Assembly (NCBI GenBank): GCA_947565305.1
Contig: CANOFO010000013.1
Span: forward strand, 1 to 42,302
DNA: 42,302 nucleotides
Reading direction: 5' to 3'
DNA from: an uncultured Lachnospiraceae bacterium
GTDB taxonomy: Bacteria; Bacillota; Clostridia; Lachnospirales; Lachnospiraceae
Shown: piece by piece, positions 1-42,302 of the stretch
Position numbering within the stretch: position 1 is the first letter of the stretch
How the letters are laid out: every line of letters begins with the position of its first letter
Notes under the pieces: model-generated
The model's input: the letters and a program-made list of their open reading frames with translations, nothing else
Database searches by the model: none
What the model was told of the DNA's origin: nothing
Position numbers and translations under genes: made by a program

Positions 1-52
1 GGTTATTCCACTGTTCAGTTATCAAGGTTCTCTGTCGTTGTTTCCGCGACAG
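1..52 (-). other. Probable rRNA leader with a hairpin
   Basis: Downstream of the two promoters on the minus strand is a stem of CTGTCG and CGACAG (32-37 with 47-52, nine-base loop). It is followed by a stretch resembling the GAACCTTGATAACTG-type leader or spacer sequence that Clostridia carry next to 16S and 23S genes. I recognise the style of this sequence from memory and cannot see the rRNA gene itself, which would start left of base 1. Confidence 0.5.
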
Positions 53-59
53 CTTTTGT

Positions 60-88
60 ATTCTATCACAGCTATTCGCTTCTGTCAA
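60..88 (-). promoter_or_regulatory. Downstream promoter (P2) of the probable rRNA operon
   Basis: Minus strand: TTGACA at 83-88, a spacer of exactly 17 bases, and TAGAAT at 60-65, one base off consensus. It lies about 80 bases downstream of the P1 promoter, a spacing typical of tandem rrn promoters. The sequence after it holds no ribosome-binding site or open frame, which fits a stable-RNA leader better than an mRNA. Confidence 0.7.
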
Positions 89-140
89 GCACTTTTTTTA
101 TTTTTTTAATTCCCAAGTGCAATGCTCAACAACGAATGTT

Positions 141-169
141 ATATTATCACGTTTGTTTTCCAATGTCAA
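141..169 (-). promoter_or_regulatory. Upstream promoter (P1) of a probable rRNA operon reading out of the left edge
   Basis: On the minus strand there is a perfect -35 TTGACA (164-169), a 17-base spacer and a -10 TAATAT (141-146). It points left, away from the aminopeptidase gene whose stop is at 221. The DNA just upstream (170-220) is rich in A and T runs, like an UP element. Two strong promoters in tandem with no coding sequence behind them suggest a stable-RNA operon beyond base 1. That identity is inference. Confidence 0.62.
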
Positions 170-220
170 CAAGTTTTTACAATTTTTTTCATTTTTTTGT
201 AACTATTCAGCCTTATAATT

Positions 221-988
221 TTAATAAGCTAAAATTTCATATCCCATCTCAGTCACTGCCACCGTAACCTCCCATTGGGCAGATAGTTTATGGTCCATCG
301 TATACACTGTCCACTTATTGCTGTCATCTATATAAATTTGGTTGCGTCCCTGATTTACCATAGGTTCGATGGTAAATACCATACCCGGCGCAAATACAGC
401 GCCAGTGCCCGCTTTGGAGACAAAACTGACAAATGGGTCTTCATGGAACTCCAAGCCAACCCCATGCCCGCCTATTTGCCTTACTACAGTATACCCATTT
501 TTCCTGGCATGGCGGTATACTGCATTTCCCATCGTCCCAAACCGATTACCCGGAAAAACCTGTTTAATCCCCTCCTCCATGCACTCCCTGGTCACTGTCA
601 CCAGCCGTTTGGCCTCCGGCGAAACCTTTCCAATACAAAACATGCGGGAGGAATCCGAGAAGTAACCTTGATATATAGTAGAAACATCTACATTTACAAT
701 ATCTCCCTCCATCAATACAACTTCATTGGAAGGGATTCCATGACAAACCTGATTGTTCACCGAAGTACAAACACTCTTGGGAAATCCCTGAAAATTCAGA
801 GGCGCCGGCATCCCACCCAATGCCCTGGTCTTTCCATACACAATCTGATTTACTTCTTCCGTAGTCATTCCTGCCCGAATTTGCTCTGCTACTGTATCCA
901 ATATTTCAATATTCCGTTTTCCGCTCTCACGGATTCCCTGCAACTCTTCTTTCGTTTTGATTCTGATATTTTGCTGAACTTTTTTCAT
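221..988 (-). CDS. map: Type I methionine aminopeptidase
   Basis: This metalloprotease removes the initiator methionine from new proteins in the cytoplasm. The 255-residue product has the pita-bread fold signatures: the NVDVS and FSDSS segments supply two metal-binding aspartates, GGHGVG and FHEDP the central histidines, TIEPMV a glutamate, and QWEVT the last glutamate. The start at 988 follows AGGAGTG with good spacing; an in-frame upstream extension to 1042 has no ribosome-binding site and would run into the divergent promoter. There is no N-terminal zinc-finger or SecA-like extension. The last motif is QWEVT where many family members have QYEHT or QFEHT; the metal ligand E is kept but the following His is Val. 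It is divergent from the P-type ATPase and ends 50 bases before the rRNA-type promoter. No terminator hairpin is visible between them. Confidence 0.93.
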   Translation of the reverse strand: MKKVQQNIRIKTKEELQGIRESGKRNIEILDTVAEQIRAGMTTEEVNQIVYGKTRALGGMPAPLNFQGFPKSVCTSVNNQVCHGIPSNEVVLMEGDIVNVDVSTIYQGYFSDSSRMFCIGKVSPEAKRLVTVTRECMEEGIKQVFPGNRFGTMGNAVYRHARKNGYTVVRQIGGHGVGLEFHEDPFVSFVSKAGTGAVFAPGMVFTIEPMVNQGRNQIYIDDSNKWTVYTMDHKLSAQWEVTVAVTEMGYEILAY

Positions 989-1026
989 TCGCTTCACTCC
1001 TAGATAAAAAATATTCGTTTTTTCTA

Positions 1027-1056
1027 TTGACATATCATGCATAAATATGATTTAAT
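1027..1056 (+). promoter_or_regulatory. Promoter of the metal-exporting ATPase
   Basis: TTGACA at 1027-1032 and TTTAAT at 1051-1056 are separated by 18 bases on the plus strand. The predicted transcription start falls inside the inverted repeat at 1061-1080, a layout expected for repression. The start codon is at 1129. Confidence 0.6.
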
Positions 1057-1060
1057 ATTC

Positions 1061-1080
1061 ATATGAACAATTATTCATGT
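1061..1080 (+). promoter_or_regulatory. Candidate ArsR/SmtB-family (CadC/CzrA-type) zinc or cadmium operator
   Basis: The half-sites ATGAA and TTCAT are arranged around CAATTA, extended outward to ATATGAA...TTCATGT. This closely resembles the 12-2-12 operators bound by zinc- and cadmium-sensing ArsR-family repressors. It lies immediately after the -10 box, so a bound repressor would block initiation and released metal would derepress the exporter. No ArsR-family gene is present in this window, so the regulator must be encoded elsewhere. The binding assignment is inferred from motif form and context. Confidence 0.62.
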
Positions 1081-1128
1081 ATAAAAATTTTAAAAAATTA
1101 AAATATAAAACTTAAGGGAGGAACTATT

Positions 1129-3495
1129 ATGCGTGATAGAGCACACAACAACCTTGCAGAAAAACAACATATGTCCAACCATGAACACCATCACATACAT
1201 GAGCATAATGAACATGGCTGCTGTGGACACGAACATGAGCATGAACATGACTGCTGTGGACACGAACATGAGCATGAACATGACTGCTGCGGACACGAAC
1301 ATGAGCACAAGATTGCGGAACAGCGCCAGCAATTGGATGCATTTGGGACTGAGGGCATTAAATTCACCTGTCTGGTAGAAAACCTTGGCTGTGCAAACTG
1401 TGCTGCCAAAATGGAAAGCCGTATCAATGAGCTTCCCGAAGTAAACGCTGCTACTTTAACATTTACAACGAAACAGCTGCGCGTCTCAGTAACGAAGGAG
1501 GCTGCCAAAAAAGAGACCGAACTGATTGCAAAACTTCAGGAAATATGTTCTTCTATTGAATCTGGTGTAACTGTAACAAAACAGCAAAATTTCCAAAAAG
1601 GGAAAAAAACACTGCAAAGCCAGGAACACCAGGAAAAGAAGCATATACTTAGCGAACAGCAGATGGACCTTATTTCCATTATTATCGGAGCTTTGCTCTT
1701 TGCCGCTGGAGAAATCTTAGAACAGGCCGTCCTCGGCAGCCCTCAGATTCCTTCTGTCCTTTTCATAATCGCTTATATTGTACTTGGCGGGCAGATTGTG
1801 CTTACCGCCCTTAAAAACCTCGCCAAAGGGCAGGTATTCGATGAAAACTTCCTCATGAGCCTTGCCACGTTAGGAGCATTTGCCATCGGCGACTTTGCGG
1901 AAGCCGTAGGCGTCATGCTGTTCTACCGCATTGGAGAATACTTTGAAGAAGTTGCCGTCTCCCGCAGCCGCTCTCAGATTATGGATGCCGTGGACCTGCG
2001 CCCGGAGGTAGTAAATCTCGTCATACAGAATACTACAAAAATCATTCCTGCAGAGGAAGCACAGCTTGATGATGTGTTGCTTGTTCGCCCTGGCGACCGC
2101 ATCCCTTTGGATGGCATCATTGTAGAGGGCGAAAGCCGTCTGGATACCTCACCCATCACCGGGGAACCTGTGCCGGTGAAAGCAGCCGTTGGCGATACCG
2201 TCACCTCCGGCTGCATCAACACTTCCGGACAATTAAAAATCCGCGTGGAAAAAACATTGGAAAATTCCATGGTAACAAGAATCCTTGATTCCGTGGAAAA
2301 TGCCGCCGCAAGCAAACCTAAGATTGACCGTTTTATCACTCGTTTTTCCAGGGTATACACACCCTTTGTCGTTGTTGTGGCGCTTGCCACTGCAATTCTC
2401 CCCTCCCTGTTTACCGGAGACTGGAACCATTGGATTTATACTGCCCTGACCTTCTTAGTCATCAGCTGCCCCTGTGCACTGGTGTTGAGCGTACCCTTAG
2501 CCTTTTTCTCAGGCATCGGAGCTGGCTCCAGAAAAGGAATCCTGTTCAAGGGCGGCGTATCTATCGAGGCTTTGAAAGATGTTTCTACCGTTGTCATGGA
2601 TAAAACCGGAACCATCACACAAGGGAATTTCGCAGTCCAGCAAATCCTCCCTTCGGAAAATTACAGCCAAAAGGAACTGCTTGCATTCTGTGCAAGCTGT
2701 GAGCAGCAGTCCACCCACCCAATTGCCGTCAGCATAGCCACGGCAGCAAGGGAGCAGAACCTTACGCTGGAAATGCCTACAGAACTTAAGGAAATTGCCG
2801 GACACGGCATCGAAGCAAAGCTGTCTATGGGGACAGTGCTTGTCGGCAACCGAAAACTTATGGATAAATATAAGGTAACTCTTGCCGAAAACATCCATAC
2901 TTCCTATGGCACAGAGGTTCTTGCAGCTATCAATGGGACTTTCGCCGGCTGCCTGCTGATTTCCGATACACTTAAACCAGAATCGAAAAACGCTATCGCT
3001 TCCTTGAAAAAGCTGCACATCAAAACTGCCATGCTGACCGGTGATTCAACCGAAAGCGCCCAAGCGATAGCAAAAGAAGCCGACATTGACGAAGTATTTG
3101 CGCGGCTGCTGCCGGAAGAAAAATTATCACGTCTTCAGGAAATCCGCAGCAGGAACGGCTCCGTGATGTTTGTCGGCGATGGAATTAATGACGCCCCGGT
3201 GCTCGCTGGAGCGGATGTAGGGGCTGCCATGGGCAGCGGTGCAGATGCAGCCATTGAAGCCGCTGACGTCGTGTTTATGACCTCCAATATGCAGGCAGTT
3301 CCCCAATCTATCTCCATTGCCAAATCAACCACTAAAATTGCCTGGCAAAACGTGGTGTTTGCCTTGGCCGTCAAAGCGCTTGTCATGGCGCTTGGACTGA
3401 CCGGACACGCTTCTATGTGGATGGCTGTTTTTGCTGACAGTGGAGTCGCTATGTTATGCGTATTAAACTCTATCCGTGCATTGTACAAAAAATAA
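1129..3495 (+). CDS. cadA: Heavy-metal P1B-type ATPase (Zn/Cd exporter) with His-rich N-terminus
   Basis: ATP-driven efflux pump of the cytoplasmic membrane, probably for Zn2+, Cd2+ or Pb2+. The 788-residue protein begins with a His/Cys-rich tail (about residues 12-62) containing three near-identical units of the type CCGHEHEHEH. An HMA metal-binding domain with GCANC lies near residue 88. Membrane helices follow, then the TGEPVP actuator motif, the CPC transport motif (SCPCAL), the phosphorylation motif DKTGT, the HP locus (THPIAV) and GDGINDAP. The CPC motif with a late DSG-type helix fits the Zn/Cd subgroup (P1B-2) rather than the copper pumps. The ribosome-binding site AAGGGAGG (1114-1121) fixes the start. 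It is the only complete plus-strand gene and is convergent with deoC, 44 bases apart. The exact metal is not decided by sequence alone. Confidence 0.93.
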   Translation: MRDRAHNNLAEKQHMSNHEHHHIHEHNEHGCCGHEHEHEHDCCGHEHEHEHDCCGHEHEHKIAEQRQQLDAFGTEGIKFTCLVENLGCANCAAKMESRINELPEVNAATLTFTTKQLRVSVTKEAAKKETELIAKLQEICSSIESGVTVTKQQNFQKGKKTLQSQEHQEKKHILSEQQMDLISIIIGALLFAAGEILEQAVLGSPQIPSVLFIIAYIVLGGQIVLTALKNLAKGQVFDENFLMSLATLGAFAIGDFAEAVGVMLFYRIGEYFEEVAVSRSRSQIMDAVDLRPEVVNLVIQNTTKIIPAEEAQLDDVLLVRPGDRIPLDGIIVEGESRLDTSPITGEPVPVKAAVGDTVTSGCINTSGQLKIRVEKTLENSMVTRILDSVENAAASKPKIDRFITRFSRVYTPFVVVVALATAILPSLFTGDWNHWIYTALTFLVISCPCALVLSVPLAFFSGIGAGSRKGILFKGGVSIEALKDVSTVVMDKTGTITQGNFAVQQILPSENYSQKELLAFCASCEQQSTHPIAVSIATAAREQNLTLEMPTELKEIAGHGIEAKLSMGTVLVGNRKLMDKYKVTLAENIHTSYGTEVLAAINGTFAGCLLISDTLKPESKNAIASLKKLHIKTAMLTGDSTESAQAIAKEADIDEVFARLLPEEKLSRLQEIRSRNGSVMFVGDGINDAPVLAGADVGAAMGSGADAAIEAADVVFMTSNMQAVPQSISIAKSTTKIAWQNVVFALAVKALVMALGLTGHASMWMAVFADSGVAMLCVLNSIRALYKK
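1216..1311 (+). repeat. Three in-frame 33-base repeats coding for metal-binding His/Cys units
   Basis: Units at 1216-1248, 1249-1281 and 1282-1311 (the last one short) are almost identical in DNA and encode (G/D)CCGHEHEHEH. They keep the reading frame of the ATPase. The near-identity at synonymous positions suggests recent expansion by slippage. Confidence 0.9.
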
Positions 3496-3539
3496 TGCCA
3501 GCATCACAACAATACCGCAGATATCCTATCATTGATATC

Positions 3540-4196
3540 TTAAAAGGATTCCTTTTTCGCCAATTTGATAATCCGGCTGGTTCCCAGCCGGTCCGCCCCC
3601 AGGCGGATAAACTCTTCGGCATCTGCAAAACTGGAAATCCCTCCTGCCGCTTTGATTTTAACCGTTCCCCCCACATGCTCCGCAAACAATTTCACATCTG
3701 CAAAGGTGGCGCCAGATGTTGAAAATCCAGTGGAAGTCTTGATATAATCTGCGCCTGCATTCGTGACAGTTTCACACATCTTTATCTTTTCTTCCTCTGT
3801 CAGCAGGCATGTTTCAATTATTACCTTTAAAATTCTGCCCTGGCAGGCATTTTTCAAGGCACAAATTTCTTTCTCTACTTTGTCAAACGCTTTCTCTTTC
3901 ACCCATCCTAGATTGATGACCATGTCAATTTCGTCAGCTCCATTGGCAACCGCATCCCTGGTCTCAAATTCTTTTACCGCAGTTGTATGGTAACCGTTCG
4001 GGAAACCGATTACCGTGCAGACTTTAACCCTTCCTGCGAGGTATTCCTTTGCCTGTTTCACATAGGCCGGCGGTATGCACACCGATGCAGTACCATAGTT
4101 TGCCGCATCATCGCAAATCTGCCGGATGTCCTCCCATGTCGCCGTCTGCGCCAGCAGCGTATGGTCTACTTTTGCAAAAATTTCTGCTCTGTCCAT
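3540..4196 (-). CDS. deoC: Deoxyribose-phosphate aldolase
   Basis: Cleaves 2-deoxyribose-5-phosphate to glyceraldehyde-3-phosphate and acetaldehyde in deoxynucleoside breakdown. The 218-residue TIM barrel has DHTLL at its N-terminus, the Schiff-base lysine in IKTSTGF and the second active-site lysine in VKIKAAGG, all typical of class I DeoC. I chose the ATG at 4196 because AGGAGGA overlaps the radA stop codon at the right distance; a start six residues upstream would overlap radA. The ten-base gap to radA implies co-transcription. The usual deo partners (phosphopentomutase, nucleoside phosphorylase) are not adjacent. It is convergent with the ATPase gene, and I see no convincing terminator in the 44-base gap. 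Confidence 0.95.
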
Positions 4197-4206
4197 CTGA
4201 TTCCTC

Positions 4207-5577
4207 CTATCCAATCCATCCGATTGCTTCCCGGATATTATCTACCCCGATAATCTTGATTCCTTTTGTATCTGTCAGTCCTGCAACACTGACCTTCGGC
4301 AGAATGCAGGATGAAAATCCCAGTTTTTTTGCCTCGGAGACACGCTGTTGTGCCATATTGACTGCCCGCACTTCGCCGCTCAGCCCTACCTCGCCATAAC
4401 AAATCATTCTTTCATCAATGGCTTTTTCCTTAAAGCTGGAAGCCAGCGCCATCACAATCCCCAAATCAATCGCAGGCTCGTTCATGCGGATTCCTCCTGC
4501 AATATTGACATAGGCATCGCTGCCTGACAGGGATAACCCGCCTCTTTTCTCCAGAACTGCCATCAAAAGGTTGACCCTGTTCAAATCTGTTCCCGCCGCT
4601 GTCCTACGCGGTATGCCGAAATTGCTGTGGCAGACTAACGCCTGAATCTCCACGAGAATCGGCCGCGTTCCCTCCATGGAACAGGCAACGACAGAACCGG
4701 AGGCTCCCTGGGGCTTTCCATTGAGCATAAACTCAGAGGGATTTTCCACTTCCTGCAGCCCTGCCTCCTGCATCTCAAATACCCCAATCTCATTGGTCGA
4801 GCCGAAACGGTTTTTTACTCCCCGCAGAATCCGATAGGAAGCATGGCGGTCTCCCTCAAAATAAAGCACCGTATCTACCATGTGCTCCAACACTCTCGGA
4901 CCCGCCACTACGCCTTCCTTTGTCACATGCCCCACAATAAACACCGTAACATCCATTCCCTTGGCAATCTGCAGAAGCCGTGCCGTAGTCTCCCGCACCT
5001 GGGACACACTTCCCGGCGCAGAACCTACATCCTCACTGTACATAGTCTGGATAGAGTCAATAATCACCACCTGAGGCTTTTCCCTGTTAATGACCTGTTC
5101 AATGCGCTCTAAGCTGGTATCACAGAACAGCTGAAGCTTGTCAGAAAACTGCCCAATCCTCTGTGCACGCATTTTTATCTGCTGCAGGGATTCTTCCCCG
5201 GAAATATATAAAACTTCTTTGGCATCTGCCAAATTCCTGCATACCTGCAAAAGCAATGTGGACTTGCCGATACCCGGGTCTCCGCCCACAAGTACCAGGG
5301 AACCTGGCACAATACCTCCCCCCAGCACACGGTCCAATTCCTGAAAACCAGTCTGCAGACGCTCCTTCGCCTGCATATCTATTTCAGAAATCTTTGTCGT
5401 CTTAAGTTCCTCATTCCCTCCCGGTGCACTCTTAACCTTTCCTGCAGACTTTTTTTCCACTATCTCTTCCACAAATGAATTCCATTCCCGGCAGCCTGGG
5501 CACTGTCCCATCCACTTAGAAGATTCATATCCGCAGGATTGGCAGAAATATACACTGACTTTTTTAGCTTTAGCCAT
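4207..5577 (-). CDS. radA: DNA repair protein RadA (Sms)
   Basis: RecA-like ATPase that helps branch migration and processing of recombination intermediates. The 456-residue protein has the expected order: an N-terminal four-cysteine zinc finger (CQSCG near residue 12, CPGC about 15 residues later), a Walker A motif [10 protein letters not shown] near residue 100, the RadA-specific KNRFG motif near residue 256, and a C-terminal Lon-protease-like domain. Length is normal for the family. The start at 5577 follows GAAAGGAAA. A terminator-like hairpin separates it from the gene upstream, so it probably starts its own transcript with deoC. Confidence 0.97.
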
Positions 5578-5607
5578 ATATAAAATTTCCTTTCAACTCA
5601 AAGAAAT

Positions 5608-5649
5608 GGGCATCCCAAAAGCCATGTATTACTGGCTTTTAGGATACCC
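5608..5649 (-). terminator. Rho-independent terminator after the small conserved gene
   Basis: The arms GGGTATCCTAAAAGCC and GGCTTTTGGGATGCCC (minus-strand reading) pair with few mismatches around a ten-base loop, followed by ATTTCTTT. It lies between the stop at 5673 and the radA start. The T-tract is modest. Confidence 0.65.
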
Positions 5650-5672
5650 TTCTTAGGATTTCGTATTATTGC

Positions 5673-6089
5673 CTATCCAATTTTCTCTATTCTGACTGCA
5701 ACTGGTTTTTCCTCACTCAATTCTACGGAAAGGCTGAGCTTTCCTCCCAGGTTCGTCTTCATTTGTCCGGCATCCACATTATCCACTAAAACCTTATACT
5801 CTGTCTGTTCTTCCAGTTCCAGTGTAATCTGCGCATCTTCCGGTCCCTCCACCTCAAATTCCACTCCGCTGTCGGTTACCATGAAACCATTCACAGCAGT
5901 TCCAGGTACGGATTCATACACAAACATACCATTGCGCTCAAGTTTGGTAATCTCTTTAAAAGTCTTGACCTTATATAAATCTCCGCCAAATTCAAAATTA
6001 TCTGCTTTTGATTTTGAACCCAGCTTGTAATTTCCAAAACTAAGAGCCTCATTATTATCAGTACGGATCAATTCTTCTACTACAGCCAT
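5673..6089 (-). CDS. Small conserved protein of unknown function
   Basis: A 138-residue soluble, acidic protein beginning MAVVEELIR. It has no signal peptide, membrane helix or cysteine-rich motif. Its segments SFGNYKL, GDLYKVKTFKEITKLERNG, VYESVPGTAV and a C-terminal beta-rich half (NLGGKLSLSVEL) look like a family I have seen repeatedly in Lachnospiraceae. Some databases may label it endosialidase-related, but I see nothing that supports an enzymatic role. The start at 6089 follows AAGGAGGA; an upstream in-frame ATG would place the -10 box inside the gene. It has its own extended -10 promoter and a terminator, so it can be expressed alone despite sitting after the FecR operon. The beta-rich tail could be a binding module; this is a guess. 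Confidence 0.85.
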   Translation of the reverse strand: MAVVEELIRTDNNEALSFGNYKLGSKSKADNFEFGGDLYKVKTFKEITKLERNGMFVYESVPGTAVNGFMVTDSGVEFEVEGPEDAQITLELEEQTEYKVLVDNVDAGQMKTNLGGKLSLSVELSEEKPVAVRIEKIG

Positions 6090-6110
6090 TTTTCTTTCCT
6101 CCTTGGGCAT

Positions 6111-6119
6111 ATTATAACA
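6111..6119 (-). promoter_or_regulatory. Extended -10 promoter of the small conserved gene
   Basis: TGT directly followed by TATAAT (minus strand; hexamer at 6111-6116) forms an ideal extended -10. No good -35 is visible, which is acceptable for this promoter class. The leader would be only about 15-20 bases long. Confidence 0.6.
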
Positions 6120-6143
6120 CATCATCCATACGTTCGGCTAGTC

Positions 6144-7466
6144 CTATTTCCACTTAATTGTAGTATCTTTTTTAATCGCAGTCGAAAAATCAAAATCCCA
6201 TGCTCCAGATTTCTTGGGTTTCATTATCGGTTCCTCAGCACACTGTCCATCCTCCACTGTCTGAGTTGCAAACACCTTGCCCTGATACATGAATTTCACT
6301 GTAAATTCTTTGGGCTGCGTAACAACAGGATTATTGCCTGGTGTCGTTCCTGGATTCGTGCCTGACGCTGTCCCCGGGTTCGTTCCTGGATTCGTGCCTG
6401 GCGCTGTCCCTGGGTTCGTTCCCGGTGTCGTCCCTGGGTTCGTTCCCGGTGTCGTCCCTGGGTTCGTTCCCGGCGTTGTTCCCGAACTTCCTGGCGTCCT
6501 TGTATTTCCTGTACTGCCAGTATTCCCTGTGTTACCTGTACTTCCTGTGCTGCCAGAGTTCGTGCTGTCAGAGGAAGAGGTATTATCTATGGCAGAGTTG
6601 TCTTCTGTATCATCTGCTTCATCCTCATACTCACTGTCATCCGATTCACCTGTATCTTCCTCATCTGTATCTTCCTCATAGTCTGCTTCCTCATCTTCCC
6701 AGGCTTCTGCTTCCTCAATCAGCCCGCTCAATTCATCCTGGGAAATCCCGGTAACAGGTGCATCGCGCTGTACAAGTTCCATCAGGAAATTCAGTGCCTG
6801 TAAAGGAAGATTCTCAAAGTCAATCGCTTCCGGTTCCGTCAGGTATGAGCCCGAGGAACTGTCGCCAATACAAGAGGCTTCCTCTCCTGCGTCAACATAA
6901 ATTTCCTCACCTACCGTTCCGTCCGCAAGGAGCGCACTCATAGACACTTTACCTGAGAAGACAGACACCTTGGTGCAAGCTTCCCCTTCCTCATCCGTTG
7001 TCGCTTCTACACGGAAAATCGTACCACGCACAGCCATGACAGAGTTTGGCGAATTGACTTCATACGTGGAATCCGTACTCAGCGGATTTTGAATCTCATT
7101 CGTTATAGCTCCCTGGACCAAATCAATCCTAGTTTTAGAATCCTGGGCATCGCCAGCGCCTTCAATGGCAAGGATACTGTTCTCCTCCACCATCGCATAC
7201 TTATCATCATCCAATTTCAGGCGCATTGAACTGCCATCTGCCACTGTAAGCCTGTCGCCGGACTCCAGATAAAGATCTTCTGCGGCACGGATTTCTCCTG
7301 CGCCCTCACGTTCAATATTTGCCGTCCCTTTCAGTTCATAAATCAGAATAGAGCGATAGAACTCCTCTCCTTTAAAGAAATGGCTGACTGCCAACACCAT
7401 TCCTGTGATAGCCACGACTGCCCCACAAAGGAGTGCAGCTATCTTAATTCCTTTTGATTTCTGCAT
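6144..7466 (-). CDS. Membrane-anchored FecR-domain protein with TPGTNPG repeats
   Basis: A 440-residue protein with one N-terminal membrane segment (about residues 8-28) placing the rest outside the cell. A FecR domain follows (about 40-190): beta-rich, with AVRGTIFRVE and SVFSGKVS typical of the fold. Next are a strongly acidic stretch (about 245-285) and a Ser/Thr/Gly/Pro spacer with repeated TPGTNPG units (about 300-385). The C-terminal ~50-residue domain beginning FTVKFMYQGK resembles the InlB-B/Listeria-Bacteroides repeat fold. FecR domains outside TonB systems are thought to act as extracellular sensors or scaffolds. It is the last gene of the cyclase/HD-GYP operon, 15 bases after the secreted protein, with AGGGGGA before its start. 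No LPXTG signal is present. The domain is clear; the ligand is unknown. Confidence 0.85.
   Translation of the reverse strand: MQKSKGIKIAALLCGAVVAITGMVLAVSHFFKGEEFYRSILIYELKGTANIEREGAGEIRAAEDLYLESGDRLTVADGSSMRLKLDDDKYAMVEENSILAIEGAGDAQDSKTRIDLVQGAITNEIQNPLSTDSTYEVNSPNSVMAVRGTIFRVEATTDEEGEACTKVSVFSGKVSMSALLADGTVGEEIYVDAGEEASCIGDSSSGSYLTEPEAIDFENLPLQALNFLMELVQRDAPVTGISQDELSGLIEEAEAWEDEEADYEEDTDEEDTGESDDSEYEDEADDTEDNSAIDNTSSSDSTNSGSTGSTGNTGNTGSTGNTRTPGSSGTTPGTNPGTTPGTNPGTTPGTNPGTAPGTNPGTNPGTASGTNPGTTPGNNPVVTQPKEFTVKFMYQGKVFATQTVEDGQCAEEPIMKPKKSGAWDFDFSTAIKKDTTIKWK
6333..6485 (-). repeat. Tandem repeats encoding the TPGTNPG spacer
   Basis: Units of about 24 bases (GTCCCTGGGTTCGTTCCCGG type, plus strand) recur across this stretch and encode a Gly/Thr/Pro/Asn spacer in the FecR-domain protein. 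Boundaries are approximate. Such tracts change length easily by slippage, always in frame when whole units move. Confidence 0.8.
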
Positions 7467-7481
7467 GATAATCCCCCTGTC

Positions 7482-9545
7482 CTATTGTTTGCGGAAGTCA
7501 TAGTCTCCATCAGTCGGCACGTAAATTGTCATTCCACCGCGGTATACGGTATCATCCCCTACGACCTTCCATTTGCCTTTGCCGAGTTTGTAAGCAGTTC
7601 CCTTTTTCAGTGTATATACTCCAGTCTTCTTAATTCCATCACGCACCCAGGTCTCATACACCGATACCTCACAGGAAACCTTATTTCCTGCCAGGTCTGT
7701 GGCTGTAATCTTATGTAACCCATTATCCGGCTCAATCGCATACGTGCCATTTTGCAGCTGTACATTTTTGCCATCTATAGTTACCGTATCAAGGTATGTG
7801 TCTCTCACGGTAAATGTGGTCTTCCCATAATATTTATTACCATCTGTTACACCGGAAATAACCGGAACCGTGGTATCAATTATGAGTCCCTGTGAATTTG
7901 CATACGTTGTGTTGCCCGCACGGTCACTGGCTTTGACATATAATACATATCTGCCTTCTGCTCTCACATCCACGGTGTCTGAATTATCTTTCCATTTTCC
8001 AGCAACTGCAGCCTCAATCTCCTGTGCTGTATAATTTCCTTTCCCTGAGAAAAGGTCCCTGTCAGCAAGATAATATTTGATTCCGCTCGTATCTACGTCA
8101 TTCTCTGCATCGGTCACTTTCACTTTAAACTGCTTTGCCTGATTAAATATCATGTTGAAAGATACCTTTCCTGCAGAGGAAGACCATTTCTGGGCATTCC
8201 CATCCAAAGAAATCTCAATCTTCGGCGGCTGCGTAGGCTTAACATCTGAGGATTCTTTTTGGAAGCTTACTTCTACCGTGACGCCATACTCCGGCATCAC
8301 AAAACAGCCGTTCCCATCGCCGCCCATCGGTACAGTTACCGATTCGCCAGAATTTCCGTCTGTCCTGCGGTATGTGATAATCTTCGTCTTATAACCTGCT
8401 GCCGGGTAAGTCTCTACCGTAACTGTCTGTCCCGGGGAAGCTTCACCAATTTCCTTGCCATTAATTTTGGGCGCAAAAGAACCATTTGTCTCCGCTCCTT
8501 TCGCAACCGCATACACTTTTGTTTCGTCTCCTCCCGGCTCATTTCCTCCTGGCTCGTTGCCTCCCGGCTCATTTCCTCCCGCCTCATTATCCTTAATAGT
8601 AACGGAATTTGTCAGGAATGAAATCTGGCTGCCATTCTTTAGATAGCTGATTTTACAGCAATAAGTTCCAGCAGCCCCACTATAAGTCTTAGTGCCTACC
8701 TCGCCGTCTTCTCCCTCATAACGGCTAACCGTAACAGATACCTGTAGGCTGTTGTTGATATTATTCTGCATGTGCAGGCTGCATTCGCCGCCCGCCTTTG
8801 AAGTCACATAAAATGTTTCATTGTTGTGGTCATACGTCTCAAGGTATGCCGCACCGGTAGATTCTTTCAGATATCCACTGAGATAATGCTGCGGGTTCGT
8901 GCCGCCGCTTATATTTTTTACTGTTACCACATCGCCTCTCTGCAAGGTGAGCCGCAACTCCATATATGGCTGTTCATTCCCAGCTATCCATTTTCCGGTT
9001 TCACTGTTATAGGAGGCATTCACGCTGGCAGACACTTTTACCTGCTCAGATTCATCATGGTAATTTCCGTTATCTACTGCCTTGCGCTCACGAAGCCACT
9101 GGTAATAAAAATCGCCTCTGTCCTGCGCAGCCCCATCACCGATTACCACCGTAGGATTCTCCGCTGTTATGGGCAGTGCGGAATATTCCGGTACCCAGTT
9201 GGGCACAAGCACAACATTCTCAGGGGCAAAGTATCCTGTAATATACGTAGGCCATTCACCTTCATTGTCACTTATCCATCTGCTGCAGACCGTATAATTG
9301 GCTTCATCCACTCTCCACAGCCGATATCCATCCTTTTGGTAACCGTCTGGACAATTCTCATTTACGCTCTCCGCATACGTTCCCGTATCATCGGACACAT
9401 ACATGTCTGACGTCACTTTGGCAGAACCAGTATACAGCTTTAGATTTGCATATTCACCGTCCGCATTGACCGCTGCCGGCAAAACAGCAAAGCCGAGTAC
9501 AAATGCCAAACAAAGAGAAATCCATGCTTTCCATTTCTTTTTCAT
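7482..9545 (-). CDS. Large secreted protein with Ig-like domains, unknown function
   Basis: A 687-residue exported protein. It has a signal peptide of about 29 residues (MKKKWKAWIS..., cleavage near VNADG). The first ~310 residues are aromatic-rich and match no family I can name. A GGNEPGGNEP spacer comes at about 325-340, then several beta-sandwich segments. The one near residue 560 contains IDTTVPVISGV and the next DLAGNKVSCEVSV, both typical of bacterial Ig-like repeats. The tail (GVYTLKKGTAYKLGKGKWKV) looks like a small cell-wall or beta-hairpin module. No sortase signal or membrane anchor is present. Its ATG overlaps the stop of the HD-GYP gene in an ATGA, so the two are translationally coupled. 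This implies that the exported protein and the cytoplasmic nucleotide enzyme serve one pathway. Confidence 0.82.
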   Translation of the reverse strand: MKKKWKAWISLCLAFVLGFAVLPAAVNADGEYANLKLYTGSAKVTSDMYVSDDTGTYAESVNENCPDGYQKDGYRLWRVDEANYTVCSRWISDNEGEWPTYITGYFAPENVVLVPNWVPEYSALPITAENPTVVIGDGAAQDRGDFYYQWLRERKAVDNGNYHDESEQVKVSASVNASYNSETGKWIAGNEQPYMELRLTLQRGDVVTVKNISGGTNPQHYLSGYLKESTGAAYLETYDHNNETFYVTSKAGGECSLHMQNNINNSLQVSVTVSRYEGEDGEVGTKTYSGAAGTYCCKISYLKNGSQISFLTNSVTIKDNEAGGNEPGGNEPGGNEPGGDETKVYAVAKGAETNGSFAPKINGKEIGEASPGQTVTVETYPAAGYKTKIITYRRTDGNSGESVTVPMGGDGNGCFVMPEYGVTVEVSFQKESSDVKPTQPPKIEISLDGNAQKWSSSAGKVSFNMIFNQAKQFKVKVTDAENDVDTSGIKYYLADRDLFSGKGNYTAQEIEAAVAGKWKDNSDTVDVRAEGRYVLYVKASDRAGNTTYANSQGLIIDTTVPVISGVTDGNKYYGKTTFTVRDTYLDTVTIDGKNVQLQNGTYAIEPDNGLHKITATDLAGNKVSCEVSVYETWVRDGIKKTGVYTLKKGTAYKLGKGKWKVVGDDTVYRGGMTIYVPTDGDYDFRKQ

Positions 9546-11014
9546 TTTTCCTCATACCTCCTTTTTAATGCCTCAGACAGCCAGCCTACTATCTGGCTGT
9601 CTATCTTTCCTTCCTCTGCCATGCTTCTCAGCATACTCATGGACTTATCATCCGGAATTGCAGTTTTATAAGGGCGGATGGCTGTCAGGGCATCATAGAT
9701 ATCTGCCACAGTCAGAATCCGTGTCTCTAAATCCAGGTCCTCCGCCGTCAATTGCTTTGGATAGCCGGTTCCATTCAGAAATTCATGATGGGATGCCGCC
9801 CATTGGGGCACAATTGCAAAATTCTTATTAAACCGAACCTTGCTGAGAATCTTCTCCGTCACCACCACATGGTTCTTCATTATCTCTCGTTCTTCCAATG
9901 TAAGTGTCCCCTGACGGATGCTCAGGCAGCTTTTTTCCTTATCTGTTATATATTTCGTCACTTCTCCATTTTCTTTTATATGTTTTTTCATAGAAAGCCT
10001 GCAAACTCGCTCATAATTTTCCTTATCCAGAAATCCTACGGTATCAATCTTATGTATGAATTCAAGTTCAGACTTTAAATCTGCAATCTGACGTTCGTAT
10101 TCTTCCTCCGTTATCCTGCCCCGAAGCATATCAACTTCATAAAGCGATTCCAATAGCTTAAAACGCTCTTCTACCTTACTAAGTTCATCACCAAGGCGGG
10201 TTGCCTTATCCATAACGCCCAAAGGAACCACTATCTTGCCGATATCATGAAGCAATGCGGCAAGCAGGAGTTTTTCTTTCCTTTCCTGGTCAAAGAATTC
10301 GTCGCATAACCCTTTCCTATGCAGTTCAGTAATATAATCTGCCAAAATCTGCGAATATTTCGCAACATTGCGCGTATGGGAGGCGTTGTAAGGCGAACGT
10401 TCATCCAGCACAGTCGTAAGCGCTTCCACAAAAGAATAAAGCTGCGCTTTCAATTCTTCCATATAGGTAAGATTCGTCAGTTCAATTGCCGCCATAGAAC
10501 CCAGCGAGCGGATAATGATATGGTACTGCCTGTCAAAGGGAATTACATTCCCTTCCTCATCCATAGCATTAATCAGTTGGAGTACGCCAATCAACTCATT
10601 CTCATTATTCTCCAGCGGAATCACAAGCTGTGATTTCGTATGGTACCCAGTCAGCGCATCGTACTTCTTCGGACCAGAGAAATCAAACCGGTCACTGTCA
10701 TATACATCCGGTATGTTGACAATCTCTCTGTGAATTGCCGTATAAGCACAGACATTTCCCTCTTTCATGGCAACCGGGGGCATATCGGTGATGGCTTCCC
10801 CATCCACGCCCCTGCTGACTCCCATAGAAAGCGTTTTCATTATCTTAAATGTCAGCTGGTCATTTTCATACAGATACAATGTGCTCGCATCGCAATTTGT
10901 AATCTCCATCCCGCTTTCCAGAATGGAGGCCAGGATTTCATTCCTGTCCCTGCCGGTAGACAGATTGATGCCAATATTCAATATTTTTTTGAAATCTTCA
11001 TATTCTAATCGCAT
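9542..11014 (-). CDS. GAF and HD-GYP domain protein, probable cyclic-dinucleotide phosphodiesterase
   Basis: A 490-residue cytoplasmic protein. Residues about 10-185 form a GAF domain (small-molecule sensing). From about 200 an HD-GYP domain starts with HTRNVAKYS and LLHDIGKIV, and carries the metal-site HHE followed by NGTGYP near residue 420. HD-GYP enzymes usually hydrolyse cyclic di-GMP, and some related cGAMP. Between the HD segment and the LEEREIMKNH helix there is an extra, largely charged and helical stretch of about 100 residues not found in the canonical domain. The start at 11014 follows GGAGAG. It is 15 bases after the isomerase gene and overlaps the secreted-protein gene by four bases. 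Whether it acts on cyclic di-GMP here is inference; the adjacent cyclase should make a cyclic mononucleotide. Confidence 0.9.
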   Translation of the reverse strand: MRLEYEDFKKILNIGINLSTGRDRNEILASILESGMEITNCDASTLYLYENDQLTFKIMKTLSMGVSRGVDGEAITDMPPVAMKEGNVCAYTAIHREIVNIPDVYDSDRFDFSGPKKYDALTGYHTKSQLVIPLENNENELIGVLQLINAMDEEGNVIPFDRQYHIIIRSLGSMAAIELTNLTYMEELKAQLYSFVEALTTVLDERSPYNASHTRNVAKYSQILADYITELHRKGLCDEFFDQERKEKLLLAALLHDIGKIVVPLGVMDKATRLGDELSKVEERFKLLESLYEVDMLRGRITEEEYERQIADLKSELEFIHKIDTVGFLDKENYERVCRLSMKKHIKENGEVTKYITDKEKSCLSIRQGTLTLEEREIMKNHVVVTEKILSKVRFNKNFAIVPQWAASHHEFLNGTGYPKQLTAEDLDLETRILTVADIYDALTAIRPYKTAIPDDKSMSMLRSMAEEGKIDSQIVGWLSEALKRRYEEK

Positions 11015-11029
11015 CTAATCTCTCCTTAT

Positions 11030-11821
11030 CTATCCCCTGTAAAACGGATACATTTCATGCTGCCTCATATACTCCAGTGACTTCTGCTGACCATCGCAGC
11101 TGCTTACTTCTACCAGCACACTTGCCCTTATCTGGTATTCTTTCATCAGCCTGTCATACTCCTGCCAGTCAATCTTCCCTTCTCCTATGGGCTGATGCAA
11201 GTCATTGCGAAGGTCGTTGTCATTGAGATGCATATGCAGGATATATGGAGCCAGCGTCTTTACCCACTCCTGCTGCGGACAGCCTGTAAGCGCTGCATGG
11301 GCATAATCCAGACAGACGCCAAAATTCCCCGTTCCTCTCATAGCCTCCGCCAATTCTGCCATCACATCAGGAGCCTCATCAAACATATTCTCCATATAAA
11401 TCTGCTGTCCGGGATAGGCCTCTGCAAGTTCCGTGAAAAACTGCAGATTCGTTTGCTGCCAAAGTTTTAAGTATCCCTCTGTACGAAATCCGGCAAGCCT
11501 TCCGGTGTGGAACACCACACCTTTCAAGCCCATCCGTTTTGCAATCTCCATCGACTGGCGCACCCTCAGAATAGATGCATCCCGAATCAACGGGTCACTG
11601 CTGTGGATTGTCACATCAAAAAATGCTCCATGCATGGTATCTTCGGAAAAGTCACTGCGGTATTTGGCATAAAATTCAATAATTTCTTCCTGTTTCCTTG
11701 GGTCATCTAAAACTTCCGGCAAATAAAAATCATTATATTCAAAAGCACATCCATACTCTCCAACAAGACGGACAGACCTTTCTATCTCCGTCCTGTCCGG
11801 AATAATATATCCTCTGCTCAT
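11030..11821 (-). CDS. Sugar phosphate isomerase/epimerase-like TIM-barrel protein
   Basis: A 263-residue member of the xylose-isomerase-like/AP endonuclease 2 superfamily. Likely metal ligands are Glu in YMEN, Asp and His in CLDYAHA, His in HMHLND and Glu in LVEVS. The order and spacing fit a divalent-metal barrel acting on a sugar, sugar phosphate or related substrate. It has no signal peptide. Its ATG directly follows the stop codon of the cyclase gene (TAAATG on the minus strand), indicating coupled translation. A sugar isomerase inside a signalling operon is unusual; it could make or remove the ligand sensed by the operon, but nothing in the sequence fixes its substrate. Confidence 0.82.
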   Translation of the reverse strand: MSRGYIIPDRTEIERSVRLVGEYGCAFEYNDFYLPEVLDDPRKQEEIIEFYAKYRSDFSEDTMHGAFFDVTIHSSDPLIRDASILRVRQSMEIAKRMGLKGVVFHTGRLAGFRTEGYLKLWQQTNLQFFTELAEAYPGQQIYMENMFDEAPDVMAELAEAMRGTGNFGVCLDYAHAALTGCPQQEWVKTLAPYILHMHLNDNDLRNDLHQPIGEGKIDWQEYDRLMKEYQIRASVLVEVSSCDGQQKSLEYMRQHEMYPFYRG

Positions 11822-13624
11822 TTACTTTTTCACCTCGTCTAACTGATATACAAATACCCCCTTGCTCTTCCCCTTCAAAGGAATCTCGCCAATCGGCGTT
11901 ACGCTTACCCGGTCTTTCACCGCCTCATACACTTCTTCGCTAATCAATATCTGCCCCCTCCCGGCATTGCTCTCCAAACGCGCCGCCGTATTGACGGTAT
12001 CTCCGATTGCTGTGTAATCCATACGGAACTCACAGCCAATATTTCCCACGACTGCGTTTCCGCAATTCACGCCGATTCCAAAAGCAACACTCTTGCCAAA
12101 GCGTTTTTCAAATTTATCGGCAAGTTCGTCCGCACCCGCCCTCATATCCCATGCCGTACAGACGGCACGGAAAATATAATCATCCAGTTCAAAAGGCGCG
12201 TTAAACACCGCCATTGTGGCATCTCCCACAAACTTATCAAGCGTCCCTCCATTGTCAAATATGGACTTTGTGGTCAAACTTAAATATTCATTTAAGATTT
12301 CCACTACTTCTTCCGGCTGCATACTCTCCGACATGGTCGTGAAGCCGCGGATATCCACAAACAACACAGCGATATGGCGGTTTTCCCCGCCCAGCACCAG
12401 TTCAAAATCCCTGTCTTTGCTAATCTTATCTACAACCTGTGGCGCTACATATTGCTTAAATACATTTACCACACGCCGTCTGCGCATAATTTCTGTAAGG
12501 TAACCCTGGATTACCCGCGCCAGGAAAATCAGCGCAAGTACAATCGGAAGCAGGATAACGGGAACGATACTGCCCTGTTGGTACATGATTCTGGCAAATA
12601 CGACATTCAGTACTGCTGCCAGAACAAACAGGATACCAGTCAGCAGTATCTTTGCTTTGCGCGCTGCCAGAAAGAACAGTCCGCACAAAATACCTGCTGC
12701 AACTGCATAGAGAATGGGGGAAAAAGGCGTCTGTGTCTTCCCCTCTAAAAGCGCTTCAATAATATTGGCATGGATTTCCACCCCATACATCTGGCTGTTA
12801 TGCGAAATCGCAGGGGTGTAAGAATCCTGCATCCCCACGGCATAAGCGCCTACCAGTACAGCCGCCCCCTGAAAAATTCCGACATCAATGCTGCCAGAAA
12901 GCACATCAGCCATAGAAACTACATTGTATCCCCCCGGTTTTCCGGAATATGTAAAATAAAAACGGTTGCTTCTGCCATAAGTAGCCGGGAATACGGCTTC
13001 CTTTCCCTGGCTTTCCTGAAACATTTCATAAACCCGGGAAGAGAGGCTGTATGCCCGCTCTCCCTCATAATCAATATACGCCATTGCCTGACGCACATAC
13101 CCATCCATGTCCACGGTCGTATTGGCATACCCGGTAATTGCGCTGTCACGAAGGCTCTCATACGGTTCAATCACATAATCCACATGATATGGGTTGTAAG
13201 TGACTTTCCCATTCTCATCTGTTTCCGGCATTTCCTTGAAAGAAAAACTCTGCGCTACCACAACATTGCCTGCCAGCTTACAAGCATCCGCAAAATGTTT
13301 ATCCGCTTTCTCATCTGCCTGCTCACTGTAGATGACATCGAATCCGATGACAGCCGGTTTCTTTGTTGCATCTACATTTAACATTTCTACCAATCGCGCA
13401 GGAATATCTCTGCTCCAGGTATTGACCGGACCATACTGCTCCAAAGTCTTGTCATCAATGCCAATGATATATATTTTCTTATTCGTCACCGATTCCCGCT
13501 GGTTCAGCCTGTCTGATATGCCGATGTCCCACAGCCCGGCTGCGCCAAAATAGTGGAACACCACAGACACCAAAACAATCGCTATCGTAACGATTGCTGT
13601 CTTTGCCCTGCCTAAACTTTTCAT
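11822..13624 (-). CDS. CHASE2-domain class III adenylate/guanylate cyclase
   Basis: A 600-residue membrane receptor enzyme. An N-terminal helix precedes an extracellular CHASE2 domain (about residues 40-300; IIGIDDKTLEQYG and AVIGFDVIYSE are characteristic). Three membrane helices follow (about 315-390), then a cytoplasmic class III cyclase domain. Catalytic features are all visible: metal aspartates in FVDIRGF and VGDATMAVF, substrate residues in DKFVGD and DYTAIGD, and NTAARLE with the transition-state Asn and Arg. The Lys plus Asp pattern favours ATP over GTP as substrate, so cAMP is the likely product. The ATG at 13624 is preceded by GAGAGG; an in-frame GTG five codons upstream is a weaker alternative. 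It is the first gene of the five-gene operon, 75 bases after clpC. Confidence 0.92.
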   Translation of the reverse strand: MKSLGRAKTAIVTIAIVLVSVVFHYFGAAGLWDIGISDRLNQRESVTNKKIYIIGIDDKTLEQYGPVNTWSRDIPARLVEMLNVDATKKPAVIGFDVIYSEQADEKADKHFADACKLAGNVVVAQSFSFKEMPETDENGKVTYNPYHVDYVIEPYESLRDSAITGYANTTVDMDGYVRQAMAYIDYEGERAYSLSSRVYEMFQESQGKEAVFPATYGRSNRFYFTYSGKPGGYNVVSMADVLSGSIDVGIFQGAAVLVGAYAVGMQDSYTPAISHNSQMYGVEIHANIIEALLEGKTQTPFSPILYAVAAGILCGLFFLAARKAKILLTGILFVLAAVLNVVFARIMYQQGSIVPVILLPIVLALIFLARVIQGYLTEIMRRRRVVNVFKQYVAPQVVDKISKDRDFELVLGGENRHIAVLFVDIRGFTTMSESMQPEEVVEILNEYLSLTTKSIFDNGGTLDKFVGDATMAVFNAPFELDDYIFRAVCTAWDMRAGADELADKFEKRFGKSVAFGIGVNCGNAVVGNIGCEFRMDYTAIGDTVNTAARLESNAGRGQILISEEVYEAVKDRVSVTPIGEIPLKGKSKGVFVYQLDEVKK

Positions 13625-13699
13625 TCTACCTCTCTCCACTCTGTATCATAAGTACAACGGATATTACTATAAGATACTTAGTTTATGATGTACTAGCGC

Positions 13700-16147
13700 C
13701 TACACGACTTTAAACATCAATTCTTTGTTGTTCATCGTGACTTCCACTTCATCCCCGCGCTTCACCCTGCCGGCAAGGACTTCCTCTGCAAGCCCATCTT
13801 CCAGTTCATTCTGAATCTTCCTGCGCAATGGGCGCGCGCCGTATTTGGGTTCATAAGCCGTCTCTACAATATGGCTCTTCACGCTCCCATTGATATGCAG
13901 CGTAATACCCATCTGTTCCTGGCAGCGGGTAACCAGGCTCTTTGTCAGCAGCGTCACGATTTTCTTCATGTCCTCTTTTGTCAGCGCATGGAAGACAATG
14001 GTCTCATCAATCCGGTTGAGGAACTCCGGTTTGAAAATTCTGCGCACCTCCTCCATAACGCCGCTTTTCATCCGCTCATAATCCTGCTTTGCATCTTCCA
14101 CCGAGGCAAATCCAAGTGCTTTGGGCTCGATAATCGATTGTGCCCCCGCATTGGAGGTCATAATGATAATCGTATTCTTAAAGTCTACTTTCCTGCCCTG
14201 GGCATCGGTAATATGTCCATCGTCCAATACCTGCAGCAAAATATTAAACACATCCGGATGCGCTTTCTCAATCTCATCAAATAAGATTACGGAATACGGA
14301 TTGCGCCTTACTTTCTCGCTTAATTGTCCGCCCTCGTCATAGCCAACATAGCCCGGCGGAGAGCCAATCATCTTTGAAACGCTGTGCTTTTCCATATACT
14401 CCGACATATCCACACGTATCATGGATTCCTCACTGCCAAACACCGCTTCCGCCAACGCCTTGGAAATCTCGGTTTTGCCGACACCGGTAGGTCCCAGGAA
14501 CAAGAAGGAACCGATGGGACGGTTGGGGTCTTTCAGCCCTACCCTTCCACGGCGCACCGCTTTTGCCACGGCGCTGACTGCTTCCTCCTGACCAATCACA
14601 CGTCTATGCAATACACTCTCTAATTTACGGAGTTTTACCGTTTCCTCCTCAGCAAGCTTCTTAACCGGAATTTTGGTCCACTGGGCAATCACTTCCGCAA
14701 TCTCATTCTCGCCCACTTCCGCTTTCTTCTGCTTTAAGGCTTTCCTCACCTTCTTCTGCATCTTTGCAGATTCCTGCTGTAAATCCTCTTTTTCCTTACG
14801 CAGTTTCGATGCCAGCTCCAAATCCATCTCCCGGATGGCGTCTTCGAGCTCCTCCCCGACACGGTTGATTTCTGCCGCGATATCCTGCAGCTGCGTGGAT
14901 GATTTCACGCCTTGCAGCCGCACCCGGGCTGCTGCCTCATCCATTAAATCAATCGCCTTATCCGGCAGAAAACGGTCTGAGATATAACGCTGTGAAAGCC
15001 TTGCTGCTGCTTCTAAACTCTCATCGGTTATCACAACCTGATGATGTTTCTCATAAAACCTGCGCAGCCCTTTTAATATCTCAATCGTATCCTCCACGGA
15101 CGGTTCTTCCACCATCACTGGCTGGAACCGCCGCTCCAAGGCTGCATCCCGCTCTATATATTTCCGGTATTCTTCCACTGTGGTGGCGCCAATCATCTGC
15201 AGTTCTCCCCTGGCAAGATAAGGCTTTAAGATATTGGAAGCATCCATGGCTCCCTCTGCCCCTCCTGCCCCGATGATGGTATGGAGTTCGTCCATAAACA
15301 GCAGGATATTTCCAGCCCCTGTCACCTCGCGGATGACTTTCTTGATGCGCTCCTCAAACTCTCCCCTGTATTTAGAACCGGCAATCATACTGGATAAATC
15401 CAGGGTAATTACGCGTTTGTCCGCCACAGAATCCGGCACAAGCCCCAGAGAAATCTGTTGCGCAAGTCCTTCTGCGATGGCAGTTTTCCCTACACCGGGC
15501 TCTCCAATCAGGCAGGGATTGTTCTTGCCGCGGCGGCTTAAAATCTGAATCACGCGGCGTATCTCTTCTTTCCTGCCAATAACCGGATCCAGCTTCCCTT
15601 CCAAAGCCAGGCGCGTCAAATCCCTGGAATACTGGTCTAATACGGGCGTAGCATTGAGATTTTTCTTCCTGACTTTCGCCGATTTCAGTTCCTCTTTAGA
15701 AAAACTTCCCTCCTGCCCCATTGCCACCAAAAGTTCAATGTAGAGTTTCTGCAAATTGATGCCCATCGTATTCAAAAGCCGCACAGAAGCAGATTCGTTT
15801 TCTTTTAAAAGCGCCAACAGTAAATGCTCCGTGCCAATCTTTTCACTGCCAAAACGAGCCGCCTCTTTCTCAGCGGTATCAAGCACACGCTGACTCCTCG
15901 GTGAATAACCATCCATATCCAGCAATGATGTTCCCCCGCCTGGCGCAATCAATTCCTCAATCAGTTCCAGAAGTTTCCCTTCCTCTACCTGGTTTTCTGT
16001 CAGCACCTGCGCTGCCACGCCGCTCTGTTCCTGAATCAGCCCTGCCAGGATATGCTCTGTTCCTATATAATTGTGCTGAAGCTTCTTGGACAATTTTCCT
16101 GCCAGCTCCAATGCTTTTTTTGCCTGTCTTGTATATTGTCTATGCAC
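13700..16147 (-). CDS. clpC: ATP-dependent Clp protease ATP-binding subunit ClpC
   Basis: AAA+ unfoldase of the Hsp100 class that feeds proteins to ClpP in the cytoplasm. The 815-residue protein has two N-terminal Clp repeats (GTEHILAGL and GTEHLLALL), a first AAA module with GEPGVGKT, a short coiled middle domain (about 400-470), a second module with GPTGVGKT, and the FLNRIDE sensor region. The start is a GTG at 16147 with GGAGG at the right distance; it comes one base after the stop of the membrane-protein gene. The usual low-GC neighbours ctsR, mcsA and mcsB are absent here, so stress control may differ from the Bacillus pattern. No terminator is obvious before the cyclase gene. Confidence 0.95.
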
Positions 16148-16148
16148 T

Positions 16149-17765
16149 CTATAAATCCTCCAGATCTATTACCTCAAAATCTTCGTCCGGCTCTATAACT
16201 GGCTCCGGCTTTCTCTCCGCTTTGGGCTCTGCCTTTCTCTCTGCCTTCGGCTCTGCTTTCCTCTCCGACCGCTGTTCCTGTCTGCGGTCTTTTTTCTCCT
16301 GTTTTCTATCTGCTTTTGCCTCATGCCTGGTCTGGGAGTTTTGCTGCTCCTCCATGCCAATCGCCGGTATCACTTTCGTCTGCTGTTTGAGGATGGCTTT
16401 CGGTACGGTATCATCCTCCCACAAATCATCCTCTCTGTCGCCCATTGTTCTGCCATGCCCACTTTCTCCACGGCGTGACTTCCTGACGCTCTTAACCTGC
16501 GCTCTGACTTTTTCCGTCAGTTCATCATAATCAAGCTCATCTTCCAGTTCATCCTCATCCGTTTTCCTGCCGCGCAGCAGCAGATTCACTATCACTACAA
16601 CCAATACGGCGATGATAAATACCAGTACCGCTGTTGTCTTTCTGGAAGTATCCTTCTGCGCATTATATTGCGTCTCCATGTCCGTATATGCTTTCTGCAG
16701 ACTCTGCATCTCAGCGCTGGGCTCACCATCGCTATCTGAAGGCTGCGAATCAGGCGCAGATGGTTCTGACGCTGCCTGTACCGGCGTATACCGCTGGAAT
16801 GTCGCTTCCAGGGCATCATATTGATACCATCCCTTATTCCCATAACTGCTGACGCCATAAACGAGGGAAAATTCCTGGCTATCCGAAGCCCCATCTTCCC
16901 CTCCTTGTGCAATGTCTGATGTCTGTGAACCCTGTGCCTTAACAAACACTGGCACATCCGCAAGTTCTCCCAGCGTCTGCACAGTCTGCGTATATTCCTG
17001 CGAAAGCCCGCCTTCTGCCGGGGGATCGAGGATAATCATATATTTTTCCCCATCAAGGGAAATCTTGCGAAAAGGACAGAAGCTGTTACTTGCCTCCTCA
17101 TATACGGCAAGCGTATTTTTCACCTCAGTACTGGGCGTTGTCAGATACACCAACGTCAATTCCCCTTTTTCAAAAGAGAGGCCTTCCACCTGCTGTCCCT
17201 GACAGGTGACTGTCGTCTTGGTAAAATCCGCTGGAACGACATCTGCTGGAATTGTCGGCGCCAGATTAAAGGGATGCCCATTTATGGTAATTCCCTGCGG
17301 ATTTCCCTCCTCTGGCTGCTGTCCCTCTGCCTCCCCTGTCTGCGGTTCATCTGCTGCCGGTTCCTGGGCAGCTGTCTCTCCGCCCTCCTGCCGCGTCACC
17401 ACAATCTTATATGTGGCAGTTGTTCCATTCTGTGCCTTGACCACGATACTGACCAGATTCTCCCCATCCTGCAGATCCGTGTTGCCAGACACCGATTCTA
17501 TAGTTGCCGTCTCGTTAGAGGTCTTGGCGCTGACCTCTACGCTGGTGACATCTTTCCCCACAGTTGCAGTATAATCAACAACATTATACTGAAATTCCGG
17601 AGATAAGGTTCCCGGTGAAATACTTAAGGAGGATAAACTATTATCCCCGGACTGTACCGTAGCAAACACCTGGGAGCTATCTATATTTATCGGCATAAAT
17701 TGGAAAATACCTATCAATAACAGCCATGATAACAGTATGCCCATAATCTGCTTTATTCTTCTCAT
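16149..17765 (-). CDS. Single-pass membrane protein with extracellular cadherin-like domain and charged cytoplasmic tail
   Basis: A 538-residue protein of no known function. An N-terminal signal or anchor helix (about residues 6-25) is followed by a cadherin-like beta-sandwich domain (about 38-128; LSSLSISPGTLSPEF and TYKIVVTRQ are typical). A Glu/Gln-rich spacer and a second beta-rich extracellular region (about 155-300) follow. After a helical segment, a strong membrane helix (about 378-400) leads to a cytoplasmic tail. The tail is basic first, then has repeated KAEPKAER units, and ends in an acidic stretch (EPDEDFEVIDLEDL). The ATG at 17765 follows AAGGTGA. An upstream in-frame extension would overlap the promoter. 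It is first in the operon with clpC, one base apart, suggesting a link between an extracellular sensor and the unfoldase; that link is inference. Confidence 0.82.
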   Translation of the reverse strand: MRRIKQIMGILLSWLLLIGIFQFMPINIDSSQVFATVQSGDNSLSSLSISPGTLSPEFQYNVVDYTATVGKDVTSVEVSAKTSNETATIESVSGNTDLQDGENLVSIVVKAQNGTTATYKIVVTRQEGGETAAQEPAADEPQTGEAEGQQPEEGNPQGITINGHPFNLAPTIPADVVPADFTKTTVTCQGQQVEGLSFEKGELTLVYLTTPSTEVKNTLAVYEEASNSFCPFRKISLDGEKYMIILDPPAEGGLSQEYTQTVQTLGELADVPVFVKAQGSQTSDIAQGGEDGASDSQEFSLVYGVSSYGNKGWYQYDALEATFQRYTPVQAASEPSAPDSQPSDSDGEPSAEMQSLQKAYTDMETQYNAQKDTSRKTTAVLVFIIAVLVVVIVNLLLRGRKTDEDELEDELDYDELTEKVRAQVKSVRKSRRGESGHGRTMGDREDDLWEDDTVPKAILKQQTKVIPAIGMEEQQNSQTRHEAKADRKQEKKDRRQEQRSERKAEPKAERKAEPKAERKPEPVIEPDEDFEVIDLEDL

Positions 17766-17804
17766 ATGTATCACCTTTCTTTTTTTCCGATTCTTACCAT
17801 TACT

Positions 17805-17834
17805 ATTATAATTTTCCAACTCCCTGATTGTCAA
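17805..17834 (-). promoter_or_regulatory. Promoter of the membrane-protein/clpC operon
   Basis: Minus strand: TTGACA at 17829-17834, an 18-base spacer and TATAAT at 17805-17810, both perfect consensus hexamers. The leader to the ATG at 17765 is about 35 bases. No CtsR-type tandem heptad operator is evident around it. Confidence 0.8.
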
Positions 17835-17860
17835 GTCTCATTGCCTTTACGCAAACTGAA

Positions 17861-17891
17861 CTGACTGGCGCTTTAATTACCTGCCAGTCAG
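17861..17891 (-). terminator. Hairpin spanning the stop codon of the esterase gene, possible terminator
   Basis: CTGACTGGC (17861-17869) and GCCAGTCAG (17883-17891) form a perfect nine-base stem around a 13-base loop that contains the stop codon. On the minus strand the tail is TTCAGTTTGC, poor in T, so termination efficiency is doubtful. It sits just ahead of the clpC-operon promoter. Confidence 0.45.
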
Positions 17892-18791
17892 GACTTCAAA
17901 ATATCTGCCAATTTCCCTCCATGCCTTCTTGGATTCCGGCATCATCTTCATGCCCATCTGAAACACATGGAACATTCCCTCGTAAATACTCAGGCGCACT
18001 TTCGCACCCTGCCGCTTTGCCTTATAGGCAACGCCGATGGAATCGCTGAGCAGCATCTCTATCCCTCCCGCCTGGATAAGCATGGGCGGAAAACCCCAAT
18101 ATTCTCCAAACAGTGGCGAAATATAGGGGTCTTTCATATCATGCTGCCCCGCATAGTCCCGGTTATAGATAAGGCTGTCAGTCGTATTCCCAAACAGCGG
18201 GTCAAGCTCATAATTATCAAAATAAGAAGGCCCGCTCGCAGTAAGGTCCGTCCAGGGCGACATCAGAACCAGCCCGCCGGGCAGTCTGCGGTTATGGTCT
18301 TTCAGATACATGCAGAGCGCAAGGGCAAGCCCGCCTCCTGCCGAATCACCCGCCAAGATAATCTGCTTGCTGCGCCATCCTGCATCTTTCAGCCATTCAT
18401 AAGCCTCCACAGCATCTTCCAAAGCTGCCGGATATGGGTTCTCAGGAGCCACCCGGTAATCTATGGTCAGCACATCCATCCCCTTGCTGACCTCACAGTA
18501 CAGCCCCGCAAAAGAACGGTAAGCGTTGCGCATAGCGCCGATATAACCGCCGCCATGAAGCTGCAGGATGATATAATCCGTCCTGGGATCCTCTCTCCTG
18601 CAGAGATACTCCATCTGAAACCTTGGCATGATGATTTCCGTCATTTGGAAACATTCTGGACATCTCCACTTAGGCTCCACCAGTTTCTTGCGCAGCTCCC
18701 CTGTCTTAATCTTCCTGCCAATCAGGTTATCGTTGGTCACATGGGCAATCATGTCCCGGATAACCCTTCCCTGTATGCTGACTTCCTGCAT
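17877..18791 (-). CDS. Alpha/beta hydrolase, hormone-sensitive-lipase-type esterase
   Basis: A 304-residue cytoplasmic esterase or deacetylase of the HSL family. The oxyanion motif HGGGY is near residue 80. The nucleophile Ser lies in GDSAGGG near 150, an Asp after AGGIEML near 255, and the catalytic His in GMFHVFQM near 285. The product lacks a signal peptide. AAGGAGAA precedes the ATG at 18791. It ends a run of four genes (HD protein, acyltransferase, DUF6320, esterase); an acyl-adding and an acyl-removing enzyme together suggest a shared acylated molecule, but the substrate is unknown. Confidence 0.9.
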   Translation of the reverse strand: MQEVSIQGRVIRDMIAHVTNDNLIGRKIKTGELRKKLVEPKWRCPECFQMTEIIMPRFQMEYLCRREDPRTDYIILQLHGGGYIGAMRNAYRSFAGLYCEVSKGMDVLTIDYRVAPENPYPAALEDAVEAYEWLKDAGWRSKQIILAGDSAGGGLALALCMYLKDHNRRLPGGLVLMSPWTDLTASGPSYFDNYELDPLFGNTTDSLIYNRDYAGQHDMKDPYISPLFGEYWGFPPMLIQAGGIEMLLSDSIGVAYKAKRQGAKVRLSIYEGMFHVFQMGMKMMPESKKAWREIGRYFEVLTGR

Positions 18792-18817
18792 GGCGTTCTC
18801 CTTTCGTATTCCCTATC

Positions 18818-19486
18818 CTATACGTGAAATCTTCTCTTTAATTCCGTCTTAGCCCTGCGCTCCCCGAAAATCAATGTGCCCAGAAGCATACATAACGAAA
18901 CTGCAAGCGCTGCCAATGTCAGAATTGGGCTTTTAATCACCTGAAGCCTCCATAAGAGCACACAGCCGCAGGATAAAAGCACTGTAAGTATCTGCATCAA
19001 AAGATAACTCTGCCAGTTGGAGAGGTTTACAACCATCAGAATCCCAATCGTGGCATTGAGCAATAAGATTGCACTGGGCAGCACATAGTTGACGGACCAT
19101 CCCTGATAGCCGACAATCATGTCTGTAGCAACAACCAAGAGTACTGCACCTACCAATTGTACCAAAATCACAGTCTTATACCCATTATTCTTCTGCAGGG
19201 AATATTTTAAGGTAATAAAAAAATACAAGATACTGATGCCGCTGATGGCAGACCACCATATCCCGTGGTAAGTCAGATAATTGATGACGATTAAAGCCGC
19301 CTCAATAACGATTGCCAAAAAACTGTACAGGCGCACTACAAACGTCAATTTCCTGGAGACTGCTTTTACATCAGGGTAGCCATTATGCCATTCTTCTTCT
19401 CCCACCACTTCCAGCACACTGCTGCAAAGCGGGCAAATGCTGGTATTATCCAAAATTTCCACGTGACATTTCTTACACTCTCTCAT
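18818..19486 (-). CDS. DUF6320-type zinc-ribbon membrane protein
   Basis: A 222-residue protein. It starts with a rubredoxin-like zinc ribbon, CKKCH and CPLC about 17 residues apart, followed by a short soluble linker and about six hydrophobic membrane segments. The tail is basic. I recognise this layout as the DUF6320 family, common in Clostridia near an alcohol-acetyltransferase-like gene. The ATG at 19486 is chosen because the zinc ribbon begins at once and GGAG lies ten bases upstream; an in-frame ATG at 19507 is possible. The four 35-base repeats lie just upstream. Its molecular role is unknown. Confidence 0.83.
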   Translation of the reverse strand: MRECKKCHVEILDNTSICPLCSSVLEVVGEEEWHNGYPDVKAVSRKLTFVVRLYSFLAIVIEAALIVINYLTYHGIWWSAISGISILYFFITLKYSLQKNNGYKTVILVQLVGAVLLVVATDMIVGYQGWSVNYVLPSAILLLNATIGILMVVNLSNWQSYLLMQILTVLLSCGCVLLWRLQVIKSPILTLAALAVSLCMLLGTLIFGERRAKTELKRRFHV

Positions 19487-19511
19487 TCGCCATACACTCC
19501 GTTCCATTCAC

Positions 19512-19651
19512 TTTCCCTTAGTCACTGTACACTCTGTCTGTCTCAGTTCCCCTTAGTCACTGTACACTCTGTCCGTCTCAGTTTCCCTTAGTCACTGTAC
19601 ACTCTTTCCATCTCAGTTTCCCTTAGTCACTGTACACTCTGTTCGTCTCAA
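19512..19651 (-). repeat. Four 35-base tandem repeats including the 3' end of the acyltransferase gene
   Basis: Units at 19512-19546, 19547-19581, 19582-19616 and 19617-19651 differ at only a few positions. The last unit contains the final codons (ETNRVYSD) and stop of the acyltransferase; the other three are downstream copies of the same end, each with the same stop. There are no unique spacers between units. A short self-complementary CAGT...ACTG is present in each. Confidence 0.93.
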
Positions 19652-20909
19652 TTTTCACTGGAATGCCGTCTTCTGCAAGCCGTCGGAAAAATCCCCGCTG
19701 TACTGACACATCCGCAAGATTGCTGCTGATGGTAAAAACCAGCGTATCTCTATAAGAACAGATGGTTCCCTTAATATTCTGCCCTTCAGACATGGAAAGC
19801 ATGGCGCTGAAATCTTTGATATATTCCTGATATTCTTCCTTCACCTGGATATTTCCAATATTGGTAACCGTTGTCGTATTCGCCCGGGCGCTATTGTGAT
19901 ATACATAGCGGATGGCTATATTTTTGATAAACAGCGGCACCGCGCGCAGGATAAAATTTTTCTCATTTGATACATTATAGGCAAACAGATTTTCCAGATG
20001 CTCCCGATTAATCTGGCTGCGCAGGCTTTCCGCTACAATCCTGGTGACCTCGGCAAACGTATAACTCTCCTTCTGAGGGTGAAAAACCGCGGAGACAATC
20101 ACAAAAAAATTCTTCATGGTAATGGAATTGAAATACGGCCGCAGATTTACCGGCACACAGGAACTAAGGGGACGTTTTGACGGCGAGCCATGAAGGCATT
20201 CCTGATAAATGCTCCACAAAAAAGCTGCCGCCAGATATTCATTGATGGAAACACCATAAGGCTTACATGCTTTTTTCAAATCCATGACAGACATATATCC
20301 ATGCATGACCCCAAGTTCCAGCGGACGCAGTTTTTCTCCTTTGACCTGGAAAGCACGCGCCGTCTTATAGCCTTTCTTGTGGCTCTTCTTATAATTTTTC
20401 AGATAACTGTCCTCACGGTTCAGGGAGGTGTCGCTGCAAAGCCCATCCCCCAGTTTTTCTTGAAGTTCAGGATGCGAAAGACGCAGGTACTGATAGGTGA
20501 GTTCCCGCAAAAAAGTAATGCCTCCCATGCCATCCGTCAGCACATGGAAGACCTCTAAATTGATGCGGTTTTGATAATAATTTACCCGAAACAGGTAATT
20601 CCTGTTCCGGTTAGGGGAAATAAACTGGCAGGGATAACGGTATTCTTGTTTTACCACAGGGGCCGGCTTCTGGTTTGTCTCAAAATAATACCAGAATACG
20701 CCATAGCGCATGCGTACGCAAAATACGTCAAACCACGGCAATACGCGCTCTAACGCTTCCTGCAGCAATTCTTTCCTAATCTCTTCCTGCAAGGTCACAG
20801 AAATCCGGTAGACATTGGTCATGCTCTCTCCGGCAATCACCGGAAAGACATTGGCCGTATTATCCAGTTTATCCCATTTGATTTCTTTCTTGTGATTCTT
20901 CTCTGTCAT
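19623..20909 (-). CDS. Alcohol-acetyltransferase-like (condensation-fold) acyltransferase
   Basis: A 428-residue soluble protein of the chloramphenicol-acetyltransferase/condensation superfamily. The catalytic HxxxDG motif is clear (HVLTDGMGG, about residue 138). The N-terminal half contains aromatic-rich strands, and the distal part includes a region like the second half of alcohol acetyltransferases (SCVPVNLRPYF, near residue 250). It should transfer an acyl group from CoA or a carrier to a hydroxyl or amine. The start at 20909 overlaps the HD gene stop in an ATGA. Its 3' end is the source of the tandem repeat. Substrate and product are unknown; the neighbouring esterase could undo its reaction. 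Confidence 0.84.
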   Translation of the reverse strand: MTEKNHKKEIKWDKLDNTANVFPVIAGESMTNVYRISVTLQEEIRKELLQEALERVLPWFDVFCVRMRYGVFWYYFETNQKPAPVVKQEYRYPCQFISPNRNRNYLFRVNYYQNRINLEVFHVLTDGMGGITFLRELTYQYLRLSHPELQEKLGDGLCSDTSLNREDSYLKNYKKSHKKGYKTARAFQVKGEKLRPLELGVMHGYMSVMDLKKACKPYGVSINEYLAAAFLWSIYQECLHGSPSKRPLSSCVPVNLRPYFNSITMKNFFVIVSAVFHPQKESYTFAEVTRIVAESLRSQINREHLENLFAYNVSNEKNFILRAVPLFIKNIAIRYVYHNSARANTTTVTNIGNIQVKEEYQEYIKDFSAMLSMSEGQNIKGTICSYRDTLVFTISSNLADVSVQRGFFRRLAEDGIPVKIETNRVYSD

Positions 20910-21352
20910 TTAAATACCTCATAAATAGAACATCCTTTATCCACCATACATACAATCCATCCCTCCAGGCAGGAGGGCGGCAGCGGAATCAGCGGAAACA
21001 TATGGCGCAGTATGATATTGCGCTCCCTTTTGCTGAGCTTAAAATCTGTTTCCGCATTCCGCAGAGCCGTAAAGGGGTGACGGAACCCATGAAGGTTATG
21101 GCTTCTGTCCTTCTCATGCCAGTCGTACAGAAAATAATCATGCAATAACGCCCCCCGAACCAATTCCTGCCTGTTTCTGTCCAAATGCAGCCGTTCTGCA
21201 AGGCTCAAACTATAATATGCCACACGGATGCTGTGTTCATACACTGAGGTACTTCCATGCTGTATGAAGTTGCGGGAACGCTGCAGCCTTCCATTCTGTG
21301 ACAGGTTCCGCACATGTCTGGCAATAAAGCGTTTTCTGTCTGCCGTACTCAT
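20906..21352 (-). CDS. HD-domain phosphohydrolase-like protein
   Basis: A 148-residue cytoplasmic protein with HSIRVAYYSL and LLHDYFLYDWH, which give the metal-binding H...HD signature near residues 40-80, and a later histidine in ILRHMFP. Such small HD proteins hydrolyse nucleotide or phosphate-ester substrates; the specific one is unknown. The start at 21352 follows GAAGGAGGG. This ribosome-binding site lies in a partial copy of the 42-base hairpin repeat found between this gene and lysC. Its stop overlaps the acyltransferase start by four bases, so it belongs to that operon. Confidence 0.87.
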   Translation of the reverse strand: MSTADRKRFIARHVRNLSQNGRLQRSRNFIQHGSTSVYEHSIRVAYYSLSLAERLHLDRNRQELVRGALLHDYFLYDWHEKDRSHNLHGFRHPFTALRNAETDFKLSKRERNIILRHMFPLIPLPPSCLEGWIVCMVDKGCSIYEVFK

Positions 21353-21441
21353 CCGTGGGTCCCTCCTTCTGCATCTTTGTAACCGATAAGAGACCTCAGG
21401 ACTCTCCCCAGCTTCATTTTACTTTAGCGAAGCCGACAAGA

Positions 21442-21483
21442 GGCATCAGGACTCCTCCCACTTCGTGGGTCCCTCCTCATGCC
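21442..21483 (-). repeat. 42-base nested hairpin repeat, copy B
   Basis: The outer arms GGCATCAGG and CCTCATGCC pair with one mismatch; inside is CCCAC-TTC-GTGGG. The central core is identical to copy A, while the outer arms differ in sequence but still pair. That favours a selected secondary structure. Confidence 0.8.
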
Positions 21484-21529
21484 ATATGGTCCCTCCTTAG
21501 GTCAGTTTATTTCTTTGGATACTCTAGGA

Positions 21530-21571
21530 GACCTAAGGCATCCTCCCACTTCGTGGGTCCCTCCTTAGGTC
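21530..21571 (-). repeat. 42-base nested hairpin repeat, copy A, just after lysC
   Basis: Perfect nine-base outer stem (GACCTAAGG with CCTTAGGTC) and inner CCCAC-TTC-GTGGG, 12 bases past the stop of lysC. A half copy (GTCCCTCCTTAGGTC) sits at 21489-21503, and degenerate pieces run to the HD gene start. Possibly a terminator, processing or mRNA-stabilising element; there is no T-run. Confidence 0.8.
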
Positions 21572-21583
21572 ATTGGTCATTAT

Positions 21584-22903
21584 CTACATCTGAGTCACGA
21601 CAAAAATATCATAGATTGCCCGGATTGCCGTCTCAAACTCACAGCTCTTAACGCCAATGATAATGTTTAACTCACTGGACCCCTGGTCAATCATCTTCAC
21701 ATTGACATTGGCATGGGCGAGGGCGGAGAAAATTCGTCCCGCTGTCCCGCGCGTGGAGCGCATACCGCGTCCCACCACCGCAATCAAGGCAATGTCGCTT
21801 TCCAGTTCTATGCTGTCCGGCTTTGCCAGGCGATGGATGGCGGACAATACCTGCTGTTCTTTGCCCTCAAATTCCTCCTGATGCACAAACACGGTCATCG
21901 TGTCGATTCCAGAGGGAAGATGTTCAAAGGAGATGCCGTATTTTTCAAAAGCCTCCAGCACCTTGCGCCCAAATCCGACCTCCGAGTTCATCATATCCTT
22001 GTCAATATTGACCGCCACAAAGCCCTTTTTGCCGGCAATTCCCGTAATCGTATAGTCCGGCATACGGCAGGTGCTCTCTACAATCAGCGTGCCCTCTTCT
22101 TCGGGCGCATTGGTATTGCGGATATTAATAGGGATTCCTGCCTTGCGCACCGGAAATACAGCGTCCTCGTGCAGTACGGTTGCTCCCATGTAGGAAAGCT
22201 CCCGAAGTTCCCGGTAAGTTATCACCTTTATTCCCTGGGGATTTTCAATGATGCGCGGGTCCGCAATCAGAAAACCGGAGACATCCGTCCAGTTCTCATA
22301 AATGTCCGCCTGTACTGCCTTGGCAACTATGGAACCCGTGATGTCCGACCCTCCTCTGGAAAATGTCTTTACCTTACCATCCTCTCTGGCGCCGTAAAAA
22401 CCGGGAATCACGGCGCGCTCACAGCTTTGCAGGCGCGCTGCCACAAGTTCGTTGGTCTTTTCTGCATCAAAGTCCCCATTAACATCAAAACGGATAATTT
22501 CTGCTGCATCGATAAATTCATAGCCCAGATAATTTGCCATGATGATACCATTCAGGTACTCTCCTCGGGAAGCAGCATAATCCTCCCCCGCCTTGTTCTT
22601 GAAATTCTCTGCAATTTCCTCAAATTCTTTATTCAGGGACAGTTTCAGATGCAGCCCATTGATAATTGAGTCGTACCGCTCTCTGATTTTACGCAGGGCA
22701 GTTGTGAAGCTCTCTTCTGCCTCTGCCAGCGCATAGCACTGATACAGCATATCTGTTACTTTCGTATCTTTGGCATTGCGTTTCCCCGGCGCGCTGGGGA
22801 CCACGTATCTGCGGCTCTCCTCCGCACGTATAATTTTCCCCACCTTTGAAAACTGCCCGGCGTTCGCCAGAGAACTGCCGCCAAACTTTACTACTTTTAT
22901 CAT
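21584..22903 (-). CDS. lysC: Aspartate kinase with C-terminal ACT domains
   Basis: Phosphorylates aspartate as the first step to lysine, threonine and methionine. The ~439-residue protein begins VVKFGGSSLA (substrate-binding lysine), has the kinase motif FSRGGSDITGS near residue 200, and ends in two ACT domains (about 300-440) that usually bind lysine or threonine for feedback. The start is uncertain: the ATG at 22903 has GGAGG only two bases upstream, while the ATG at 22912 has no adjacent ribosome-binding site but lies after a strong hairpin. The protein is monofunctional. It is preceded by a structured leader and followed by 42-base hairpins, then an unrelated lipid/acyl operon. Confidence 0.95.
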   Translation of the reverse strand: MIKVVKFGGSSLANAGQFSKVGKIIRAEESRRYVVPSAPGKRNAKDTKVTDMLYQCYALAEAEESFTTALRKIRERYDSIINGLHLKLSLNKEFEEIAENFKNKAGEDYAASRGEYLNGIIMANYLGYEFIDAAEIIRFDVNGDFDAEKTNELVAARLQSCERAVIPGFYGAREDGKVKTFSRGGSDITGSIVAKAVQADIYENWTDVSGFLIADPRIIENPQGIKVITYRELRELSYMGATVLHEDAVFPVRKAGIPINIRNTNAPEEEGTLIVESTCRMPDYTITGIAGKKGFVAVNIDKDMMNSEVGFGRKVLEAFEKYGISFEHLPSGIDTMTVFVHQEEFEGKEQQVLSAIHRLAKPDSIELESDIALIAVVGRGMRSTRGTAGRIFSALAHANVNVKMIDQGSSELNIIIGVKSCEFETAIRAIYDIFVVTQM

Positions 22904-22916
22904 ATCCTCCATTACT

Positions 22917-22990
22917 ATAAGGCAGGCTCTGCCTTATATACCATCCTTTCTTCTAATTCAGATGGTATTTTACCACAAAACCTGCCTTAT
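22917..22990 (-). promoter_or_regulatory. Structured leader of lysC with competing hairpins
   Basis: On the minus strand the segment ATAAGGCAG occurs twice, complementary at 22982-22990 and 22929-22937, and one CTGCCTTAT (22917-22925) can pair with either. Between them ATACCATC and GATGGTAT (22961-22968 with 22938-22945) form a second perfect stem around a loop holding AGAAAGG. The pairings cannot all form at once, which is the form of a regulatory switch. It does not match the lysine riboswitch. No clear promoter is visible in the 100-base gap, so transcription may read through from upstream. Confidence 0.55.
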
Positions 22991-23003
22991 TGGAACTAAT
23001 TCT

Positions 23004-26000
23004 TTAGATTTTTTTCATCTTTGCTTTTTTACCCATGCCCCGCGCCTTAAAAATGCTCTGGTAAGATTTCAGCTTACTCTTAGGAACCTTAAACGTTGCT
23101 TTCGCATGAGTTCCCTTGAACGCTTTGCTGCCGACGGATGATTTTTTCAGTTTCGTTGTCTTAACGGTAATGGTTTTCAGCTTCTTACAGCCATAGAATG
23201 ACTGCTTGCCAATCTTTCTCACCTTGGCAGGAATCGTAATCTTCGTCAACGATGTGCATTTGCTGAATGCATTCGCCCCTATCGCCGTTACGTTCTTGCC
23301 TATGGAGACCGTTTTCAGCTTCTTACAGCCAGAAAATGCATTCGCTCCGATAGTCGTAACATTATTTCCGATTATGACCTTCGTAACCTTGCTGTTGCCA
23401 TACAGCGCTTTATCGGCAACAGACGTTACTGTGAATGTCGCGCCGTTCACCGTAATTTCCGCCGGAATCTTTACCGTCTTTGCCGACTTAACAGATGGCT
23501 TAACGTATGACACCGTTCCGGTCACCTTCCCATTAGCAGTCCCTACAGCCGTAACCTGATACTCTGCCCCGGAAGCAATATCTTTGACCACGCTTCCGTT
23601 CTCTAGCGTCCCGGAGACCGGCAATTTCGCCAAAGTTTCCATTCTGGCCTTGCTGCAGACGGTACAGGTAAACGTCTTAATCCCTGTCTCACTGGCAGTC
23701 GGCTGTTTGGTGATTACGCCTTGATTCCACCGATGCCCCAGCGCTGGGATTACCTTGCCCGATTCAAGAACCTCATCGCATCTTGTGCAATATTTCTCTC
23801 CAGTATTGCCCGCCTGTTCACAGGAGGCTGGTTTTTCTCCACGGATTTGCTTATCATGCCCCAGCGCAGCTGCTGCCTCTCCCTGAGAAATCTTCTGCCC
23901 GCATTCCATACCATAAATTTCTATATTTCCTGCTTCCGTACAAGTCGCCGTGTTGCGCTCAGCAACCTCTTCCCCTTCATGGTTACAATACACCTCTATG
24001 CAATCCGCCACTACTACATTGCCGTTGCCCTCACCCTTTTTCCCGGTTACGCGGACTTTTAGCATATGCATGCCTGGCTCTAATTGCCCGGACTCATACA
24101 GCAGCACATGATTCTCTTTTTCTGCCTGATAAAGGCTGACTTCCTCTTCCTCCCCATCGTCAACAGAAAACGCCGCATAGCCAAGGTTGGCTGCTTTCTG
24201 GGCATAATATTTCACGGATGTGCCGTTAAATTTGAAGGAAAGGACTGCTCCTTGCGTATCCGACCAATGATTGTCATCTTCATAACATCCCACAGACGTC
24301 TTTGCTTTCTCATAGGTCCAGCCTTGCGAAAAGTCAAACTCCAGATTCCCATTTCCTGTAACCGCATCATTCACCAAAGCGTATGCTTTGGGAATTGCTT
24401 TGCCGCTCTCAAGAAGTTCTTCACATCTCTTACAGTAAGTATCTCCGGTATAACCATCCTCTGTACTGCTTGCTTCCTTATGGTTGCGGATTTCAGGATT
24501 ATGCCCAAGCGCCGAAATCACATCCCCATCAGAAATCGTTTTCTGGCAGTCATTGCAATAGAGCGCCCCTGCATAACCGTCTTCCGTACACGTTGCCGCC
24601 TTGCTTTTTACCTCGGTATGTTCATGCATGCAGACATCGCCGCTGCCGGTCGTTGGCAGTGTCAATGTCATCGTTTCCCCACAGCCTTCGCGCATACAGG
24701 TAAATGTCTTAATTCCTGTTTCACTGTCAGTCGGCTGCTTTGTCACCACGCCTTCATCCCATTGGTGTCCCAGCTTGGAAATTTCCTCGCCCTGGCTGGT
24801 AACCTCCTCACATCTCGTACAATATGTCTGTCCTGTATAACCTGACTCCGTACAGGTTGCCGCAACATTGCGCGTTTCCTCCGAATGCCCCAGTGCGGGA
24901 ATCACTTCCCCTTCAACAAGAACTGCTTCACAGACTTCACAGTACGTCTCCCCACTGTTACCTGCCTCTGTACAGGTTGCCGCCTTGGCGCCCCGGACTT
25001 TCTCAGTGTGACCCAATGCAGGAATTTCTTGCCCTTGCCTGATGATCTCCTCACATCTCGTACAATACGTCTGCCCCGTATACCCCGCCTCTGTACAGGT
25101 TGCCGCCTTATCCTCCTTCGCCCGCTCTTCATGCCCCAACGGCTCTCCATTTTTTACGCCATCGGAAATCTTCTGCCCGCACAGCTTTCCATATGTCTCC
25201 CCTGTGCGCGCCGCTTCGGTACAGGTTGCCGGCAAATCACGGCTTTCCTTCTCTTCACCCTTATGGTTGCAGTACACCTCTATCCGGTCTGCCACCACCA
25301 CAAAATCACTGCCGCCGCCATTTTTACCGGTCACCCGGACCTTCAGCGTATGCGTACCCGGCTGCAAATCCTGCGACTGATAAATCAACACCTGATTTTC
25401 TGTTTTCGCCTGATACATGTTTACCTCTTCTTCATCCCCACCGTCAATAGAGAATGCGGCATAACCGAGATTCATTGCTTTTTGACCGAAATACTTCACG
25501 GATGTTCCTGTAAACTTAAACTCAAAAGCTGCATCCACAGTTTTTGACCAATGGTTATCTCCCTCATAACAGTCTGCTGAGGAAGCTGCTTTCTCATACG
25601 TCCACCCATCGGTAAAATTGAACTGCTGATTTTCAGTTCCCGTTACTGCATTATTTACTACGGCACAGGCTCTTGGAATCACCTCGCCTTTTTCCTTGAC
25701 CTCATCACACCTCTTACAGCAGGTATCGCCCATGTAACCGTCCTCGTCAGCGCTCGCCTCTTTCGCATTGCGCACTTCCCACTCATGCCCCAGCGCCTCA
25801 ATTTCTGTTCCGGCGGAAATCATTTTCTGGCAGTCATTGCAGTAGAGCGCTCCGCTATAACCAGCTTCCGTGCAGGTCGCCGCCTGATTCCTCGTCTCTG
25901 TGTTCTCATGCATACAGCCTTCTTCTATTTCTACTATCATCGTCTCCTTACAGACGGTACAGGTTAGGGTCTTCTCCCCTTTCTCGGTTGCTGTCGGCGG

Positions 26001-27110
26001 CTTTGTCACCACCCCGGCATCCCAGGAATGCCCATTTGCCGCAATCACTTCCCCATCAGAAACTTCCTGCCCGCAATACTGGTAATAGGTATCGCCGCTA
26101 TAGCCATCCTCCGTACAGGTTGCTGCCTTTTCATCTTTCAAGACCGTCCCTTCTCCTTCGTGGCTGCAGCACACCTCCATGCGGTCTGCTACCAGCACGC
26201 CGCTGATAAGTTCCACCTTCATAGTATGTAGGCCAGGCGCCAGGGAAACATATTTTCTTGAATCAAACGCCAGTCCCTGGCTTGCTATCCCAGTATTCAG
26301 GGAAAGATTATCCACTACCTGATTTCCATCTATGGACACTCTAATATGTCCGCTGCCGCTCTCCGTATAATATTTCGCGTAAGTGCCGTTAAACTTTAAC
26401 TCCAGAAAATCTCCGGCTGTTTCTGTCCAGTGGACATCTTTCTTATAGGAAGCGTTCTTCTCCTTAGCGGCATACGCATGCGTACAGCCCTGGGGCTGCG
26501 CGGGGCCTTCATAATGCCAGGTACCGCCATAATTAACTTGCAATGGCTCTGTCCCCTCGTCCGCATCGTTTACTACCGCATAGGGGTAGGAGCAGGAAAC
26601 CTCTACCATATCTACAACAACAAGCCCATTTGCCGTGATGGTCAGCACATGTGTCCCAAACTCCAGAAGCCCGGTATCATAGAGCAATACACTCTCCGTC
26701 TTAGCAGAAGAATAAAAATTGACATTTTCCGGCTCGCTCCCATCAAGGGAAAAGTCCGCCGTCTTAAAATCGTAATTTGTCCTCGTATAATACTTTAAGT
26801 TTGTGCCCACAAAAGTAATGGTGCAGGTAGCGCCGGCAGTGAGGGTATAATGGTCTGTATGGTTGTAGCATCCAGCGCTGCCATTGTTATTTTGGTCTTC
26901 CCCGACCCAGCCATTGCTGTATTCTATCTGGCAGTATTCTTTTCCTTCATACTCCGTATCTGCAGTGTTGTAATCATCAAAGTGATACACCTCATCATAT
27001 GGCTGCTCATTCTGGGCATACACCCGGGTTACGTTTCCGACATAAAGATTCGTGCATACCAAAAACAGACACAACAAAATACTGATTTGTTTTTTCCATT
27101 TTTCCTTCAT
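23004..27110 (-). CDS. Giant secreted repeat protein: galactose-binding-like modules, Cys-rich repeats and LRR tail
   Basis: A 1368-residue exported protein with a signal peptide of ~33 residues (MKEKWKKQISILL..., cleavage after VYAQ). It has four beta-sandwich modules resembling carbohydrate-binding, galactose-binding-fold domains (about 38-172, 175-315, 482-617, 908-1042; GDNHWS and AAFSIDGG recur). They are separated by about a dozen ~40-residue repeats of the type ATCTEAGYTGxxYCxxC...ALGH. A beta-rich linker (about 1172-1230) precedes BspA-like leucine-rich repeats to the end. There is no LPXTG signal, and the C-terminus is basic. The ATG follows GGGAGGA. It is 37 bases downstream of the GH2 gene and shares its terminal block. 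A role in binding glycans or mucin with the enzyme is plausible but not shown. Confidence 0.9.
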   Translation of the reverse strand: MKEKWKKQISILLCLFLVCTNLYVGNVTRVYAQNEQPYDEVYHFDDYNTADTEYEGKEYCQIEYSNGWVGEDQNNNGSAGCYNHTDHYTLTAGATCTITFVGTNLKYYTRTNYDFKTADFSLDGSEPENVNFYSSAKTESVLLYDTGLLEFGTHVLTITANGLVVVDMVEVSCSYPYAVVNDADEGTEPLQVNYGGTWHYEGPAQPQGCTHAYAAKEKNASYKKDVHWTETAGDFLELKFNGTYAKYYTESGSGHIRVSIDGNQVVDNLSLNTGIASQGLAFDSRKYVSLAPGLHTMKVELISGVLVADRMEVCCSHEGEGTVLKDEKAATCTEDGYSGDTYYQYCGQEVSDGEVIAANGHSWDAGVVTKPPTATEKGEKTLTCTVCKETMIVEIEEGCMHENTETRNQAATCTEAGYSGALYCNDCQKMISAGTEIEALGHEWEVRNAKEASADEDGYMGDTCCKRCDEVKEKGEVIPRACAVVNNAVTGTENQQFNFTDGWTYEKAASSADCYEGDNHWSKTVDAAFEFKFTGTSVKYFGQKAMNLGYAAFSIDGGDEEEVNMYQAKTENQVLIYQSQDLQPGTHTLKVRVTGKNGGGSDFVVVADRIEVYCNHKGEEKESRDLPATCTEAARTGETYGKLCGQKISDGVKNGEPLGHEERAKEDKAATCTEAGYTGQTYCTRCEEIIRQGQEIPALGHTEKVRGAKAATCTEAGNSGETYCEVCEAVLVEGEVIPALGHSEETRNVAATCTESGYTGQTYCTRCEEVTSQGEEISKLGHQWDEGVVTKQPTDSETGIKTFTCMREGCGETMTLTLPTTGSGDVCMHEHTEVKSKAATCTEDGYAGALYCNDCQKTISDGDVISALGHNPEIRNHKEASSTEDGYTGDTYCKRCEELLESGKAIPKAYALVNDAVTGNGNLEFDFSQGWTYEKAKTSVGCYEDDNHWSDTQGAVLSFKFNGTSVKYYAQKAANLGYAAFSVDDGEEEEVSLYQAEKENHVLLYESGQLEPGMHMLKVRVTGKKGEGNGNVVVADCIEVYCNHEGEEVAERNTATCTEAGNIEIYGMECGQKISQGEAAAALGHDKQIRGEKPASCEQAGNTGEKYCTRCDEVLESGKVIPALGHRWNQGVITKQPTASETGIKTFTCTVCSKARMETLAKLPVSGTLENGSVVKDIASGAEYQVTAVGTANGKVTGTVSYVKPSVKSAKTVKIPAEITVNGATFTVTSVADKALYGNSKVTKVIIGNNVTTIGANAFSGCKKLKTVSIGKNVTAIGANAFSKCTSLTKITIPAKVRKIGKQSFYGCKKLKTITVKTTKLKKSSVGSKAFKGTHAKATFKVPKSKLKSYQSIFKARGMGKKAKMKKI

Positions 27111-27147
27111 ACTCTCTACATCCTCCCTTTGAATCCTAGTTTCTTAT

Positions 27148-30100
27148 TTATTTAAATTTAACTTTCTTCCCAGCGCCCTTCGCTTTAAAAATGCTCTGGT
27201 AAGATTTCCGCTTGCTCTTAGGAACCTTAAACGTTGCTTTCGCATGAATTCCCTTGAACGCTTTGCTGCCGACTGATGATTTTTTCAATTTCGTTGTCTT
27301 GACAGTTATGGTTTTCAGTTTCTTACAGCCAGAAAATGACTGCTTGCCAATCTTTTTCACCTTGGCAGGAATCGTTATCTTCGTCAGCGATGTGCATTGG
27401 CTGAATGCATTCGCCCCTATCGCCGTTACGTTCTTGCCTATGGAGACCGTTTTCAGCTTCTTACATCCGCTGAATGCATTGACTCCTATGGTTGTAACAT
27501 TATTTCCGATAGTCACCTTCGTTACCTTGCTGTTGCCATGCAGCGCTTTGTCAGCAACGGAAGTCACTGTGAATGCCGCGCCGTTCACCGTAATTACCGC
27601 CGGAATCTTTACCGTCTTTGCCGACTTATCAGAAGGCTTAAGATATGATACCGTTCCCGTCACCTTCCCATTGGCGGTCCCTACAGCCGTAACCCGATAC
27701 TCCGCCTTGGAGGCAGTGTCCTTGACCACGCTTCCTTTTTTAGGTGTCTCAGCGGCTGCCAGCTTCGCCAAAGTCTCTGTCCGTGTTGTCCTGCAGACCG
27801 TACAGGTAAATGTCCTGACTCCTGTCGCACTGGCAGTCGGCTGTTTGGTGATGACGCCTTTGTCCCACTGATGCCCGGAGGCAGAAACTGCTTTCCCTTC
27901 TGAAATCTTTGCACCACAGTCCAGACAGTAAGTATCTCCGCTATAACCTGGTTTCGTACAGGAAGCTGCCACCTTGTTCCAGATTTCCTTCTGTGTATGG
28001 CTGCAATTCTCCTCTCCATTGGAGACTTCAATTTTATCCGCCACCACGCAGCAATCTGATGCCGCCGGATTCTTATCCCCGGTCACCCGCACCTTCAATG
28101 TATGAGAGCCAGGCGTTAAGCCATTTACCTCATATACGAGCTGCTGGTCTGCCTTGTTTGCCTGATAGAGGTCAACCAGCTGCTCCTGCCCATTGTCAAT
28201 GGAAAAAGCGGCAATCCCAATATTTCCTGCCTTGGTGCTGTAATATTTCAGGGATGTACCGGTAAATCCAAAGATCAGATATGCATCCTTGGCGTTTGAC
28301 CAATAATTATCTCCTTGATAGCAAGCCGCATCTGTGCTGGTAGCCCAAGTGCCGGAATAGCTGAACTGGAATTCCCTATCACCTATTGTATGGTCATTGA
28401 CCACATTCTGCCCGCCTTTGGCAGACACTTCTATCTTATCTGCATTCAGGTAACAATCTACAGCAGCGGCGTTTTTCTCTCCAGTCACCCGCACTTTCAC
28501 CACATGCTCTCCATATTCTAAGATTCCCGTATCAAAAAGCAGTGCCGCGGCATCCCGATTTGGGGAGTAACAGTCGACATTGTTTTCCGTTCCGCCATCA
28601 AGGGAAAAGGCGGCAATCCCATGATTGTTCGCTTTCGCGCCGTAATATTTCAGGTTCGTTCCCACAAAACGGATGCTGACTGTGTCGCCCGCCTGATTGG
28701 AATAATGGTTGTCGCCCTGATACGCTGTCTTCTCACCTGCATATATCCAGCCAGTTCCCTGATAAGCAAATTCAAAGAGACCAGTCCCCCTCCTGCTGTC
28801 GTTGACAGCATAAGAGTTCGCAAATCTGGGCGCCACAGCCCCGGTCGTCGACACGGCAGGAACCAAATTATTGGCGGAAAATGGTTCTATTTTGATATCC
28901 ACAACTGCCGATTCCAATCCCTCCGAAGTAACCGTAAATTGTGCATTGCCCGTCTCATCACGGACAGACTGGACAAGAAAGGCAATCCTGCCATTCTCCA
29001 GCTCTGCATTTCGCTCAGAAATCAAAGTCGCTTTTGCGCCGCCTGTCTGCGCCACATTGATTTTATTCGCGGCAAACGGCACATGGTTTCCCTGGGCATC
29101 GACAGCGGTAACTGATACGCTGGTCATGTCCGTTCCATCCGCTGTAAGCGTATGGTAATCTGCCTCTGCGACAAGGCGCACTGCCGCGCCAGATGTCTTG
29201 CGCACATATTCGCCAGCCTGTCTTCCATCTATATATCCGACCGCTTTTATTTCTCCTTCTTCATATGAAATATTCTTAAATTCATATATGGGATGGGGCA
29301 GATTACTATATTTATTAGGCTCTATCTTTTCTTTGGAAACACCATTGACAAATAATTCCACCTCATCGCAATTGCTCATGACATAGACCGTATCTGTATT
29401 CGTGCCCTCCGCCGTCCAGCTGTTCACAATATATATAATGGGTTCATCTTCCGGCTCTTTCTGAGACCTATAGAGATAAGCCACCGGTTTTTCGTGACGG
29501 AAAATGTCATATAATCCGCTGTAAAAAACATGCCCGGTGTTGGTATAATTTACCTCATTGTCATAGTCGAACATGCTCCAGCCAAAACCGCCCGCCACCT
29601 TGTCATTGCGGTAGAAATAATCAAGCGGCTCCGCAAACGAATCAATAAACTTGATAGCTTGCGCATCTTTCGCCCAGGAGTATCCGTCTCCCCACCAGTC
29701 ATTGGAATGCTCTGTAACCATATAGGGAATGTGGGGTGGATTTTCCGGGTAACGGTAATTGACAGTCAGAAGGTCATTTACCACCATATCATTGTCCTCT
29801 GTATCACTGTCCGAAGCTCCTGGCATTCCAAACTCCCAGCGCACCCCATGGGTCACCCGCGTGGGGTCAAGCTCCTTGGAAATATTCTCACATTCCCGGT
29901 TAAAGTCAAGATTTCCCTTGGAGGAAGACTCGTTGGGCCTTGCGCTCCAACTGATGATGGAAGGGTGGTTTCTGTCGCGCAGAATCATCTCTTCCAAATT
30001 CTTCTTAAAATTATCTTTCCACTCATCGTCTCCCACATGCTGCCATCCAGGCGGCTCCTCGAACACTAAAAGCCCAATCTCATCGCAGCGGTCCAGAAAA

Positions 30101-31239
30101 GAGGGGTCCTGCGGATAGTGGGAACAGCGCACGGCATTGATGCCATCCGCCTTAATCCGGTCCGCATCCTGCACCTGCAGTTTATTGGGCACGGCCCGCC
30201 CGACCCAGGGCCATTGCTCATGACGGTTGATGCCGATAATCTCCAGCTTCTCCCCATTCAGATAGAAACTGCCATCTTCCGGCCCTGTCTTAAACTCCAT
30301 AAAACGCATACCCATCCTTGTATGGTATGTATCAACCACAGCATTTCCATCCTTTAGTTCTGTAACAACTGTATACAGATATGGGTCATCGACATCCCAT
30401 AAATGCGGATTGGCAACGGCAGCGGTTGTCAGCTCCACCTTCACCAGCCGCCCTGCTGGAAAGTCTGCCTCCTCAGAAGCCCGCACAACAGCTTTCCCCT
30501 CTCCGTCAAGCACTGTAGTCTGAACCGTATAAGTCTTTGTCTGCTTAGAATTATTCAGTACATCCACGCTGTTATGGACCACACCGCTCTCCTTCGTGAG
30601 ATTCGGAGTGGTGACAAATACCCGCTGCACATGGACCAGGTCTGTAATAGTCATTGTTACATCCCTGACAATGCCGCCGAACAGACAGTAATCCACATTT
30701 CCACCTTCCGGAGGAATCTGAGACTGCCGCTGGGAATTCACACGCACCGCAAGTACATTTTCCCTTCCATCCGTATACACCTTGTCTGTGATATCCACGG
30801 AAAAGCCGGTATATGCTCCCTTATGATCCCCCACAAGCTCACCGTTCAGATATACATCCGCGTTTGTGGCAACGCCCTCAAAATCCACGGTGATATTCCT
30901 TCCGGCATAACGCTCCGGCAAGGTAAAATGCCTGCGGTACCAGGAAACAAAACGGTAAGAAGCAATCTCATTGGGAAAATCATTTCCCTTATGCGTCTCC
31001 AACACCGTATTGGCATGAGGAACCGACACCTTATCGAAACCAGAATCATCCAGCCTGACCGCCTCCCCATTCTCATAATCCATGCTGCTGTAGAGCCAAT
31101 CCGTATTAAAATCCAAAGTCTCCCGCCCCGCTGCATTTACGCCGTTCTGCGCCAGCACCGTAAAGCCATCGCCTATGTAGATCTCTGTGCATAACAGAAA
31201 TAAACTCAAAATCATGCAGATTTGTCTCTTCCATCTCAT
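27148..31239 (-). CDS. Secreted GH2-family glycosidase (beta-galactosidase-like) with binding modules and LRR tail
   Basis: A 1363-residue exported glycoside hydrolase. A signal peptide of ~30 residues is followed by the GH2 jelly roll (about 40-210), immunoglobulin-like domain and TIM barrel (about 320-620). The acid/base Glu is in WSARPNESS (about 436) and the likely nucleophile Glu in VTEHSN (about 509). GH2 C-terminal domains follow, then two galactose-binding-like modules (about 810-940, 946-1075), one Cys-repeat unit, and BspA-type leucine-rich repeats from about 1226. Substrate could be a beta-galactoside, beta-glucuronide or a mucin side chain; motifs do not decide. I prefer the ATG at 31239 with AAAGGAGG ten bases upstream; the ATG at 31248 would leave almost no spacing. 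Likely transcribed with the next gene. Confidence 0.92.
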   Translation of the reverse strand: MRWKRQICMILSLFLLCTEIYIGDGFTVLAQNGVNAAGRETLDFNTDWLYSSMDYENGEAVRLDDSGFDKVSVPHANTVLETHKGNDFPNEIASYRFVSWYRRHFTLPERYAGRNITVDFEGVATNADVYLNGELVGDHKGAYTGFSVDITDKVYTDGRENVLAVRVNSQRQSQIPPEGGNVDYCLFGGIVRDVTMTITDLVHVQRVFVTTPNLTKESGVVHNSVDVLNNSKQTKTYTVQTTVLDGEGKAVVRASEEADFPAGRLVKVELTTAAVANPHLWDVDDPYLYTVVTELKDGNAVVDTYHTRMGMRFMEFKTGPEDGSFYLNGEKLEIIGINRHEQWPWVGRAVPNKLQVQDADRIKADGINAVRCSHYPQDPSFLDRCDEIGLLVFEEPPGWQHVGDDEWKDNFKKNLEEMILRDRNHPSIISWSARPNESSSKGNLDFNRECENISKELDPTRVTHGVRWEFGMPGASDSDTEDNDMVVNDLLTVNYRYPENPPHIPYMVTEHSNDWWGDGYSWAKDAQAIKFIDSFAEPLDYFYRNDKVAGGFGWSMFDYDNEVNYTNTGHVFYSGLYDIFRHEKPVAYLYRSQKEPEDEPIIYIVNSWTAEGTNTDTVYVMSNCDEVELFVNGVSKEKIEPNKYSNLPHPIYEFKNISYEEGEIKAVGYIDGRQAGEYVRKTSGAAVRLVAEADYHTLTADGTDMTSVSVTAVDAQGNHVPFAANKINVAQTGGAKATLISERNAELENGRIAFLVQSVRDETGNAQFTVTSEGLESAVVDIKIEPFSANNLVPAVSTTGAVAPRFANSYAVNDSRRGTGLFEFAYQGTGWIYAGEKTAYQGDNHYSNQAGDTVSIRFVGTNLKYYGAKANNHGIAAFSLDGGTENNVDCYSPNRDAAALLFDTGILEYGEHVVKVRVTGEKNAAAVDCYLNADKIEVSAKGGQNVVNDHTIGDREFQFSYSGTWATSTDAACYQGDNYWSNAKDAYLIFGFTGTSLKYYSTKAGNIGIAAFSIDNGQEQLVDLYQANKADQQLVYEVNGLTPGSHTLKVRVTGDKNPAASDCCVVADKIEVSNGEENCSHTQKEIWNKVAASCTKPGYSGDTYCLDCGAKISEGKAVSASGHQWDKGVITKQPTASATGVRTFTCTVCRTTRTETLAKLAAAETPKKGSVVKDTASKAEYRVTAVGTANGKVTGTVSYLKPSDKSAKTVKIPAVITVNGAAFTVTSVADKALHGNSKVTKVTIGNNVTTIGVNAFSGCKKLKTVSIGKNVTAIGANAFSQCTSLTKITIPAKVKKIGKQSFSGCKKLKTITVKTTKLKKSSVGSKAFKGIHAKATFKVPKSKRKSYQSIFKAKGAGKKVKFK

Positions 31240-31274
31240 ATCGCCCATTCCTCCTTTATAATTTTTATTTATTT

Positions 31275-31303
31275 ATTATAAAGTTTACAGTCTCCAGCAG
31301 AAA
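31275..31303 (-). promoter_or_regulatory. Promoter of the GH2 and repeat-protein operon
   Basis: TATAAT on the minus strand (31275-31280) with a 17-base spacer to TTTCTG, a poor -35. The weak -35 suggests an activator is needed. A pair of 12-base direct repeats lies immediately upstream. Confidence 0.5.
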
Positions 31304-31311
31304 TTTTGTTT

Positions 31312-31344
31312 GCAATTTCGATGAAAAAATCGGCATTTTCGATG
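31312..31344 (-). promoter_or_regulatory. 21-base-spaced direct repeats, candidate activator site
   Basis: CATCGAAATTGC (31312-31323) and CATCGAAAATGC (31333-31344), minus-strand reading, differ at one base and are 21 bases apart, two helical turns. They lie about 44-76 bases before the likely transcription start. Same-face direct repeats at this distance are typical of AraC-type activators. No such regulator is encoded next to them. Confidence 0.5.
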
Positions 31345-31374
31345 ATATGTTTTATGAAATATTCCCATAAACAA

Positions 31375-31415
31375 GGGCATCGCTTTGCCATTAACTCAGA
31401 CAATCTGCGATGCCC
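31375..31415 (-). terminator. Terminator-like hairpin after rbsB
   Basis: GGGCATCGC and GCGATGCCC form a perfect nine-base stem around a 23-base loop, followed on the minus strand by TTGTTTAT. It lies 35 bases past the rbsB stop and insulates the GH2 operon. Confidence 0.65.
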
Positions 31416-31449
31416 TGCTGCTTAACCTTGATTTATATCTTTGAAACTT

Positions 31450-32367
31450 TTATTTTGTAACCAGTTCCACTTCTACTGGCAAGGATTTCTCCACTTCTTC
31501 CCCGGCAATCAAACGGATTGCTGTAAGGATTGCCGTCTCACCCATCAATTCCGGCTTCTGGGCAACCGTAGCCAGCATTTTCCCTGCTTTGACCTCATTT
31601 ACCGCATCATCCGTAGCATCAAAGCCAACCACCTTAATGTCTTTTCCAGTGGCAGAAATTGCCTGCAGCGCTCCCAATGCCATCTCATCGTTGTGGGCAA
31701 ATACGCCTTGGATAGAGCCGTCCGACTGGAGCACATTCTCCATAACCGACATGCCTTCTGCACGGTCGAAGTTTGCACTCTGGCTTGCCACCACATCCAA
31801 AGCTTCGTCAGCTGCTTCGTGGAAGCCGGCGCCGCGGTCGATGGTTGCAGATGCGCCGGGAACTCCTTGCAGTTCCGCTACCTTTGCGCCCTCGCCAATC
31901 TGTTCAATCAGATATTCCGTAGCCATTTTTGCGCCAGCTACATTATCAGACGCAATCTGGCAGTCCACATCAACGCCATTGACCACACGGTCGACAGAAA
32001 TCACCTTGATGCCCTGGGAAATTGCATTCTGCACCGCCGGAGCCACCGCATCGGAATCTACCGGGTTTACAATCAGCACGCTCACATTCTTAGAAATCAA
32101 ATCCTCAATGTCATTCTGCTGCTTCGCACTGTCGTCTCCTGCATCTGCAACTGCCAAACTTACGCCGTTTTCTTCCGCTGCCGCTTTTGCACCTTCCGCG
32201 AGTGACACAAAAAACGGATTGTTCAGCGTGGAAACCGAAAGTCCAATGGAACCATTTCCCGTGCTTTCCGCCGCCTCCCCTTCGCCGTCGATAGTAATTG
32301 CATTACATCCGGCCAGACCGACCACCATACACAATATCAGCAAAATGCCTGTTATTCTTTTCATCAT
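31450..32367 (-). CDS. rbsB: Ribose ABC transporter substrate-binding lipoprotein
   Basis: Captures ribose outside the cell for the RbsAC permease. The 305-residue protein has a lipoprotein signal ending in LAGC near residue 20 and a periplasmic-binding fold of the LacI/RbsB type (LSVSTLNNPFFVSL, VGFDATDD). Acidic Ser/Gly linker residues follow the cysteine. The start has AAAGGAG at a normal distance; two ATGs occur in a row. It is the last gene of the ribose operon, 42 bases after rbsC, and is followed by a terminator. Specificity for ribose comes mainly from context with rbsD and rbsK. Confidence 0.95.
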   Translation of the reverse strand: MMKRITGILLILCMVVGLAGCNAITIDGEGEAAESTGNGSIGLSVSTLNNPFFVSLAEGAKAAAEENGVSLAVADAGDDSAKQQNDIEDLISKNVSVLIVNPVDSDAVAPAVQNAISQGIKVISVDRVVNGVDVDCQIASDNVAGAKMATEYLIEQIGEGAKVAELQGVPGASATIDRGAGFHEAADEALDVVASQSANFDRAEGMSVMENVLQSDGSIQGVFAHNDEMALGALQAISATGKDIKVVGFDATDDAVNEVKAGKMLATVAQKPELMGETAILTAIRLIAGEEVEKSLPVEVELVTK

Positions 32368-32409
32368 CTATTTTCTCCTTTCCCTGTCTGTTTTGAATTG
32401 CCATGCAGA

Positions 32410-33351
32410 TTATCTCTTACGGTCTGACAATACGGCAATCAGGATTACGATTCCTTTGATTACATCCTGATAATAGGAAGACACGCCGAGAATGTTAAGA
32501 CCGTTATTCAATACTGCAATAATCAGCACGCCAATCAATGTTCCATAAATCTTTCCTCTGCCGCCGCTCATGCTTGTTCCGCCCAAAGCTACGGCTGCGA
32601 TTGCGTCAAGCTCGTATCCTGAACCAAGCGTGGGCTGTGCGGAGCCAAGCCTGGACAGCAGTATCAGGCCTGCCAGCGCGGACATGAAACCAGAGATTGC
32701 ATATACGATAATCTTTGTCTTGTCAATATTGATACCTGCCAGCTTAGCGCACTTCCAGTTACTTCCGGTTGCATAGACCGCACGCCCGAAAGTAGTCTTG
32801 TTCAGCAGGAAATAAAATCCGATAAAGATTAAAACCAACAGGATGACCGGAATAGGAATACGGTAGAAATTCCCTCTTCCCACCAGCTTAAGCACAAAAC
32901 TGTCTCCCAGGTTGGAAATCGGCTTTCCGCCAGTAAATATCATTGTTGCACCGCGGTAAACAGTCATTGTAATCAAAGTTGCGATAAATGCCTGCAGCCT
33001 TCCTTTGGTTACCAAAAATCCGCTGACCGCTCCAAGCGCCGTGCCAATCAACAGGGCCAGAAGCATTGCCGCCCCGGCTGGAACTCCAGCTGAAATCATG
33101 CCCGCGCAGAGCACCGTGCTCAACGCCAGAACGGAACCGACAGATAAGTCAATGGCATCCGTCAAGATAACGCAGGTCATGCCAAATGCAATCAGCCCAT
33201 TAATTGACGACTGACGCAGCAGAGATAAAAAGTTGCTTCCCGTCCTGAATTCAGGACTTATGATACTAATTCCGACAACCAGCAGTAACAGCGCGATAAG
33301 AGCGCCCAAATCCTGTATATGGTCTGTGATTTTTTTCTTATTTGCTTCCAT
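32410..33351 (-). CDS. rbsC: Ribose ABC transporter permease
   Basis: A 313-residue integral membrane protein of the BPD_transp_2 family with about eight to ten helices; it forms the channel for ribose. AIDLSVGSVLAL and the ALGGTSMSGGRG region (near residue 250) are typical of RbsC. The ATG shares one base with the stop of rbsA (TAATG), preceded by GGAGGT. Length is normal. Confidence 0.96.
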   Translation of the reverse strand: MEANKKKITDHIQDLGALIALLLLVVGISIISPEFRTGSNFLSLLRQSSINGLIAFGMTCVILTDAIDLSVGSVLALSTVLCAGMISAGVPAGAAMLLALLIGTALGAVSGFLVTKGRLQAFIATLITMTVYRGATMIFTGGKPISNLGDSFVLKLVGRGNFYRIPIPVILLVLIFIGFYFLLNKTTFGRAVYATGSNWKCAKLAGINIDKTKIIVYAISGFMSALAGLILLSRLGSAQPTLGSGYELDAIAAVALGGTSMSGGRGKIYGTLIGVLIIAVLNNGLNILGVSSYYQDVIKGIVILIAVLSDRKR

Positions 33352-34835
33352 TAAATCATACCTCCTGTCGCTAATGTCATGATATTTTCCTGGTTTGCTT
33401 CTTCTTTGTAAATGATTCCTCGGACCACGCCCTCGCGAACGACCATTACCCGGTCGCTCATGCCGAGCACCTCGGGCAGTTCGGAGGAAACCATGATGAT
33501 GGCAACCCCTTTCGCTGCCAGGTCATTGATAATCGTGTAAATTTCCTTTTTGGCGCCGATATCCACGCCCCTGGTCGGTTCATCCAGTATGAGGATTTTG
33601 GGTTCCGTGTATACCCATTTGGCAAAAACTACCTTCTGTTGGTTGCCGCCGCTTAAGTTATTGCACTCATGGGACGGACCAAAGCAGCGGATATGCAGCT
33701 CTTCAATTCCTTTGGTGACCAGGTTCCTTTCTTTCTTACGGTCTAACACATGGTTCCTGGATATGATGGGCAAGTTGGCAAGCGCAATATTTTTCTCAAT
33801 GCTTTCCTCCAGCATCAGACCTTCCACTTTTCGGTCCTCCGTAATGAAGCCAATGCCATTCTTCATCGCCTGGATGGGGGACTTAATCTGAACTTCTTTG
33901 CCGTCAATCTCAATTTTACCGGACTCATAAGGCAGGTTGCCAAAAATAGCCTGCATAATCTCCGTTCTCCCTGCGCCCATAAGCCCTGATACGCCCAGGA
34001 CTTCCCCCGCTTTCACCTCAAAGGCTACATCCTCGAACACGCCTTTCTTGGTCAGGCCGCTGACTTTGAGAACCGTATCTCCTATCTTACAATTCCGCTG
34101 CGGATAACGCTCTCCGATTTCACGCCCTATCATCAGCTTGACGATTTCATTCATATTGGTTTCCGGGATATTCCTGGTTCCTACATATGTACCGTCCCGC
34201 AGTACGCTAATCCTGTCACAGAGCTCAAATATCTCCTCCATGCGGTGGGAAATGTACACAATGGAAACCCCGGATTTGCGGAGCGACTGGATGACTTCAA
34301 AGAGCACTACCGTCTCGCTCTGCGTCAGGGCAGCCGTAGGCTCATCCATAATGATGACTTTTGCATCCACCATCAGGGCCTTGCAGATTTCAACCATCTG
34401 CTGCTGCCCCACCGACAAATTGGACATCACCTCGCCCGGGTTGATATGGACGCCCAGCCGTCCCAGCGCTTCTTCGGCTTTTTGCCGCATAGCTTTCTGG
34501 TCGCAGAATCCGAATCTGTTCTTAATCTCTTTGCCCATAAACAGATTCTCTTCCACTGTCAAATCAAATAATACGTTCAGTTCCTGGTGTATAAACACAA
34601 TTCCTGCTTTTTCCGCTTCCTGAGGATTCTTGTAATTCACTTCCGTGCCATCTACCATGACCGTACCCTTGTCTTTGGTGTAGACGCCCGTCAGAATCTT
34701 CATCAGGGTACTTTTTCCGGCTCCGTTCTCTCCCATGAGCGCATGGACTTCCCCATGCCCCAGAACAAAACCGGCATCCTTCAGCACTTGATTCGTTCCG
34801 AAAGATTTGTCGATTCCCTTCATCTCAATCTGCAT
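33351..34835 (-). CDS. rbsA: Ribose ABC transporter ATP-binding protein
   Basis: A 494-residue double ATPase that powers ribose import. The first cassette has GENGAGKST, the LSVGQQQMVEI signature and IIMDEPTAAL. The second has an A-loop/GAGRTE variant of Walker A, LSGGNQQKVVFAKW and LILDEPTRGVD, the usual Rbs/Mgl pattern with a degenerate second Walker A. AAGGAGG precedes the ATG. It is 54 bases after rbsD. Confidence 0.97.
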   Translation of the reverse strand: MQIEMKGIDKSFGTNQVLKDAGFVLGHGEVHALMGENGAGKSTLMKILTGVYTKDKGTVMVDGTEVNYKNPQEAEKAGIVFIHQELNVLFDLTVEENLFMGKEIKNRFGFCDQKAMRQKAEEALGRLGVHINPGEVMSNLSVGQQQMVEICKALMVDAKVIIMDEPTAALTQSETVVLFEVIQSLRKSGVSIVYISHRMEEIFELCDRISVLRDGTYVGTRNIPETNMNEIVKLMIGREIGERYPQRNCKIGDTVLKVSGLTKKGVFEDVAFEVKAGEVLGVSGLMGAGRTEIMQAIFGNLPYESGKIEIDGKEVQIKSPIQAMKNGIGFITEDRKVEGLMLEESIEKNIALANLPIISRNHVLDRKKERNLVTKGIEELHIRCFGPSHECNNLSGGNQQKVVFAKWVYTEPKILILDEPTRGVDIGAKKEIYTIINDLAAKGVAIIMVSSELPEVLGMSDRVMVVREGVVRGIIYKEEANQENIMTLATGGMI

Positions 34836-34889
34836 CTTGCTTCCTCCTTTTTATATTTGATAATTTCTCCGGAATCTCCCTGAAATCAT

Positions 34890-35297
34890 TCAGAACAGAC
34901 AGGCGGACTGCAGGATAATATTTGCATATGGCGTTGTCTCTCCCGTGCGGATTACTGCCTTGCATGTCTTGGTCCGCTCCTTCAGTTCTGCGTGGGATAT
35001 ATATTCAATCCGGCATTCCGTGTCCATTTCCTTTACAAGTGTCAGGATTTCTTCCAGAATATGTGGGTTCTTCTCCCGGATTTCCTCTGCAAGGAAAATC
35101 TTTTCAATCTTCATCTCCCCGGCGACTTCTCTCAGCACTTCCATAAAAGAAGGAACTCCCAGTTTAAGCGCCAGGTCAATGCGCTCCGTCTCCTCCGGGA
35201 TGGGAAGTCCGCAGTCTCCCACTGCCAACGTGTCTGTATGTCCCATATAGGACAATACCCTTGAAATATCTGCATTTAAGATACCATTCCTCTTCAC
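34890..35297 (-). CDS. rbsD: D-ribose pyranase
   Basis: Interconverts the pyranose and furanose forms of ribose so that ribokinase can use it. The 135-residue protein has the family's GHTDTLAVGDCGLPIP (residues about 19-34), including the catalytic histidine. The C-terminus has the IRTGETTPYANIIL motif. The start is a GTG at 35297, with GGAGGGG in the end of rbsK seven bases upstream, and a gap of only four bases to the rbsK stop. Confidence 0.95.
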   Translation of the reverse strand: MKRNGILNADISRVLSYMGHTDTLAVGDCGLPIPEETERIDLALKLGVPSFMEVLREVAGEMKIEKIFLAEEIREKNPHILEEILTLVKEMDTECRIEYISHAELKERTKTCKAVIRTGETTPYANIILQSACLF

Positions 35298-35301
35298 CTT
35301 T

Positions 35302-36192
35302 TTACCCCTCCATTGCTTTCTTTACTTCATCACGGGATGGCATTCCGCCCTGTGCCCCGAATTTTTCTGTGGACAGCCCGGCCGCCGTATTGGCAAACGC
35401 CAAAGCTTTCGCAATATGCATCCCTTCCATAACCGCTACTGTAAACGCTCCATTTAAAGTGTCCCCGGCTCCGGTAGTATCTACGACATTTGCTTTTCTC
35501 GCCGGCACCAGAATTACTTCTCCGCTCCTAAGACATGTGCTGACTCCTCGGGACCCCTGGGTAATTACCAGTTTTTCAGGATATTTTCTCATCATATCTT
35601 CAAAAGAAATATCTTCGCCAAACAGAATGACCGCTTCATGTTCATTCGGCGTCAGATATGTTACTTTGTCCAGAATCTCCTGTTTTACCGGCCGTGCAGG
35701 TCCTGGATTCAAGACTACCTTCACCCCATTTTCCGCACACAATTCGGCCACATACTCAACCGTCTCCTGCGGAATCTCATGCTGCAGCAGGACAATTTCA
35801 CATTCCAGAAGGGAATCCTTCACCTCATTTACATAGTCGATGTTCACATCATCGTTGGCTCCCGCAACTACGACAATCGTATTGTCATTGTCTCCAACTG
35901 TAATCATTGCCAGTCCGGTCGGCGTCCCGGCAACCGTCTTGATGCACTTCGTTTCAACGCCTGTTTCCCGCATGTTCTTTATAAGGCTTGCTCCCGCAGC
36001 ATCATCTCCTACACATCCGAACATCTCAACTTTGGCGCCGAGCTTTGCCATGGCAACGGCCTGATTCGCTCCCTTTCCTCCCGGAATGTACTTCAGATCC
36101 CCGCCCTTTACCGTCTCACCTTTGAGGGGAATCCGTTCTGCTTTTACCGTCATATCCATATTGATACTTCCGACAACTCCAATCTTACCCAT
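35302..36192 (-). CDS. rbsK: Ribokinase
   Basis: Phosphorylates ribose at O5, feeding the pentose phosphate pathway. The 296-residue PfkB-family protein has the N-terminal GSINMDM and GGKGANQAVA signature, and the C-terminal DTTGAGDTLNGAF with the catalytic aspartate. Length is typical. It is the first gene of rbsKDACB, preceded by a clear promoter and AAAGGAG. A LacI-family gene lies upstream in the same direction. Confidence 0.97.
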   Translation of the reverse strand: MGKIGVVGSINMDMTVKAERIPLKGETVKGGDLKYIPGGKGANQAVAMAKLGAKVEMFGCVGDDAAGASLIKNMRETGVETKCIKTVAGTPTGLAMITVGDNDNTIVVVAGANDDVNIDYVNEVKDSLLECEIVLLQHEIPQETVEYVAELCAENGVKVVLNPGPARPVKQEILDKVTYLTPNEHEAVILFGEDISFEDMMRKYPEKLVITQGSRGVSTCLRSGEVILVPARKANVVDTTGAGDTLNGAFTVAVMEGMHIAKALAFANTAAGLSTEKFGAQGGMPSRDEVKKAMEG

Positions 36193-36234
36193 AGTTCTTT
36201 ATCTCCTTTATTTTTTATTTGTCTTGTGATTTAC

Positions 36235-36262
36235 ATTATAAACATTTATATAAAATTTTCAA
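36235..36262 (-). promoter_or_regulatory. Promoter of the rbsKDACB operon
   Basis: Minus strand: TTGAAA at 36257-36262, a 16-base spacer and TATAAT at 36235-36240. Around the -10 the sequence TGTTTATAATGTAAATCA has weak symmetry (TTTA...TAAA), a possible operator for the nearby LacI-family protein, but it is not convincing. Confidence 0.65.
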
Positions 36263-36460
36263 TACTTTTTTGAAATTTATTTACATTCTATTTGCGATTT
36301 GTCTAGTTTTCACATTTTTATAGTTCTGTTTTTATACATTTTTACTACATATAGTTTTTATTTTTCTTATACTTCTGGTTTATTTCTTAATCCATTGCTA
36401 AAATATTCTATATAAATTTTTTATAATATTTTACTTTGAGATTCTGAAATTTGTAACTCA

Positions 36461-36593
36461 TAGTACCAAAAGGTTTCCATCATAAAATGATGGAAACACT
36501 TTGCACATAAAAGCGCCATGGAAAGCTAGCTTTCCAGACGCTTTTTGTGCAAGATGTCTCTGCTGCCAAAGGCAGCAAGACCTTTTGGTACTA
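36461..36593. repeat. 133-base palindromic cloverleaf-like element with TA ends, possible MITE
   Basis: The ends TAGTACCAAAAGGT (36461-36474) and ACCTTTTGGTACTA (36580-36593) are perfect 14-base inverted repeats. Inside are three separate hairpins: TTTCCATCA with its complement (about 36474-36496), a long arm TTGCACA...TGTGCAA (36501-36552) capped by TGGAAAG/CTTTCCA, and TGCTGCC-AAA-GGCAGCA (36561-36577). The ends begin and finish in TA, as expected for elements moved by IS630/Tc1-type transposases that duplicate TA. There is no coding capacity. It could instead be a structured RNA. Confidence 0.75.
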
Positions 36594-36737
36594 AAATATC
36601 GGCTATTGTTCAAAATGAGAAATCACTAAAATATTTTTCCTATTGTTTTTCCTATAATATAAAAAATAGAACCTCTGTATCTTCCTCATACATCAGTCCT
36701 ATATCATAATATAATTATCACTAATGTTACAACAACA

Positions 36738-37742
36738 TCAGTCTTTTATTTCTTTTACGCTTCCGCGTTCCACAAATTCTGCACAAACCTGAATCTTTAC
36801 CTTTGCCTCACTGTTTTTGCCTTCCGCAGACAGAAGTTCCCGGACCGCCCTTGCTCCCAGTTCCTGCTTATATACATGAACGGTAGACAGCGGCGGATCT
36901 GAGACGATTCCGTAAGCAATATCATCAAAACCAATCACGGAGATGTCTTGCGGAATCTGATAGCCGCACTCCTTTATCGCCTGCATACTGCCAATGGCAA
37001 TCACATCGTTATCTGCAAAAAATGCCGTCGGCAGCTCTTTCGTCCTGCCAAGGTATTCCTTCATCTTCTGATATGCAGTTTCGATTCTGGTTCCCAGCGT
37101 AGCAATGTATTCCGGCAAAACCGGATATCCATGTTGGTTCATTACCTGATAATATCCCTTTTCCCGGGAGCGGAAAGCCTGTATGCGGGATTCTCCACAC
37201 AAATAGCCGATTCTTGTATGTCCCTTTTGAATTAGATATTCCACGGCCTGCGCTGCAGCCTCCGTATCATTGATCAGAACACTGTCAAATGCATATTCCT
37301 CACTGCGCCCATCCAATAAAACAATCCGGTTTTTGGCATTGGCATAGGGTTCGTAATCTTCTTCAAGCATCTCTGTCCCCAAAAGGATTACCGCGCTCTG
37401 CATATCCGCCAAAATATCGGCAAGCTGTTCCTGGTAATCCGGGTCACTGATGTCTACATAAGAAAATACCATCTCATACCCCATAAGCTTTGCCTGATGC
37501 TCTACCCCTTCAATGACAGCCGGATGAAAGAAGCTTTCATCGATAATCAGCCCATTCCTGCGAAATATCACAAAACGTATTTTTGTAATTTCTTCTTCCG
37601 TGCGATAGCCAAGTTTCTGCGCTGCCTTGAGAATCTTTTCGGCGGTTTCTTTATTTACTCCTTTTTTGCGGTTCAGCGCATTTGATACCGTGGACATGGA
37701 AAACCCGGTATCTTCACTGATTTTACGGATATTTACCTTCAT
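36738..37742 (-). CDS. LacI-family transcriptional regulator, probable ribose repressor
   Basis: A 334-residue protein. Its N-terminal helix-turn-helix (IRKISEDTGFSMSTVSNALN, residues 5-24) is followed by a hinge and a periplasmic-binding-like ligand domain (ends near residue 325, including VIGFDDIAYGI). It lies upstream of and in line with rbsKDACB, so RbsR is the likely role, but the 545-base gap and lack of a matching operator before rbsK leave this open. The start follows GAGGG. A palindrome centred on AACGTT lies between its own promoter and its start, which suggests autoregulation. Confidence 0.9.
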   Translation of the reverse strand: MKVNIRKISEDTGFSMSTVSNALNRKKGVNKETAEKILKAAQKLGYRTEEEITKIRFVIFRRNGLIIDESFFHPAVIEGVEHQAKLMGYEMVFSYVDISDPDYQEQLADILADMQSAVILLGTEMLEEDYEPYANAKNRIVLLDGRSEEYAFDSVLINDTEAAAQAVEYLIQKGHTRIGYLCGESRIQAFRSREKGYYQVMNQHGYPVLPEYIATLGTRIETAYQKMKEYLGRTKELPTAFFADNDVIAIGSMQAIKECGYQIPQDISVIGFDDIAYGIVSDPPLSTVHVYKQELGARAVRELLSAEGKNSEAKVKIQVCAEFVERGSVKEIKD

Positions 37743-37787
37743 AACTTTTCTGCCCTCTCATATGTTTACAAATACACCAAACAACCG

Positions 37788-37803
37788 AACGAAACGTTAC
37801 GAT
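37788..37803 (-). promoter_or_regulatory. Candidate LacI-type operator before the regulator gene
   Basis: AACGAAACGTTACGAT is an imperfect palindrome with the central CG of LacI/GalR-family operators; six of eight position pairs match. It lies after the -10 box and 45 bases before the start codon. Likely autoregulatory; not tested. Confidence 0.45.
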
Positions 37804-37820
37804 TCGGTGTTCCGAGAACC

Positions 37821-37829
37821 ATTATATCA
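37821..37829 (-). promoter_or_regulatory. Extended -10 promoter of the LacI-family gene
   Basis: TGA followed by TATAAT on the minus strand (hexamer 37821-37826). No good -35 is visible. Confidence 0.55.
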
Positions 37830-37872
37830 TATTTCAAAATATTTAGCACAAAAAAATAAAAAATTTTATATA

Positions 37873-37900
37873 AAAAGAATCCCGCTTGCGAGATTCTTTT
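37873..37900 (-). terminator. Rho-independent terminator after the ABC importer operon
   Basis: AAAAGAATC-T-CGC and GCG-G-GATTCTTTT pair around a two-base loop with a wobble. The hairpin is followed on the minus strand by TATATAAAATTTTTTATTTTTTT. It sits 35 bases past the last importer gene and before the regulator promoter. Confidence 0.85.
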
Positions 37901-37934
37901 CTGTAAATACTTTGCTCTTTCGATAGTTCCTCTC

Positions 37935-38678
37935 TTACCACCATTTTATCATATCTGTAATCTGTTCCCTCAATTTGATAAATTCCGGGTCCGACACATT
38001 TCTGGGATACGGAAGCGGATTATCAATAGAGGCCTTAATTGTCGTAGGCTTGGGCGTCATAACCAGGCAGCGCTGGGACAGATACACGGCTTCTTCTATG
38101 TTATGCGTGATAAAAATAACTGTACTCTCCGTCTCCCGCCAGAGGTCGAGAACCGCATCTTCCAGATAATACCTCAGCTTAATATCCATCTGCCCATACG
38201 GTTCATCCATGAGCAGCAAATCAGGATACATGGCGAAACTCCTGCCAATCACAATACGCTGCTCAGCGGATACCGAAAGCTGCCCTGGATATGCCTTCCT
38301 CTGTTCGGTCATGCCAATCATTTCCAGAATATGGTCCGTCCGCCTCTGAATCTCCTGTTTATCCATTTTCTTGATTTGCAGGTTAAACTTTATATTATCC
38401 TCCACGGTCAGCCAGGGAAATGTCGATGGCTCCTGGAATACGCAGCTCATGTTATGTTTGCGCGGGTCAGCTGGCACACCGTCAATCAAAACCCTCCCAC
38501 TGGTCGGCTCAATCAGCTTCACAAGCAGGTTTAAGAAAGTTGTCTTGCCGCAGCCGGTAGGTCCGACAATGCAGACAAATTCCCCCTTTTTTATGTCAAA
38601 TGATACGTCATCCAATACCAGCAAATCACCAAATTTTTTCGTAAGATGCTGCGCCGATACTTTCGGTTGCTTGCCCAT
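37935..38678 (-). CDS. NitT/TauT-type ABC transporter ATP-binding protein, degenerate signature
   Basis: A 247-residue ATPase of the SsuB/TauB/NrtD family. It has a normal Walker A (GPTGCGKTT near 39), Q-loop, and Walker B (LLLMDEP). The signature segment reads QLSVSAEQR where LSGGxxQR is expected, so this subunit's composite ATP site may be weak. It follows the first ATPase gene by ten bases, with AAGGAGAGG before the ATG, and is the last gene of the operon. Two different ATPases with two permeases suggest a heteromeric importer. Substrate is unknown. Confidence 0.9.
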   Translation of the reverse strand: MGKQPKVSAQHLTKKFGDLLVLDDVSFDIKKGEFVCIVGPTGCGKTTFLNLLVKLIEPTSGRVLIDGVPADPRKHNMSCVFQEPSTFPWLTVEDNIKFNLQIKKMDKQEIQRRTDHILEMIGMTEQRKAYPGQLSVSAEQRIVIGRSFAMYPDLLLMDEPYGQMDIKLRYYLEDAVLDLWRETESTVIFITHNIEEAVYLSQRCLVMTPKPTTIKASIDNPLPYPRNVSDPEFIKLREQITDMIKWW

Positions 38679-38688
38679 ATTCCTCTCC

Positions 38689-39438
38689 TTATAACGCTAA
38701 ATCCATAGTTTCAGTGATTTCATCCCTCAGCCTCATAAACTCCGATGAAGTATTTTTCCTCGGCCTTTTTAAGTCGGGAACGTATTCCTTCATCACCTTG
38801 GACGGCTTATTGCTGAGCAGCAAAATGCGGTCTCCCAGATAGATGGCTTCCTCGATATTATTCGTCACAAACACAATGGTTTTCTTCTCCTTGCTGCGGA
38901 TTTTGAGAATCTCATCCTGCATCTGGTAACGTGTCTGCGCATCCAAAGCCCCAAAAGGCTCGTCCATGAGGATAATATCATTGCCGGAAGTATACGCCCG
39001 GGCAATGCCCACACGCTGTTTCATTCCTCCGGAAAGCTGCGCGGGATAAGATTTCTCAAATCCCTTAAGCCCTACCATCTCAATATATTTCATTGCCACG
39101 GCGCGGCGCACATCCTTGTCCACGCCCTTTAATTTGAGTGGCAGTTCCACATTTTTAAGGACATTTTTCCAGCCAAACAGTGCATACCTCTGGAATACAA
39201 AGCCTACCTGCCCATTGTTTTCGCCGGTGAACTCCACAGTCCCGCTGTCCGCGCTGTCCATATCCGCAATAATATTCAGCAGTACGCTCTTTCCGCACTG
39301 CCCAGGTCCTAAAATCACCAAAAACTCATTCTCATACACATCCAGGGATATCTCATCCAGGACTGCAGTCTTTCCACATTTGTCATCAAAACATTTGGAA
39401 ACGGACTGCAGCCTTATTTTACATCCAGTCTCAGCCAT
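38689..39438 (-). CDS. NitT/TauT-type ABC transporter ATP-binding protein
   Basis: A ~249-residue ATPase of the same family. Walker A is the variant GPGQCGKS, the signature LSGGMKQR is intact, and Walker B is IILMDEPFGALD. It pairs with the degenerate second ATPase. Its 5' end overlaps the 3' end of the permease gene by about 25 bases. I take the ATG at 39438; an in-frame GTG two codons upstream (39444), closer to AAAGGA, is equally possible. Confidence 0.9.
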   Translation of the reverse strand: MAETGCKIRLQSVSKCFDDKCGKTAVLDEISLDVYENEFLVILGPGQCGKSVLLNIIADMDSADSGTVEFTGENNGQVGFVFQRYALFGWKNVLKNVELPLKLKGVDKDVRRAVAMKYIEMVGLKGFEKSYPAQLSGGMKQRVGIARAYTSGNDIILMDEPFGALDAQTRYQMQDEILKIRSKEKKTIVFVTNNIEEAIYLGDRILLLSNKPSKVMKEYVPDLKRPRKNTSSEFMRLRDEITETMDLAL

Positions 39439-40196
39439 GGGCACAGTTTCCTTTCTATCACAGTCAGAATCAACGAAACGACAGAGCTGCAGAGCGCTAC
39501 CAGGACAATGCCCACAAAATCGAGGGCGGTATCCGGCGTTGTCTTCATGCTCATGTTAATCAGAAAGCCAATCCCTTCCTTGGCCGCAATCATCTCCGCG
39601 GCAACCACGGACATCCATCCTGTGGACAGTCCGGTTTTCATCCCTGCAAAAATCGCCGGTATGCTGTTTGGCAGCGTTATATGCAAAAGCGTCTGCCACT
39701 TGTTAGCACCCAGCACTTTGCCGGCATTTAAGTACAAGGGGTCCGTCTCGCTGATTCCAGCATAAGTATTGATTACGATTGCCATGACAATGCCAATGAA
39801 AATAATAATGTACTTGGACGTATCCTCAACAACACCAAACCACAGGATGACAATAGGAATCCACGCGAGCGGCGGAACAGGCCGCAAAATAGCAAATACT
39901 GGCCAGAACATGCGCCGGAATGTCGGAAAAATCCCGAAGCATACGCCAAGCCCCACGCCCACAATGGAAGCTGCTACAAATGCCACCAAAATCCTGCGTA
40001 CGCTTGCCAGAACATGCACGTAAATGGGTTTTCCCATAATCGGGTTTTCCACAAGCCGGAAAAAACGTTCCACTGTATCAGCCGGACTGGCAAGATTCTC
40101 ATTTGCAGCCGCAGCCGCCCACCATCCTGCCAGCACAAGGATGACAGCCAAAACGGACAGCCCATAATAAAGGACCTCTTTTTTTATTTTACTCAT
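39414..40196 (-). CDS. NitT/TauT-type ABC transporter permease
   Basis: A 260-residue inner-membrane permease of the SsuC/TauC family with about six helices and the EAA-type loop around AGKVLGANKWQTL. RPVPPLAWIPI near residue 110 is a hallmark of this family. The ATG at 40196 overlaps the stop of the other permease in an ATGA; GGAGGGA is the ribosome-binding site. It forms a heterodimer with that permease, by inference. Confidence 0.92.
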   Translation of the reverse strand: MSKIKKEVLYYGLSVLAVILVLAGWWAAAAANENLASPADTVERFFRLVENPIMGKPIYVHVLASVRRILVAFVAASIVGVGLGVCFGIFPTFRRMFWPVFAILRPVPPLAWIPIVILWFGVVEDTSKYIIIFIGIVMAIVINTYAGISETDPLYLNAGKVLGANKWQTLLHITLPNSIPAIFAGMKTGLSTGWMSVVAAEMIAAKEGIGFLINMSMKTTPDTALDFVGIVLVALCSSVVSLILTVIERKLCPWLRLDVK

Positions 40197-40984
40197 TTCA
40201 AGTCCCTCCAAGGAAGCGCTTTCTTTTCAAGAATGCTAAGCAAACCTGTCAGAGCCGCTCCTATCAAACCAATTACAGACATGCCCAGGATTACAATATC
40301 CGGCCGCACAGCATTCCTTCCCTGCTGTATCATAAAGCCAAGCCCTACCGTGGAAGCAATCATCTCCGCCGCAACAAGCGTTGCCCAGGCGCTTCCGAAA
40401 GAAACTTTAATTCCGGTAAAGACCATGGGGAGGGCAGAGGGTATCCCCACCTTAAAAAACAGTTGGGCATTGGTAGCGCCCGCTGTCTTTGCCACGTCAA
40501 GCAGCGTCTTGTTGGTTGCCTGTATCCCGGTATACGAATTAATCACGCAGGGCACAAACGCTGCCACAAAGATAATAAACGCTTCTGCTTCAATGCCAAT
40601 GCCAAGGGCGACAATGACTATAGGAATCCAGGCAAGCGGCGGTATCGGCCGTACAATCTCAAAAATCGGCGTAAAGAAATACTCAGCCGGTTTAAAAAAT
40701 CCCATCAAAAGCCCTAAAGGCACGCCAATCAGGCAGGATAACAGAAATCCTATCAGCACCAGCTGCAGACTTGTCAATGTGTGGGCGATAATCGTATTGC
40801 CGTCAGGCACCACATTCGTCAGTTTATCAATAAAGGTCATAAAAACTGCGGAAGGAGCCACCAGTTTCTTCTCTGAAACAAGACCGATATCCACAATAAG
40901 CTCCCAGATACCAAAAAACATCGCTAACCCGGACACATTCAGCAGCATCTTCATCCAGGCGCTTCTTTTCTTCTCATTATACAT
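40193..40984 (-). CDS. NitT/TauT-type ABC transporter permease
   Basis: A 263-residue membrane permease with the same RPIPPLAWIPI and EAA-loop (AKTAGATNAQLFF) features as its neighbour. The two permeases are clearly related but not recent copies. It follows the substrate-binding gene by 14 bases with AGGGG before the ATG. Confidence 0.92.
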   Translation of the reverse strand: MYNEKKRSAWMKMLLNVSGLAMFFGIWELIVDIGLVSEKKLVAPSAVFMTFIDKLTNVVPDGNTIIAHTLTSLQLVLIGFLLSCLIGVPLGLLMGFFKPAEYFFTPIFEIVRPIPPLAWIPIVIVALGIGIEAEAFIIFVAAFVPCVINSYTGIQATNKTLLDVAKTAGATNAQLFFKVGIPSALPMVFTGIKVSFGSAWATLVAAEMIASTVGLGFMIQQGRNAVRPDIVILGMSVIGLIGAALTGLLSILEKKALPWRDLK

Positions 40985-40998
40985 CGCTTACCCCTGCC

Positions 40999-42102
40999 TT
41001 ATTGTGCTTCCAGATTTTTTATCGCTTCAAATAAATAGGAGGAATCCACAAACCCATCATCAATGATTTTCTGCTTGCTTTCTTCTTCAATCACAGCATT
41101 ATCGACCATAAAATCCGCAATGGAAAGCAGCGTATCCTGCATTTCCGTGCTGCCATCTTTTTCCTCAAATAATGCCTTACGCTCGTCCAACGACCGCATA
41201 ACCTGCAAATCTACCGTATACTGCGCCAACTCTTCCGGGCAGTCCCCGAACGTATTCTGCCAGTCATACATGGACTCAAAATAATATTGCGCATCATCAT
41301 AGAAATCATTCTGCACTTTCAATATGCCTTCCAAAAATTTTACTACCAAATCAGGATGGTTCTCACAGAATTCTTCGGATGCAATTAAAACTGTATTTAA
41401 CTTCTTATCCGTATCCGCACAGGTTGCCACACAGGTATATTCATCCGGCTTATTGTAGAACTCTGACCACTGGGGGTTGAATCCCACAAACAAATCTCCG
41501 GTTCCTGCCTTGTACGCGGCCGCCCCGGACACGCCTTCCATATTAATCAGTTCAATGTCATCCTGCGTCAGCCCCATGGTCTCAAGCACTGCCAGCAGCG
41601 TATACTGACTGGATGTACCCATCGCACAGACGATGCTTTTGCCTTTCCAGTTCTCTGCCGTGCCATAAATATTTGGATGCCCTTCTACGGAACCCTTTCC
41701 CGCACTCACAATATCACTGTCATTCCTTGCATAAATCTGCACGGAACTCTCATCATCCTCCATCCAGGCAATGACCTTGGAATTGTTGGAAATAGCGCCC
41801 GAAACAGCTGGCATTCCGCCTACCCCTGCAATATCAATATCGCCCGAAGCAATCGCTTCATTGATTGTCGGGCCATTGTCAAAAAACTCCTCCTCAACAG
41901 TCAACCCCAAATCGGTGAATACCCCTGTCTTATTGGCATGATGCATAGGAAGCGGGAATCCTGTGGTCATGGTTGCCATACGGATAGTGTAATCCTCTGC
42001 TTTACTTGCGGAATCTGTCCCTCCCTTACTATCCCCGCAGGCACAAAACATCATCGAGACTGCCGCTGCAACTGCCGCCAGTTGAATTATTCGCTTTTTC
42101 AT
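40999..42102 (-). CDS. NitT/TauT-type ABC transporter substrate-binding lipoprotein
   Basis: A 367-residue NMT1/SsuA-like binding protein. Its N-terminus is a lipoprotein signal with the acylated cysteine probably in FCACGD (about residue 22). The mature part has the family's core (TTGFPLPMHHANKTG, SGDIDIAGVGG, GTSSQYTLL). The pocket sequence does not let me choose among sulfonate, nitrate, taurine, or thiamine-precursor ligands. AGGAGG precedes the start; it is the first gene of the five-gene operon. No sulfonate-degrading or riboswitch signal is adjacent. Confidence 0.92.
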   Translation of the reverse strand: MKKRIIQLAAVAAAVSMMFCACGDSKGGTDSASKAEDYTIRMATMTTGFPLPMHHANKTGVFTDLGLTVEEEFFDNGPTINEAIASGDIDIAGVGGMPAVSGAISNNSKVIAWMEDDESSVQIYARNDSDIVSAGKGSVEGHPNIYGTAENWKGKSIVCAMGTSSQYTLLAVLETMGLTQDDIELINMEGVSGAAAYKAGTGDLFVGFNPQWSEFYNKPDEYTCVATCADTDKKLNTVLIASEEFCENHPDLVVKFLEGILKVQNDFYDDAQYYFESMYDWQNTFGDCPEELAQYTVDLQVMRSLDERKALFEEKDGSTEMQDTLLSIADFMVDNAVIEEESKQKIIDDGFVDSSYLFEAIKNLEAQ

Positions 42103-42220
42103 TCGGTAAACCTCCTGTATTTACTAGTTTTTTGAGCCATTTTTAAAATCCGTTTATGAGAATATCATAGAAATTTTTACTTTTAATTCTTTTTCGCAAT
42201 TAAATAGAAATATTTTTTGA

Positions 42221-42226
42221 TACAAT
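42221..42226 (+). promoter_or_regulatory. Extended -10 promoter of the right-edge gene
   Basis: TGA followed by TACAAT on the plus strand, about 32 bases before the start codon. No clear -35 is seen. The 155-base gap (42103-42257) is AT-rich and must also hold the promoter of the divergent importer operon, which I could not identify with confidence. Confidence 0.4.
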
Positions 42227-42257
42227 AATACAGCAGATAAAACCCAAAAGGAGGCAA

Positions 42258-42302
42258 ATGATAAAATGTTATGCAGTAAGAGCAAAATTAGGATTACGCA
42301 AT
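42258..42302 (+). CDS. 5' end of an unidentified protein gene cut by the window edge
   Basis: An ATG with a strong AAAGGAGG (42247-42254) opens a frame of 15 codons reading MIKCYAVRAKLGLRN, still open at the edge. Too short to name. It is divergent from the importer operon. Confidence 0.6.
   Translation, partial: MIKCYAVRAKLGLRN

What the first reader, a model, noticed from the sequence alone, without database searches (positions are those of the whole stretch)
6144..13624. Five-gene signalling operon: CHASE2 cyclase, sugar isomerase, GAF/HD-GYP, secreted protein and FecR protein
Genes are packed with 15-base gaps, direct abutment (TAAATG) or ATGA overlap, so they should be made together. 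CHASE2 is an extracellular sensor; FecR is an extracellular domain often found near CHASE2 genes. A cytoplasmic cyclase and a phosphodiesterase-type HD-GYP give opposing or cross-talking nucleotide signals. The translationally coupled secreted 687-residue protein has no named family over most of its length and could be the ligand, effector or co-receptor. The TIM-barrel isomerase adds a metabolic link. cAMP signalling is rare in anaerobic Firmicutes. This is my best candidate for an undescribed system.
Basis: partly seen in the sequence, partly recalled or inferred. Interest (0 to 1): 0.78.

Follow-up and report, generated by a model that had tools for sequence, protein, structure and literature searches.

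The report
Surface-sensing cAMP/c-di-GMP relay operon
Five neighbouring genes in a gut bacterium form a conserved signalling kit that probably turns a signal at the cell surface into one internal messenger and passes it on to a second, and its supposed sugar enzyme looks instead like a new kind of messenger-destroying enzyme.

Summary
In detail: five same-strand genes (CHASE2-cyclase, AP_endonuc_2 TIM barrel, GAF-HD-GYP, secreted 687-aa protein, FecR) are packed as described. They form a conserved module. Of the 80 best loci fetched with the TIM barrel, 57 hold cyclase, TIM barrel, HD-GYP and FecR together, and 53 hold a relative of the secreted protein. In 246 genomes of the order, this HD-GYP, FecR and the PDE-like enzymes occur almost only where the CHASE2-cyclase occurs. 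The 'isomerase' label is not supported: the barrel keeps all nine endonuclease-IV metal ligands (78 of 78; 0 of 11 other family members) and fits phosphodiesterase models best. It takes the place of an MBL-fold hydrolase found in other lineages. Some loci without HD-GYP carry a cyclic-nucleotide-binding protein instead, never both. I read it as: surface signal, FecR/secreted protein, CHASE2 adenylate cyclase, cAMP, then GAF-HD-GYP changing c-di-GMP, with the TIM barrel as a new type of cAMP phosphodiesterase. A CHASE2-cyclase/phosphodiesterase/FecR/TPR cluster is published for Campylobacterota (PMC9239204), so this is a new variant of a known kind.

The parts
11822..13639 (-). CHASE2-class III nucleotide cyclase (605 aa from GTG 13639; ATG at 13624)
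   Evidence: Pfam CHASE2 and Guanylate_cyc over cut-off; catalytic columns D429 K469 D473 T543 N550 R554 invariant in 69 of 69 homologues; the only CHASE2 match in its genome
11030..11821 (-). AP_endonuc_2 TIM barrel, predicted tri-metal phosphodiesterase (not an isomerase)
   Evidence: Pfam 92 bits; nine endonuclease-IV metal-ligand columns present in 78 of 78 homologues, and in 8 of 8 barrels and 20 of 20 endonuclease IV but 0 of 11 other AP_endonuc_2 proteins; CbiR model matched by 50 of 50 members, below its cut-off for the window protein
9542..11014 (-). GAF-HD-GYP protein with about 90 extra residues after the HD motif; proposed cAMP-gated c-di-GMP phosphodiesterase (output)
   Evidence: Pfam GAF, HD, HD_5; H213 HD256-257 K260 H382 HH409-410 GYP417-419 invariant in 72 of 72; PDB kin PmGH 4mcw and 3'3'-cGAMP phosphodiesterase 5z7c
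7482..9545 (-). Secreted 687-aa protein with Ig-like stretches and a conserved C-terminal segment of about 60 aa
   Evidence: No Pfam match over cut-off; relatives in 53 of 80 loci, conserved over about residues 430-687; the C-terminal segment occurs in 3 of 246 genomes of the order, all TIM-type cyclase genomes
6144..7466 (-). FecR-domain protein with an N-terminal hydrophobic segment, a low-complexity linker and a conserved C-terminal segment
   Evidence: Pfam FecR 42 bits; hydrophobic N-terminus and linker read; conserved C-terminal columns; relatives in 64 of 80 loci; FecR found in 34 of 246 genomes, 31 of them with the CHASE2-cyclase
5608..5649 (-). Terminator-like hairpin between the 150-aa gene and radA; possible end of the transcription unit
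   Evidence: 17-pair stem; consensus match only
5673..6125 (-). 150-aa gene downstream; in the directon but not part of the conserved module
   Evidence: In the neighbour clustering of the loci with a TIM barrel it appears in only 2 loci besides the window

Best explanation
A dedicated surface-to-cytoplasm signalling module. The secreted Ig-type protein and the FecR protein sit outside the membrane and control the extracellular CHASE2 domain (inferred from gene pairing). CHASE2 gates a class III adenylate cyclase that makes cAMP (residues shown, product inferred). The GAF-HD-GYP protein is the receptor and output: its GAF domain binds cAMP and its HD-GYP domain then hydrolyses c-di-GMP, so a surface signal is relayed from cAMP to c-di-GMP (inferred). 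The endonuclease-IV-like TIM barrel is a metal phosphodiesterase that destroys the cAMP and resets the module, filling the slot that an unrelated MBL-fold hydrolase fills in other families (slot exchange shown, substrate inferred).
For: Gene linkage: orders SFCTH 27, CTHSF 12, CTHF 8, CTHFS 6 of 80 loci; TIM then HD-GYP as neighbours 66 times, 61 of them with a gap of 50 bases or less (S secreted, F FecR, C cyclase, T TIM, H HD-GYP). Co-occurrence in 246 genomes: cyclase in 37; HD-GYP in 28 (26 with cyclase), MBL in 31 (30), FecR in 34 (31), TIM of 250 bits or more in 5 (5). PDE slot: among 37 cyclase genomes 30 MBL, 5 TIM, 2 neither, 0 both; one TIM/MBL change on the cyclase tree against at least 19 in 200 shuffles. 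Output slot: of 113 cyclase loci 86 have HD-GYP, 10 a cNMP-binding protein, 17 neither, 0 both; the cNMP proteins include CNB-GGDEF (L025) and CNB-SpoIIE with RsbW-like and STAS genes (L035); an EAL protein neighbours the cyclase in L023. CHASE2 is fused to this HD-GYP in L034 and L068. The window genome has 11 GGDEF matches but only one marginal cNMP-binding match. Precedent for a cAMP-gated c-di-GMP phosphodiesterase: Bd1971, PMC6717892 (abstract and outline seen).
Against: No biochemistry. The GAF test did not discriminate: the window GAF hits cyclic-nucleotide GAFs in the PDB (17 of 18 hits), but a second, different GAF (L131) does too (19 of 21); that GAF lies 16 bases from a module gene, so it is not a clean control, and no cleaner one was found among the later loci. 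The NKxnFx3DE motif (recalled) is incomplete (N and F kept, K mostly A). The insertion of about 90 residues next to the HD active site may alter substrate. The window TIM barrel matches no NCBIfam model above its cut-off. 17 of 113 cyclase loci have neither output type (7 of these lie within about 1.2 kb of a contig end; L028/L029 have another gene there, Fic by Pfam in L028). Only 7 of 29 genomes of the genus, own included, have the cyclase. Counts over related genomes are not independent; with the two weak TIM hits counted, the TIM-cyclase association falls to p = 0.001.
Confidence: 0.5

Rival explanations
1. Conserved module, but HD-GYP is an independent c-di-GMP branch co-expressed with the cyclase; cAMP acts elsewhere and the two messengers are set in parallel.
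For: Active-site residues of both enzymes are intact; GAF specificity unproven.
Against: cNMP-binding proteins replace HD-GYP in 10 of 113 loci and were never found with it; only one marginal cNMP-binding match in the window genome (assembly about 83% complete); CHASE2-HD-GYP fusions exist.
Confidence: 0.2
2. The GAF-HD-GYP is the cAMP-degrading feedback enzyme (as in GAF-regulated mammalian PDEs) and the TIM barrel acts on something else, for example pGpG or another cyclic phosphate.
For: Domain layout resembles GAF-PDE enzymes; the HD-GYP subfamily has an unusual insertion.
Against: HD-GYP motif residues are complete; the TIM barrel is near the cyclase also where no HD-GYP was found (L028, L029, L132, L135, L137, L141), and MBL or TIM occurs beside HD-GYP.
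Confidence: 0.15
3. The TIM barrel is a sugar isomerase or epimerase that links the module to metabolism.
For: Pfam AP_endonuc_2 also covers isomerases; up to 6 of 50 members match any one epimerase or isomerase model, weakly.
Against: CbiR phosphodiesterase model matched by 50 of 50 and deoxyribonuclease IV models by 47 and 42 of 50; nine-ligand set in 8 of 8 barrels and 0 of 11 other family members.
Confidence: 0.06
4. An anti-phage (Pycsar-like) cyclase system.
For: PADLOC PycC models hit the cyclase domain (best 1.2e-27).
Against: The hits cover only the cyclase part; the protein has a CHASE2 sensor; in the other five proteins scanned the only PADLOC hits are weak Cas3 HD matches to the HD-GYP protein; partners are signalling enzymes across the order.
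Confidence: 0.02

Closest known systems
CHASE2 adenylate cyclase / cAMP phosphodiesterase / FecR / TPR cluster of Campylobacterota (PMC9239204, section 9 read)
   Same: CHASE2 cyclase, a phosphodiesterase gene and a FecR-domain protein in one cluster
   Different: No TPR gene among the five; PDE slot held by an endonuclease-IV-like barrel; GAF-HD-GYP output and a module-specific secreted protein; Gram-positive envelope
BiofilmReg operon of Burkholderia (response regulator, LysM-FecR, CHASE2 histidine kinase; PMC5192318, passages seen)
   Same: FecR protein paired with a CHASE2 sensor
   Different: Histidine kinase output; no cyclic-nucleotide enzyme in the passages seen
Bd1971 cAMP-sensing EAL phosphodiesterase (PMC6717892, abstract and outline seen)
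   Same: Works like the proposed output: cAMP controls c-di-GMP hydrolysis
   Different: CRP-type sensor and EAL enzyme, not GAF and HD-GYP; not a homologous architecture
CbiR cobamide phosphodiesterase / endonuclease IV (PMC7733943, passages seen)
   Same: AP_endonuc_2 TIM barrel; nine endonuclease-IV metal-ligand columns kept; best NCBIfam match
   Different: Scores below CbiR and nfo cut-offs; linked to cyclases, not cobamide or DNA repair genes
PmGH (4mcw), GAF-HD-GYP of Persephonella marina (name and organism recalled)
   Same: Same domain order; best PDB match of the HD-GYP profile
   Different: Lacks the insertion of about 90 residues; the window protein has Y209 where PmGH has a glutamate (alignment; role of that glutamate recalled)
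Sinorhizobium meliloti CyaD1/CyaD2/CyaK CHASE2 cyclases (PMC13001267 and PMC5498481, passages seen)
   Same: CHASE2 cyclases make cAMP in response to an external protein signal; FecR and TPR proteins are among the Clr targets
   Different: Signal enters by an outer-membrane barrel (NsrA) and acts through the CRP-type regulator Clr; its FecR protein was reported as not needed for signal perception

Membership tests
Class III adenylate cyclase | Two metal Asp, purine Lys and Thr/Asp, transition-state Asn and Arg | tested here: met
   D429 D473 K469 T543 N550 R554 in 69 of 69 homologues; roles of residues recalled
Class III adenylate cyclase | cAMP formation | not testable with these tools
   needs assay
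Campylobacterota CHASE2-cyclase cluster (PMC9239204) | CHASE2 cyclase next to FecR protein | tested here: met
   FecR relatives in 64 of 80 loci
Campylobacterota CHASE2-cyclase cluster (PMC9239204) | cAMP phosphodiesterase in the cluster | tested here: inconclusive
   A predicted phosphodiesterase (TIM or MBL) is there; substrate unknown; fold of the published enzyme not stated in the section read
Campylobacterota CHASE2-cyclase cluster (PMC9239204) | TPR-domain protein | tested here: not met
   No TPR match in the five proteins
HD-GYP phosphodiesterase | HD...H...HH...GYP metal and motif residues | tested here: met
   72 of 72; Pfam HD_5 over cut-off
HD-GYP phosphodiesterase | c-di-GMP hydrolysis | not testable with these tools
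   needs assay
cAMP-binding GAF | Closer to cyclic-nucleotide GAFs than other GAFs are; NKxnFx3DE motif | tested here: inconclusive
   17 of 18 PDB hits are cNMP-system GAFs, but another GAF gives 19 of 21; motif partial
Endonuclease IV / CbiR type metal phosphodiesterases | Nine metal-ligand positions of endonuclease IV | tested here: met
   78 of 78; 20 of 20 endonuclease IV have them, 0 of 11 other AP_endonuc_2 proteins (two of the 11 may be wrong frames); ligand roles recalled
CbiR (NF041277) | Score over curated cut-off 105 | tested here: not met
   50.1 bits
Deoxyribonuclease IV (TIGR00587) | Score over curated cut-off 129.65 | tested here: not met
   35.3 bits; the genome has a separate nfo (L164, 305 bits)
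Sugar isomerase/epimerase models of NCBIfam | Score over a curated cut-off | tested here: not met
   best 20 bits
Pycsar defence | PycC cyclase with a Pycsar effector | tested here: not met
   cyclase-domain hit only, no effector hit in the six proteins scanned

The most novel reading that the evidence does not exclude
The TIM barrel is the first endonuclease-IV-fold cAMP phosphodiesterase, a new enzyme class, embedded in a gut-bacterial relay in which a dedicated secreted protein and FecR control a CHASE2 adenylate cyclase and cAMP gates an HD-GYP c-di-GMP phosphodiesterase; both the destroying enzyme and the receiving protein are exchangeable cassettes.
Probability: 0.4. Interest if true: 0.78.

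Novelty: new variant of a known kind. Interest (0 to 1): 0.62.

Why it matters
It gives gut Lachnospiraceae and their order a recognisable cAMP pathway with proposed sensor, maker, destroyer and receiver in one operon, and predicts direct cAMP-to-c-di-GMP relay. If the barrel destroys cAMP it adds a fold that I know of in no described cAMP phosphodiesterase (recall; one search listed no paper). What CHASE2 and FecR sense becomes testable, because the secreted partner carries a C-terminal segment that in the order surveyed was found only beside this module (3 of 246 genomes). Cassette exchange (MBL or TIM; HD-GYP, CNB, CNB-GGDEF, CNB-SpoIIE) lets the unknown parts be read from the known ones.

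Tried and rejected
Sugar-isomerase reading: rejected by profile and ligand tests. Pycsar defence: rejected. GAF specificity by PDB hits: looked convincing until another GAF gave nearly the same list; I looked for a GAF outside module loci among the later loci and found none, so it stays inconclusive. clpC, radA and the 150-aa gene as module members: rejected; clpC and the 150-aa gene cluster with genes of only 4 and 2 other loci, and radA was seen beside the operon in two congeners. Solved-structure kin for the FecR and secreted-protein profiles: none at E 0.01. Literature: ten searches of open-licence PMC papers; judged by their listings, none reports a Clostridia or Lachnospiraceae CHASE2-cyclase/FecR operon or an endonuclease-IV-fold cAMP phosphodiesterase.

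Limits of the counts. The 80 loci are the best 80 of 313, so they favour near relatives. Four named loci carry a cyclase identical to one already fetched without a name (L075/L022, L076/L020, L077/L021, L150/L036): they are not independent of the query alignments, and L036/L150 is counted twice among the 113 loci and in the tree and distance test. One search left out L020-L022 and the two CHASE2-HD-GYP fusions. The tree test used 96 labelled of 111 leaves. My ORF picker missed some genes (for example the MBL gene in L025 and the TIM gene in L114 and L151), so 'absent' counts may be too high.
Full report
What is there. Five same-strand genes run 13639/13624 to 6144 in the order CHASE2-cyclase, AP_endonuc_2 TIM barrel, GAF-HD-GYP, secreted 687-aa protein, FecR protein. 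The genes are under purifying selection (Ka/Ks 0.05-0.17 against two congeners; synonymous sites near saturation). Upstream lie clpC and a 561-aa gene with a 12-of-12 promoter-like match at 17834-17805; downstream a 150-aa gene and then a terminator-like hairpin before radA (consensus matches only). The window is contig 13 of a 3.07-Mb assembly in 202 contigs, about 83% complete. Its nearest named kin are uncultured Lachnospiraceae.

Conservation of the set. A profile of the TIM barrel was scanned over the genome-contig collection (one genome for each of 84,980 species); 313 stretches encode a relative and the best 80 loci were kept. Of these 80, 57 hold cyclase, TIM barrel, HD-GYP and FecR; 6 cyclase-TIM-HD-GYP; 6 TIM-HD-GYP; 4 cyclase-FecR-TIM; 2 FecR-HD-GYP-TIM; 1 cyclase-FecR-HD-GYP; 1 cyclase-TIM; 2 TIM alone; 1 FecR alone (some loci are cut by contig ends). 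Relatives of the secreted protein are in 53 of 80 and of FecR in 64 of 80 (BLAST). The commonest orders are secreted-FecR-cyclase-TIM-HDGYP (27) and, as in the window, cyclase-TIM-HDGYP-secreted-FecR (12). Among neighbours within 5.5 kb of the TIM barrel the FecR and secreted families are by far the largest clusters (61 and 53 loci besides the window; the next has 9), so the five genes travel as a unit while flanking genes differ.

Co-occurrence. In one set of 246 genomes of the order, the CHASE2-cyclase is in 37. HD-GYP of this subfamily is in 28, 26 of them with the cyclase; FecR in 34, 31 with it; the MBL-fold hydrolase seen beside distant cyclases in 31, 30 with it; the TIM barrel at 250 bits or more in 5, all with it, and two weaker hits (122 and 108 bits) without it. 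Fisher p values run from 6e-5 (0.001 if the weak TIM hits are counted) to 1e-30, but relatedness makes them optimistic. 37 of 41 cyclase loci have at least one partner within 5 kb. Cyclase and HD-GYP distances agree (r = 0.97 over 84 loci), which shared ancestry of the genomes also produces. Within the window's genus 7 of 29 genomes have the cyclase.

The PDE slot. Among the 37 cyclase genomes 30 have the MBL hydrolase, 5 the TIM barrel, none both, 2 neither. On a cyclase tree (111 leaves, 96 with a TIM or MBL label) the label changes once, against at least 19 times in 200 shuffles. The MBL enzymes (three scanned) match Lactamase_B_2 and, in the PDB, RNase Z best, with PhnP weaker. All 50 TIM barrels scanned match the CbiR phosphodiesterase model and 47 and 42 match deoxyribonuclease IV models; no epimerase or isomerase model matches more than 6. 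The window protein is below every curated cut-off, so it looks like its own subfamily. All nine metal-ligand columns of endonuclease IV are present in 78 of 78 barrels. In a joint alignment they are present in 8 of 8 barrels and 20 of 20 endonuclease IV proteins but in 0 of 11 other AP_endonuc_2 proteins (L186 and L188 may be wrong frames, L189 and L193 keep eight of nine). Of those 11, seven were scanned against NCBIfam: six match isomerase, epimerase or IolE models below cut-off and L189 matches none. The window genome has a separate endonuclease IV (L164). Hence 'isomerase' is not supported; 'metal phosphodiesterase' is. That its substrate is cAMP rests on the slot exchange and on its lying near the cyclase even where no HD-GYP was found.

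The output slot. Of 113 cyclase loci examined (L020-L022 and the fusions left out; one locus, L036/L150, counted twice) 86 have the HD-GYP within 5.5 kb, 10 a cyclic-nucleotide-binding protein, none both, 17 neither. Those confirmed by Pfam are stand-alone domains (L042, L050, L054, L141; also L073 and L151, where no cyclase was picked), CNB-GGDEF (L025), CNB-SpoIIE beside RsbW-like and STAS genes (L035) and CNB-DUF2225 (L045, L053). One further cyclase neighbours an EAL protein and a REC-GGDEF-EAL protein (L023). In L034 and L068 CHASE2 is fused directly to this HD-GYP next to FecR. So the place near the cyclase is often held by something that should read a cyclic nucleotide or that turns over c-di-GMP. 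This makes the GAF-HD-GYP the likely receiver. The window genome has 11 GGDEF matches and one marginal cNMP-binding match. A direct test of the GAF by PDB similarity was not discriminating.

Outside the cell. The FecR protein has an N-terminal hydrophobic segment followed by the FecR domain. The secreted protein is variable in its N-terminal half but conserved over about residues 430-687; in 37 of 53 relatives the match runs to the very last residue. The last 60 residues as a profile occur in 3 of 246 genomes of the order, four places in all, each within 5 kb of a CHASE2-cyclase of a TIM-type genome; the other two TIM genomes show no match. Some other cyclase loci carry different secreted partners, for example NHL-repeat proteins (L008, L048, L062). 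What is sensed is unknown.

Known kin. PMC9239204 (section 9 read) describes in Campylobacterota a cluster of CHASE2 adenylate cyclase, cAMP phosphodiesterase, FecR and TPR proteins; PMC5192318 (passages) a FecR/CHASE2-kinase operon; PMC6717892 (abstract, outline) a cAMP-gated c-di-GMP phosphodiesterase; PMC5932348 (passages) cites a cAMP-dependent diguanylate cyclase in Leptospira. The present operon is a new variant of the first kind: TPR is absent, the PDE slot holds a TIM barrel, and HD-GYP and the secreted protein are present. Judged by their listings, my searches of open-licence papers showed no report of it in Clostridia.

Verdict. The module is real and conserved (confidence about 0.95). 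The full relay as stated, including cAMP hydrolysis by the TIM barrel and cAMP gating of HD-GYP, is about 0.5.

Noticed in passing
L035:3290-4489, 9619-10065, 10084-10404: In G064 the CHASE2-cyclase locus carries CNB-SpoIIE, an RsbW-like ATPase and a STAS protein: a possible cAMP-controlled partner switch.
   Followed up: partly
L135:1005-6816, L132:536-4440, L131:14821-15327: GAF-ABC ATPase proteins (L132, L135) and a lone GAF gene (L131) lie in or beside module loci; in L135 the GAF-ABC gene overlaps the cyclase start and a large ORF that looks like a membrane protein sits between cyclase and TIM barrel. L132 and L135 have no HD-GYP, so this could be another output.
   Followed up: partly
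L028:11380-12261 and L029:11577-12458: A gene (Fic by Pfam in L028; the L029 copy not scanned) overlaps the start of the cyclase gene in two congeners without HD-GYP near; a possible alternative partner.
   Followed up: partly
L073:9257-12231: An MBL hydrolase and a stand-alone cNMP-binding gene sit beside a flagellin gene in a genome where no CHASE2-cyclase was found; genes that look like flagellin by eye also recur in four TIM loci.
   Followed up: no
L045:5354-6640 and L053:5816-7225: CNB fused to DUF2225 near CHASE2-cyclases: DUF2225 may be a cAMP-controlled output of unknown function.
   Followed up: no
window 23004-31248: Two adjacent secreted proteins of 1368 and 1366 aa share repeated modules and similar C-terminal repeats; the second begins like a glycoside hydrolase family 2 enzyme (read by eye).
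   Followed up: no
window 16149-17834: A 561-aa protein with a cadherin-like domain lies directly upstream of clpC; its listed start (TTG 17834) falls on a 12/12 promoter-like match, so the true start is probably downstream.
   Followed up: no
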